A DNA stretch of 64,000 bases, from the NCBI GenBank assembly GCA_033439255.1, contig CM065886.1, positions 1,798,001-1,862,000 of the forward strand, read 5' to 3'. The notes under the pieces were generated by a model. The model saw only the letters and a list, made by a program, of their open reading frames with translations. It ran no database searches and had not been told where the DNA came from. This DNA is from Hericium rajendrae (Eukaryota; Basidiomycota; Agaricomycetes; Russulales; Hericiaceae). Numbering within the stretch: the first letter of the stretch is position 1; every line of letters begins with the position of its first letter. A program made the translations under genes and the position numbers. Shown here piece after piece: positions 1 to 64,000 of the stretch.

Positions 1-63
1 GATATGAACACCTGGTAGTCAAGGAATGTGACCGAATGGAACTGACCTATAGCTCTAGACCAC

Positions 64-564
64 TCAAGCCTCAAGGTTGGTCCTGACATTTTTGAAATGC
101 AGCGCAGTTGCATCTAACTTGACATTTGTCTGAGGAAAAGAAGGAGACAGGTTGTTAGGTGTTGGTGAAGCGAAGAGAGAATCTGACATACTGAACGTGG
201 ATTGGACAGATAAGAAATAAGCGAATGCAAAGAAGAAACCTAAGACACGTACCATGAAACAAGATTTGAATCTGGTATCCAATCTGAAACTACAGACTTA
301 CCGAGAATTGGAAGTTCAGCGGAAGAGTTAGAATCGAGTCTTCCGCACCGCTGATCTTCTGCTTTGGTTAAGCGAGAACCAGGAACCTTGATGGAAAGTT
401 CCGTAGTGCTGTTTAACGGAGTTGGCAAACAGCTGAATTGGGACGTTGATCCAGTTGACAGAATCTACAGATCTCTAAAACTTTTAACAATCTTTGCTTC
501 TCCACTAACACTGTTGCTCCGTCCAATTTTTGCAGCGTGGCCTAAGCTGATTGGCAGTGCCCAT
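64..564 (-). CDS. possible small three-exon hypothetical protein
   Basis: I do not recognise this protein. On the minus strand an ATG at 564 opens a short exon that can be joined through two plausible introns (one ending in a CAATTCAG acceptor near 445, one of about 62 nt starting GTAAGT near 308 and ending TCTTAG) to a reading frame that stays open to the TGA at 64-66. The joined product is about 130 residues with a hydrophobic stretch (GFFFAFAYFLSV) in the middle followed by a Ser/Pro-rich segment. The continuous phase across both introns is the main support. The first donor (GTGTTA) is weak, and no homologue comes to mind, so this may be a fragment or a chance assembly. Confidence 0.35.
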
Positions 565-848
565 TGACATAACCCAGATCCATTTCTCAGATGGTCTGGA
601 CACCTTCGCTTTACTCACATAGAATTGCAAAGTCTATGACTATCCTGGTAACGCTCTTCACCTGTCTATCCACATGATATTTTTCTGACCGTCTACCAAT
701 CAAACAAATATGTGAAATCACCTCATCTCATTTTTTGTCCAGGTCAAACCGCCCAAATTTTCTTGCATCGCTCCTCTTCTTCCTCATTTTGTCTCCATCT
801 ATTTTCATATACACGCCTCTCTTCGTCTCCAACTTCTCTTACCGTACA

Positions 849-2703
849 ATGTCTCACTCTCTGATCCAATTTCTGGACAAGTCAGATTGTCGTAAGTCTA
901 TGTCCTTTTGCACTTCCTCATCAGGAAGGTTGACAACTTTCTGATTGACCTGACAATTTCTAACCCTACTGACAGCTCCTGATTGACCTGATCCACCTGA
1001 AAGCAATCTTAACAGGCAAATATCTGATCAAACTTTTACATTTAAGTAAAGACATTTATTGTCAGATATATAAGTTTGTAATCTCTAACTAATAGATATA
1101 ACAAAATTTCTGATATCTGAAATTTTCTAAATCTGAGAGTGTCTGATCTGAGATTTTTTTCAAATCTGGAGGTCAAATATCTGAAAATTATCTGCAACTG
1201 TCTGAGAGCATCTGATGGTGTCTGACACTGTCTGATCCATCTGACTGATATTTGACCTCCAGATTTGAAATCAGACACTCTCAGATTTTCAAAAATTTCA
1301 GATATCAAAGATTTTGATATATCTATTAGTTAGAGATTAAAAACTTATATATCTGACAATAAATGTCTTTTCTTGAATGTAAAAGTCTGATCAGATATTT
1401 GCTTCTCAAGATTGCTTTCAGGTGGATCAGGTCAATCAGAAGCTGTCAGTAGGGTTAGAAATTGTCAGGTCAATCAGAAAGTTGTCAACCTTCCTGATGG
1501 CCTCCTAGCTAACCGCAATTTGTAGAAACTCATGCTCTCAAAATCTGTGAGGATGCTGCTCAGCAATTGCCACGTCACCTTCAGCTCAAACATATGTCAG
1601 ATGTGCATCTAGCTATATTCTTGCTTATGACCTCTTTCTGAACGTTGTCTTTCTCAGATCAAATTCTTGCGTGCAAACTATGTTTCACATAAGGCCCCCG
1701 ATGGTACTGCAAAGGTTGTCTTACGGAACAGTGATCCTGAGGCGGAACTGGAAGAGGCTGTCTGGGAGATGCAGGGTGTCTTGCTTGACTATGATTTACC
1801 TCCTGTCTTGCATCGTAACCGGTACGTGTCAACTTTATCTCTCTTTTGTCTGTAATAACTTGAATGATATCATTTTAGCCTACCTGGAAAGCCTATCTGG
1901 GCCAAGCAGAGCGTGCATTTGCTAGGCTTCAGCTCACCAATCTTTGAGCAGGCTATAACGGGCATCGCTGCCATCCACCATCTCATCAATAGTGTCTATT
2001 CGGTAAACAGTCTCAGACCCTGGGTCCCTGATCAGACGGAAGATCATCCGTCTTTCGCCTTTTCCAATCGCTATGTCACTCCCCTCTCTCAATCTCAGGG
2101 TCATAGTCCTGTTCCATTTGGAGACGTCGTAGATCCCCAAGGTATCTTGCTGCAAGCTACGTCTAATGTAGGTGCTCACCTCGAAGACAACAAAGTGGAG
2201 TATTATGAGAGACAATCTGATACCTTGTACGATCTCTTGTTTTTCATCAGTTCAATGTCGCTTTAATCTGATGAGTATTTTTTTAGAACATCTAACTATG
2301 ACTACACTGCTATTGATCCAGCAGTCATACGCTCGGGTCAAATAGTTCAGCTGCAGGTATCCTTTGCTACTGTACCGCTCTGGGCAAAGAAAGGCATATA
2401 TCAAATGGTGTGCAAGCTCCGATCTATTGCTATTTTGGATCGTCAGCTTCAAGAGGCAACTTTTTTCTTTTGATCTTTACTCATCAACCTGGCTCACACG
2501 TCATTATTAGGCTTACGACATGCAAGTATATACCACACAGTTTACTAAAACTGTTTCCCCTTCCCAAGACTATGAAGAGACGCATTGGCTATTCAGTGAA
2601 GAAGGAGGAAAAGAAGGTGAAGAGCAGCAGCGTCCAAGGGGTTGATCGTGTAGAAGGATTAGAAGACACTTTTATGCAAGATACAGCATCTTCTGCTACT
2701 TAA
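849..2703 (+). CDS. hypothetical protein, 316 aa, seven exons, MITE in intron 1
   Basis: Exons read 849-891, 1526-1602, 1658-1821, 1879-2226, 2287-2455, 2511-2525 and 2569-2703. They total 951 nt, an exact multiple of three, with matching phases throughout, which strongly supports the model. Intron 5 uses a GC donor. The product resembles a multi-copy family of unnamed Agaricomycete proteins that carry a C-terminal segment like SGQIVQLQVSF and ILDRQLQEAYD; I know no function for it. The C-terminus is rich in Lys. Intron 1 holds a 581-bp fold-back MITE; without it the intron would be 53 nt, the same size as its neighbours. Exon 6 is only 15 nt. Transcription data would settle whether the gene is active. 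Confidence 0.72.
919..1499. mobile_element. fold-back MITE M1 (CATCAGG family, ~580-bp subfamily)
   Basis: The ends are CATCAGGAAGGTTGACAAC and its reverse complement, and almost the whole element folds into one long hairpin built from CTGAT-rich arms (matching segments around 1010-1140 and 1255-1390). It is almost identical to the element at 38517-39098 and to the interrupted one starting 50062. It has no coding capacity; open frames inside are palindrome artefacts. A clean 2-bp duplication is not visible here (CT left, GC right), unlike most sister copies. It lies within intron 1 of the surrounding gene, just 5' of the branch point. Confidence 0.92.
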
Positions 2704-2801
2704 CTTAGTCTTTGCTTTATATAATGCCTCTGAGTTTTGAACGCATATCCTGTTGATGTTGTAGGTTGGACGCTTTAATGGGAGAGACCATGGATTGTCA
2801 T

Positions 2802-2865
2802 CCACAAGTCACGTGACTTCACCATGGTACGGCCGTACCATGGTGAGGCATCACATGACTTGTGG
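2802..2865. repeat. 64-bp palindrome with CGGCCG core (copy 1)
   Basis: Positions 2819-2846 form a perfect 28-bp palindrome, half-site TCACCATGGTACGG, centred on CGGCCG. Flanking arms (CCACAAGTCACGTGACT and its near-complement) extend it to about 64 bp with a few mismatches. The same core recurs at 21477-21506, 47232-47257 and 56060-56085 in otherwise unrelated sequence. Its length exceeds any ordinary dimeric protein site. It could be a minimal hairpin element or a cruciform end; the function is unknown. Confidence 0.9.
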
Positions 2866-3201
2866 CTGTGTTCAATTTTCACACCGGCCATCAACTCAAG
2901 TATACTTTGTCTCTCTTTTCTTCTACAGTCTTTCCCCGCTCCGTGAAACACTACTTTGACGTTCGGCTGTTGTGTTCGCCTGAATGTATATAAAATCAAT
3001 TAAAAATCGTTTTTGGAGAGGGAATACTAGTAGCTACCGAGACACGAATTTACAAAAAGGGATGTAGAGTGGTTGGGACAGAACAAAACACGATGCCTGA
3101 AGGGCGAGAATGTCACGAAAATGACTCGATGAAACAGCTGTGACAGGAAGTGACCGCGCAGGAAATGCCGCGGGTCAGTTGTCACACTCCAATATCGCAC
3201 T

Positions 3202-5565
3202 TCACGCGTGCTCGTCATCCGAGCTGTCCTCATCGCCGTCGTCGTCGTTCCTCCTCTGCTTCGGTTTGATAGGCCGCTTTGGCTTTGCTGGTAGGTCCTT
3301 TTTTCGCGTGCCTTGCCCGATAAGCTGATCACGGAGGTTTTTCCACCTGTTTACCTCAATTTCGTGTGCGACCAGGATCTCCTGCCAGGCTGCTCGACTT
3401 GCCTCCTTCTCCGCTTTCTTGGCTGCCCGTTGCTCTTTTCGTGCTTTCTTCGCATCTTCACCTGCCTCTTGTACCTGCCTCCGACGTTCAAGCTCCTGAA
3501 TAAACTCTTCGTTTGTTAAGTGAGTCCCGCCTACGTTCAAGATGATTCGCTCCGTGTCCTTTGCTTTCTTCGTCTCCTTCTCAAAGAGAGCATGGTGTAG
3601 CTTGTCTGTGTAGATGTTCTGAATTACTAATTGTGCATTTGCAGCTTCAATAATCTCATCCCGAGCTTTAATGTGCATCTGTGCGAGCTGCAGATTTAGT
3701 GTCAATGCCTTCATACTTTGCGCGAGTTCTTCGAGCGAGTCATCCCTGGGCTTCGAAGTTTCAAGCAAACTCCAGTCAGGTTCAAGGATATTGGAGAATG
3801 AGGCCCTCTGAAGGATGGGAGGTGCAATCCGGTTCGTCGCTGTCATCTTTGGTTTGCTGACAAGAAAACTACCCGATGCTGTCTGCGACAGGTTAGCCGT
3901 CATCAGCCGAATGCGCTTGGATGGGGTATCGGCGTCTGTGGTACTCGCGCGCTTGGACGCCAATGACATTGGGGAGCTGGGCATTATGTACGTCAATGCA
4001 GGAGATGCTATGGAGCATGGGGAAGCTATATTCGGTGTATTCGGTGCTGACTGTTGTACGCGCAATGCAGGATCTATGTTCAAGTCCTCGGGCACCGGCG
4101 GTAACAATCCGATGACAGGCAGTGCATGTGTATCGGCAGAGACATCAAACGTGGTCGGTGGTGCCTTTCGAAAGGCGTTAATGATTGCCAGAACCGGGCT
4201 AGGCTGGGTAATTGGAGCAAGGCCCTTTGTCGAGGTGGCCTCGCTTGGTTTCATCTGACTCGGCGTTATAACATTTGGATTGAATGGATAGATCCCGGTC
4301 TTCTCAAAGGCAGCCTTCACGGAGCTAGGTGTAAATGCAGACAAGAATGCCTGGCCAAATACGCCGGTGAAGTCTGCCTTCGTGAATGTGCGCTTTGTGC
4401 GCTCCTCGAATTTTTTGATTTCATCACCATAGACATCCTTGATCAATGCAAAACAGACGACATTGAGTCCCTGAAGTGCGTGAGTGCAGTGTGGTGGATA
4501 GCCCAGTATCTCGATGTTATGAGATTGTGCGTATCGAAGGAGCTCGGGTGTGTAGTGAGAACTGTGCCCATCCATGAGGAGAATGCGGGTTCGACTGGTG
4601 GCCGCCTCGCGCGTGGTTGGTTCAAAGTCTTTCTGCATCCACAGAAAGCCTAATTCTGAATCTGTCCAGCCTTTCTCGCTGTGGCAAATTCTTTTCTCCC
4701 ATGAGATCATGCACGATAAATCAGATTGAAGCTAACAACTCACGATGCTTCAGAGACATTATTCTCTCTCCACTTTCCCATAAAGTTCTTGCCTTTGTAG
4801 ATAATTGTTGGTCGCAACGTCGTGCCGTTAGCACATATAGTGGTGATCACGGTGATGTTCTCCTTGTCGCCACTTCCTTGTTAATGCTGACGTTTGACGC
4901 CTTTCCGTGTAACAACACGACGCGTTCGCGTATCTGACAAAGCCACTTTCGTCCATCCCATAGATTAGCTCAGGATCTATACCCTTGTCCACGACTTCCT
5001 TCTTCACCAGTCCAAACCACGATGCGACATTTGCAGGATTAAGTGATTGTGCACGCTCTGATGCAAGAGAACAGCCCCACGTTGTCTTTAGCCGGTCTGC
5101 ATGCCTGTCGAGAAACCGTGACACCCAGTTCTTCCCAACTGGCTTCTGGTTCTCATCGGCTCATGCCTGGATGATGCTGTTTGCTACGGCTTCGATCTAA
5201 AGCCGCCGGGACATCAGTCATGTGTTGACATGTGAATATGAATAAGTTCTCACTTGATCATAGGTTTGAGGAAATCCACGGTCTGCCGACTGACAGATCC
5301 ACTCAACCATGACATGCTCTTCGGATGGGGTAAGCTTCTGCTTTGATGCATTGAAGTCTGATATTGACATGCTTCCTGGCTTCACGAGTCGGGATAGGGT
5401 GACGTGATCAACACCGTGCTCCTTTGCAATAGCTCGGCAGCTCCTCTCCGGGACGAGCTTCTCTTTTTCGGCAAGGAGGTCTTTGATGGCAGCCTGCATC
5501 CGAGCATCATTGGCCTGGTGGAGTTTGGCAGCTTTAACACGCTGAGAGTCGGCCCGCTTCGTCAT
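3202..5565 (-). pseudogene. pogo/Tigger-like DDE transposase, decayed
   Basis: The minus-strand product starts at MTKRADSQRV (ATG 5563-5565) with a helix-turn-helix region (RAIAKEHGVDHVTLSRLV) of the psq/CENP-B type. A short intron (about 5199-5252) follows, then the DDE_1 core: YGMDESG (first Asp), LLMDGHSSHYTP (second Asp), YPPHCTHALQGL, and KAAFEKTGIYPFNPNVI near the third acidic region. The C-terminus is a Lys/Arg/Glu-rich coiled-coil-like tail. The reading frame is broken: a TGA in the helix-turn-helix/DDE linker near 5165, then a frame change and a stop between the first Asp and the ENITVITTICANGT segment near 4900. It is therefore a non-functional relic. Element ends with a TA duplication were not located. 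Confidence 0.88.
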
Positions 5566-5804
5566 TTGGGTATATGGTAGATTACTAGTATGGGTATAGA
5601 AATATAGGTGTAGATTAGGATAATGCGAAAGGACAGTTGTGGATGAGCGCAGCTGAGTTATCACTCAGTGACAAGAGAACCTTTAGTCTCTGGAAACTTC
5701 ATCAGGAGAGATGGATCAGAGAAAATATTTGACCAGCTGAGAACTACAATTTATGCTCTATATATCTATAAGTACTTTGCTTCAGTATACCAGTTACTTG
5801 ACTG

Positions 5805-8800
5805 CTACACCTCCAACTCATCCCAATATGCATTTCTTGCCTCTCTTCCCCTTCTAGCCTCAGCATGCAGTCTGGCTGCTTTCACACTCTTTTCAGTTTT
5901 GGTTGCATGTGTCCCCCAACTCTCTCCACCTCTGTCATCATCTCCTCCTCCATCTGGTGCCTTAGCTGCAGCTATACCCTTGTCAAAGTCACTTTGGAAT
6001 GGCATAACAGTGCCATGCATCTTGGTGGCATCCCAATACCTAAATAATTTATGTCAACATAGACTTGAATATAAAATGTAGATTTGCTTACCATACAGAT
6101 CCAGTCAGGGTATGGAAATAAACTCCATACTCGGTATAAGCAAAGTCGAATCCATCTCCTTGCAAGTCCTTGGACTTCTTGATCTGGCTGCAAACAGACC
6201 AACCTTCATCTCTATCAGGATGTTGAGGGGCCACATAACTTCTGCAGTAGTATGTATTGACTCCAGTTGAACCTAGCCTGTTGAGTTCAGCTTCCTCATT
6301 GTCACCCATCAAGTCCTTTCTGGCAATGAGGCCTTCTGGTCCAAGACTTTGAATCAAAATCTCAACATCCTAAAATGTCAAGTATAATATCAGATTTAAC
6401 AATCACTGCTAATTTGTAAACTCATACCTCAGCATGGTCAAATAAAATATCAATATCTTCAACAGTTGTTGCCTTCATGCTATGATATTCAAGATAACCA
6501 TCTCCTTTGGTACCTCCTGCTGGTTGTCTAGATTCCTTGGCTATCATCTTGCCACATCAGGAACCTTCAAAACTTTCTGATGGATCCTGCAGAGTCTGAT
6601 CAACTGCAAGACCTGATTCAGCTGCAGGCTCTAATTAGAGGACAATTTCTGATCAGAGATTTTATATTTTGAAGTTAATAACTATTGGCAGATATAGTAG
6701 TCATCCAACTCTAATCATTAGATGCAACAAAGTTTTCAATATCTAAAATTTATATGAATCTGATCAGTTCTGATCAGTCTGCAAGCATTCTGCATTGATA
6801 CTTTTTTGAATCTTAAGGTCAAATATTCTGCAGCTAGCTGAGAGTAGCTGATGCTGTCTGAGAGTGTCTGATGTGTCTGATGCAACTGCTGCAGATCATG
6901 CAGACACTGTCAGATGCCTCGCAGGTCAAACAGAAAGTTTTGAAGGTTCCTGATGCATATGCCCATTGCTGAAATTGCAACCCTCTGTTGAGTTTAGGAT
7001 TACTGGATGCAAAGACCTTCCTCAGATGTTGTCGAGCCTTTTCTAGGAGTGAAGTTTCTATAGCAAAGAATTTCAAACCTCCAACCTATTTATATGTAAG
7101 TTAAATAACAATGACTCATATATAAAAATTCTGCTTACCATCTTGTTTCCACTCTCCTGAGATATGTCTTCAACCATTAACTGCACAACATCTCTAGAGC
7201 ATCTGTTCCAAACTTCCGGTCTATGCTGAATCTTCTTCAATCCCAATTCCTGAGGTGTATAGTACTTGATGTCTTCCTCTTTCATTGTCTGTAATGCATA
7301 TTACTCTTGTTGTTAAATGAAAGAATAAAAATGACCATGCCTTAGGCACCATCCTCTCACCAGGAGGAGCACAAGTAATGACAGCATTCTTAAGATGCTC
7401 AACATCCATTTTTTGGACAGGAAGCTTCCAGATACACTTGTCCTCTGGATTGGAGAGATGAGCACATTTATGACAATCAAATTGTTAGGATCATCTTCAG
7501 TCATAAGTTGAGAAGACTGTCCAGGATCTTGATTGGTAGGTGGGGGTCTTTTGAAGGCATGCTGGTTTGCAACTTTAGCCAATTTTCTGAGCTTTAGAGT
7601 CCGATAGAATATACGCTGTAGCCTTTCATCCTTTATCACTTTGTTAAACTTTTTTCTCCTTGTTGGATGAGATAATCGTATAAGTCTTTGAGTCGCCACT
7701 GGAAAGCCTACAATCATTTTATGAGAACTAAATAATTTACAATGTTAAAATGTACTCACATTTATTCCAGCAAGACGATGCAATCCATGTCCTAACCATT
7801 GTTCCCAAGCCAGCTTGAAGTTTTCAAGATTCACCAGAAAAAACACAGAGCTGGGTTGAGAATGATGAGGAATGAGCTGCGGATAATTATTGAATGCCAT
7901 CAGCAGCCTTTTATACATCTCAGGGGGTTTTTCTCCAACATCACGATCTTTGATGTCCTACATTTTATCCTTTTATCAATTGTTCTTCATTTTAAAACAT
8001 ATCACATACCTTGATTTGAGGCACTGCCTTTGGAATATCAAAAACATGTGGAGGTGTCCAACTCTGCTGGATGACTGCTATAAACTGAGTCCAGCGATGA
8101 AATCTAAATGATGAAGCCACATCTGTATTTTTAAGAAGGGGAAATGTAGTTGGATCTGTGATGTTCTTGAAGACTACGTGAAGATTTGACTTCTATATTC
8201 AGAAAATAAGTATCATTATAAATACATATTTTATCAAAACAAATACCTTGACAGCTTTTCTCCATGCATTGTCATTGAATACAGAAGGAATCACAACTCG
8301 CATCTGTCTTAATGTCTCCACAGCATCAATTTGGAACTTGTCTACTGTGATTGTATCAACAGTGTTCTAAGATAATTGACTTGTAAATAGTTTTCACAGA
8401 ATGTTTAAATTTTTTTTTACATACATCAGCCCTGAAGAATTTTATTAAACTTGTGGCCCATGTCTTGCAAGCTTGTTCTTTGTTGACATCTGACTGCCCC
8501 AAGAAATGTTGGAGAAGTTGACGATTGTCAGGTTGAAGTGTGAACTTTTCAATGTTCAGGATCTCGGTGTCCTTGCGCTTGCATTTCTTCACAGCAGAGT
8601 CTGCCTTTGCCTTGATGGCTATTTTCACAATATTAGTTCAAACTCATTTAAACATACAAGGCATACCTGTAAGATGTTCTGCATATTCAGGTTCTAAATA
8701 ACTCTCTTCATATGCTTGCTGATCCTCAGGAGATTGGAAGGATGCTCCATCCAATTCAGATGTAGTAAGGCTGATTTTCTGCAGTATGGATGCCTATACA

Positions 8801-9254
8801 ATGACTCAGATTTATGTGCTTCAGCTTGGATGAACACAACTCACCCTAGTAGTTTGGAAGAAATCTTGCCACTGCTGCAAGTAGGCCAAATTGGTCTCTC
8901 GACCTTGGTGCTTTACAATCCACATGCTACTCAGACACATTGACACTGCATCAGCCTGATTGCTGATAGAGCAGCCAGTTGTCCAAGTTAGATACTGTAG
9001 AGCTTGAGTGATCTAAATTCTCAGATTATTGATCAACACACAAAATTACAATAATTGTTACTTACCCAGATGGAATCATCCACAAGGAGAGCAATCACAG
9101 ACTCTGTCAGTCTTTCACTCATGTCTCCTCCTGGTGATATAGGCAATGAAGGGTCAGAGAGAACAACCCCTAACCCTGGATCTTGCAGCCACTCATGTAT
9201 ATATGGATGTTCCCGGACGTTCCACAGCTCATGTAGAAATGGTTCTAAGTCCAT
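5805..9254 (-). CDS. 2OG-Fe(II) oxygenase-like protein (TET/JBP-type signature), many exons, MITE in exon
   Basis: About 12 exons can be chained on the minus strand from ATG 9252-9254 to TAG 5805-5807 with GT-AG introns of about 50-60 nt (one GC-AG candidate near 7340), giving roughly 770 residues. The C-terminal part contains YYCRSYVAPQHPDRDEGW (an HxD motif), then FDFAYTEYGVYFHTLTGSVW and, across an intron, YWDATKMHGTVMP, where the His can complete a facial triad. This pattern resembles the TET/JBP-like oxygenases that expanded with transposons in basidiomycetes; that assignment is inference. A Cys/His cluster (CHKCAHL...DKC) lies near 7470 but in a shifted frame, so there is a frameshift or an unseen intron there. 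A 401-bp MITE interrupts the codons between QQWAY and GKMIAK. The MITE is non-coding, so the gene is dead unless it is spliced out. Confidence 0.55.
6555..6955. mobile_element. fold-back MITE M2 (CATCAGG family, 401-bp subfamily)
   Basis: Ends CATCAGGAACCTTCAAAAC and its reverse complement, flanked by a CA duplication (6553-6554 and 6956-6957). Removing one CA plus the element restores an uninterrupted reading frame of the host gene on the minus strand (QQWAY-GKMIAKES). Same length and near-identical sequence to the element at 44858-45258. Non-coding, long hairpin. Confidence 0.93.
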
Positions 9255-10854
9255 GGTAGTTGTAAAGTAAGATGTAAATGAAAAGGACAAGTTCCAGAGG
9301 TGAAGAGATGACACAAGCTGCAAGAGAGGGACTGCTCTCGGTATCTGATCGTTCAGAGTCGTCTTGTGGGAAAGACGCCACTTCACGGTCACATGACCGA
9401 CGCGTCAGTTTGGTTGAAAAGCCAGCGGTAAACTCTCGCTTCCTCATGAGCTTTACATCCCGCATGCACAGCGCAATGTCATGCTGGCTGAAAGGCTCGA
9501 CGGGTATCGCCAAGTCATCCGCTGAGAGGTTGACGGTTTGGAACCAGGAGGTACCCGACCCAGCGACTCACCTTGGTCATCTCGTACGTACTTTTCTTTT
9601 CTTTTTTAATTCAATTTTCGAGCCATGAGGCAAAGTGGTCATGCTTTGATCGACTTCAAGCGGTCATGGCTTGTTCTCTAATGCTCGACATCTGCCTTAC
9701 GACGTACCTGCGAGTTGACCAGTCCTGATTACTAGGACTAAATGTGCGTATCTCTTGCTTGTTCATTTCAGCTTAGTTGACATCATATAGGTGCTGACAA
9801 CCCAACTCCCCATCGGCATCTCTCCCAACGTATCTGCACTAAATGCTTGTGCTGAGCTCTGAGGCTATTGAAGTCCAAGAGGCAGCCATTGAAGGATACA
9901 GATTGGAGGGCACTGAGTCTGTTTTTGTGAGTCATTGCATACATCTGCTGCATCGTTGTCATTGATTTCGGGCAGGACATTTCTGTCCACCTTTCTTGAT
10001 AACAAGTTCGTACCCACCGTACACCATCCGCACGGCCGACGACACTCACCACGCCATGTCCACGATCTAATAGCACTGTCGACATGCTCATTGTGCAGTC
10101 ACGACATCACACCGTCCTAATGCATGGTCACGACATAGCATGCATAGCCCGACGTTAACGATCTGACCCCCATTCTCCCTCGATGGCCCGCTCCTGATGG
10201 CAGCTGCATGGACACGGCTTCGAACCGATATGTTGCTCTGCAGCATGCATACGTCCCTCGAAACTGGCTTTCCGCAACCTCAATATTGGGCTTCCCAGGA
10301 CGTGCGGTCCTGAGTCTGCAGACCTTACAGGTGTTAGACCGTTCGAGCTGGTGCAATGGGAGGAAGGGCATTTTGGGTGGAAAAGGCATGATAGGATGGA
10401 TGGTCTGGAGAGCGTGCAGCCATTGGAGTCAAGTTCGCTGGTGCGTTCCTTCTGTTATTATTAAGTTCTTTTTTGAATGACTTCAACCGACTTTGCAGAT
10501 GCAGACTTCTCCTTTGTCCTCGAAGAGCTGCGGCATGAACACCCATTACGATTTTGAAGGAAGCCTGAGGAGTTGCGTGCAGAATTAACCACATGCGCAC
10601 GCACGGGCCCATCGTGTGCACGATCTCAACGGCATCCTGTTGTCTCACTATTATCTATCACCCTCACAACGCCGTCTGTGGCTCCTGCCCAGGTAGACCA
10701 TCTACACATGCACGCTGCTGTTGGCACTCACGCACGGCTATCAGGCAGCGATGAATCTCATCGACATGTTCGACTCCTTAAGAGCTTCCAAGGTGAGCTT
10801 TCTCGTAGCTCACGAGGTTCTTTACCGACCATAGGTCTAGGTTTATAATACTAT
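9255..10854. other. no confident gene
   Basis: The first few hundred bases should hold the promoter of the minus-strand oxygenase gene. The rest has only short overlapping frames. One stretch at about 10710-10791 reads LLLALTHGYQAAMNLIDMFDSLRASK followed by a GTGAGC donor and could be a captured exon, but I do not recognise it. Confidence 0.4.
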
Positions 10855-11166
10855 CATCAGCAAACCTTTCCATTTACTTGTTGATCTGGTTTGTCTTTTT
10901 TTGATCTGGTTGATCTGGTTTTGATCTGGTTTTTTTCTGAAATTTTTTAAAAGCAGTTTGAGTGATTTTGAATATGTACATCATAGATAAAAAAGATGCA
11001 ATATTATAATAACAGATATTAGAAACCTCAAATTGCATATTTAAAAAATTTCCAGATGAAAACCAGATCAATCAGATGAAAACCAGATCAACCAGATGAA
11101 AACCAGATCAACCAGATCAAAAAAAGGCAAACCAGATCAACAAGTAAATGGAAAGGTTTGCTGATG
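10855..11166. mobile_element. fold-back MITE M3 (CATCAGC variant)
   Basis: Ends CATCAGCAAACCTTTCC and its reverse complement, flanked by an AT duplication (10853-10854, 11167-11168). The interior is a hairpin of repeated GATCTGGTT / AACCAGATC units, unlike the CTGAT arms of the other MITEs, so only the terminal CATCAG hexamer, the 2-bp duplication and the fold-back layout are shared. Confidence 0.85.
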
Positions 11167-11272
11167 ATCTCGGATCAGTTGTTAACAGCCATAGCACTAT
11201 GAAACCAGGACTCGCCTGCGAGGACCCGGCTATGTAGAATTCACATTTTTGAGATGAGTCCATTTCAAGTAC

Positions 11273-11460
11273 GTTCAAATCACTACTCGTACTGGTCAGA
11301 TGCGCAAGGTCGAGCATATTTGTCATGAAATCTACTTCCTCCAATCCGGACAAGGTCATGAACTTCCTCGAGCAGGCCAAAGTTTCCGAACAGGGGCCCC
11401 TAATCATTGTCTGCGACTGCTTCGACTTTGACTGCTCCCTGGCTGTCAATGGATGGATGT
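11273..11460 (+). pseudogene. clathrin heavy chain fragment
   Basis: Reading plus, the frame TTRTGQMRKVEHICHE shifts after about 11325 to SSNPDKVMNFLEQAKVSEQ and GPLIIVCDCFDFD. These are the neighbouring blocks of clathrin heavy chain (family pattern: TGQ-KEVE-ICRES, then KNFL-EAKL-DQ-PLIIVCDRFDF). The frameshift and the lack of flanking homologous sequence show a short broken relic. It sits just downstream of MITE M3 and upstream of an RPB1 relic, so the stretch collects fragments of conserved host genes. Confidence 0.8.
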
Positions 11461-11650
11461 GGAATGCCGATCCTCCTTTTACCGCTTCGTTCTTTTCAAT
11501 CCTCAATCTTCACTGCACAAAATGAGTATGATGAGCCATCACGTTCGTCTAATGCCCAACTCCAGTATGTCCTGTCAACGCTTCTTTCTTGGCGCATCCT
11601 GACATATCCTTTTTTCATTCAGCCTTACCTCTGAATCTATCTGTGTAAGT

Positions 11651-11775
11651 AACAGGGAAAGATGTTTTCATAGTCTTGAGCTACAATTTTCTTCAGAACC
11701 CTTCCGTACAATGCCGACTTAACAGGGAAAGATGTTTTCATAGTCTTGAGCTACAATTTTCTTCAGAACCCTTCC
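11651..11775. repeat. tandem duplication, 55-bp identical units, 70-bp period
   Basis: The segment beginning AACAGGGAAAGATGTTTTCA at 11651-11705 is repeated exactly at 11721-11775, separated by 15 bp. No coding role is apparent. Confidence 0.95.
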
Positions 11776-11969
11776 AAGATTATGGAGATGAGATGAACCT
11801 GCAGTAAGTCCTTTTACAATTCACGAAAGAAAATATATCTCACTCCTGTCGAAGTGTTCCTCAAAGCGAAGAAACTCGCGCAGAGATAAGCCAGATAGCA
11901 TGGGTGCCACGGCAGGTCAGCGTTATATCTTAACATTATTGTCAGATGAGGCCTTATCGCGAATTTTAG

Positions 11970-12887
11970 ATCATCTCCCCCCAAGCGAACAAGCCTGTCA
12001 TGGGTATCTTGCAGGATACGCTCTGTCGTGTCCGGAACTTTACCCTCCGATAAACCTTCCTTGATTGGAATCAGGTCTAGAAGATCTTGCTCTGGGTCCC
12101 CAATTGGAATGGCACAGTCTCTGTACCGGCAATCGTCAATCCTAAACCCCTCTGGACTGGCAAAGAAATCCTCAGCATGACAATTTCCAGGGACATCAAT
12201 ATCCAGTGTTCGCCTGAGTCGAAGTCTGCCAACCTGGTTTTTGATGACAGTATGATGATCGAGCATGGAGACATCATCTTTGGTGAAGTTGAGAAGAAGA
12301 CAGTTGGTGCATCACAGGGTGGTCTCATCCATATCATCTTCTGCGAGAAGGTTCAGGAAGCCACTTGCATCCTGTTCACAGGATTGCAGCAGGTTGTCAA
12401 CTTCTGGCTATTTCAGAATGGCTTCAGCATCACAATCGGTGACAAGATTCCGGACAAGAAGACCATGACCTACATCATGCAGCATATTGCCGAGTGGAAG
12501 GTCAACGTTCAGCAGATCATCAATGATGCGACCCATGACTGTCTGAACGCTGCGCCTGGTATGACTATCCGATTGTCATTCGAGAGTCGAATGGAGGACG
12601 AGCTTAACTTGGCCCGTGATACATCTGGACAATATGCACAGAAGAACTTCAAGGAGGACAACAATGCCAAGCAGATGGTGATCGCTCGCTCCAAGGGTTT
12701 GTTCATTAACATGTCCCAGATGTCTGTGTGCATGGGTCAGCAATACGTGGGAGGACAGCGTATTCCATTAGGTTTCTGTCATCGCACACTCCCGCATTTC
12801 ACCCACGAACATGGTGATACCGACAGCATTCAACTGACCTTCGATGTCCTTAAGGCGCGTCATTTCAACGGACCATTCCACTTCTGA
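11970..12887 (+). pseudogene. RNA polymerase II largest subunit (RPB1) relic, part I
   Basis: The frame reads IISPQANKPVMGILQDTLCRVRNFTLR-stop-TFLDWNQV-stop-KILLWVPNWNG and continues open to 12887 through KPLWTGKEILSM, KKTVGASQGGLIH, NNAKQMVIARSKG and QQYVGGQRIPLGF. The order and spacing match the RPB1 active-site half. Two in-frame stops and several substitutions at normally invariant positions mark it as a pseudogene. Homology stops after LPHF; the last 25 or so residues are foreign. No introns are visible in this part, so a processed origin is possible but unproved. Confidence 0.9.
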
Positions 12888-13824
12888 ATTCGGTGGAATG
12901 GATGATGTTGGTGAGTTGCTTTGATGCATTGTCCGCAACACGACCAGCACTGCCAACAGTCAATGCATCAACAGACTGCTGCAGCTGGGTCCCGGTGACA
13001 GAGGCAGTCCTCTTCCACGGCTGGGTGAAATTTGATACCAATAATCATGTCTTGAATGCGGGGCATGCTGTCAATGAAAGCTTTCATCAACATGCTCGCA
13101 CCTTAATCCATGGAGTCAGGCCTCTATGGTGGAATGAATGGCGATGGACGTACCTGTGGCCGCTTGAACTCCTTTTTTGATAAGTTCTCCAAGAAGGTAG
13201 GGATCGGAATCATGGGTGCAGGCATTGTCTTTGTGACTTTCTGCTTTCTGGGGTATATGACCTTTGTGTTAGGTCGTTCGGGCTCCGTGATTGCGACTGA
13301 AGTTGAGCCCGATCTCGATTTCGTTGTCTTCATCCGAGTCGCTATCAACGCGACTGGTGACGCGGGGGTGTTTAGGCATCGGGATACAATGCGGAAAGCA
13401 GGATGAAAGTCAGGTATTGCAATAGAACGGGAAGGGCTACGACACAGCACAGTACAGGCATATTATAGAATAGGGATAGAAAGAGATACTGACGAGATTG
13501 AAAAGCGAGGAAAACACAACAATACCCTTAAGTCAATGCATCCACCACCTAAGTATTGTTCCATCATTATTTTGCCACAACGATAGTGGCCATGACCAGA
13601 CCTGACACGGCGCGACTCGACTTGACACGACTTGACTTGACACGACACGATGCGATGACGGCTGTGGCTACGGTGTGTGGGCCCGCAGGTCTCGGTCATT
13701 TTGGGTGACTCTTCGACTCAGGAACAAGGATTTAGTACAGCACAATTGAAATTCAAATGAGACATACCTTCATACAACTGCCAGTCTCTTGGGCTTCTCG
13801 CTGCGAGCACTGTAGTGGCAGGGA
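12888..13824. other. no confident gene; low-complexity tract
   Basis: A hydrophobic open stretch at about 13160-13290 (KKVGIGIMGAGIVFVTFCF) could be a membrane segment of a lost gene, but I cannot name it. At 13602-13659 there is a degenerate CTTGACACGA-type simple repeat. Confidence 0.4.
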
Positions 13825-15000
13825 GGGGACCCTTCAACGAAACAAAAAAGCCAAGACCAGAACATTAGGCCGGGGGTAGGGGGTTGTGCCAATCAGCAGA
13901 TCCTTGCGGCGGACATACGTTGCCTAACCGCAAGGGAGTCCATTGAAACGACATAAGAGTCAGATCCGGATGAGATGTGGTCAAGCAAAGAGAATATGAG
14001 ACCAAACAACAAGACGAGTATGTAAAGATGAACGCATCCACCCCTAAACGGCGTACAGCAAGTCGTGCTCACGAATACCGCAGAGGGTTGGAGCGACAGG
14101 TTAGCTGTACACCAGGGCTTCAGCTTGAAAACAAAAACAAAGCCGGGAACAACAGATTAGGCCAGGAGTAGGGATTGTGCCAATCAGCGGGTCCTTGCGG
14201 CGGACAGACGTTGCCTGACCGCAAGGAACTCCACTCAAATGGCATAGAGTCGGGTCCGGGAAAGGGATGGGAACCAGATGACGGTACCTATAATAGATAG
14301 ATGCTGGTCAGAACGAAAAAGACAGGCGACTACTCACCTGTGTCGAGAGAGACCGTGACATCTAAGCGTGCACTGCTCGCAGTTGATCCGAGGGATGTCG
14401 ATAGGAAGACGTAGAACGTACAGATACCTACATACTAGCAAGTTACTGAAACGACGGGGAGGCTAACGTGTACCAGCGGAACGGACAGGGTCGCCACTGT
14501 TTCGCAGTGGCTTGCTAGTTGCTTATGTCACTATTCGCACGCCGTGCACCACTCGACAGAACCACATCAATCCCTGCATGGGTCAGCAACCAGTGCAGTC
14601 AGACATCCAGCAACTTTGAAGGTATCGGTGAGTATTTTCGTTCCGTTGTCTCCGGATCCATTTCGACTTGACTTCATTTTCAGGCTCACACGCGCACGTC
14701 GTGTCTTCTCCCCACTCCTCCCCCGGAATCGACTCTACGTCACTTCTCTGGAGTTCCTTGCGGTCAGGCAACGTCTGTCCGCCGCAAGGACCCGCTGATT
14801 GGCACAATCCCTACCCCCGGCCTAATCTGTTGTTCCCGGCTTTGTTTTTGTTTTCAAGCTGAAGCCCTGGTGTACAGCTAACCTGTCGCTCCAACCCTCT
14901 GCGGTATTCGTGAGCACGACTTGCTGTACGCCGTTTAGGGGTGGACGCGTTCATCTTTACATACTCGTCTCGTTGCCCCTTTGATTTCCATATTCTTTTT
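13825..15000. repeat. long inverted repeat with a third direct copy
   Basis: Arms at about 13990-14265 and 14730-15000 are inverted copies of about 265 bp, recognisable by GCCAATCAGCGGGTCCTTGC and the shared stretch around the CAGAGGGTTGGAGCG motif. A diverged partial copy in the same direction as the left arm lies at about 13825-13980. The right arm ends about 15 bp before the ATG of the gene at 15016, so it contains that gene's promoter or 5' leader; the left arm is then an inverted duplicate of the same region. Confidence 0.8.
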
Positions 15001-15015
15001 GCTCGCACCTGGACA

Positions 15016-17077
15016 ATGGCTCAATTGCGTTCTCGTCCTCCCAAGGTGCGTTTTATGCACGGTTTGATAGCAGAGATGTAGCTCACGAGTTTGTTCTCAG
15101 GTTTTTTCTTTTCCATATTCCTCGTGGTCGCCACTGCAATCATCCAATGAAGTAGTCGCCGCAGCCAATACACGCATGATCCCTACGCCATTGGACACGT
15201 CCGTCACACCTCAACTTCAGTTGGATGGATTATGGGGAGTATACGAGTGGACGCGCCTACCTCAAATATTTGATCCTTCTGCTCCTTACCTAGCCTACAT
15301 TCCTGTGGTATTTTTGAGCTCACATGAACGTCATGCAATCTTGGGCCAGACCGTTTCGAAAGAACTGTGGATCACACACCCTGAAGACCGGCAAAAACAC
15401 GTCGCCGAGCCCTCCGTCCTCGCTATGTTTCGTCAGGAATGGGAATGGGCTGTCGAGATGACAGCACGGGTTTTTCCTGCCATCCAGGCTACGGCAGGGA
15501 TGGAACATATTGGCCTGCCTCATCATTCGTGCTCACGAGCTCTGGATTGCTACGAGATGCTGAAGAACGGTGTCCGCGCATGGCGCGAATTCGTGATGGT
15601 TTTCTGTCACCTGCAGCGCTCTCTTCTAGAGCTTGTCGCCTTCGAGGAGTGGTGGTCTGACTGTCAAGTTCCGGAATCTATACGGATGGAGAGTGCTGTT
15701 GTTCGGGAGCATCGCGGTAAAACTAGAGGAGTTTACGCGCCAGATCTTGTCGTGTACCTTGGCTTGGCCAAGTTGGGTGTATCTGTTTACATATTTCTGA
15801 AGGCCGATGAATGGACACTCGACTCGGTGAGAATAGTCCGATTGGCCCCACGCGAGGTTCGATGCAAGTTGGCTCCGTGGCCTGAAGCGACGCTGAAGCA
15901 TAATGGACCTCACTGGTGGTACCCCCCCATCGTAAGAGATGCACGGAATTTCGAGTCTGCGGCACGGGGGTGTGCTCCTCGCGACGACCCATTCAATCCG
16001 ACGGATGAATACAAGGGAGTTCTCAACAAGCGAGAGCAAATCTCAATTGGTATGCTTTAATGCAGTCTTAATGTTTCTGTTTGTTGATTGCTGCCTACAG
16101 CGCAGTCACGACATCCTAAGCCGGATATCAAACATAACGAATGGCGGCGCTGGTACAATACGTCTGACCCGCCCTCGTGGATGCGTCGTCCGGTCGAGAT
16201 CTATCGCAACGCGATGTATGTGGTGGATCCCACCAATATCTTGGATGCAGGCACTTCACGTCTCTTCAAGGTCCCTCCGTTCCATCTCTTTTGGGGTGTC
16301 TCACCCGACAATCAAACCACTTTTTTTCGTCACGCTCTCCTTTTACGGCATGCCTTTGACAAACGTTCTGCTCGCGGCACTCCTGGGCTAGACACGCGCG
16401 ATTGGAAACGCGTCCTCGGTCACTCGTACTGGAAGTTACAGTGGCCTATTCTTGGTGACAAGTTCGACCCGGCTGTAGATCCTCAGTATGACGGTGAACA
16501 ATTTTGGGTATACGGTGGTAGCACGATCTTTGGCCCTGATAACCAGGCTGTCCTTGCAGATCCCGATGTAGCGATCTCGACCTTGGATTGTGGCTGCGCC
16601 GTGGACAATGGGGCTGCAAATGACCCTGATATACGCTACGCCTTGCTATACCATCTTGTCCGCCAGACTATCGAAGGAGATCTCGATTCAATGCACGCCA
16701 AACATGTCGATCCGTCATCTGTGGACCATATTACCCTCACATCCTCTGTCAAGACCTTTCTTGCATGGACAGATGACTGCAGCAAAGCTCTGTACGAAGT
16801 CAATTGGGACAGCCACAGGAATTGGGTCGGGGCAATGCGGGACTTCTTGCAGTATTGGCCTGGATTTGATGTAGAGAAATGGCAGAGGGTGAGCCACATG
16901 CGGAATGTGCGCTTGGAAAATCTGGACGAGAAGACGTTCTTGAGCGTGGAGCGACAGTTACTGACATTCTACGTTCAAAGTTTTATCAAGAATCTTGGTT
17001 GTCTCCCTCCACCTTTACTTCCTGCACCTCTTACGCAAGGGATTCGCTGTCTCCGTCATCGGTCTGGTACCAAATAA
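15016..17077 (+). CDS. hypothetical protein, 651 aa, three exons
   Basis: Exons 15016-15045, 15101-16049 and 16101-17077 add to 1,956 nt with consistent phases, and no internal stop is present, so this gene looks intact. The product is Trp- and Asp-rich, without a signal peptide or obvious membrane segments. I recognise no domain. Its position between an inverted repeat that overlaps its promoter and a MULE suggests a lineage-specific or transposon-associated gene, which is inference. The start was chosen because the tiny first exon joins in frame to the long exon 2. Confidence 0.7.
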
Positions 17078-17209
17078 CCCACTGATGTCCTTGTTACTTT
17101 TTGTCGCATTTGCTTGGACCCTGTCGTCATTGCTGTCTTAATCTGTATTTGTCATGATTAATCCTTTGTTCTTGTGGCCCTTTTTTTCATCCGGTGGGCG
17201 CAAGCTAAG

Positions 17210-20200
17210 AAATTCAAACTGGCGCCAACATATGATGTAAGCGGCGGGGCCACGTGATTAGAACGCGTCACCGCGCACCGCGCGACGCGCTCCTCGTCGT
17301 CGTTACCCTTGACCCTGTATCCTCCTCCTCTTGTAGTTTTTAATCGTAACATACCATGGCTACAATTCAAGATTATTTTGCACCCTCTAAAAGTACTGCT
17401 AAGCCTCCTCCTGCAAGAGCACCACCACCTCCTGCAAGAAAAGCACCAAATTCGAACACTGCCCGAACATTGAATAAACCACTCAACGGGCTCAAGCTCA
17501 CGCCGGCCTCGAAAGAAGCATTTCAGCATCACCTCGATCTGGTCGGCTATGAAGGCCAATCATTCTTCCAGGCCAAGCCATCGCAAGGTAAGTAGCTACC
17601 AGACTGTATGCAATTACCTAATGACCGAATCCTCGGAATCAGTTCATGCGTTCACGCTTTTCGGCCAATTAGGCCTCTATATGCCGGACGAGATTCATCG
17701 GTCGGCAAACTCGAAGCTTGTTATCGCGAAGAGTGGATCTCGAGGCATTGGCGAGAAGCCCTTTGTCTACAAGCGATGGACACGCGTTTTCCAGTGCATG
17801 AGCGGCATCGAAGATCCCGCAGAATCGAACTTCACCAATGCATCAAAGGAGTCAGAAGCTACATCAAACGATGGATCATCAACCAGCGGAGAAGCGGCAC
17901 CATCAAAAAGCGGCAAACCGAAGAAGCACCAGCGTCCGCTTCCATACCTCGGGTGCTGTTTCTGTGTCCGTCTCGTAACGACACATCTGGCAACGGACGA
18001 AGGTCAGGATTCCTAAAATAGGGGATTGCTTTGTTACTAATTCAAGATTAGGACAAAAAATTGAATACATTGACGAGATTACAGGCATTTTCGATCACTG
18101 TGCCGACTGCGAGAATCTAGAAGAGATGCCAGGCACACCTAGAATCCCCCCCCATCCTGAACTCCGTGCTTTCGCCCTCGCTTGCATCGAAAATGACAAC
18201 ATGACACCACAGCAACTGGCGAAGCGATGCCATGAGTGGGCCGAAGACAAATGGGGAAAGAACTACCCACCTGGCGACAAATCTCATCGGTATCTGCTTA
18301 CCTCACATGACCGGACAAGCATCTATCGCACGATTGCAGCTCGGACAGGGGTTCCACAGCGCTCGGCTGCTGAGTCAAATCTAGATCTTTGGTTCCGATC
18401 CAACTCGCCGGCTCCACCTTCTGCAGTTCTCTCGGAATCTGTCTTGCACTATGAGCCATTTGTCGAGGGCGAATCAGATCGGTTTGTGCTCATACTCAGT
18501 CATCCCGAGGAGCAAAAATTTGCCGAAAGCGTCGCGCACAATGGTCAAGTTGACTTCGACATCACCTTCGGTTTCTCAAGTGCGCGGGCCAGTCTCATGA
18601 ACATTGTTGCTATTGATCATCGGAACAATTCTGGAGTTCCGATCGGCCACATCATATATACGGCACGCCCATCTGCCAAGGCTGTTCACGGAGATTATAA
18701 CACAGCGCTTCTCACTCGGCTGATCGGACTTTTCAACGAGCGGCTATGCGAGCGGCTAGGCATCAATTTTACCATTTGCGTGGCCAACACGGACAACGAT
18801 TCTCGGGAGCGCGCTGCCTTGACAACGACGTGGAACGGTGTGCACCTCATGCTTTGCATGTTCCATATTTGGCAGGCTTGGCGCAACAAACTCAGATTGT
18901 GCCTGCAGTCAGTTCCCGTAGGCGAGGCACGCAAAACAACTAGATCTGATCTGGCACAATTCTCGATGCAGCTTCTGAAGGATGTGAAGACACACGCGGA
19001 AGCAACCACGGCGTTCAATGACATTCTTGCATGTTACCAGGCACTCGAGCTACAGCCGGATGAGATCTCGAAGAAGCGAGCTCGAGCTGGGATGACTTAC
19101 TTGGCTTATTTCCGAGGTTATCTCAAGGAGCCGGCATTCTGGAAAGCGTGGTCACCTGCCGGCGCTGTTGAAGCTGCCGAGAAGCTCGGCATACCCCTGG
19201 AGAAGGTCGCGCGCACGACAAATCACGTAGAGTATTTCAATCATCTCATCAAAGGGCCGCTCTTTGCTATGTTCGAGAGAGAGAGGCGGGCGCCCTCGGC
19301 TGGACATATGGGTCCTTACCCTGCTCACCGAGATTCTTCCCAGCTTCTTCCGCGAGAAAGCACAAAGGGGGCAGATGAATGATTTTCGACAGGAAATGAG
19401 GCAGTTGCACCCGACGCAGTTGCGCCCGACGTCATCTAGCAACGAAGGTAATTAAAATTTGATGTCCACCATTGGTGCGCTAATTATAACCGACAGAAGC
19501 GCACAACGTCGTGAAAAATTTTGATGACCCGGAACAATGGCTTGCCGATGCTATCTGTGCCGTCAATGAGGATGATGACAAAGTTCTTTGCCGTGGCGAT
19601 CCCGACACATCGCTCATTGAAGGTTATGGACTGCCCTTAGACGACGACTTTGCATTTGAAGATGCCCGAGAATCAATAGATATCTTACTGGACCTCTCGC
19701 GTGAAGCAGAAGCTGTGTCTGATTCTGAAGGTTCAACTCCGGGCCCAATGTTCCTGCAGGATCTCGGCATCATCAAAAGCGCCCAGGAACGTAACGAAAG
19801 CGGCCATACATCGCGGCAACAGGCTATTCTTGCGACCGGTCTGTCTATGATCCAGAAGGCCGAGGACATGCTTCGCGATGCCATCAAGATGTGCCAGTCA
19901 GCTGGTCAGTCAGACTTTGATGCCGAGTACTACCGGAGCGACAGCTTGCGAGATCAAGACGACAGCAAACCTATGCCATTCGAAGTTCACGTTGCACAAA
20001 GTGAGGGGAGGATCTCGATGTCACCTCCACTACTCCTGGGGCCATCTCGGCATGAAAACCGGGTACTCGGCACACTCGAGCGGCAAAAGAAGGCGAAGCG
20101 AATTCAGTCGTACGGCGTTCGATAAGCGTGCGGAGCACGATGTAAACATAGTTTGTATTATTAGTAAATAACATTGAGTCATGAAAACCTGAGCTGCGCG

Positions 20201-20470
20201 CAGCGCGGGGGGGTTTGGGGGGAACGCCCCAACGGGGGTCCAGGGGGGGACCCCCTGGTCGCCGCGGCCGACGCCGCAAACAATCCACGCCAAAAAAAAA
20301 ACAACATTCGTATTATGTGCTACTGTACACACACGACACGACGCACACCGCGCACTGCGCCGACTACGACAAACGCCTCGCGCCCATCTTACGAGGCGCG
20401 GCATTGTTGGTGGCGCTTACGTCAGCCCGCCTTCCCGTTCCGGCCAATGTTGGCGCGGGTTTGATCTCCG
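17210..20470 (+). mobile_element. Mutator-like element (MULE) with 9-bp target duplication
   Basis: The 9-mer CAAGCTAAG occurs at 17201-17209 and again at 20471-20479. Just inside each copy are imperfect terminal inverted repeats sharing TCAAAC and CGCCAACAT (17210-17232; 20445-20470 in reverse). A 9-bp duplication fits the Mutator family. The interior encodes one MULE-type transposase on plus, followed by a GC-rich G-tract region (20190-20290). The element therefore has both ends but a frameshifted transposase. Confidence 0.85.
17356..20125 (+). CDS. MULE transposase, four exons, one frameshift
   Basis: Exons 17356-17587, 17643-18002, 18052-19447 and 19497-20125. The N-terminus MATIQDYFAP looks like a PCNA-interaction-type motif (inference). 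A Cys/His region (GCCFCVRLV ... FDHCADC) precedes the DDE core: VDFDITFGF (first Asp), CVANTDNDSRER (second Asp region), LMLCMFHIWQAWRNKL (the Cys/His motif of MULEs), then TTNHVEYFNHL (Glu). Near 19285, in a GAGAGAGA run, the frame must shift by one base to continue as RPRLDIWVLTLL and reach exon 4 in phase. This small indel probably inactivates it. The tail after 19500 is acidic. Confidence 0.82.
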
Positions 20471-20801
20471 CAAGCTAAGTCAAAGCTAAGTCACTTCAGC
20501 CCCACGGGACAATAATCTCACTGACTGCACGCCACCTCAGAGGAGAACTGGGCATATTAGTTTGTTTGGCTCGATCTGGAGGACAAGGGTGAGAAGTATA
20601 CCACAAGTGGCATCACGAAGGCAAAACATATATTAAACAATCTACACCGGGAGATGGTGTTTGGTGGGTTCGAGAAAGGACATGTTCACAAAGAGAACAA
20701 CGTAAGTCTGGTCACCTTGTACTTAACTAAGCAGGGAAGCGCAGGACAACATGACCCTCACCTTCCACATGCATCTGCGTACAATTTTCGCATCTTGACA
20801 G

Positions 20802-21205
20802 GTACTCGAACAGCACCACCTGACCCGGGAAGCCTTCGATTGGGTCCTCGGTGAGATCGAGGCGAAGCTCAACCAATCCATCGCGAACCCTGTTGAGATG
20901 TGCTGGACGCTCGCCATCCAGTTCATTGGTGAACCGGTCACAGACTCATATATGACGATGAACATGTTCCATTATGTTGGTGTCTCAAGTAAGAACGTAA
21001 CGCTCAGTGTCCAGCTGCGTAGATATCTTCAACGTCCTGGGCATCGAGGCTGTCTACAACACGATCATCAAGGAACTTTGAGGTGTCAGCGAGTTGGATA
21101 TTTCGTATGTGAACTGCTGGGATCTTGCCCTTTTTTGAGACTTGACGACCCATCGGGGAATGTTTATGGTATCTTTGTTCCATAACATACCGTGTCTGCA
21201 CCATA
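20802..21205 (+). pseudogene. RPB1 relic, part II
   Basis: The frame [20 protein letters not shown], then [18 protein letters not shown] and [12 protein letters not shown], matches the RPB1 segment that normally reads GEMCGTLAAQSIGEPATQ. After about 21005 a different frame gives [21 protein letters not shown]-stop and [12 protein letters not shown], a more C-terminal RPB1 block. Same orientation as part I, 8 kb upstream, but the intervening RPB1 sequence is missing and other genes lie between. Confidence 0.88.
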
Positions 21206-21465
21206 AATTCTAGCATATGTTGCTTTTTACCGCAGAGATGTAAATATATTGCGACTACATATGTTATAAACTTTTACACCAGACTGTGAAGTTGCGTACT
21301 GCAGCTGAATGTTTTACCAGTATTGCTGATGTGCTAATGGATGACTTGCAAGGAAAGGACCAAAAAATCAACACCAGAAGGTGTGATGAATGTGGGTGTT
21401 TTGTCTGACCAGGAAATATGGAAGTGCTGGGCTTATATTCACTAGGGTATGCTGGTATGGTGGAG

Positions 21466-21515
21466 CACGTGACGCGTTCACCATGGTACGGCCGTACCAT
21501 GGTGAACGTCACGTG
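21466..21515. repeat. palindrome with CGGCCG core (copy 2)
   Basis: A perfect 30-bp core (21477-21506, half-site TTCACCATGGTACGG) is extended by CACGTGACG on the left and CGTCACGTG on the right. Both arms here carry E-box-like CACGTG. Same core as copies at 2819, 47232 and 56060. Confidence 0.92.
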
Positions 21516-21651
21516 ACCTTCAACCCCTTGGTACGATGTGGCTGGACTCTGTCTCTCTTGCTTGACAAGCACATATCTGCATTGCATTTACTCAACAGGT
21601 CTCGTTTATTACATTCTGATTTTTCCACCTAAGCTAACGATAGTCTATTCT

Positions 21652-24077
21652 ATGGCACAGAAGCTATCCGATCATCAGATCTTTGGCATGGACATCACAA
21701 ACACTCCCCGAGACCCCAGGTTTGTCAACAAGCTACTGTATATCCTCAAAGCTCTGCTAACATCATTGCAGTGTGAATGTGGGAAACACCACCCGAGACC
21801 CCAGGTTTGTCGAGAAACCTAACTTATATGTTCGTCAAAAGTCGTCTGATGTTCGTTGTAGCGAGGAAGGGGCAAACACAATGCCGGATGCCAGGTCTGT
21901 CCCCACGGAACTAACTTATACATTTCTCAAACATAATCTAACATCTGTTGTAGCGAGGAAGCTTCTCCTTTTGCGTTTCGAGCGCTGAGAGCTAGATATC
22001 CAGAGTTGGTGGAGGCGGTCTCTTCAGCACAAACCACTAAATCAGACTTTCGTCTGTCCGCGGTGGTCTTGCAAGACTTTCCATGGTTCAATCCTGACCT
22101 TTTCACTGCATCTTCAATTCAAACACAGTTTTCTGCTTCTTTGGATGTAGAGGATGTGCAGCATGGTGACCTGTCTGAGGATACCACTGTTGGGTTCATC
22201 AAGCCCTCTGATCGTGTCAAAGTGACGTCCGTGTTCACGGTAAGGTCTTCTACTTATGAATAAGTCTTGAGCTCAACTATAGATTCTCTAGCAATTCTTC
22301 GAGATGATAGATGACTGGGGCACGCGAGGTTTCTACGAAGATTTGGAGAACAGGGACAAACTTCCGCTGTGGTACTTTTTCACTCGAGGTCGTCAGGACT
22401 TTCCAGGACTAAACGAGCTTTGGCTGGCATTGAGCTCTGCAATGCAAGGTACCACCACTAACGTGGTTCTCCGATACCATGTCGTCGACATCATTGCTCG
22501 TCTCCTCGATAATCACCCTGTTGAGCAGACGGTTCGGCTTCCAGACAAAAGATACAAGGAGATCGTCAAGAATTCCACTGCTCTAAAAAATGTAAGTGTC
22601 CTCAAATTTCCTTCACAGCACATTACTCTTAAGCTGCTCTGCACGATTTCTAGATAATCAGAGAATTGCAAAACTGGCCTGATATGTTGACCGACACCTT
22701 CACAACCTTCATTGAAAACAATGACAGTAATAGTGAATTGGCTGTGAAAGATCAGTGGGGAATTGAGACATGGGATATTGCCGCCTCAGCGACGGTGGTG
22801 TCGTCTTTGCTTCAAAGTTTTCAGGCACATGAAAAAAATGCGAGGCAGAATACCATGCTGCAGAACTTTAAAATGGCAGCAGCAGGTCTGCACGCAATTA
22901 TGGAAGTATGTGTTTTTGTATACAACTGACACTTATAGTCTACTTAACATCACGCTACTTTAGGGTGATCTATTCAGATCAGAAAATGAGTATGAAAAGA
23001 AACTGCAGACGTGCATGTGCATTTTGATCCTTCAGGCATGCTGGTGATTATCTATTTCTTTTTTTTTTCATAGGAATGCAGGGCTGTCATCAGAGGCAGC
23101 AAAGAAACTGCCAAAGCGTCGAAAATGGCTGAGCCCAGTCCTTGCAGCACTGACAGTCTCCCTTCTTGTTCTCTTTATCAAACTGGCATTATCCAACAAT
23201 AATCCCACGCAGATTGTGTATGTACAGGCAAGTTAATATTGAGATAATTCACATGTTAAAGCCAACATTAATGCTTGAATAATAGACATTATACTCCCTG
23301 GGAAATGCAGGAAAACCATCTGTAATTCAAGATATCAAAAATTTGGTCTGGGTAGCTTTGTTTGCTATTGCTAGAGGCGCGCCAGCACAAAGTCAAATTG
23401 AACAGATTCTTCATCATTAGAATGCTTGTGTCTCCAAGCGAGATGAGATTAAAAATCCAGGAGTATCCAATTGGTTTGAGAATCCAGACCTCACTGGTTA
23501 GTTTTGTTCAGTTCTAAGTGAGCATGTCTCATAAGGTTTCCTTTTGATCAGGATCTTCTGCAATCGAAGAAGAAGATGAGATCATGCAAAATCCTAATGA
23601 TGAAGCAGAAATCCAAGCTCTTGTGGCTCAGATCAACAATATCAGAGGAAGCATCGACGATAAAGCTCAAATAGAGATGGATCGCGTGTTGGATTTCAAA
23701 CCTGACACTATCGACAGCGTTGCTAAAGGGAAGTTGTTGCTAGCTGTCGCTACAAATTGGGTCGGCGAGGGTATACACAGTAAGCTCTCAATATCTTTTT
23801 TGAAAGAAAAATGACTCATGGAAAGTTAGAAAAAACTTTGCTGTGCCAGTCCGAACGAGGAAAGAAGGCTGCAGTTTCAAATGCTGGTGAAAGCACTGTC
23901 GAGAAGACGTCAAAGAAGACTAAGAAGACATCAAAGAAGACTACCAAGGCCCCTAAAGCAAGTACCAAGACGTCGAAGAAAGCAAGTACTAGTAAAGGAG
24001 GAGGATCCACTGCTAGCACCAAGAAAAAGACTACTAGTGCAGGAATACAAGGTGGTGAAAATGCTGCTGGTAAATGA
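21652..24077 (+). CDS. multi-exon hypothetical protein with tandem 33-nt exons and Lys-rich tail
   Basis: Exons include 21652-21719, 21772-21804, 21862-21894, 21954-22239, 22292-22591, 22654-22905, 22964-23043, 23074-23227, 23286-23496, 23552-23770 and 23830-24077. Phases match, giving one product that runs from a short repeated region through a Trp-rich domain (DDWGTRGFYEDLENRD) and a likely membrane segment (WLSPVLAALTVSLLVLF) to a Lys/Ser/Thr-rich basic tail. Exons 2 and 3 are each exactly 33 nt and look like duplicates of the end of exon 1. A TAG at 23418-23420 interrupts exon 9; it is either a nonsense mutation or an unseen intron. Exon 8 ends with a GC donor. The start is uncertain because GCACAG before exon 1 could be an acceptor. 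I recognise no family. Confidence 0.55.
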
Positions 24078-24142
24078 AAAAAAGAAAATCCTAGTGCTAG
24101 TACTGATAAAGTACCAAAGCTCAGACAGATGCTCTACAGAAC

Positions 24143-26555
24143 ATGTTTCAAGATATCAACCTAGAAGAAAGGAAATATCCCAACAGAACCTTAGTAAAAC
24201 CTAGCAAAGACACTGCCTTTGTGAAGGCTCTAAATGCTTATATGAGCAGATTTGAACCTGTTGAAGAGAATGTAAGTGACTTGATCTGAATGTTTATAAT
24301 CTGTTCATAATTTTATAATCAATACCAGCAAATTCCTCAGCTAGATAAAGCATCAGCTCAAGTAAATTTAATTCTCTATATGTGGATAATGATTACTTAT
24401 AAATATGTGTTAGTTGGAACAGGAACAAATTTTCATGCCAGCTTATAATCCTGTTACAAGGCAAAAAATCATGGTGCCATATCAACCAGTCATAATGGCT
24501 GGACAAGTCAGTGTTTATTCAGTAATTTAATGCTGTAAAACATGTTGACAAATTTTTATAGGATCATTTTCAATTAGACTTTGGAAAAAAGTTACAGAGA
24601 GCTTTGGAAGACTCTTTGATTGATGGTGTTCCTTGCATGAGCCTTCCTTGTTCACATGATGAAGATATTCAACCTCAAGATTCTGATACAAGATCTTCTG
24701 TCTATGTTTGCACTCAGAAGGACTTTGCTTCATTCAATGCTCAGACTATTCAAAAAATCTTTGCACACAGACATATTCTGATCTGTGATCAGGAGAACAA
24801 TGCACCCTGGAAATGGGACTTAGATTCTATGGGCAGACTTGGTAACTTATATGAGAGGGTTGATGTCCAAGGTACTGCAATCCATTTTCTGTCAACTGAT
24901 TTTGCTTATAAATGTCAAATCAGATATGGCATACCGAAGTTCAGAGAATGCCAGTGCTCAACTGAGGGTTGGAACTCGCTTGGACATCTGGAAAGCTGGC
25001 ATTGGTCATGTCAATGTTGATATCCTCGATGCTGATGAGTCATGGTACAAGAACAAGATCATCAATGGTTTGACAAATCCTTGCAGGAATGATCTGGTGG
25101 ACATTCCCAATTTCAGGTAAAACTTTATTTTTCTACTGTTGCATTGTATTTAATTCTGTTTTGTACCTTTGCAGAGGTTTGGCTACACATGAACAGGTCC
25201 TGCTACATATAGAGGCCGAGTTTGGTCTTGATTATCAACCACGCCCTGTGACAGATCTTTTCTGGGCCACTACAGCTACCGTTCACTCCATTTCTGATTT
25301 TCATCAGGATACAGATGGTCTTGGAACTATCTCCAGGCCACTGGTTGGTGAAAAGCTTTGGGTTCTTTTGACTCCCAAGGACTCAGCCGACAATGACCTT
25401 AGTCAAGTTGAGATCTACAGTGATATTGACGTGCGAGAGATAGACTTGAGTGATTATTGGGCTGAGGCCATTTTACTCAGTCCTACAACCACTCTGTGAG
25501 TTTTTTTCTATGTAGTAATACTTGAAAGAAGCTTACATTATTTTAGGGCTCAAATTTCAGGAGCCTTCCATTGGGTGTATGGTGTTACCAATACCATTGT
25601 ATTTGGAAAGCATTTTTATGCTCAAAGCACTCTGGCTCGTAGCTTCTATGGTCAAGTTCACTCTCAAATTGCTGGTCACTATTTGACAAACACCTCTCAT
25701 CCTGCTGTTCGCCCTCTTCTGGCCAACTTTGTATCCTGGTGGGCTAACACCATACTACATCTTGAAGAAAGAGATATCCCTTCATATGGTAAGTGATTTT
25801 GTAGCCTGTAACTAACAAGATCTAAATTTAAATTTGTCTTTAGCTGAGATACCTGAGCTTAACACAAGAGCAGGCATGGAGATATTCTTAGCAGCATCAA
25901 ATGCTGTTGTTTTCTCAGACACTTTATCCATTGAAGAGGGAAAGAAAAGCATGATCCAAAGGCAGAAATGATCAGAATTCATAACTCTCTGTGTCTCACC
26001 AATCTTCTTGATCATTATCTTGCCACAGGCCATCCAGTTTCTCATGCACATAATCCACTGCATTTTTTCAAGATGGCCAACCTGCACTTTGCCAAGGCAT
26101 ACATAACCTACAGTCAGAACCTTGATGACAGTGCTGCATCTGAAGCCTCTAAAGATGCCCACCCTGCTCCCAAGAGGTTATCTACACAGGATTTATATTC
26201 ACATCTCAGAGGAGATCTCAAACGGTTCTGGGGACAAGACCACCTCTCAAATCTATTGGATACCTGGTGGGTGGATGATCAACCAGAGCCAGTTCTTAGC
26301 ATGATGTGTCCCTTGGAAGAGGAAGGAAACTGGATCATGCCAGAAGGATGGGTTCCTATCAAGGTTGAAACTGCCTTTTCTTTCATTAGAGATTTGAAGG
26401 GAAAAGGAAAGAGGAAGGCAGTTCCAGTGGATAGTGAGCCAAGCAGTTCTGAGGAACCTGGTATGAGTTCTGAAGATGAAGAGGACAAAGAAGTTGAAGA
26501 GGAGGATGAAGTAGCATCTGGGAGAACTAGATCTAGCAAAAGGCAAAAAGTTTGA
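24143..26555 (+). CDS. JmjC/cupin-like dioxygenase domain protein
   Basis: Exons 24143-24271, 24329-24361, 24414-24506, 24562-24871, 24924-25116, 25175-25495, 25547-25798 and 25844 onward join in phase. The catalytic-looking region is HSISDFHQDTDGLG (HxD) followed by LVGEKLWVLL and, across an intron, GAFHWVYGVTNTIVFGKHFY (distal His). This order matches JmjC-like proteins common in Agaricomycetes; metal binding and substrate are inferred. At about 25945 in an A-rich run the frame must shift one base to continue as KAEMIRIHNSLCL to the stop at 26555; otherwise the protein ends at 25967. The C-terminus has an acidic run and a basic SSKRQKV end. A second, broken copy of the 3' part lies at 33609-33803 plus 49583-50061. 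Confidence 0.6.
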
Positions 26556-28075
26556 TGTAGAATTGAATAATAGCTGTGTTTTTATATATACAATGTTGAA
26601 AACCAATGTCTCATCACTAGGTAAATAGTAAAGTCACAAGTAGGCTACATAGACTGCTGTAGAACAGTGAGAACAACACACTATGTTCAATTAGGGTTCG
26701 ACAGAGTACACTCCCAGCTGACAGTAAGTGCAACCAATGGGTGCTGATCGAAGGCCCTTTGATGAGTCTGCCACCCTTGCTCCTCATTCTAACGAAGCAA
26801 CATTCTCAAAACAAACAGTATCCCAAAATGTCCCATGAATTTAGCACAGCGTGGTGAGATACATATACATTGGATGGTGCCAACACACAGAGAGGGGGGG
26901 GAGGAAAATCCAGAGCGGGCCAAGCATCCAGCCCTCGCTTTCAGCCAGAAGACTGGCTGGATGGGAAGGGATTGAATTCATTTTGTATGAGCACGCGGCA
27001 GTCAGGGCATTCAGTGTAGGCACTGTTTTATTCACCAAAAGAATCAGCCACAGCTTCACACAGTTCCGCCACCACATGCCACTCACGCTTGGTCAGTCCA
27101 GCCAGCCCCGGCCTCGTTAGCGACAATAACGCTCCCTAGTCCTTCTGCATCTTGGACATATGTATCCACAACCGTCAGGGCCTCAGGCTGGAGGAAGCCA
27201 TGTTTAATGAGGTACCGCACTAGCATCCGGGCCCAAGTCCTGCAGCCTACTGCTTGCTTTTGTGCACAGCTCCAGTAAAATGTGTCCAAACGATGCATAT
27301 TGATGACGTTCTCTATGTCATGAAGGGTTATGGGGGCATTTGTGCACGGAAGGGGTTTGTAGGTATCACAAGGCTTCAGCATTTCAGTTCGCAGCTTGTT
27401 GGAGCCCTTATTAATGGCCATGATGCTGCAAGTTCTCATGATCAGTGGCCCAGCCTGCAATGATGGAGTGGATGGCCTGCTGACCTGACTTCCGATGTTG
27501 GTTGTCCTGATCTGAGGCTTGCGCCGCTGCACACATCGATGGAGACACCCGGGAATGGCTTTAATTTTGGTTCAAAGTCACCTGTTACCGACCTGTTTTC
27601 TTGTCAGCTTAATCGAAGGCCAGGATACACTAACACAAATGCACCAGTGTACAGGATGGTTGACCTCCTTTGTGCTCGAGAACCCGCCCCAGAACAGTGT
27701 TCTAAAGGGCATGTGGCCGTAATTCACAGCTTTATTATCAACGCTGCCTACGGCGATCTAAGCTCTGGGTGAGTACCAGTATCATTAGATCAACATAGCA
27801 TGTGTGCTCAAACCTTGGTCTCGATCTGGGTAGGTTGTTTCCAAGGCTGGGCCCAATGAGGGCTTGCCCATGGTTTGAGTGGGAGGACACCTGGTGCAGA
27901 TATGCTGTCGGTGGGTATGGACATGGGGGAGTGATAAGTACCAGGCTGCGTCGAGCAGCGGGCCCTATCGACAACTGGACGCATGCGACTTTCTGCCCTA
28001 TTCTAAGCTGGCCCAGCTCAATCTGGCTCAGGCTTCTAAGCCGCTCTCCATCCACTCAGCCTTCTCATGATTCTA
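26093..28075. repeat. arm 1 of long inverted duplication
   Basis: This segment, from the JmjC-like coding end through the region to 28075, is repeated in inverted orientation as arm 2 (32108-33803, then 49583-49694 and 49904-50061). Arm 2 carries several insertions that arm 1 lacks, so arm 1 is the empty-site reference for three of them. Within it, at about 26691, lies a TAGGGTTCGACAGAGTAC end that resembles the TIR of the element at 29629-31511. Confidence 0.93.
27083..27532 (-). CDS. hypothetical 149-aa ORF, copy 1
   Basis: An uninterrupted frame from MQRRKPQIRTTN to GAGWTDQA. I recognise no domain. The inverted copy at 32630-33079 keeps the same 149-aa frame with about fifteen amino-acid differences and no stop or indel. 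That suggests either recent duplication or selection to keep it open. It lies within the inverted duplication between the JmjC-like gene and the kinase pseudogene. Introns were not needed. Confidence 0.45.
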   Translation of the reverse strand: MQRRKPQIRTTNIGSQVSRPSTPSLQAGPLIMRTCSIMAINKGSNKLRTEMLKPCDTYKPLPCTNAPITLHDIENVINMHRLDTFYWSCAQKQAVGCRTWARMLVRYLIKHGFLQPEALTVVDTYVQDAEGLGSVIVANEAGAGWTDQA

Positions 28076-28255
28076 GCTCCGGATGTTTCAGACATTCCGT
28101 GATCACATGGTCTGCCTTGCGCCCTTTGAAGGGCTGTCTTCACCGGGCCGATCTCCGGACGCATGGTTGATTGATTCTCTGGATGCATGGCACCGAACTC
28201 TGTGTGTGTATATCTCCATTAATCAGTCCACAAGGCTATCATCCGATCCTCCTCC

Positions 28256-29299
28256 ATGCTTCAACCACTCTGGACACATGTGTGGACACCGAGACATTAT
28301 GCCTCTTGGATCACCTTTAGCCTTCTCGGCCTCCTCGCAGATGGTGTCGCCGACCTCCTCCGACTCTTTCGCATCTCTTCCATTTCCAGTGGCCCCGTGT
28401 TGCGAGTGAGGTTTAGCACTCCTTGTCTGACGGCACCTGCTCACCAGCTGATGCAGCCCAGCCCGCTTGACAGCTTGGAGTTCAGCGACCTGCTTCAGGA
28501 GTACCACAAGGCCTCCTTGGTCGACGAAGACCACACAGCCCGCTTCGTCGGCCCTGACCGCATTTTGAAGCTCACCACTGCCACGTCTCCAGACGGCGGA
28601 AATGGTGGCGAGTCAGGGGAGGCCAACACGTCAGAGTTTGTCAGGAAACTAGGCACCATTCCGGTACCCAGGCTTCGCCGGATGGACCGAGTGGAGGACA
28701 CCGCATTCCTGCTCTTCGATTGCATCCCTGGCCACACGTTGTCCGAAGCCTGGGGCGACCTCCACTGGTGGTCGAAGATTCGCATCATGTGTGTCCTCCG
28801 CCAGTATGTTCGCATGTTGCGACATACCAACCCCTCCCCCAACTCACCACCGGGACCCGTCACCAATGGCCCACCTCTCCCTGGTTCTGGGCCCATATTT
28901 GGGCCCAACTTCGCTGGACGGGGCCCTTGGACCACCTATGACGACCTTGCCAATTGGTTCGACAGACAGGCTGACGTAGGGATGCGTTTGTTTTCTGTCC
29001 AACCAGACGACATCCGGCAGCGCCTCCGCTTTGACAAGTCCCAACCTCTTGTGTTGACCCATGGCGATATAAACCCAGCAAATGTCCTCCTTGGAGAAGA
29101 TGGCGTAGTATGACTGATCGATTGGGGGGCGTCCGGCTTTTACCCTCCCTGGTTTGAGTATGTTGCTGCCACCAAGAGCTATTACGACAATAGGGTCCCA
29201 TTTTGGGAATGGTGGATTCCATTCGTCACCTGTGGGCCCTATTTTGAGCAGCTGGTGTGGTACGCCATACCCGGAACCGTACTGAAGCTGAGGCATTGA
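28256..29299 (+). pseudogene. APH-type phosphotransferase/kinase, single nonsense codon
   Basis: The frame runs from MLQPLWTHVW to a TGA at 29111-29113, then continues in the same frame to the stop at 29297-29299. Motifs are FVGPDRILKLTT (nucleotide-loop/Lys region), LTHGDINPANVLL (the HGDxxxxN catalytic loop of aminoglycoside-phosphotransferase-like kinases) and, after the stop, LIDWGASGFYPPWFEY (the IDW metal-binding motif). The stop falls where many fungal members have Trp (VWLIDWG), so a single TGG-to-TGA change would explain it. Total length of about 347 residues fits fungal APH proteins. It sits in the spacer between the inverted arms. Confidence 0.85.
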
Positions 29300-29628
29300 A
29301 ACAAACCATCCTCCTGCTTTCCACTATCCATACTCCCCCCCCTCCTTTCTAGGTGTTTTTGTACTGAAAGCAAGGAAACCATGATCTTCCCCTGCTGTCC
29401 CCTTGTCCTCCCTTGCCCCTTAGCTGTTCCGTGTATAGGCATTGTTGTATTGTGGATTGCTCTGTTGATGCCAGTGTACTTGTCAGATCTCAACTACTTT
29501 TTGTGGTTCGTTCCCTCTTGTATGCTTGCCCCTCATCCCTTTCCACAGTACATCACCAAGGTGTCAAAATGTGAGATGCACAGAAACAACTGATCTCATA
29601 TAGCAATCATGTGAGATGATTCTGAGTC

Positions 29629-31511
29629 CTAGGGTTCGACATGAGTGCACTCGCAGGTGACCTGGATCTGAACCCACAGGTATTCAACATGGCACAAGGG
29701 CTGACCTGGATCTGCGTGGGTTTCAGCCACCAGGTGATCCGGAGCTGCAGGTAGGGCCCATGACATCACAGGTCACTTGCAGATCAGTTGGCCTCACTAC
29801 TTACTACATCCTCTCATCTTCTCTTTTCGTCTTTCTCTTCAACTCAATGGCAGGGAGGGTTTTGTAGGGGCTAGAGGGGCCTTAGATGAGTCTACACGAT
29901 CTTTATCTTACTTGCTGTACTAATCTTCGAAGTTTTGCTTGTTATCGAGCGAGTGAGACTCGTTTTCCGCCGATCGACAGTCCCCAACTGGCAACAAGCC
30001 ATCTTACTTTTCGCACACCATCCGCGCTCATTACCATTCTCACTTTCGATGATAGCTCTCGTGCTCACATTCTCCTTGTCGACATGTCAATCCCGCACCT
30101 CAGCCCCATTCTTTACCTCCCACACACACCCTCGAGAGCACTCATGGCTCTGGTATTACACGTGGGAGGCCAGCAACAACAAACCGTCAAGCCCCATTGC
30201 TGTAGCAATGCGGCTCGACTACTTCTCATTGATTACTCGCATGGAGTTACATGCAGAGACTTTCATGCTCTCGCTCATATCCTCATTGCCCAACTGCGTG
30301 CAGTTGCTCATGCACGATCACATGCCTGGAACAGCACGCATTTCCACTCATGTTCCACCAGTGCACGTATGTGCCTCTGACTGGATACCCCATCCCCACG
30401 ACTACGACTCTGTGTGCAGATGCCCGCGCCGGCCTCAATGCCATGCTCGGGCCTGCACCACTCAATCTCTGCATGCCCCAAGTTCAAACGTTGGCCGCGC
30501 ATGCCCTTGCATGCCCGGGACAGTCTCACTCATACTCAAAAGAGCATGCACGGTTTTGGCATGGTGCACGTCTTTTCATATAGCTCTATTGTCACCTGCG
30601 CTGACCTGAAGCACAATCGTAACACACTCTCTCACCTTGATGTCTCAATCCCGATGCACCACCCCCTTCCATTACACTTCATGGATATGGCACCGGCCTT
30701 GGACTCTATTTTCTCAACCTCCCGGCCCTTGCAACGTGCGCCAGTCCGCGCGGCTCCCTTGTCTTCGCCCTCGACTGGCTAGACATGGACTGTACGGTGT
30801 TGCTGTCATTCAGCATCAAGCTTCCAAGGCAAAGCACAATGACATCGCTGGGTGCATGTATGAATCAGAATTGTTTTTTGTCAACTCGCTCGAGCAGTTA
30901 TATGTGCGCACAAGGATCGATAAGGTGAGTTCGCTGCACAATCGCTTGGCAGATATTTCAGCGGGATGTATGCGGTATGCTACCCAAAGCACATGAACAA
31001 GCTCATGCTGCTCTCACTCGTGGGCATATCGTGCAATGCGAGCAACTTCATGCAGCCGTCGTGCGAGGCCATCAACGAGCGGTCCAAGGGTGCGGAGACA
31101 GCATCTCACCTGTTCGTATTTTGGCTCTGGTGGTAGTTTGAAGGGGTCGGTGTGATTCAATAGATATATAGACTAGAAAATATATGTACACGCCGTGCAC
31201 ACACCATCCGCAAAGACATTGAGGTCATGCATGTGCATGTTGATTTGAAGGGAGCAGCACCATTTAATATAGATCAAACTATGGATGTAGTGTACATAGT
31301 ATAGTACTAATATACTATTGATAAATAATTACTGGACTGCGAGTTGCTTGTGGGTTACTCACAGGTTGATGGAGTTCAGTAAAAGCTTGATCTGGTTCTG
31401 GACGGGTGTCAGCCACCGGGTGATCCAGATCTGCAGGTCAGGAACCTGCATGTAAATGATAGGTATACCTGTATTGATAGACGGGTGACTCTGACTTGTG
31501 TTGAACCCTAG
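29629..31511. mobile_element. non-autonomous element with CTAGGGTTC terminal inverted repeats
   Basis: CTAGGGTTCGACATGAGTGC at the left and its diverged reverse complement (GTTGAACCCTAG) at the right bound 1.88 kb, with related subterminal blocks (CAGCCACCAGGTGATCC near 29730, CAGCCACCGGGTGATCC near 31415). No target duplication is clear. The interior (about 29820-30600) is a pyrimidine-rich leader followed by C-rich sequence related to the islands at 44280 and 52000. I see no convincing protein. Confidence 0.55.
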
Positions 31512-31561
31512 AAAGAGCACTGGCTTTGCATGTGTGATATTAAATAAAGTGTAAAAAAAAG

Positions 31562-31645
31562 TCAGGCTTGAACTGGAGTTGAACCTGCAAACTCGTCAGA
31601 TTGAAGATGTGTGATTATATAAGCCAACTGCCTAATGGGGATGGT
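31562..31645 (-). ncRNA. tRNA-like pol-III promoter segment (copy a)
   Basis: On minus, an A-box-like TTAGGCAGTTGGCTTATATA and a B-box-like GGTTCAACTCC are spaced as in a tRNA, followed by a T run. It lacks a proper acceptor stem, so it is tRNA-derived (SINE head) and not a tRNA. Related copies: 48070-48150, 56599-56680, 56878-56956. Confidence 0.5.
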
Positions 31646-31691
31646 CATCGTTTGCATGTCGTTTTCACTATGAAAAGGCGGTATAGAGTAA

Positions 31692-31731
31692 ACGATTCTA
31701 AGGAATCGTAAAAACGATTCTAAGGAATCGT
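31692..31731. repeat. two tandem terminal hairpins of the E-element family
   Basis: ACGATTCTAAGGAATCGT occurs at 31692-31709 and 31714-31731; each folds as a 7-bp stem with a TAAG loop. The same hairpin terminates the elements ending at 48215, 56745 and beginning at 56809. It abuts a truncated MITE, so this is the end of a fourth, otherwise degraded E copy. Confidence 0.8.
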
Positions 31732-31733
31732 AA

Positions 31734-32107
31734 TTTTAATCTGATTCAATCTGATTCAATCTGATTGAAATCTGATTGATCTGTAATCTTTTTACAGATC
31801 AATCAGATTAATGTCAGATCAATCAGATTAATATCAGATTAAATCAGATTGAAATCAGATTAAAATCAGACAATCAGAAAGTTCCAAGGGTTCCTGATGG
31901 ATGTCAATCTGATTGATCTGAAAAGAGCTTTAAAGGAATTTTGATCTATGTATCATTTATAAAGAGACTTAAGTATTCTAGTTGTCAATATCTCAATTCT
32001 CAAATACTTGATTTAAAGAAAATCAGACCAATCAGATTGAAATCAGATCAATCAGATTAACATCAGATCAAATCAGATCAATCAGAAAGTTCTGAGGGTT
32101 CCTGATG
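31734..32107. mobile_element. two nested, left-truncated CATCAG MITE remnants
   Basis: 31734-31899 ends in AAGGGTTCCTGATG; 31900-32107 ends in GAGGGTTCCTGATG followed by TA. Both consist of CTGATT-rich hairpin arms. The second abuts arm 2 of the inverted duplication at exactly the TA (32108-32109) that is undisturbed at 28074-28075 in arm 1, so it is a genuine insertion junction. Left ends are missing. Confidence 0.8.
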
Positions 32108-32629
32108 TAGAATCATGAGAAGGCTGAGTGGATGGAGAGTGGCTTAGAAGCCTGAGCCGGATTGAGCTGGGCCAGCTTAGAATAGGGCAGAAAGTCGCAT
32201 GCGTCTAGTTGTCGATAGGGCCCGCTGCTCGATGCAGCCTGGTACTTATCACTCCCCCATGTCCATACCCACCGACAGCGTATCTGCACCAGATGTCCTC
32301 CCACCCAAACTGTGGGCAAGCCCTCATTGGGCCTAGCCTTGGAAACAACCTACCCGGATTGAGACTAAAGTTTGAGCACACATGCTATGTTGATCTAATG
32401 ATACTGGTACTCACCCAGAGCTTAGATTGCCGTAGGAAGCGTTGATAATAAAGCTGTGAATTACAGCCATGTGCCCTTTAGAACACTGTTCTGGGGGGGG
32501 TTCTCAAGCACGAAGGAGGTCAACCATCCTGTACACTGGTGCATTTGTGTTAGTGTATCCTGGCCTTAGATTAAGCTGACAAGAAAACAGGTCAGTAACA
32601 GGTGACTTTGAACCAGAATTAAGGGATGT

Positions 32630-33079
32630 GTGCAGTGGCGCAAGCCTGAGATCAGGACAACCAACATCGGAAGTCAGGTCAGCAGGCCATCCACTCCATC
32701 ATTGCAGGCTGGGTCACTGATCATGAGAACTTGCAGCATCATGGCTATTAATAAGGGCTCCAACAAGCTGCGAACTGAAATGCAGAAGTCTTGTGATACC
32801 TACAAACCCCTTCCGCACACAAATGCCCCCATAACCCTTCATGACATAGAGAAGGTCATCAATATGCATCGTTTAGACACATTTTACTGGAGCCATGCAC
32901 ACAAGCAAGCAGTAGGCTGTGGGACTTGGGCCCGGATGCTAGTGCAGTACCTCATTCAACATGGCTTCCTCCAGCCTGAGGCCCTGACGGTTGTGGATAC
33001 ATATGTCCAAGATGCAGAAGGACTAGGGAGTGTCATCATCACTAATGAGGCCGAGGCTGGCTGGACTGACCAAGCATGA
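32630..33079 (+). CDS. hypothetical 149-aa ORF, copy 2
   Basis: Inverted copy of the ORF at 27083-27532, same length and start (MQWRKPEIRTTN), no stop or frameshift, about fifteen amino-acid differences. Function unknown. Confidence 0.45.
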   Translation: MQWRKPEIRTTNIGSQVSRPSTPSLQAGSLIMRTCSIMAINKGSNKLRTEMQKSCDTYKPLPHTNAPITLHDIEKVINMHRLDTFYWSHAHKQAVGCGTWARMLVQYLIQHGFLQPEALTVVDTYVQDAEGLGSVIITNEAEAGWTDQA

Positions 33080-33608
33080 GTGGCATGTGGTGGCGGAACT
33101 GTGTGAAGCTGTGGCTGATTCTTTTGGTGAATAAAACAGTGCCTACACTGAATGCCCTGACTGCCGCGTGCTCATACAAAATGAATTCAATCCCTTCCCA
33201 TCCAGCCAGTCTTCTGGCTGAAAGCGAGGGGCTGGATGCTTGGCCCGCTCTGGATTTTCCTCCCCCCCCCTCTCTGTGCGTTGGCACCATCCAATGTATA
33301 TGTATCTCACCACGCTGTGCTAAATTTATGGGACATTTTGGGATACTGTTTGTTTTGAGAATGTTGCTTCGTTAGAATGAGGAGCAAGGGTGGCAGACTC
33401 ATCAAAGGGCCTTCGATCAGCACCCATTGGTTGCACTTACTGTCAGCTGGGAGTGTACTCTGTCGAACCCTAATTGAACATAGTGTGTTGTTCTCACTGT
33501 TCTACAGCAGTCTATGTAGCCTACTTGTGACTTTACTATTTACCTAGTGATGAGACATTGGTTTTCAACATTGTATATATAAAAACACAGCTATTATTCA
33601 ATTCTACA

Positions 33609-33803
33609 TCAAACTTTTTGCCTTTTGCTAGATCTAGTTCTCCCAGATGCTACTTCATCCTCCTCTTCAACTTCTTTGTCCTCTTCATCTTCAGAACTCA
33701 TACCAGGTTCCTCAGAACTGCTTGGCTCACTATCCACTGGAACTGCCTTCCTCTTTCCTTTTCCCTTCAAATCTCTAATGAAAGAAAAGGCAGTTTCAAC
33801 CTT
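33609..33803 (-). pseudogene. 3' end of JmjC-like gene, copy 2 (split by Plavaka)
   Basis: Encodes KVETAFSFIRDLKGKGKRK through the basic SSKRQKV end, nearly identical to 26363-26555. Upstream codons continue at 49583-50061 on the far side of the 15.8-kb insertion. Confidence 0.92.
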
Positions 33804-33829
33804 CATCAGTACTCTTACAAACTTTCTGG

Positions 33830-34255
33830 CCATGTCTGATTGCACCTGGAAGCAAGATTCAGACAAGTCAGGTAGCCAGGCAGGGTGCAGTCCTACAGAA
33901 CCAATCAGATTTATATCTGGCCTCAGATTTTACTTCTGGTCTCAGGTTTCATGTCTGGCCTCAGATTTTATATCTGGCCCCAGATTTCATGTCTGGTCCC
34001 AGATTTTATGTCTGATTTCAGATTCAGATTTGACCACAGATTAAAGTCTGACTACAGATTTTATTCTTAGTGCAGTTTCAAGTCTGATATCAGATTTATA
34101 TCTAGTACCAGATTTATGTCTGATACCAGATTTATATCTGATATCAGTTTCAAGTCTGATATCAGAATTATATCTGATATCAGTTTCAAGTCTGATATCA
34201 GAATTATATCTGATATCAGTTTCAAGTCTGATATCAGATTATCACACTCAAGTCA
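33830..34255. repeat. left subterminal repeat array of the Plavaka element
   Basis: Repeated CAGATTTATATCTG-like and TATCTGATATCAG-like units, short and partly palindromic, about 18-40 bp apart. CACTA-like elements typically carry such arrays as transposase binding sites; binding here is inferred. Confidence 0.8.
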
Positions 34256-34401
34256 CATCAAAATGAGAAATAACTGCATCTCTAAATTCAGCAGATTAGG
34301 AGAAGTTGTAAACTAAACAGTGTGATCAAAAACTCAGGAGATAGGCATGGGATAGAAGAAGCATGAAGAGAGATAAGAGAAAAGAAAAGACTAGACCAAT
34401 C

Positions 34402-37400
34402 TCAATCACTGAGGCTGCCACTCTGCAGTAAATGACGCTGATGAGATCCTGGTGAGTCTCCTACAGTATGAGCAGGCTCTTCCCCATCAGGCAAGAAATC
34501 TGCAGCCTTGGTATAAATCAGACGCCACTTAGCAATATCCATGCCTTTGCAAATATCCGACCATTGCTTTGTTGGCGTATGCCAACGCTTTGTTGAAAAC
34601 CACCCCTCGGATCGCCACTTAAGCTTTGGATGATCAGCAGGCTGAAACAGCAAGTGGCGCAATAAGGCACGCTGAAGCTAAGACAAAATTAGCAACCAGT
34701 CAATTAAGTAAAAAGAAACTCACTGCAGAAAGAGTCAGAGCCATAGCACCAATAGGGGGCTCCTTCCGACGAAGATGCTTGGGAAGAATAGTCATGTTGA
34801 CATGGGCTTTTGCAAAAGCCTGGACAACGATGTTGGAAAGGAATGCACCATGAAATTCCTGAAAGAAAAATTAGCTTGTGAATTCAGAGCAAAATTGAAC
34901 TCACAAGGCCACTACTGTCAGGTCTAGTATCAATCTGCTGATACAAGAAGGGGATGTGCTGATCCTTCTCCAAGCTTTTCAAACCAAGAGCAAGACGAGC
35001 AACATCATCCTTAGCAATACCATCAGGATCATTATGTGTTGAGGAGAACCGATACATGAAATCGGATGCAGCATTGATAGCTTCAGTTGCGAAGCCACTG
35101 CGCCATTCATAAGTCCGTTGTAAAACCTATAAAGATATCAGTAAGACATTCAGAAAAATAGAAAAGACTTACCACAGCGAAGACAGCCTCATGTCTGGCC
35201 TCAAGCTTGTGAGGAATATGAGGGAATATCTTGTCCCAGAGCTGCTGCGCAGGATCGAGAAGATCCTGCGTCACCCAAGGATCACTCCGCGTACCTAGAT
35301 ACTCCCTCCACATATGTATATAGAACTCGTTCCACTTGCTGAGGCATCCCAGTGGCAAATCGGCATTGCTGTACGTCATCCGTCGAGTCCTGCATTCACT
35401 AAGCTCATCCTCGTCGTCATCCTCAATGTCTGAGCCCACTTGCACAAAATCGGCTGGAGAGGGAGGGCCTGACGGCTTTGGCGTAGGCGGCACAACGGAC
35501 TGTGCAGCAGTAGTGGAAGCATGGGCATGCTACGAAAATATGAGTGTATAATAACAAACAGACTTGTAAGAATATAAATGTACATCACAGATTGTACATG
35601 TACATACCGTAAGGTGTATCACGTTGCTGCGCGATGGACCTGGAGTCTTTGGTGGGGCAATGGGCTCATCATAGATGATTGGGTCAATCCGTACAGTCTG
35701 CGAGAAAGATGAAGGTACATCAGGAAGGTTGACAACTTTCTGCTAGACCTGCGAGCAATCTGAGAGCATCTGAGAGCATCTGATTGACCTGCAGATTTTC
35801 TGATCTTGTCTGACAAATAAATCAGACACTCTCAGATAAGATCAGAAAATTTGCAGGTCAATCAGATGCTCTCAGATGCTCTCAGATTGCTCGCAGGTCT
35901 AGCAGAAAGTTGTCAACCTTCCTGATGTATCAGCAGTACACGTAGAATGAGAGATAATGCATACCTTTTTACTAAACAGTTGCTGGCCCGGAGTTTCGAG
36001 TGAGCGAGAGCCTGCGCCGGGTGTCTGTGTCCCTCGTGAACCTTGCCTGACAGGGTTGCGAGGACCAGGGATTCCAATGCCTTGTTCACCAAGGAAAGAT
36101 GGTGTACGACTTGCAACGTACGCGGTGAGATCCAAGCCGGGTGGGGGAGGCTGATGTTTCGAGGTAGATCCTCGATAACCTTGAAGATCCAAGTCCTGTG
36201 CCAGTCCGGAGGCACCATGAGAGGCCGTGGAGGGAGTACGAGAAGCTGTGGAGGGAGCACGAGAGGCCGTGGAGGGAGCATGAGAGTTCATGGAGGCAGC
36301 ACGAGAGGCTGTGAAGGCAGGGCGAGAGGCCGAAGCCACGGCTCCTGGGCGAGAGGTGGAGGCAGAGCTGGAGGTGGAGGCAGCAGGGCGAGAGGCCGCG
36401 GCAGCACAAGAGCCAGGTGCGTGAGGTGGAGGGCTCCAGGAGTCGAGATCTTGCAGCTCGGAGGCAGCACGATTGACGGCCCGGGATAAGTGACCTTGCT
36501 GCATAGGAGTTTCTTGACATGCTGGTGGTGCTGGATATCCCGAAAAGCGAGGCAGGGGTGTCCAAGAGTCGAAATCATGCTGTCCGGAGACAGCATGACC
36601 AGGAGATGCAGCAGATGAGAGGGAGGGGTGCGAGGCTTTGCATGTGGGCACGGAAGATGATTCGGCACTGCCGTATTCGATTCTAGCATAGGTCTGTAAT
36701 GTAGATTTTAGTAGAAATGAACACGAAAATATGAAGTGATGACATACCGTTCCAGCCGCAACGGGCTGCTCATACTCCTCCCGGGCCTTACCTCCCTCTG
36801 TATCTCTCTCAGGCTCCTCAAAATCATCTAGAAATTTGAAAGCAGCTCCCGCGTAGCCTCGTTCGACGGGAGGTTCTTCATGATTGATCCTGGAGGCAGA
36901 GGCACCAGCCTTGGTTTGCCACATCAGGAAGGTTGACAACTTTCTGCTAGACCTGCGAGCAATCTGAGAGCATCTGATTGACCTGCAGATTTTCTGATCT
37001 TGTCTGACAAATAAATCAGACACTCTCAGATAAGATCAGAAAATTTGCAGGTCAATCAGATGCTCTCAGATGCTCTCAGATTGCTCGCAGGTCTAGCAGA
37101 AAGTTGTCAACCTTCCTGATGCAGGTTGAAGTGAAACTGGCCTTGGCTGATTTTGTCGCAGAAGTCGCTGTTTCGACTCTGCGAATGGCGCGCCAAGTGA
37201 TGTGGAGTGCAAAAGAGTCGTAATCCGGTCGAAAGAGTGGACAAAAGGTTTGCATAGTAGAGATTTGATGAGTGGGAAGGAAAGTGGCAGTAAGTGGATG
37301 CTCGTATGAACGATAAGGAAAACTTACTGATGAGATAAGATAAGCGCTGCCTCATGCTGAGCGCGCTGCTCTCGGACCAAGTCTCTCATCTTCTCCTTCT

Positions 37401-39382
37401 TCTTCTGACCCCTACCCCCTTCCTTTGACTTCTGGTCCTTGCGGCCGTTATCGTTACCCTTACCCTTCGATATCGCAGCCTTTCGCTGCGGTTGCTTGCC
37501 TTTCTTCATCTTCGGCTGCTCGTTCTCGCTCACCTCGGCCATCTCGACATCTGATCCCTCGACGGCGGGCGTTTCTGGTTCGTAGCTCGGGTCCGCGCAG
37601 GAATTGTCGCCAGACTCTGCTTATTTCGGGCTTCAGGTGAGTAATTGGTCTTCAATATGTGGAATATATTGACTTACCTTGTTCTATAGCAGCTCTCTTC
37701 CGCTTCTTCAGCCTCATCTGCTGTTCCAACTCCTTCATTCCCCAGTTTTTCTTGCTCCTCCGTGTTCCATACTGCGTGGGATATTCATCGGTATCTCCTC
37801 CCACCGGTTCCTCCCCCCCGTGCTCCTCGTTCTTCGCAACTTCTTGTTAGCTTCGCCGTCAATCTCGACTCTGGCACTTCAACTCACATCCACTTCCATT
37901 CGATCCTCGCTATTTGCTCAGCCTTGCGATTCCGTTGCCCGTTCTTTACCTTCTGCTTCGTTATCTTGGTGAGTCCCTGATATCCTCGAAGCGAATTCAT
38001 TCACAATTCGTTAGTACTTACTGTTGTTCACTACATCAGGAACCCTTACAACTTTCTGATGCATCTGATTCTGTCTGATTCAATCTGATTTCAATCTGAT
38101 TGATCTGATTTTTCAAGAAATACATATTTGAGAGTTGAAATATAAACAGTTACAATATTTTATCTTTTATATATATAATACATAGCTCAGAAGTCCTTTA
38201 AAACATTTTTCAGATCAATCAGATTGAAATCAGATTGAGTCAGACAGAATCAGATGCATCAGAAAGTTGTAAGGGTTCCTGATGATAGCATCATTGTCCG
38301 AGTCCGGACCACCGGCGTACGTGGGCCACGCCATCTTCGCTGCCAGTGGTTGCTTTGCCTTCGAAGGCAAAGCTGCTGGAAGTTCTTCAAGGTATTTCAT
38401 GGTAAGTCAATATGTTTAAATCACTGAATACGATACTGACCTTTCTCCTCCATCGAATCTCGTCCACGTTTGCTCCCTCGACCCCGATCGACTTTGATCA
38501 CCACCTCCGGCATGTACATCAGGAAGGTTGACAACTTTCTAATTGACCTGACAATTTCTAACCCTACTGACAGCTCCTGATTGACCTGATCCACCTGAAA
38601 GCAATCTTAACAGGCAAATATCTGATCAAACTTTTACATTTAAGTAAAGACATTTATTGTCAGATATATAAGTTTGTAATCTCTAACTAATAGATATAAC
38701 AAAATTTCTGATATCTGAAATTTTCTAAATCTGAGAGTGTCTGATCTGAGATTTTTTTTCAAATCTGGAGGTCAAATATCTGAAAATTATCTGCAACTGT
38801 CTGAGAGCATCTGATGGTGTCTGACACTGTCTGATCCATCTGACTGATATTTGACCTCCAGATTTGAAATCAGACACTCTCAGATTTTCAAAAATTTCAG
38901 ATATCAAAGATTTTGATATATCTATTAGTTAGAGATTAAAAACTTATATATCTGACAATAAATGTCTTTTCTTGAATGTAAAAGTCTGATCAGATATTTG
39001 CTTCCCAAGATTGCTTTCAGGTGGATCAGGTCAATCAGAAGCTGTCAGTAGGGTTAGAAATTGTCAGGTCAATCAGAAAGTTGTCAACCTTCCTGATGTA
39101 CTTGCTCGGGCGCTTCGTACCCGGGCGCTGACTTGCCTTCTCAGCGGTGGCGGCGTCAACTGCGCGCTTCGTTGCCTCGAACTGGCCGATTCGGGTGGCA
39201 GCTTGCAGTGTAGCCTGTTGCTCAGCCTCATTGCACGCCCGTCTTTGCTCTGCTGTCATGGCCTTCTTGGTCATCTTGGGTTTCTTCTTCGGAGGGGGTC
39301 TCGGGAGCTCATTGTCTGAGGGTTGCTCTACCAGGGCCGGTAGGTTGTGAGTATTGTTTCGAGATTTCGAGCGGGTCTCCAT
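34402..39382 (-). CDS. accessory gene of the Plavaka element, unknown function, four MITE insertions
   Basis: The minus-strand start METRSKSRNNTH (39380-39382) leads through at least ten exons to the stop at 34402. The N-terminal half is charged and low-complexity (Lys-rich coiled-coil-like, then Ser/Ala/Pro-rich repeats such as STASRAPSTASR). The C-terminal domain holds LGCLSKWNEFYIHMWREYLG, LQRTYEWRSGFATEAINAAS and GLEFHGAFLSNIVVQAFA. These recall a large family of unnamed Agaricomycete transposon-associated proteins; I cannot name a function. MITEs interrupt exons at 39098-38517, 38284-38034 and 37121-36922, and an intron at 35927-35718. Deleting each MITE with one TSD copy restores the frame, apart from one spare base at the 38034-38284 site. 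Divergent transcription from the transposase suggests a shared promoter region. Confidence 0.62.
35718..35927. mobile_element. fold-back MITE M4 (~210 bp)
   Basis: CATCAGGAAGGTTGACAAC ends, TA duplication (35716-35717, 35928-35929). It lies in an intron of the accessory gene, between the GTATGCATT donor and a CTCGCAG acceptor. Nearly identical to M5. Confidence 0.93.
36922..37121. mobile_element. fold-back MITE M5 (~200 bp)
   Basis: CATCAGGAAGGTTGACAAC ends, CA duplication (36920-36921, 37122-37123). It splits an exon of the accessory gene between codons reading FHFNL and WQTKAG. Confidence 0.93.
38034..38284. mobile_element. fold-back MITE M6 (~250 bp)
   Basis: CATCAGGAACCCTTACAAC ends. 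The left flank is TA; the right flank is TA after one extra base, so the duplication is slightly imperfect. It splits the codons DSDNDA and SEQQ of the accessory gene. Confidence 0.88.
38517..39098. mobile_element. fold-back MITE M7 (~580 bp, sister of M1)
   Basis: CATCAGGAAGGTTGACAAC ends, TA duplication (38515-38516, 39099-39100). It splits the first exon of the accessory gene; removal gives SKYMPEVV in frame. Near-identical to M1. Confidence 0.94.
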
Positions 39383-41908
39383 TCTAACAAAAGAGTTGTA
39401 GGTTATTAAGAGGGAGGGTGTCGTAGGTAGCTGGTAGTGCCAGAAGACAAAGTCGAACAGTACGACGCGACGTGTGAGTGACAGCCAAGTCACACTCGGG
39501 CACGGTGGACCAAGTCCGGTGACAGCCTCCTACTAGGACTCTGACTCTCTGTGCTTGCTCGGCAAACAGCAGCTCATTTGCTCACCGAGTTGTTTCGGGG
39601 CTTTGATGCTAGTATAAAATCTGATCTAGTATTGCTCGAAGTGCTCGAAGTCACTGCTTGACAGATATCAAGTCTCACTCGTGCATATCTCTGTGCTCAA
39701 CGGCCCATATTAGTGAGCCTCTTGTGCATATCTTGGAGCTCAACAGCCCATACTTGCGAGTTTATTGTGCACATCTTGGAGCTTGACAAATATTGATGCT
39801 TCGAGTCTGTCTTGTGGACATTATTACTGGATATCACTGATAGTAGCTGGACTTTGGTGCTACAAGTTTATATCTATTATTGAATTGTGTGGATCTCTGT
39901 TGCTCTTGAGTGACTATCACTTATATGCCTGTCATGCCATCAGGCTCAAGATCTCATAGTCGGGCATCTCATAGACCTCGCAATTTCGCTTGCCCGACAC
40001 CAATATCTTGGCATTGTCGTCGAGGCTTTATTACTCTTGGAGGATTAAGGCAGCATGTTGAATCTGTTCATCCATTGCTGAATATTGCAGAGATATCTGC
40101 AGAGACTTTGTCATACTCTCATGAGCCTACTGCTACTGCTTTTCAAAATACTGGGGATTTCTTTCTTGGTTCTAATACTACTAGTGATTCCAACACTTCT
40201 GCTGGTAGTTCCAGAGACTCTGCTGGTCCTGGCCATTATACTCATCCTGATCTTGATGGTCGACCTTGTGATGCATATGGTACTGATTTGCCTTCAGGTG
40301 CATTGCCTTTCAATCTTGCAGAGCCTAATATTAAGTCTGCTAAGGATTGGTCACCATTTCAAGATCGTGTTGAATATACAGTTGCAGATTTACTGTTTCG
40401 ATGAGGACAAAATTCAGAGAGTTTTACAAATGATTTAATGGATGCATAGGCTGCAGATCATGATGGAAAATCTCCACCATTTGCAATTCATAAAGATATG
40501 CTGAACACAATTGATGCTATTTCATTTGGAGATGCACCCTGGCTACATTTCACTGTAAAATATAAAGGCCCTATACCTGAAAAAGATTCACCTGCATGGA
40601 TGTTTGCTGATTATGATGTGTGGTATCGAAATCCAAAATATGTGATTCAAAATCAATTGTCCAATCCTGATTTCAAAGATGAGATTGATTATGCTCCACG
40701 GAAAGACTATAATGCCAAAGGCAAGAGAGAATGGTCAGATTTTATGACTGGAAACTGGTCATGGCGTCAAGCAGATAAAATTGCAGAAGATCCTGAGACT
40801 CATGGATCTATGTTTGTACCTGTTGTTTTGGGTAGTGATAAAACTATTGTCACTGTTGCTACAGGTCATACAGAATACTATCCTCTTTATGCATCTATTG
40901 GAAATGTGCATAACAATGTTCGCCGTGCTCATCGTGAAGCTGTTAGCATCCTTGGATTTTTAGCAATTGGAAAAACAGATAAGCAATATCAAGGTAGCAT
41001 TCCTTTTCAAAAATTCAGAAGGCATCTTATGCATGAGTCACTCAAAGTTATCTTGGAACATTTACGACCAGGAATGACTACACCAGAAATAGTCCGTTGT
41101 CCTGATGGACATTTTCGAAGAGTAATCTATGGAATTGGACCATATATTGCAGATTATCCTGAACAGTGTCTAATGTGTGGAATTGTTCAAGGCTGGTGTC
41201 CTCATTGTACATGTCAACCCAAGGATTTAGATGATGGTGATGGTTTACTAAGATCACATGAATATACCTGTATATTGATGAGAGAGCTTGATGAAAAACA
41301 ATTGTGATATGAATATGGTATTGTGGCAGATATCATGGTATGTAGCATTCTTTAAAATGTTTAGTATTATTTGAATCTAATTTAACTCTTTTTATAGCCA
41401 TTTACACATTCTTTCCCTCGTGCAGATATTCATGAACTTATCTCTTTGGACTTGCTTCATCAGCTTGTCAAGGGAACATTCAAAGATTACTTGGTATCTT
41501 GGGTTTTTGAATATCTTGAACTTGTACATAGACCAACCAAAGCACATGTGATTATGGCAGATATTGATCGAAGAATTGCTGCTGCACCTGCATTTCCAGG
41601 ACTTCGTCGATTTCCTGAGGGTCGTAACTTTAAACAATGGACAGGAGATGATTCTAAAGCTCTGATGAAAGTATTCTTGCCTGCTATTGATGGTCATGTA
41701 CCCTCACAAATGGTTAGAGCAATCCGTGCATTTTTGGATTTTTGCTACTTTGCTCGAAGAGATATTATTGATGAGAACACTTTGGATGCTATGGATATTG
41801 CTCTTGAAACATTTCACAAAGAACATGTAATTTTTGAAGCTGTTGGTGTTCGTCTAAAAGGAATATCTCTTCCTAGACAGCATTCATTGAAACATCATCA
41901 TCCTTTAA

Positions 41909-42331
41909 TGTCACGGATCGCTCCATTTCTCTCCGCCTTCTTCTCTGCCATCAAGGCATCGCGTCGGTCATGTGCTCCAGCAGCCCCATCACATGTTCAC
42001 TTCCTCACATGACCTGGGGCTATCCTTCACCCATGCCCTTGTTCCCCTTTGGGACATCCTATTGTTCTCCCCCCCATTGTTCTCCTTTTGGCCACCATTG
42101 TTCTCACTCTATTGTTCGACCCGTTATGGTGTCCATTGTTCTTTTCCCATTGTCGTCCCAGTACTTATAGGCTCCCTGTCGCTCGCCTATTTCCCTAGAT
42201 TGTTCATTTTGTCTGTACCGTACTGTACCTCCAATACAGGTCACTGCGCTGCTAGTCGCTCTCTGCTCTCTCGCTCCCATCATCGCTGGTGACTTGGGTG
42301 GTTCTCTGCTGTCTACGACCGAGTCTCGACA
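41909..42331. mobile_element. solo LTR in the Plavaka transposase gene
   Basis: The 423-bp segment begins TGTCACGG, ends CTCGACA (TG...CA), and is flanked by TTTAA on both sides (41904-41908, 42332-42336). Deleting it plus one TTTAA joins KHHHP to LIEEFAVPNG, the expected Plavaka sequence. No internal retroelement genes remain, so it is a recombination product of an LTR retrotransposon. Confidence 0.9.
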
Positions 42332-44044
42332 TTTAATTGAGGAATTTGCAGTGCCAAATGGACTTTGCACTTCTATCACAGAATCAAAGCATATAAAAGC
42401 AGTTAAGGAGCCTTGGAGGAGATCAAGTGGCTATAATGCTTTGGGACAAATGTTGCTCACAAACCAAAGACTTGATAAGCTTAAAGCATGCACAGTAGAC
42501 TTTATACAGCGTGGCATGTTGAGTCAACCTTTAGGTTCAACTCAAAGTAAAAGTTTAGACTCTGAGTCCACTGTTAAACCTCTGCATTTTCCAATGGAAA
42601 TCAATGAAGTTGTACTTAGTGATAACTTTGGTCAACATATTAGAATGGGTGTTAAATTGGCAAAAACACATGCACGAGGATATCCTCGAACACTTGATCA
42701 AATTGCTCAATCAATTGGCAGACCAAATTTGTCTAATTATATTCGACAATTTTTATTTGATCAAACAAATGTTACTGCTGGTTATACATCACTTGGTGAA
42801 AGAGGGCCGATGCTTCGCACGGCAATACGATTCCTTTTTCATTGTTAGTTATATTTAGAAACAGTGAATAAATGATGTAAAGTCTCACTTGTCAGATTGA
42901 TTATAAATCTCTATAAAATATATAGCTACCTCAAGGTCAACATCTGAGAAATATGTCACTGGTATATAACACTATATTAGCTACATAGCTTTCTTAGGTC
43001 TATAGCTGTCCTCTCTTATACATAGCAGTCAAGTAAACTATGCAAAGCTATCATAGCTTGTCATAGCTGTCATAGCATAAGGCATAAGCTATCATAGCTA
43101 CCATAGCTACCATAGCATAGGGCATAAGCTATCATAGCTGTCATAGTTATTCTAGTATAAGATAACTATGGAAGCTATATTAACTATATAATATATCTCT
43201 ATCATTATATTATATCTAGCTAGTAAGATTTCTATCTACTCTATATTACTTCTATCAAATATGCTAAAATAGCATATAAAATAAATATATTATAGATTCA
43301 ATAGTCTGATGTCTTACAGTCACAAACATCGAAAATTGGATAAATTATATTACTCAAACAATTTCATTACAAAACATTACTATAGCTACAGAGACTACTA
43401 CAGAACTACAAAAGGTAACAAACTTACAATGACTACAAAAAGCAAAAGATACAAATAAGAAAAGACATGAGTATTAGAAGATAACAAAGATAATATATGA
43501 AGACTTACCAGATTAGCAAAAAAGCGAAAATCTACAAGACAATTTGAAGACATTAGTATAAGTTATAAGATAATTAAGAATAACAGCATACCTTTAACAA
43601 CAAAGAGAACAATAATAATAAAATGAGCAAACGACAACGACGAGTGAGCAAATGATGACGACGAGTGAGCAAACAATGACAAGTGAGCAAACAATGATGA
43701 CAAATGTGTCGATGTGGCAAGGGATGGTGGGGGTTAAAGAGCAAGAGGTAAAGCACATCGCACCAGCCTTATATAGGAATCCCAGACGGAACTGAGATTT
43801 GTGGTTGCTGGGCACTTGCCGAGTGTTGTGACAGAGACTGGATGCCAGACTTTACTACGTTGATGCTGCTGCTCACAGATTCACAGTCCAGTAGATACAC
43901 AGTGTTCTCATACATTCTAATTAAATGTATAATCTATCACTGTCCCTTTTTTCATTGAATTTATACAAGTTTATTTGATTTGCTGAGGCTCGAGCAACAA
44001 AGCTTCGCTTGTTCGGTAGCTGAAGCACCAAGTTTAACATGTCA

Positions 44045-44175
44045 AGACTTCACTCCTTTTTACCAGTCTCCCTTCCCCTCCTTCGTGTTTCCTCCTCCAG
44101 CCTCCTTCCTTCCATTTCTTTCGTTCTCTATCACGGCTGAGATGGTTTTTTTAGCAGATACTTAGAGGGCCTTAG
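44045..44175 (+). promoter_or_regulatory. promoter-like pyrimidine tract and splice-donor-like leader
   Basis: A long CT-rich run (CTCCCTTCCCCTCCTTCG...) is followed by AGGGCCTTAGGTGAGT, where GTGAGT looks like a donor. The arrangement recurs at 51725-51870 and, diverged, at 29800-29895. Pyrimidine tracts just upstream of start sites are common in fungi. Transcription is inferred. Confidence 0.35.
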
Positions 44176-44279
44176 GTGAGTAAAAAAAAAAGCCTCTTAT
44201 CATTTGTTCGTACTAATCAAGAGAGTGTCACTCGTTTTTCGAGTGACACTCTTGATATCTTTTATTCTGTTGACCTCAC

Positions 44280-45850
44280 ATCCCCGTGCTACCATCCTAC
44301 GATCCCACCATCTTTTTTGCACTCTCATCGCCCCTTCCTTGGCCTGTCTACGTCACATCCACGCCCCGCGTGCAGCTCGTACACCTCATGCCTGACTCCA
44401 ACAGGCTGCGACCCCTGCACATGCCTCCGACCACCATCCCCTTCCATGTGCACCAGTGTGCACAAGGCCACAGCGTGTGCGCATGCATGTACCACGTGAC
44501 ATCATCTGCGTGATGTCAACGACATATGCACACGGGCCATGTCATCGCCCATGCTCCACGTCCGTGCATGTGCATGCGTCGTAGTCCCGTTGCCATGGCA
44601 ATGGGACTCGGACGTCGTTCATGCCTATTGGCCACAACCCCGCATGCTTGCCTCAATCCCCGCAAGGCCTCGTGCTTGCGTTCAACACCGTGCATGCTTG
44701 CAACGTCCTGTCCGCATGCTCAAGCCCCCACACCCATTCACAATGCCCTGCGCCTGCTCACAATGTCTCTGGACATGCGCGCCATGCCCGGTTGCATGTA
44801 TGCTCCTACACCTGCTCAACTCAACATGCCCCGCATGTGTGCGCAATGACCTGCACACATCAGGAACCTTCAAAACTTTCTGTTTGACCTGCGAGGCATC
44901 TGACAGTGTCTGCATGATCTGCAGCAGTTGCATCAGACACATCAGACACTCTCAGACAGCATCAGCTTCTCTCAGCTAGCTGCAGAATATTTGACCTCAA
45001 GATTCAAAAAAGTATCAATGCAGAATGCTTGCAGACTGATCAGAACTGATCAGATTCATATAAATTTTAGATATTGAAAACTTTGTTGCATGTAATGATT
45101 AGAGTTGGATGACTACTATATCTGCCAATAGTTATTGACTTCAAAATATAAAATCTCTGATCAGAAATTGTCCTTTAATTAGAGCCTGCAGCTGAATCAG
45201 GTCTTGCAGTTGATCAGACTCTGCAGTATCCATCAGAAAGTTTTGAAGGTTCCTGATGCAGGTGCACGACAACCACACATGTGTGACGTGCCATACAGTG
45301 CCTCTTCATGCATGCAGAATGTCCCGCACGCCCGCTCCAGGCCTCCCGCACATGCTTGACACCCGTGCATGCCCGACATCCCCTGCACATGCCCAGCTCT
45401 GCCTCCACATGTGCACAGATACCAGCGCATGGCGGCACTGCAAGACCCCATCCCACAACAACGCATGCACGACACCCAGCATTCGCACTCAATGCCACTT
45501 GCCTACAACGCCCTGCATGCGTGCATGCTCCCGCATGCTCACTCAACACCCCGTACCCTCCAGATGCTCTATGTACATGCGCAACATCCCACGTGCATGT
45601 ACATAACCTGCACGCATGCACAGCAGCCCTAACCCCATTTGTGGGCATGGCCACCCGCACACAGCTACACATGGTCTGGCTTGCCGTGCATGGACCATGT
45701 ATGCTGTGCGTGGCCCACGCCTACCCCTGTGCCCTCCATGCTGGCATTCGTGCATGCCATGCCACCTTTTGTGTGCACATGCTGTCTTTGCACCTGCACC
45801 TGCACCCTCCATGGCAACTTGCGTGCCCTCCGCATCCTGTGCCCTACGCA
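44280..45850. other. C-rich GCATGC island in E1
   Basis: Strongly biased sequence dense in TGCATG/GCATGC and CCCGCA words, open in several frames on both strands, which is the signature of composition and not of a gene. Its copy in E2 is at 52000-53580. M8 is inserted at 44858-45258. It may be a transcribed non-coding region because it follows a conserved promoter-like tract. Confidence 0.6.
44858..45258. mobile_element. fold-back MITE M8 (401-bp subfamily)
   Basis: CATCAGGAACCTTCAAAAC ends, CA duplication (44856-44857, 45259-45260). E2 at 52574-52575 has the undisrupted CTGCACAGGTGC, a direct empty site. Sister of M2. Confidence 0.95.
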
Positions 45851-46189
45851 GTAGCTTGACTAGCTTACATATGTATGGTAGTAGATTTATTACAATTTAA
45901 TATGATAAATTCTGACTTGTAATATCTGGTGCTTATCTGACTTGTGGTAGTAATCATAGGCATCATAGTAGCCATAGCACACCTTGTTAATCATGATAGC
46001 CCTATGTATATCAGACTACAGGCTATGGAGGCTATGATAACCCTATGAATGTCACACTGTCTGCTATGTAGGCTATGATAGCTCTCATAACTCTACATAG
46101 CTGGATAAGCAAACTTCATAGCTCTGATAGCTCAATGATAGCACCTATAATGTAACTTGCAGCTATGTCAAATTCAAATTTCTCAGATG

Positions 46190-46660
46190 AAGATCTTGAA
46201 AGGAAGATCTCAATTTCGAGTTTTGATTTTTGAGTTCTGGATGGCATGGGGTCTATGTAGCATGGCTGGAAAGCGATTAATCAGCACATTCAGGCCCAAT
46301 TTAGAATGAGTGAATCGGTGGAGAACTGCCAGACTTACCTCAAGGTCAAGATCTTGGGGGGGGAGATCTCAGTTTCGAGTTTTGATTTTCGAGTTCTGGG
46401 CAGATTGGGGTCTATGTAGCATGTCTGGAAAGCGATTAATCAGTACATTCCAGTGCATTTTAGAACAATTAAATCGGCAGAGAACTGCCAAACTTATCAC
46501 AAGGTCAAGATCTTGGGGGGAAGATCTCAGTTTTGAGTTTTGATTTTCGAGTTCTGGGCAGATTGGGGTCTATGTAGCATGTCTGAAAAGCAATTAATTA
46601 GTACTTTCCAGCCCAATTTAGAACGAGTGAATCGGTGAAGAACTGAGGGACTTACCTCAA
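46190..46660. repeat. ~158-bp tandem repeat, about three units (E1)
   Basis: Units share GAGTTTTGATTTTCGAGTTC and GTCTATGTAGCATG, spaced about 157-159 bp. The same unit occurs about nine times in E2. Confidence 0.9.
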
Positions 46661-47231
46661 GATCATTCAGATGATGATGATTGGTTGATTGCTCACCAGG
46701 CAGATAGTCTATCACAGCTCAGAAGACATGAACTGGAAGCAGCTGTCAATGTGGTTTTGACAAGCTCTAATACATATTGGTTTGTGCAAGATTCAGAGAC
46801 TTATAAAGAAATTAGTCTGCCAGCTCAGCAAGTGAGATACATACAAGACGACCAAGGTGAGCCGCCGGGTCGAGTACCTCCTGGTTCCAAACTGTCAACC
46901 ACTCAGCGGATGACTTGGAGATACCCGTCGAGCCTTGCAGCCAATATGACAAGCATGCAGGATGTAAAGCTCATAAAGAAGTAAGACTTTACTGCTGGTG
47001 CTTCAAAACTGAAATTTTGATTATATAATCAGTCTTCAAAACCATAGATTCATAGGCATTTCTGTACTTATAATATACTATAAGAGTAAACATTGTACTA
47101 ATGCTAATTGCTCATTGATTATATCATTTTTAGTATTAAAAAATATCAAAAAAGTCTGGCATGAACTGGAATTGAACTTGCAAACTCAAGAGAACCACCG
47201 AGTTTTGATTATGTAATCATCATGTGATCAC

Positions 47232-47304
47232 CACCATGGTACGGCCGTACCATGGTGAATGACACGTGACCACCTTCACCATAGTATGGCCATACCATAG
47301 TGAA
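47232..47304. repeat. palindrome with CGGCCG core (copy 3) and degenerate neighbour
   Basis: Perfect core 47232-47257 (half-site CACCATGGTACGG); a related palindrome with half-site TTCACCATAGTATGG lies at 47275-47304. CACGTGAC lies between. Confidence 0.9.
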
Positions 47305-47439
47305 GCACTGCTGCATTGAAGCTCATACTAAGACTGAATCTTTCAACAGTCATTAAATGATTTGATCACATAGTATATTGCTATATAGTATATATACTTA
47401 TTAAGCATGCTCAATGTATACTAAAAATGATTGAGCAAC

Positions 47440-48045
47440 ATAAATCACAAAACCAAGTTTTTGTGTGAGTTCTACATGGATCATAACACATAAAATATGA
47501 CTAGAAAGCAATAAATGAGTAGCATCTGATCCACTTGAGAACAAGTGAATCGGTGAAGAATTGACTAAGATAGCTAAGGATCAAGCATACTAGCAGAAAA
47601 AATACAGAAGTGCTTTGTGTTCTACGAGTTCTGCATGGATCAAAATGCACAAAATATGGTTCAAAAGCTATGAATGAGTAGCATCTGATCTACATGACAA
47701 CAAGTGAATCGATGAAGAATGAACTGAGATAACTAAGGATCAAGCATACTAGGAGGAGAAATACAGAAGTGCTTTGCATTCTACAAGTTCTGCATGGATA
47801 ACACACATAAAATACAGCTAGAAAGCGATGAATAAGTAGATTCTCGTGCACTTGAGAATGAGTGAATCGGTCAAGAACTGACTGAGCTAGCTGGGAATCA
47901 AGCATCCTAGGAAAAAAATACAGGAATGCTTTACATTCTGCAAGTTCTGCATGGATCAAGATGCATAAAATATGACTAGAAAGTGATAAATGATCAGATT
48001 TTGATGCATTTAAGAATGAGTGAATTGGTCTGACCAAGTTACAGT
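47440..48045. repeat. diverged ~160-bp tandem repeat (E1)
   Basis: Four units with AGTTCTGCATGGATCAA-like starts at about 47466, 47625, 47789 and 47946, and a shared AGTGAATCGGTGAAGAA-like segment. The layout parallels the 46190 array, so both probably descend from one repeat. Confidence 0.82.
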
Positions 48046-48069
48046 AAACAAAGTGTAAAAGAAAAAGTT

Positions 48070-48150
48070 CGGCCAGAGCTGGAATTGAACCTGCAAACTC
48101 ATCAGATTGAAGATGTGTGATTATATAAGCCAACTGCCTAATGGGCATAG
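48070..48150 (-). ncRNA. tRNA-like pol-III promoter segment (copy b)
   Basis: On minus, A-box-like TTAGGCAGTTGG and B-box GGTTCAATTCC; followed by a T-rich run. Lies about 50 bp from the terminal hairpin of E1. Confidence 0.5.
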
Positions 48151-48762
48151 TCATCATTTGCATGTCGTTTTCACTATGAAAAGGCGGTATAGAGTAAACG
48201 ATTCTAAGGAATTGTAATTAAATGTTGATATTTCAAAATGTCCAATGGCTCCAGATAAACTCAATATATATCACTCTGCAACAGCCACATATTATGCACC
48301 TAGTGATCCATCTGATATAAAGGGTGTTCATCAGCATCGCATTCGATCATCACGTGAATGGTATGGAAATTATCCTCGTCAAGACTGTGTCTTTATTAAA
48401 AATGATCCAACCTTACTTGGAATGAGAGGACTTTATATTGGACGAGTGCTACTTTTTTTCTCATTTGAAGATGAGGAAATTACTTATTCATGTGCCTTGA
48501 TCCAATGGTTCATTCCTGTTGGTGATGCACCTGATGAAGATACAGGAATGTGGATAGTAGAAAGAGAAGTGGATGAAAATGGAGAATTTGTTTGTTCAGT
48601 AATACATACAGACTGTATTCTGAGAGGTGCTCATTTGATTGGTGTTTCTGGACAAGAACTTATTCCTATCAGCTTCAAGCATGTCTATTCTCTTGATGCC
48701 TTTGCTTCTTTTTATGTTAACAAATATTCTGATCATCATGCCTTTGAAATAGCCTTCTAGCC

Positions 48763-49019
48763 TTCAATGTACTAGTACTGTTATAGAATTTTAAATTATG
48801 TGATTAGTGCTTCTATTTAACTAGTATTCACCATAGTAGAGTCATTTTTACACTGTAAAAAATTGATGTAAGTCAATATTTCATTTGTAACTTGTTAACT
48901 CATTTCAAGTTCATTTTATTTGATAGTATCAAATAAGATAAGATAGTAAGTATGAATATGAGAAATGGAATTCATATATAGTACAAATTGTAGTTAGTAG
49001 TTCTTTTGTCAAAAAATTA
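48763..49019. other. 3' flank of the Plavaka transposase gene
   Basis: AT-rich, no gene; presumably 3' UTR and spacer before the subterminal array. Confidence 0.5.
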
Positions 49020-49582
49020 TATCTGCCTGATCTGTTTAACAATATAAAATCTGGAAGATATCCAAAATCTGACTGTGTCTGAGAGACTATACCCTGCTTG
49101 ATCTATCTGACAGCATAAAATCTGGAAGATATCTAAAATCTGGAAGATATCCAAAATCTGATTATATCTGGAAGATTACACCCTGCCTGATCTGTCTGAC
49201 AGCAAAAAATCTGGAAGACATCTAAAATCTGACTATGTCTGAGAGACTACACCCTGCCTGGCTGACCTGACAAGAAAAAAAAATCTGGAGAACATTCAAA
49301 ATCTGAAGAACATTCAAAATCTGGAGAAAATTCAAAATCTGGTGAACATTCAAAATCTGACTGTGTCTGGAAGACTACACCCTGCCTGATCTGTCTGGCA
49401 ACAGAAGATATTTCAAATCTGACTAGGTCTGGGTGTAAATGCATATCTGATAAAATCTGACTCTACCTGACTTGCCTGATTTTGTTTGTGGCCAGAAATG
49501 ACCAATCTGTCAGGTATATAAGGTGATCAGACAAGATCAGACAGAATAAGATCCAGCAGAAAGTTTGTAAGAGTACTGATGT
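49020..49582. repeat. right subterminal repeat array of the Plavaka element
   Basis: Repeated units containing AAAATCTGGAAGA and GACTACACCCTGCCTGATCT, spaced roughly 60-110 bp, ending in the right terminal inverted repeat. The sequence differs from the left array, which is usual for CACTA-like elements. Confidence 0.82.
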
Positions 49583-50061
49583 TGATAGGAACTCATCGTT
49601 CTAGCATGATCCAGTTTCCTTCCTCTTCCAAGGGGCACATCATGCTAAGAACTGGCTCTGGTTGATCATCCACCCACCAGGTATCCAATAGATTCATCAG
49701 GAACCCTTACAACTTTCTGACTGTCTGATTCTATCTGATTCTAATCTGAGTCTAATCTGATTGAATCTGATTGAATCTGACTGAATCTGACTGAATCTGA
49801 TTGATCTGTAATCTTTTTACAGATAAATCAGATTTCAATCAGATTTCATCAGATTCAATCAGATTAAAATCAGACCATCAGAAAGTTGTAAGGGTTCCTG
49901 ATGTTTGAGAGGTGGTCTTGTCCCCAGAACCGTTTGAGATCTCCTCTGAGATGTGAATATAAATCCTGTGTAAATAACCTCTTGGGAGCAGGGTGGGCAT
50001 CTTTAGAGGCTTCAGATGCAGCACTGTCATCAAGGTTCTGACTGTAGGTTATGTATGCCTT
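49583..50061 (-). pseudogene. JmjC-like gene fragment, copy 2 (distal)
   Basis: Inverted copy of about 26093-26362, reading AYITYSQNLDDSAASEASK and DHLSN, interrupted by MITE M10 (49695-49903) and ended by MITE M11 at 50062. Sequence upstream of this part of the gene probably continues past the window's end, beyond M11. Confidence 0.92.
49695..49903. mobile_element. fold-back MITE M10 (~209 bp)
   Basis: CATCAGGAACCCTTACAAC ends, TT duplication (49693-49694, 49904-49905). The empty site is at 26250-26251 in arm 1. Near-identical to the outer element at 63184-63685. Confidence 0.96.
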
Positions 50062-51999
50062 CATCAGGAAGGTTGACAACTTTCTGATTGACCTGACAAT
50101 TTCTAACCCTACTGACAGCTTCTGATTGACCTGATCCACCTGAAAGCAATCTTGAGAAGCAAATATCTGATCAGACTTTTACATTCAAGAAAAGACATTT
50201 ATTGTCAGATATATAAGTTTTTAATCTCTAACTAATAGATATATCAAAATCTTTGATATCTGAAATTTTTGAAAATCTGAGAGTGTCTGATTTCAAATCT
50301 GGAGGTCAAATATCAGTCAGATGGATCAGACAGTGTCAGACACCATCAGATGCTCTCAGACAGTTGCAGATAATTTTCAGATATTTGACCTCCAGATTTG
50401 AAACTTGGTGGAAGAGGGCCGATGCTTCGCACGGCAATACGATTCCTTTTTCATTGTTAGTTATATTTAGAAACAGTGCATAAATGATGTAAAGTCTCAC
50501 TTGTCAGATTGATTATAAATCTCTATAAAATCTATAGTTACCTCAAGGTCAAGCATCTGAGAAATATGTTACTGGTATATAACACTATATTAGCTACATA
50601 GCTTTTCTAGGTCCATAGCTGTCCTCTTTTATATATAGCAGTCAAGTAAACTATGCAAAGCTATCATAGCTTGTCATAGCTGTCATAGCATAAGGCATAA
50701 GCTATTATAGCTACCATAGCTACCATAGCATAGGGCATAAGCTATCATAGCTGTCATAGTTATTCTAGTATAAGATAACTATGGAAGCTATATTAACTAT
50801 ATAATATATCTCTATCATTATATTATATCTAGCTAGTAAGATTTCTATCTACTCTATATTACTTCTATCAAATATGCTAAAATAGCATATAAAATAAATA
50901 TATTCTAGATTCAATAGTCTGATGTCTTACAGTCACAAACATCGAAAATTGGATAAATTATATTACTCAAACAATTTCATTACAAAACATTACTATAGCT
51001 ACAGAGACTACTACAGAACTACAAAAGGTAACAAACTTACAATGACTACAAAAAGCAAAAGATACAAATAAGAAAAGACATGAGTATTAGAAGATAACAA
51101 AGATAATATATGAAGACTTACCAGATTAACAAAAAAGTGAAAATCTACAAGACAATTTGAAGACATCAGTATAAGAAACAATCAAGCTTACCTAGTAGGA
51201 CTACATGGTAGTGTAATAAGTATGAAGACATTAGTATAAGTTATAAGATAATTAAGAATAACAGTGTACCTTTAACAACAAAGAGAACAATAATAATAAA
51301 ATGAGCAAACGACAACGACGAGTGAGCAAATGATGATGATGAGTGAGCAAATGATGACAAGTGAGCAAATGATGACAACAAATGTGTTGACATGGCAAGG
51401 GATGGTGGAGGTTAAAGAGCAAGAGGTAAAGCGCATTGTGCCAGCCTTATATAGGAATCCCAGACAGAACCAGGATTTGTGGTTGCTGGGTGCTTGCCGA
51501 GTGTTGTGGCAGAGACTGGATGCCAGACTTTACTACGTTGATGCTGCTGCTCACAGATTCACAGTCCAGTAGATACACAGTGTTCTCATACATTCTAATT
51601 AAATGTATAATCTATCACTGTCCCTTTTTTTGTTGAATTTATACAAGTTTATTTGATCTGCTGAGGCTCGAGCAACAAAGCTTTGCTCATTCGGTGGCTG
51701 AAGCACTGAGTTTAACATGTCGAGACTTCACTCCTTTTTACCAGTCTCCCTTCCCCTCCTTCGTGTTTCCTCCTCCAGCCTCCTTCCTTCCATTTCTTTC
51801 ATTCTCTATTGGCTTTCAATACAGCTGGGATGGTTTTTTTAGCAGATACTTAGAGAGCCTTAGGTGAGTAAGACTTCTCAGGAGGCGACAACTTGCTTGA
51901 GAAAAAAAAAGCCTCTTATCATTTTTTCGTACTAATCAAGAGAGTGTCAATCGTTTTTCGAGCAACACTCTCGATATCTTTTATTCTGTTGACCCCACA

Positions 52000-53580
52000 T
52001 CCCCACGCTACCATCCTACGATCCTGCCGCCTTTTTTGCACTCTCATCGCCCCTTCTTTGGCCTGTCTACGCCACATCCACGCCCTGCGCACAGCTCGTA
52101 CACCCCATGCCTGACTCCAACAGGCTGCAACCCCTGCGCATGCCTCCAACCACCATCCCCTTCCACGTGCACCAACATGCACAAGGCTACAGCATGTGCG
52201 CATGTGTGTACCACATGACATCATCTGCACGACATCAACAACATGTGCACACAGGCCACATCATCGCCCATGCCCCATGTCCATGCATGTGCATGCACCG
52301 TAGTCCCGTTGCCATGGCAATGGGACTCGGACGTCGTTTATGCCTATCGGCCATGACCCCGCATGCTCGCCTCAATCCCCACAAGGCCTCGTGCTCGTGT
52401 TCCACACCGTGCACGCTTGCAACGTCCTGTCCACGTGCTCAAGCCCTCACACCCACTCACAACACCCTGCACCTGCTCACAATGCCTCAGACATGCACGC
52501 CACGCCCGGTTGCATGTATGCTCCTGCACCTGCTCAACTCAACATGCCCTGCGTGTGTGCACAATGATCTGCACAGGTGCACAACAATCACACATGCGTG
52601 ACATGCCATACAGTGCCTCTTCGTGCATGCAGAATGTTCCGCACGCCTGCTCCAGGCCTCCTGCACATGCTCGACACCTGTGCATGCCTGACATCCCCCG
52701 CACGTGCCCAGCTCCACCTCCATCAGGAAGGTTGACAATTTTCTGATGAGTCTGACAGCTTCTAACCCTACTGTAGGATCTAATCTGTCTGAGATTACTT
52801 TTCAAATGACCATATCTGATTCAGCTTATATATTTAAGAGTTAACATCTATTGTTAGCTATAGTAGTTATCCATCTCTAACTATCCATTATAGCATAATT
52901 TCTGATATCCAAAATTTACATAAAACTGAGAGCATTCTGAGAAATTTCTGAGCTCAGCTTGAGGTCCAACAAACTGATAGTGTCTGATAGTGTCTGATGC
53001 TGGCTTATACCATCTGATTCATCTGATTTCACTCACACGAGTTCTGACAGATGCTATCAGATGGCTGCAGGTCTATCAGAAAGTTGTCAAGGTTCCTGAT
53101 GTCTGCATGTGCACAGATGCCAGTGCATGGCGGCGCTGCAAGACCCCATCCCACAACAATGCACGCACGACACCCAGCATTTGCACTCAATGCCACTTGC
53201 CTACAACACCCTGCATGTGTGCATGCTCCCGCATGCCCGTTCAACACCCCGCACCCTCCAGATGCTCTGCGTGGCATGCGCAACGTGCCACATGCATGTA
53301 CGCAACCTGTGCGCATGCACGGCAGCCCTGACCCCATTTGTGGGCATGGCCATCCGCACACAGCTACACATGGTCCGACTTGCTGTGCATGGACCATGTA
53401 TGCTGTGCGCGGCCCACGCCTACCACTGTGCCCTCTATGCCGGCATTCGTGCATGCCGCACCACCTTTTGTGTGTATGTGCTGTCTTTTGTGTGCCCGTG
53501 CTGTCTTTGCACCTGCGCCTGCACCCTCCATGGTGACTTGCATGCCCTCCGCATCCTGTGCCCTATGCAGTAGCTTGACT
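52000..53580. other. C-rich GCATGC island in E2
   Basis: Copy of the island at 44280-45850, with M9 inserted and M8 absent. Multi-frame openness reflects composition. Confidence 0.6.
52721..53101. mobile_element. fold-back MITE M9 (~381 bp)
   Basis: CATCAGGAAGGTTGACAA... left end and ...TCAAGGTTCCTGATG right end, TC duplication (52719-52720, 53102-53103). E1 at 45404-45405 is the empty site. Confidence 0.94.
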
Positions 53581-53899
53581 AGCTTACATATGTATGGTAG
53601 TAGATTTATTACAATTTATTATGATAAATTCTGACTTGTAATATCTGGTGCTTATCTGACTTGTGGTAGTAATCATAGGCATCATAGTAGCCATAGCACA
53701 CCTTGTTAATCATGATAGCCCTATGTATATCAGACTACAGGTTATGGAGGCTATGATAACCCTATGAATGTCACACTGTCTGCTATGTAGGCTATGATAG
53801 CTCTCATAGCTCTACATAGCTGGATAAGCAAACTTTATAGCTCTGATAGCTCAATGATAGCACCTATAATGTAACCTGCAGCTATGTCAAATTCAAATT

Positions 53900-55330
53900 T
53901 CTCAGATGAAGATCTTGAAAGGAAGATCTCAGTTTCGAGTTTTGATTTTTGAGTTCTGGGCAGATTGGGGTCTATGTAGCATGTCTGGAATGCGATTAAT
54001 CAGTACATTCCAGCACATTTTAGAACAATTAAATCAGTGGAGAACTGCCAGACTTACCTTAAGGTCAAGATCTTGGGGGGAAGATCTCAGTTTCGAGTTT
54101 TGATTTTTGAGTTCTGGATGGCATGGGGTCTATGTAGCATATCTGGAAAGCGACTAATCAGTACATTTCAATGCAATTTAGAACAATTAAATCGGTGAAG
54201 AACTGCCAGACTTACCTCAAGGTCAAAATCTTGGGGGGGAGATCTCAGTTTCGAGTTTTGATTTTCGAGTTCTGGGCAGATTGGGGTCTATGTAGCATGG
54301 CTGAAAAGCGATTAATCAGTACATTCCAGCGCATTTTAGAACAATTAAACCGGTGGCGAACTGCCAGACTTACCTTAAGGTCAAGATCTTGGGGGGGAGA
54401 TCTCAGTTTCGAGTTTTGATTTTTGAGTTCTGGATGGCATGGGATGTATGTAGCATGTCTGGAAAGTGATTAATTATTACACTCTAGTGCATTTTAGAAC
54501 AATTAAATTGGTGGAGAACTGCTAGACTTATCTCAAGGTCAAGATCTTGGGGGGAGATCTTAGTTTTGAGTTTTGATTTTTGAGTTCTGGATGGAATGGG
54601 GTGTATGTAACATGTATGGAAAGCTATTAATTAGTAAATTCCAGTGCATTTTAGAATGAGTGAATCGGTGGAGAACTGAGGGACTTACCTCAAGGTCAAG
54701 ATCTTGGGGGAGAGATCTCAGTTTCGAGTTTTGATTTTCGAGTTCTGGATGGCATGGGGGCTATGTAGCATGGCTGGAAAGCAATTAATTAGTACATTCC
54801 AGCCCAATTTAGAACGAGTGAATCGGTGGAGAATTGAAGGACTTATCTCAAGGTCAAGATCTTGGGGGGGAGATCTCAGTTTCGAGTTTTGATTTTCGAG
54901 TTCTGGATGGTTTGGGGGCTATGTAGCATGGCTGGAAAGAGATTAATTAGTAGAGTTGAACGCATTTTAGAATGAGAGAATCGGTGGAGAATTGAAGGAC
55001 TTACCTCAAGGTCAAGATCTTGAGGGGGTAATCTCAATTTCGAGTCTTGATTTTCGAGTTCTGGATGGTTTGGGGGCTATGTAGCATGGCTGGAAAGCGA
55101 TTAATCAGTAGAGTTGAACGCATTTTAGAACGAGTGAATTGGTAGAGAATTGAAGGACTTACCTCAAGATCAAGGTTTCTAGGGGGTAATCCCAATTTTG
55201 AGTCTTGATTTTCGAGTTCTGGATGGTTTGGGGGCTATGTAGCATGGCTGGAAAGCGATTAATCAGTAGAGTCCAACACATTTTAGAACAAGAGAATTGG
55301 CAGAGAATTGATGGACTTACCTCAAGATCA
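53900..55330. repeat. ~158-bp tandem repeat, about nine units (E2)
   Basis: GAGTTTTGATTT-type landmarks recur near 53937, 54096, 54254, 54413, 54570, 54727, 54885, 55043 and 55200. Units contain GTCTATGTAGCATG and AGATCTTGGGGGG. Expansion relative to E1 (about three units). Confidence 0.92.
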
Positions 55331-55479
55331 TTAGAATAATGATAATTGGTTGATTTTCAACTAGGCAGATAGGCTAGCATAGCTCAGAAGGCCTCATCTG
55401 GAAGCAGCTATCAATATCATTTTGATAAGCTCTAATATACCTTAGTTGGTATCAGATTTAGAGACCTATAAGTAAATTA

Positions 55480-55629
55480 CTGTACCATTTCGATCGTAGG
55501 CTCATGTCACAGGTCACAGGGACCCATGAGCCTAGGTTTTTCTGACGCCAATAATTTTCTTTCGATTTATTGGGTTTTCAAAAGTTGGTCACACCCAATT
55601 TTCATGAGCCTACGATCGAAATGGTACAG
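55480..55629. mobile_element. 150-bp MITE with CTGTACCATTTCGATCG ends, TA duplication
   Basis: Inverted ends CTGTACCATTTCGATCGTAG, flanked by TA. E1 near 46815 reads AATTAGTCTGCC without it, an empty site. TA duplication suggests Tc1/mariner-type mobilisation. Confidence 0.93.
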
Positions 55630-56059
55630 TAGTCTGCCAGCTCAGCAAGTTAGATACATACAAGACGACCAAGGTGAGCCGTCGGGTCGAGAACCTCCTG
55701 GTTCCAAACCGTCAACCACTCAGCAGATGACTTGGAGATACCCGTCGAGCCTTGTAGCCAACATGACAAGCATGCAGGATGTAAAGCTCATGAGAAAGCA
55801 AGACTTTACTGCTGGTGCTTCAAAACTGAAATTTTGATTATATAATCAGTTTTCAAAATCATAGATTTCTAGGCATTTCTGTACTTATAATATACTATAA
55901 GAGTAGACATTGTACTAATGCTAATTGCTCATTGATTATATTATTCTTAGTATTAAAAAATATTAAAAAAGTCTGGCATGAACTGGAATTGAACTTGCAA
56001 ACTCAAGAGAACTCACACTTCACCATCGAGTTTTGATTATGGAATCATCACATGATCAC

Positions 56060-56128
56060 CACCATGGTACGGCCGTACCATGGTGAAGTGCTCATGTGAT
56101 CACAACCATGGTACAGCTGTACCATGAT
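56060..56128. repeat. palindrome with CGGCCG core (copy 4) and degenerate neighbour
   Basis: Perfect core 56060-56085; a weaker relative with a GTACAGCTGTAC centre at 56105-56128. CATGTGATCAC flanks recur. Confidence 0.9.
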
Positions 56129-56598
56129 GAAGTGCTTCACATTCTATGAGTTCTGCATGGATCAAAATGCAAAAAATATGGTTCAAAAGCTATAAATGAG
56201 TAGTATTCGATCCACTTGAGAACGAGTGAATCGGTGGAGAATTGATTGAGATAACTAAGAATCAAGCATACTAGGAGGAAAAATACAGAAGTACTTTGTG
56301 TTCTACGAGTTCTGCACAGATCAAAATGCATAAAATATGGCTAGAAAGCAATGAATGAGTAAATTCTGATACATCTAAGAATGAGTGAATCAGTCAAGAA
56401 CTGACTGAGCTAGCTGAGGATCAAGCATACTAAGGGAAAAAATACAGGAATGCTTTGCATTCTGCAAGATCTGCATGGATCAAGATGCATAATATATGGC
56501 TAGAAAGCGATAAATGAGTAGATTCTGATGCATTTGAGAATGTGTGAATTGGTCAAGAACTGACCAAGTTACAGTAAACAAAGTGTAAAAGAAAAAGT

Positions 56599-56680
56599 CT
56601 GGCCAGAGCTGGAATTGAACCTGCAAACTCGTTAGATTGAAGATGTGTGATTATATAAGCCAACTGCCTAATGGGCATAG
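56599..56680 (-). ncRNA. tRNA-like pol-III promoter segment (copy c)
   Basis: Same A-box/B-box arrangement as at 48070-48150, next to the E2 terminal hairpin. Confidence 0.5.
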
Positions 56681-56877
56681 TCATCGTTTGCATGTCGTTT
56701 TCACTATGAAAAGGCGGTATAGAGTAAACGATTCTAAGGAATCGTAAAAAATCTCAGATCAGACACTCTCAGATTTAGAAAATTTTAGATATCAGAGATT
56801 TTGTTATTACGATTCCTTAGAATCGTTTACTCTATACTGCCTTTTCATAGTGAAAACAACACCAAAACGATGACTAT

Positions 56878-56956
56878 GCCCATTAGGCAGTTGGCTTATA
56901 TAATCACATATCTTCAATCTAACGAGTTTGCAGGTTCAACTCCAGCTCTAGCCAAA
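56878..56956 (+). ncRNA. tRNA-like pol-III promoter segment (copy d)
   Basis: Plus-strand copy: ATTAGGCAGTTGGCTTATAT then GGTTCAACTCC, followed by a short T run. Confidence 0.5.
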
Positions 56957-56999
56957 CTTTGTTGATTTAATGTAACTTGATCAGTTCTCAACCAATTCA

Positions 57000-57520
57000 C
57001 CTGTTCTCAAATGCATCTGGATCTGCTCATTTATTGCTTTCTGACAGTATTTTTTGCATCCTGATCTGTGCAGAACTCATAGAATGCAATGAATTTCTAC
57101 ATTTTCCCTTTATGACACTTGAACTTGAGCTAACTCAGTGCATTCTCCACTGATTTACTTGTTCTTAAATGCATCTAAATCTACTCACTTATAGCTTTGC
57201 TATCATATTTTATGCATCCAAATCGGTTAAGAACTTGCAGAATGCAAAGTGTTTCTTTTTTTCCTCTTTTAAAATGCTTGAACCCTAGCTAACTAGATCA
57301 ATTCCCAACCGATTTACTCGTTCTAAAGTGCATCAGAATCTACTTATTGATAGCTTTCTGACGGTACCTCATGCATCAGGATCGGTGCAAAACTCGCAGA
57401 ATGCGAATTGTTTCTGCATTTTCCCCCTAGAATGCTTGAACTCCAGCTAACTTAATCAGTACTCAGCCGATTCACTTGTTCTCAAATGCATCCTAATATA
57501 TCAGAAAGCTGGTCTCCAAC
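57000..57520. repeat. ~160-bp tandem repeat in E3 (inverted relative to E1)
   Basis: AGAACTCATAGAATGC, AGAACTTGCAGAATGC and AAAACTCGCAGAATGC landmarks lie at about 57069, 57229 and 57390. Unit content matches the 47440 array of E1 in reverse. Confidence 0.82.
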
Positions 57521-57661
57521 ACAATTTACTGCTCACAGAAAGATACAGCCACTAAAATGATACACAGCAAACAAATGTACATACTGTTTATTGATAAAAT
57601 GAGCAAAACAATGCAATTTATCGGTAGCAATGGGTCCTGAGACTCGGTCATGTGATCCTAC

Positions 57662-57689
57662 AAGACCTTGTGCGGCCGAACAAGGTCTT
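57662..57689. repeat. second palindrome type, GCGGCCGA centre (copy 1)
   Basis: AAGACCTTGT and ACAAGGTCTT arms flank GCGGCCGA. CATGTGATC lies just upstream. A sister copy is at 58423-58448. Confidence 0.88.
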
Positions 57690-58422
57690 AGCGCCCGCTT
57701 ACATAAGCATAAGTCGCCTAGAGAGCCAATACACTGTATACAGTGATTGCTTTATAGCTCTGCAACGAAGCAATCAATCGACAAACGGTAAATTGTGTTC
57801 GAATATCTTTGATTACATCTTTCCAACCCAATTTAGAATATGAAAATCGGATCACTCCAAGCAGAGATATTTCTCGATTTATGTGCCACATCAGCAAAAC
57901 AGTATTGTCTCCTATCTCAACAACCAATGGTGCTATAATGTTGTAAACTATACTGTTAGAAAGCTACTGTAAATCCAATTTCAATAAGCCCTTATACATC
58001 ATGATTGATACAGTATCAGCAGAGCTATAAAGCAATTAGTCTGCCACATCATCACGGACATATAGTCCAATAGGTCAGCATTTTGCCATGCTATCTTGCT
58101 GTTTATGGCACTATTCTAAAGCTATTCTAAATCTGATTCCAACAAGCTTTCACCCATTCTAATTCATGTGGTATTGAGAGGGCTATGGTGCAATCTCTAT
58201 GCCACATCATCAGAAGAGATCCAGAAAGTTGGTGATGGCCCTACACCATCATTGGACACCTCAGCCGCAACTCACTGCAGATGGGAACTGGGCGTGTCCA
58301 AGCCTTGTAGTCAGTGTGCACTACTGGTAGTATCACACTGACTTCAAAGCTATCTGAAGAAAAGAAGAGAAAGCAGAGAGCGCAACATCAACTACTGCTG
58401 ACATAAGCTAAGCACAGCCACC

Positions 58423-58448
58423 AGACCTTGTGCGGCCAAACAAGGTCT
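58423..58448. repeat. second palindrome type (copy 2)
   Basis: AGACCTTGT and ACAAGGTCT arms with a TGCGGCCAAA centre; CACGTGAT follows ten bases later. Confidence 0.86.
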
Positions 58449-59349
58449 GCTATTGATCACGTGATTGGCCATTAGCTTTGTTCAACAATACAATGTTTGA
58501 CATTGATCATATATTCAATCTTGAATCTTGTTTGATTAGACATACAACTAGACTACTACTATAATTGTAGATATTACAAGTATCTATATTCTAAGTATAT
58601 ATAATAGTGTATATCATATATCAAGCTGAGTAGAATAAGATATGACAAGTGTGTACTATATAACACACAAGATTATATATAAAATAAGGTGCTAAGATAT
58701 ATGACATAGCAGAAAATGTAGAGTTATCAGAGGTAGGAGCTGAACTACTCATGATTAGATTAGATTAAATAGTGTTTTTTTATATGCTTAAAGTGATGTT
58801 TGCACAATTGATGCTCTCATGCATTTGTATGAGTTTTTTGTTACTCTGGACCTTCATGCTAGTCGACAGGCAATTTTATCAGAAAGTAGTTGCCATATTT
58901 GGTCACTAATTTCTGCCAGTATACAAAATATGATTTGAAAGTGAGAATTCAATTTTAATAGTATTTAATGCATGTAAAATAGAAAAATACTGACTAGATT
59001 ATACATTGAAGAGATATAAGCTCTATTAAAAAAACTAGTATGAGTTATGTTATTTTTTGTAAAAGTCAGAAAAAAAAATCCAAATATAGAAATTAAATTC
59101 TGCCTTTGGTGCTAGCAGCAATGCATACAAATCAATAGAAGGTGCACAGGTTAACAGGAAATGTATGAGGTAGTAGGAGCATATATAAGTTTGCTGTAAT
59201 GCTCCTGGGTTGATACACGTGTAAGTAGATCAACAAAGGTATACATAGGTCAAAAAATGTGAGCCAAGAGTGCATATATGAGTTGGTGTAGTGTATATCA
59301 TCTGAAAATTTGAAATTTCACATAGCCCAGTGTTGATCTATATGTCCTA
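58449..59349. other. AT-rich non-coding interior of E3
   Basis: No gene or clear repeat seen; abundant TATATA-type words. Confidence 0.5.
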
Positions 59350-62300
59350 TCATAGTACTAGCTTGAAGTAGACAGACATAGCGAAAAGGCATGATATGCA
59401 CCATGCTCGAGATGCATCCAGCACGGTTGGTGGTTCACTGTGCGTACACACTGGCAATGGGGTCTGTAGTGTGGTGGCATGTCCTGTTGTGGGCAGGGGC
59501 TCGCTCTGATGAGTTGCAGGCACATTTATCACATCAGGCAGAGTGTCAGCTGGCACGTCGTGCAGGGCTTGCTCTGCGACGGTTGGTGACATGTGGTCTG
59601 GAGGCAGTTGGTCGGCCTCTGGGACAGTATGGTCTGTCGTGGGGGTATCTTTCAGTGCAGCATTGTCCCCGTCAATGGCGACCCACTCCTCTGGAGCACG
59701 ACCGTCAAAAAGTTCAATTAGCCAATCATCCGTGGGCATGTCAGTCATCGGCAGCAGTGCAACGTCATCTCAAACGACATTGCACTCGACAGTGATCGAG
59801 TGCTTGCAGGGCCAATATACTACTATTCCTTTGCTCTTGCTGCTGTAGCTGACGAACTTCCCTTTGTCGGCACATTCGTCAAGCTTCGGTCAGTTCTCAA
59901 TGCAAACCCAGATGGGGCATTCCCATTCATGCAGGTCCAACAGGTCTGGTTTCTTGCTGAATGCCCATTCATATCGGGTTTGGTTGCCAGTGATCTTTCC
60001 TCTGGTGCAGTTCCAAAGCCACATGGCATGTTGCATCACAGTGGCCCAGAGGAATTTAGGGAGTCCCACGGCCAATAGCATTGCGAGCATGCATGTGACG
60101 CTCATGCAGAAAAAAAAGTTCTGTGGCACCATTCTGTGAAGACGAGTCATGGACTGTCTTTTCATGATGTGTGCCTTGCTTCACGAGATGATCTTCGAAT
60201 GCGAGGCTGGTGTACTTGCCACCTTGGTCAGAACAGAAAGTCTGTATTACAGAGACCCTCCAATGAACTTGGACAAATTTCTCGTAGTTCACATATTTGT
60301 CGAAAGCTTCGCTCTTGTGCTGGAGGAATGAGATGAGGACCTCATAGGTTGTATCGTCCAATAATGTCATAGCATACCAATGTCCAGCAAGGGATGCAAT
60401 GTGAGCAGGGCCGAATAAATCAGATGATACAAGTTTGCCATAGATTGTCGATCGAGGCCACGTGCATTCTTTTGGAAATGGCACATGCTGGATTTTTGCT
60501 TGGACACAAGCTCGGCAGAGTTCCATCTCCTGGATCAGATCATCGAGATTAATGCCAGTGATCATGCCATGCTTGATTAGAGACTTTGCAGCATCAATTG
60601 ACATATAGCCTAGCTGGTGATGAAGGTCAGCAGTGGACAGCATGAGATTGGCACTATGGTCATCGACGGCCACAATGGAAGCTAGCACATGTGCGAGTGC
60701 ATCTGCAGGACTAGTAAATTTGTAGAGGTTGTTGTCACGCAGGATGCATGTGATGGTTTGTCCGGCGGGACTGCAAATCTGGCAATGTCCATCACAGAAC
60801 ATTGTCAAAAAGCCCAATGCATTAATGCGGCTGATTGAAATCAGGGTAAACACTATGCTCAGCGTGTACAGTACTGTACCATTTCGATCGTAAGCTCATG
60901 TCACAGGTCACAGGGACCCTTGAGCTATGCCTAATCACCACTTTGTCACTAGTCACAAGGTCTGATGAGCCTCATCGATATCTGTGACCAAATTTTGATT
61001 GTAATTAAATTAAAATCAAAATTTTCTCGATGTAATGCAAGACCTTTGTGGAGGGCTAAAATCATCTCATTACATGTTCAAGCTGTCTGAGCATTCACAA
61101 CAAGATAATATGAGATGTCTCCAAGCATATGAGCCTGCAAATCCCCAAAAACATAAGGGATGAGTGAGCCTATTTTATTTTGGTCATGGGTCACAGCCCG
61201 TTGTGAGCCTAAGAGACCAAATGAGCCTACTAAGTTCTCAGTCACAGCTCAACCCCCATGAGCCTATGATCGAAATGGTACAGTACATCCTTCAGGGTGA
61301 TCCTGGTGACTGTGTCATCATTTGAGAAGGTAATAATTACATCACCGCAGCCTGTCACGAAGAAGACATGCTTGTCAGCGGTGATGATCGGTTTAGGTGC
61401 AATCTGATGGAAGTTCAAGAATTCTGATCAGAAAGAGGAGTAGTGGTGACTGGTGCTGATGTTGATGCATTGCATCAGCGCTGAGTCGGGAACCGTGGCA
61501 GCTAGTGCTGAGAAAGCAAAATGAGTCTCGAGGGTGGCAGCCACATTTGCTGTACCTTTCCCATTGCTGTCCTTGTCTTTCCTGCTGCTCTTGCCCTTCC
61601 TATCAGATCCCTGCCTCTTCTTTCTGCCTCCTTTCTGCCAGCAATTAGTGGTGCTGTGAAAATGGTGTCTGCAGTTTGAGCACTTGACATTGTTCTTCGT
61701 GCCAGAGCTACTGCCATTGCTGTTGCCACACATGCCTTGGCTAGTGCCACATTTCTTTGGATCGGATCCCACGATGAGCACTGTATCAACCTTGTTGAGC
61801 CGGGCCTTGATTGCATGATGATCAAATTCCTCATTGACATGAGAAATGATGGTCATTGGCAGGATGATCTTTCAGTGATACAAGCAGCTGAGAGCATTGC
61901 TGAGAGGACAGGATTGTAGTCAGTGAGGAGCAAGGATAAAATTATGGCAGTGAAATTGGTGTCAATTAGTTTAGCCCCCATGCCTGCTAATTCTTCCTTC
62001 ATGCAAAGCAACAAATTGAAGTGCTCATGGACGTCGCTGCTGGGTTGACAACGTGTCTCCTGGAGCCATCACCGGAGATCGATTTGGACCATTTTGGTCT
62101 TGCCCTTGTATTCATTACAAGTATGGCAGACCATACTTTGTGTGCACGATCGAGATCTTGCATGCATGAAAGGAGTGATTTGATGATTGTCAAGAAGATC
62201 TGTTGTTTGATGGTGTATTCCTGTTGGAGCCACTTGTCCCACTTTTCTTTGTAATCATCCAGTTGCTTGGTCATCGGATTGACATTCTTTTTGTCTTTAT

Positions 62301-62490
62301 CGAGTGATATCAATGGTTCCTTTGGTTCCTTGGCAGTGCCTCTCAGATGGTGCATCAAACCTTTTACTCCGATCATGGTCACAATGCAGGTTTTGTACGT
62401 CACCCAGTTCGAGCCATTGGCTGTGAGCTTCGGGACAGTGCAAAGGTTGAATGAGTTGTTGAGCAACATTGATTCAGAACCAGGGCCCAT
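59350..62490 (-). pseudogene. Ty1/copia gag-integrase relic, reverse transcriptase missing
   Basis: On minus from MGPGSESMLLNN (62490): a gag domain (KWDKWLQQEYTIKQQIF), a zinc knuckle CSNCRHHFHSTTNC (CX2CX4HX4C) near 61670, a GAG-pre-integrase region (HHQLGYMSIDAAKSL ... CRACVQAKI) near 60610-60500, and an integrase core with SSDLFGP (Asp), TFCSDQGGKYTS (Asp) and NGATE (Glu). The integrase C-terminus runs to about 59400. Frameshifts (near 62120, 61430 and 60120) and a TA-type MITE at 60874-61283 break it. No reverse transcriptase or RNase H follows, and no LTRs were recognised, so it is a truncated relic inside E3. Confidence 0.9.
60874..61283. mobile_element. 410-bp MITE with CTGTACCATTTCGATCG ends, TA duplication
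   Basis: Same ends as the element at 55480-55629, TA on both sides (60872-60873, 61284-61285). It interrupts the copia relic between VTRITLKDV and FTLISISRINAL. Confidence 0.93.
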
Positions 62491-63183
62491 AACCTCTTAG
62501 AAGAACCAGGGTATGGGAGGTATCTAAAATGATACTGAGCAGTCAGGACTCAGTAATAGAAGAATTCACTGCATTGATTATGTACCTAGAATGATACCGA
62601 GCAGTCAGGACTGCCCATGGAGTAAGTACATTAATAATCAATGAAAGAAGCATAGATCACATACCTCAGTGATAGAAGAATTCACTGAGGTAAACATCCT
62701 GCAAACTTGTGCCTACATCAACAGCACGAGGGGCTGAAAGCAACTGTACAGTAGTGTACATAATCGATCTGGGCTCCAGGCCTGAAACATCTAATCTAAA
62801 GGTAAGGAACGAGATAAGATGAAAATCACACTTAGTGTGCTTTGGTAATGGGCATTTGCCCCAATCTCAACAAAGGTACAGGCAAGTGACACACCTGCAC
62901 ATGGCAACACACAATGTGTGTATATAGTTGTGCTGACTGACATGCTCACATTCAGCTGTAGCCATCTCTGAGCTGTCACTGGCCCATCCACAAGGTATAT
63001 CGAGATGTGGTGAACCAGCATAGGGTGTGGCCAGTGAACATGAAGCACAGTGGGCTGGCATGAGGTGTAGCAGGCATGCACGAGGCACTGGCCCCAGCAC
63101 AATGCTACATGCCAAGTATAAGGCATGAGGTACAGGTACATGACATGCCTACACAGGTGTACTAACTGATGTGCTTGTGCATA
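62491..63183. other. no confident gene
   Basis: Short repeats such as GAGCAGTCAGGACT (about 62537 and 62600) and GATAGAAGAATTCACTG (about 62557 and 62665); otherwise nothing recognised. Confidence 0.45.
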
Positions 63184-63685
63184 CATCAGGAACCCTTACA
63201 ACTTTCTGACTGCATCAGTAAACCAGCATTTGTCTGAATGGTGTCTGACTTTGTCTAATCTGATCTGATTCTGTCTGATTCTGTCTGGTCCAGATGATCA
63301 GACAATCAGACCAATTAGATGGGTCCCTATCGTCAAGTGCCTTTCAGACATTTTTGTCTGATGTCAGACTGAAGTCTGAGTCTATCTGGGCTCTATATAA
63401 TAATAATCTATATGTAATTCCATCCATATGTGGGTCAGAAGTTTAGACATTTTAGACAACTGTCAGACAGTCAGACAGTCAGACATTTCCCCTTTTCCTG
63501 ATGTGTCTGATTCTATCTGATTCTAATCTGAGTCTAATCTGATTGAATCTGATTGAATCTGACTGAATCTGACTGAATCTGATTGATCTGTAATCTTTTT
63601 ACAGATAAATCAGATTTCAATCAGATTTTATCAGATTCAATCAGATTAAAATCAGACCATCAGAAAGTTGTAAGGGTTCCTGATG
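63184..63685. mobile_element. fold-back MITE M12 (sister of M10) carrying a nested element
   Basis: CATCAGGAACCCTTACAAC ends, TA duplication (63182-63183, 63686-63687). Without the nested 63213-63503 element it aligns closely with M10. Confidence 0.94.
63213..63503. mobile_element. nested CATCAG element M13 inside M12
   Basis: Left end CATCAGTAAACCAGC, right end CCCCTTTTCCTGATG, flanked by TG (63211-63212, 63504-63505). M10 at 49722-49723 shows the empty site. Only the outer six bases clearly match the rest of the family. Confidence 0.88.
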
Positions 63686-64000
63686 TAGCTATGACCATTT
63701 ATCAGCCATACATATGCTAGCATGTGTAGCATTTGAGCTCATGCATAAGACATCAGAGGCAGAGCATGGTGTGTCTGATCTATGTGTGAGGTAATTTATA
63801 TACCTTCATTAATAATAAAAAAAGGAATCGTTTTGCCATGCACAGCATTGGCCCTCTTCCCCCAAGTATCTATTAGTTAGAGATTACAAACTTATCTATC
63901 TGACAATAAATGTCTTTACTTAAATGTAAAAGTTTGATCAGATATTTGCCTGTTAAGATTGCTTTCAGGTGGATCAGGTCAATCAGGAGCTGTCAGTAGG

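Follow-up and report, generated by a model that had tools for sequence, protein, structure and literature searches.

A bounded Plavaka transposon with a paralogous empty site and a conserved divergent partner gene in Hericium rajendrae

Plavaka, PlavakaB and CACTA elements

Plavaka transposons were reportedly named by Iyer et al. in 2014. In the accessible text of PMC8290104 they are described as understudied, although they account for a sizeable share of DNA transposons in at least one mushroom; their terminal inverted repeat (TIR) motifs are characterised there and the Marasmius oreades families are defined by the Pfam domain PF18759. The accessible text of a 2025 study (PMC12730594) gives PlavakaB elements ends of the form CATCA..TGATG with target-site duplications of 2 or 3 bp, and reports TET/JBP genes carried by many lineages of transposons, PlavakaB among these. 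For Spm/En, the accessible text of PMC2613891 describes subterminal repeats bound by TNPA, with TNPD as the transposase.

The element described here lies in a 64,000-nucleotide stretch of H. rajendrae DNA (the window) and shares with PlavakaB a PF18759 transposase, CATCA..TGATG ends and a 2-bp target duplication. With En/Spm and other CACTA elements it has in common a DDE transposase, the C-x2-C and H-x3-H motifs, a short target duplication, subterminal arrays that are unlike between the two ends and, as proposed here, a second protein. However, its ends read CATCAG..CTGATG and not CACTA, and the CAC..GTG termini of En/Spm are absent. In Spm, TnpA and TnpD come from one transcription unit, whereas the second protein here is predicted from a separate divergent gene and has no known relation to TnpA. 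A second conserved Plavaka gene also sets the locus apart from published relatives, being unmentioned in the accessible text of the PlavakaB study (PMC12730594, supplement aside) and in that of the M. oreades study (PMC8290104, a supplementary figure aside), with whose elements the locus shares definition by PF18759 and a characterised TIR motif. The original prediction presented the CATCAG ends as a newly given end structure for Plavaka; this end type is not new, since CATCA..TGATG ends with 2-3 bp duplications were published in 2025 as PlavakaB (PMC12730594, accessible text).

Element ends, target site and subterminal arrays

The transposon occupies 33804..49581 on the forward strand and is 15,778 bp long; nested insertions make up about 7.1 kb of this length. 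By direct reading and alignment, the left TIR (33804..33828, plus strand, 25 bp), CATCAGTACTCTTACAAACTTTCTG, has its exact complement in the right TIR (49557..49581, minus strand, 25 bp), with base 26 mismatched, and the element is flanked by TT at 33802..33803 and 49582..49583. The predicted perfect 25-bp inverted repeats and TT duplication were confirmed in this way, with the right end moved from 49582 to 49581, one base earlier. An inverted paralog of the target is found at 26094..28083 on the minus strand; in reverse complement, this copy near 26.3 kb reads CAACCTTGATAGG and has TT just once, at 26361-26362. When the joined flanks were aligned to the reverse-complemented paralog, about 700 bp could be aligned, with zero mismatches in the left 239 bp and scattered mismatches in the right part, and the homology between flank and paralog extends to 28083 and 32100 at 95.4%. 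The uninterrupted target at 26361-26362 was likewise confirmed, and this paralogous empty site proves the boundaries of the Plavaka element; the TT duplication with its empty site lies within the 2 or 3 bp of PlavakaB. A second CATCAG element is missing from this paralog as well, a separate CATCAGGAACCCTTACA MITE at 49695..49903 outside the transposon, at which TT is duplicated too. The target gene had been called JmjC-like, a label that is unconfirmed: the gene gave no Pfam match, and in PDB it gave just a KDM7 match at E 0.21.

The subterminal arrays that had been predicted are real. The left array of TCTGA/TCTGG repeats (33829..34260) runs in both orientations with 18-19 bp spacing, and the right array (49021..49556) is mostly in one orientation. 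Counted on both strands, TCTGA has 21 sites in the left subterminal stretch (48.6 per kb) and 14 in the right (26.1 per kb). Shuffling these stretches gave at most 12 and 13 sites, and the density over 3.3 kb of element interior is 2.7 per kb.

The transposase and its divergent partner

The Plavaka transposase gene lies on the plus strand at 39934..48757 (start approximate; PF18759), in pieces at 39934-41304, 41398-41908, 42332-42791 and 48218-48757. The domain is divided among exons, two of which match Plavaka (PF18759) at E 1.5e-103 and 1.7e-13, as for PlavakaB, and across 43 loci the conserved CMC/CMCT motifs D, D, C(2)C, H(3-4)H and E were found in order, in agreement with the earlier CMC assignment. 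The first D is present in 42 of the 42 loci covering it, the second in 43/43 and C-x2-C in 42/43; at the covered loci the two H residues stand at 30/30 and 29/30 and E at 30/30. As 84 of the 485 transposase columns are conserved at least as much as these residues, conservation alone cannot single out the catalytic ones. A first C-x2-C candidate was not conserved and the next one was. The motif survey and the list of bounded elements used below omit L013, L032 and L033, the same genes being covered by the window copy, L055 and L057. In the window copy the transposase gene is split by two insertions, of which the one at 41909..42331 separates H(3)H from the catalytic E, and it contains two in-frame stops at about 40402 and 40447; for these reasons this copy is probably dead.

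The partner is a multi-exon gene on the minus strand at 34405..37620 (limits approximate), with a conserved domain at 34405-35529 that is split by introns and gives a sub-threshold DUF6532 match. The accessory gene had been predicted to be part of the element, and it is head-to-head with the transposase in all 14 end-bounded Plavaka elements listed, which were chosen as TIR pairs containing a Plavaka match; in these 14 the partner match lies 0.6-1.8 kb from one end. Genome-wide, where search counts are lower bounds, 72 loci with a partner or DUF6532 match were counted; at least 52 of them stand divergently to a Plavaka gene no more than 15 kb away, against a mean of 2.95 and a maximum of 9 in 1000 shifted controls, and 20 are not in divergent position. 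Because the copies of an element share descent, these 52 loci do not count as independent events; in addition, the query used for the partner was drawn from a Plavaka element. With a DUF6532-only query, not derived from these elements, 11 of 17 loci were divergent (null mean 0.28, maximum 3 of 1000). Seen from the transposase, the partner is present at 54 of 79 Plavaka loci and none was detected at the other 25. The linkage count took 24 DUF6532 matches (five under the Pfam cut-off) and 89 partner matches; this count and the TIR-pair test below used 81 of 132 Plavaka matches, which merged at 2.5 kb into the 79 loci, the remaining matches being taken as second exons or fragments of included loci. 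The results show a conserved partner-transposase gene pair in the H. rajendrae genome. Supplements aside, no conserved Plavaka partner gene is described in the accessible text of PMC12730594, PMC9674265, PMC8290104, PMC8955403 or PMC7473861.

Between the C4 copy and the window, dN/dS was 0.18 for the partner domain (280 codons), 0.30 for its N-terminal part and 0.25 for Plavaka, and these codon comparisons show purifying selection on the partner domain between subgroups. There is little purifying signal in recent pairs, the ratio between the window and C3 being 3.06 for the partner domain and 1.23 for Plavaka, with few changes.

A divergent lineage with transposases 35-37% identical to that of the window (37% over 273 aligned residues for L084) and CATCTGG ends (CATCTGGAAAAAGTGT) keeps the same gene arrangement, with its own 16-bp ends and the duplications TC and TG. 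The partner of this CATCT lineage matches DUF6532 (PF20149) above the cut-off at C2:36073, C2:3868544 and C4:1120802, and in its alignment (A2) 3/3 proteins match, with a best E of 7.7e-37. For the partner of the window, a first exon set gave no Pfam match and a fuller set matched DUF6532 at no better than E 0.02. Four of five window-type members match the family at E up to 1 (best 0.0011), under the curated cut-off of 24 bits, with 16.5 bits for the first member. A profile-profile comparison of the two partner groups, comprising only 5 and 3 sequences, was collinear but not significant (prob 0.7, P 0.078), and the partner alignment, when run against PDB sequences, returned a single chance-level match (E 0.46). 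The window partner is a putative homologue of DUF6532.

The reading which we favour, at a probability of roughly 0.55, is that of a decayed two-gene PlavakaB cut-and-paste transposon, with the DUF6532-kind partner proposed as a TnpA-like factor. Gene 1, the Plavaka DDE transposase, would recognise and cut the CATCAG ends, and a 2-bp stagger of its cuts would give the 2-bp target duplications. Gene 2, the conserved DUF6532-kind partner placed head-to-head with gene 1 near the other end, may by analogy with TnpA bind the TCTGA/TCTGG subterminal arrays, and could serve in bringing the ends together or in keeping the element unsilenced. The window copy has since been broken by the nested MITEs, the solo-LTR-like element and the insertion of 5.4 kb. 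The element and its relatives in this genome carry a second, uncharacterised gene, which is probably a working partner of the transposase. If this role is true, it would be the first functional handle on DUF6532, which is merely listed as a domain in the accessible text of the literature searched. A base-exact element, less damaged relatives, empty sites for the element and for its nested insertions, and the partner make up a testable two-protein, two-end system. The extension of this to all Plavaka, with a DUF6532-class protein as the obligatory partner and fungal TnpA counterpart acting on subterminal repeats, and with partner, transposase and ends exchangeable as modules between subfamilies, is tentative and falls somewhat short of even odds.

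It is rather unlikely that the divergent gene is instead cargo of a PlavakaB element, hitch-hiking or anti-silencing and dispensable for transposition. Such carriage is known for the TET/JBP genes, also in PlavakaB (PMC12730594, accessible text), and an anti-silencing function would give purifying selection as well; cargo is, however, expected to be sporadic, and it is disfavoured by the constant place and orientation of the partner in 14/14 listed elements, including those of the lineage with ~35% transposase identity.

Nested insertions and CATCAG ends across the genome

The claim that everything between the ends forms one unit holds for the accessory gene and fails for nearly half of the 15.8 kb, which consists of six nested insertions. 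Absent from relative C3 are CATCAGGAAGGTTGACA MITEs at 35718..35927 (duplication TA), 36922..37121 (CA) and 38517..39098 (TA) and a CATCAGGAACCCTTACA MITE at 38034..38284 (imperfect duplication). A solo-LTR-like insertion, TG..CA, at 41909..42331 (5-bp duplication TTTAA) is absent from C3 and C4, and a 5.4-kb insertion at 42792..48217, without a duplication and with a MITE inside it at 44858-45258, is absent from C4 and C12. Relatives of the latter are found at 50404-56747 and inside L045/L049. Helitron ends follow the rule TC..CTRR. The 5.4-kb insertion, which has an A/T site and lacks a duplication, was initially taken for a Helitron; it is now left unclassified because a third copy has A on either side and the termini do not fit TC..CTRR. 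Plavaka relatives are 8,395 and 9,188 bp long, and the native element is reconstructed as about 8.7 kb with six later insertions. That the whole 15.8-kb stretch moved as a single large unit, its contents all native or cargo, is improbable: both ends and one TT duplication do bound its full length, but the six inner segments are missing from C3, C4 or C12 at exactly defined positions, and four of them have a clear duplication each, which refutes it as the native structure.

The two-gene PlavakaB reading further attributes mobility to the CATCAG ends. Across the 46.8 Mb of the genome, a 19-base end pattern was found at 21 forward and 18 reverse sites at least, and its general form, CATCAG-N11-ACTTTCTG, at no fewer than 848, many of them in short pairs; both gave zero sites when read backwards, and the abundance is therefore not due to chance. 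The 11-base core differs between Plavaka subfamilies and roughly tracks the transposase clade. It had been predicted that inverted CATCAG pairs flank other Plavaka genes. Among the matches listed, 13 same-core pairs are spaced by 5-25 kb; nine of these enclose a Plavaka match and four do not. The test took 100 of 106 places from one core list, and omitted two rows with other cores, ten one-mismatch rows and the large GAAGGTTGACA and GAACCTTCAAA subfamilies. It is very improbable that Plavaka genes merely lie within CATCAG-rich repeat clusters and are not mobilised by those ends. The number of sites would suit such clusters, as would the 8/10 pairs more than 25 kb apart that span a Plavaka match too, but the nine pairs compare with a mean of 1.07 in controls shifted by 30-300 kb (maximum 6 of 2000), Plavaka is absent, among the matches listed, from all 22 short and all 10 middle-sized pairs, and the Plavaka gene lies a near-constant 2.2-2.7 kb from its end in 8 of 14 bounded elements.

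Other ends on Plavaka genes elsewhere had been named as evidence against the original prediction, and in part these do occur, in that cores vary by subfamily and the divergent lineage ends in CATCTGGAAAAAGTGT, although CATCAG pairs do flank Plavaka; overall its interpretation is partly supported. The end sequence of the window copy forms 11 other pairs among the genome regions examined. Five of these (L041, L044, L046 and the duplicated locus L045/L049) are without a matching duplication, and the flanks of the C4 relative, TG and TA, are unmatched. That an assembly error produced the element or the empty site is scarcely credible: the flanking DNA is duplicated almost identically in inverted orientation, where misassembly is possible, but six of the 11 other pairs, at five distinct loci, have 2-bp duplications of their own (AA, TA, TT, AT and CA).

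Boundaries and nested structure of the element

The Plavaka element was found to occupy 33804-49581, where the sequence reads a perfect 25-bp terminal inverted repeat (CATCAGTACTCTTACAAACTTTCTG) at both ends and a TT target duplication on either side. The original prediction had named both features, although its right end (49582) lay one base too far, and it had also proposed an uninterrupted copy of the target in the same window; this is present as an inverted paralog (26094-28083), in which TT occurs once (26361-26362). The paralog likewise has no copy of a small CATCAG element (49695-49903), whose insertion duplicated TT as well. The inverted duplication covers the end of the target gene (26094-28083 against 32100-33803 plus 49582-50061), and at its occupied copy the borders fall at CATCAG ends (32107 and 50062). 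The target gene had been called JmjC-like; nothing was found for it in Pfam and the sole fitting hint in PDB was KDM7 at E 0.21, so it is left without a name. Between the two copies of the duplication lies a phosphotransferase (APH family) match on the plus strand (28223-29113, E 4.2e-06), and a DDE_1 superfamily endonuclease match on the minus strand (3202-4731, E 4.9e-13) is probably another transposase.

As predicted, the plus-strand gene is of the Plavaka transposase type: pieces of it hit PF18759 at E 1.5e-103 and 1.7e-13, and at least 132 matches to this family were found genome-wide. Relatives were compared on three contigs of the genome: C4 (8,395 bp, left repeat with one mismatch, flanks TG vs TA), C12 (9,188 bp, one mismatch, duplication TA) and C3 (partial). 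All three are without parts of the window element. Four CATCAG MITEs, three with clean 2-bp duplications and one with an imperfect duplication, are missing from C3; a 423-bp TG..CA insertion with a 5-bp duplication (TTTAA), which is solo-LTR-like, is missing from C3 and C4; and a 5.4-kb insertion without duplication is missing from C4 and C12. Subtracting the insertion lengths leaves a native element of about 8.7 kb, and the description of the element as one unit holds for the two genes within the same ends but not for the nested insertions. The 423-bp and 5.4-kb insertions split the transposase gene, the former between H-x3-H and the glutamate, and two in-frame stops are present. As the C12 relative reads through, the plus-strand frame at 48218-48757 is assigned to the transposase itself, as its C-terminal part. 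Internal arrays of ~158-bp units characterise a repeat of some 5-6 kb that was observed at 42792-48217 and 50404-56747 and at two fetched loci, L045 (2.2 kb) and L049; at the three sites examined it is inserted without target duplication.

The motif order of the transposase (D, D, C-x2-C, H-x3-H, E) agrees with that described for the transposase group in the accessible text of PMC12730594. Across 43 loci the first D was kept in 42/42 covered rows, the second D in 43/43, C-x2-C in 42/43, the first H in 30/30, the second H in 29/30 and the E in 30/30. For comparison, a single residue makes up ≥97% of 84 of the 485 columns, so that the motif residues are some among many conserved sites.

Modular ends across the genome

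A search of the genome (46.8 Mb, 19 contigs) with CATCAGTACTCTTACAAAC gave 39 sites (control 0). The 20 regions fetched contained 11 inverted end pairs in addition to the window's, of which six (five distinct loci) have their own 2-bp duplications (AA, TA, TT, AT, CA); a matching 2-bp duplication is absent in the other five (L041, L044, L046 and the duplicated locus L045/L049). The CATCAG ends are modular, with CATCAG followed by an 11-base subfamily-specific core and ACTTTCTG, a build present at 848 sites (control 0). Among the sites listed for six cores, a Plavaka gene lies within 9 of 13 same-core pairs spaced 5-25 kb, where 2000 shifted controls averaged 1.07 and never exceeded 6; this is in line with the expectation that such pairs flank Plavaka genes. 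Among the same sites, none of 22 shorter and 10 middle-sized pairs contains one, and 8 of 10 pairs more than 25 kb apart span one, which their greater length would favour. In the transposase tree, elements with the window's core cluster together, except for L055 (assignment uncertain), and the TTACA and TTGGA cores fall in one mixed clade.

Nine loci (L039-L044, L046-L048) are elements of ~3.2-3.5 kb with the window element's ends and mutual identity of up to 98.7%. No reading frame of ≥110 aa was found in the three scanned (L040, L043, L047); judged by sequence, this family consists of recent non-autonomous copies.

The CATCAG ends with a 2-bp duplication had been put forward as a concrete end structure for Plavaka; PlavakaB, with CATCA..TGATG ends and 2 or 3 bp duplications, is already defined in the accessible text of PMC12730594 (December 2025). 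PMC8290104, in the part available, likewise reports that it characterised the TIR motif for Plavaka and for KDZ elements.

A divergent partner gene in two lineages

The partner gene of the window element (about 34405-37620, minus strand) matched no Pfam family above cut-off. In a second lineage, copies on contigs C2 and C4 are 99.7-99.9% identical within the fetched ends, end in CATCTGGAAAAAGTGT on both sides and have duplications TC and TG. The transposase of the C4 copy shares 37% identity with the window's over 273 aligned residues, and the partner of this lineage matches DUF6532 (PF20149) above cut-off, as does the related copy C2:36073 in a separate protein-level match. The 16-base end has 41 exact sites; allowing one mismatch raises the count to 67 (control 1). 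In some end pairs CATCT and CATCA are mixed. Several ~4 kb pairs of CATCWGGAAAAAGTGT sites, with one end of each type (for example C9:1470233-1474308 and C10:165422-169424), resemble non-autonomous relatives of this lineage.

Genome searches with 300 residues of the C4 relative's partner (89 matches) and with DUF6532 (24 matches, 19 above cut-off) were merged into 55 and 17 loci. Of these 72 loci, 52 (41/55 and 11/17) have a Plavaka gene in head-to-head orientation no more than 15 kb away, whereas 1000 shifted controls averaged 2.95 and peaked at 9; the copies being interrelated, the linked loci are not independent events. When only DUF6532 was used, a query that does not derive from these elements, the count was 11/17, with controls averaging 0.28 and reaching 3 at most. 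Conversely, 54 of 79 Plavaka loci have a head-to-head partner within 15 kb. Both genes are head-to-head in all 14 of the bounded elements listed, which were selected as Plavaka-containing end pairs (nine exact same-core, two with one mismatch, three CATCT-ended), and the partner match lies 0.6-1.8 kb from one end. The divergent accessory gene thus belongs to the unit, as originally predicted, and we infer that it is the partner of the Plavaka transposase.

No description of a Plavaka partner gene was found in the article text that the literature search covered; the available part of PMC8955403 lists both Plavaka and DUF6532 among the extra domains of two Ganoderma species, with no link drawn. 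With PlavakaB published, the element itself is of a known kind, and its gene arrangement seems undescribed.

Proposed roles and divergence of the two halves

Four of five window-type partners match DUF6532, the best at E 0.0011, below cut-off, and a profile comparison with the second-lineage partner was not significant; the window-type partner is likely itself a DUF6532 protein. The subterminal stretches are dense in TCTGA/TCTGG arrays, which occupy both strands in the left stretch and mostly a single strand in the right one. Such arrays and a proposed second protein resemble Spm/En, where, according to the accessible text of PMC2613891, TNPA binds subterminal arrays and TNPD acts as transposase, both proteins being required. 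By analogy with TNPD and TNPA, the Plavaka transposase would make cuts staggered by 2 bp at the CATCAG ends, and the partner would bind the TCTGA/TCTGG arrays, or may counter silencing.

Comparison of the window copy with the C4 relative gave dN/dS values of 0.18 in the partner domain (280 codons), 0.30 in the N-terminal part of the partner and 0.25 in the transposase; the most recent pairs (window-C3 and C4-C12) gave 0.39-3.06 from few changes. Against C4 and C12, dS was 0.47-0.48 in the partner half (33804-39500) and 0.13-0.18 in the transposase half (39932-49581), a silent-site difference some 3-4 times greater in the former, as if halves had been exchanged between subfamilies.
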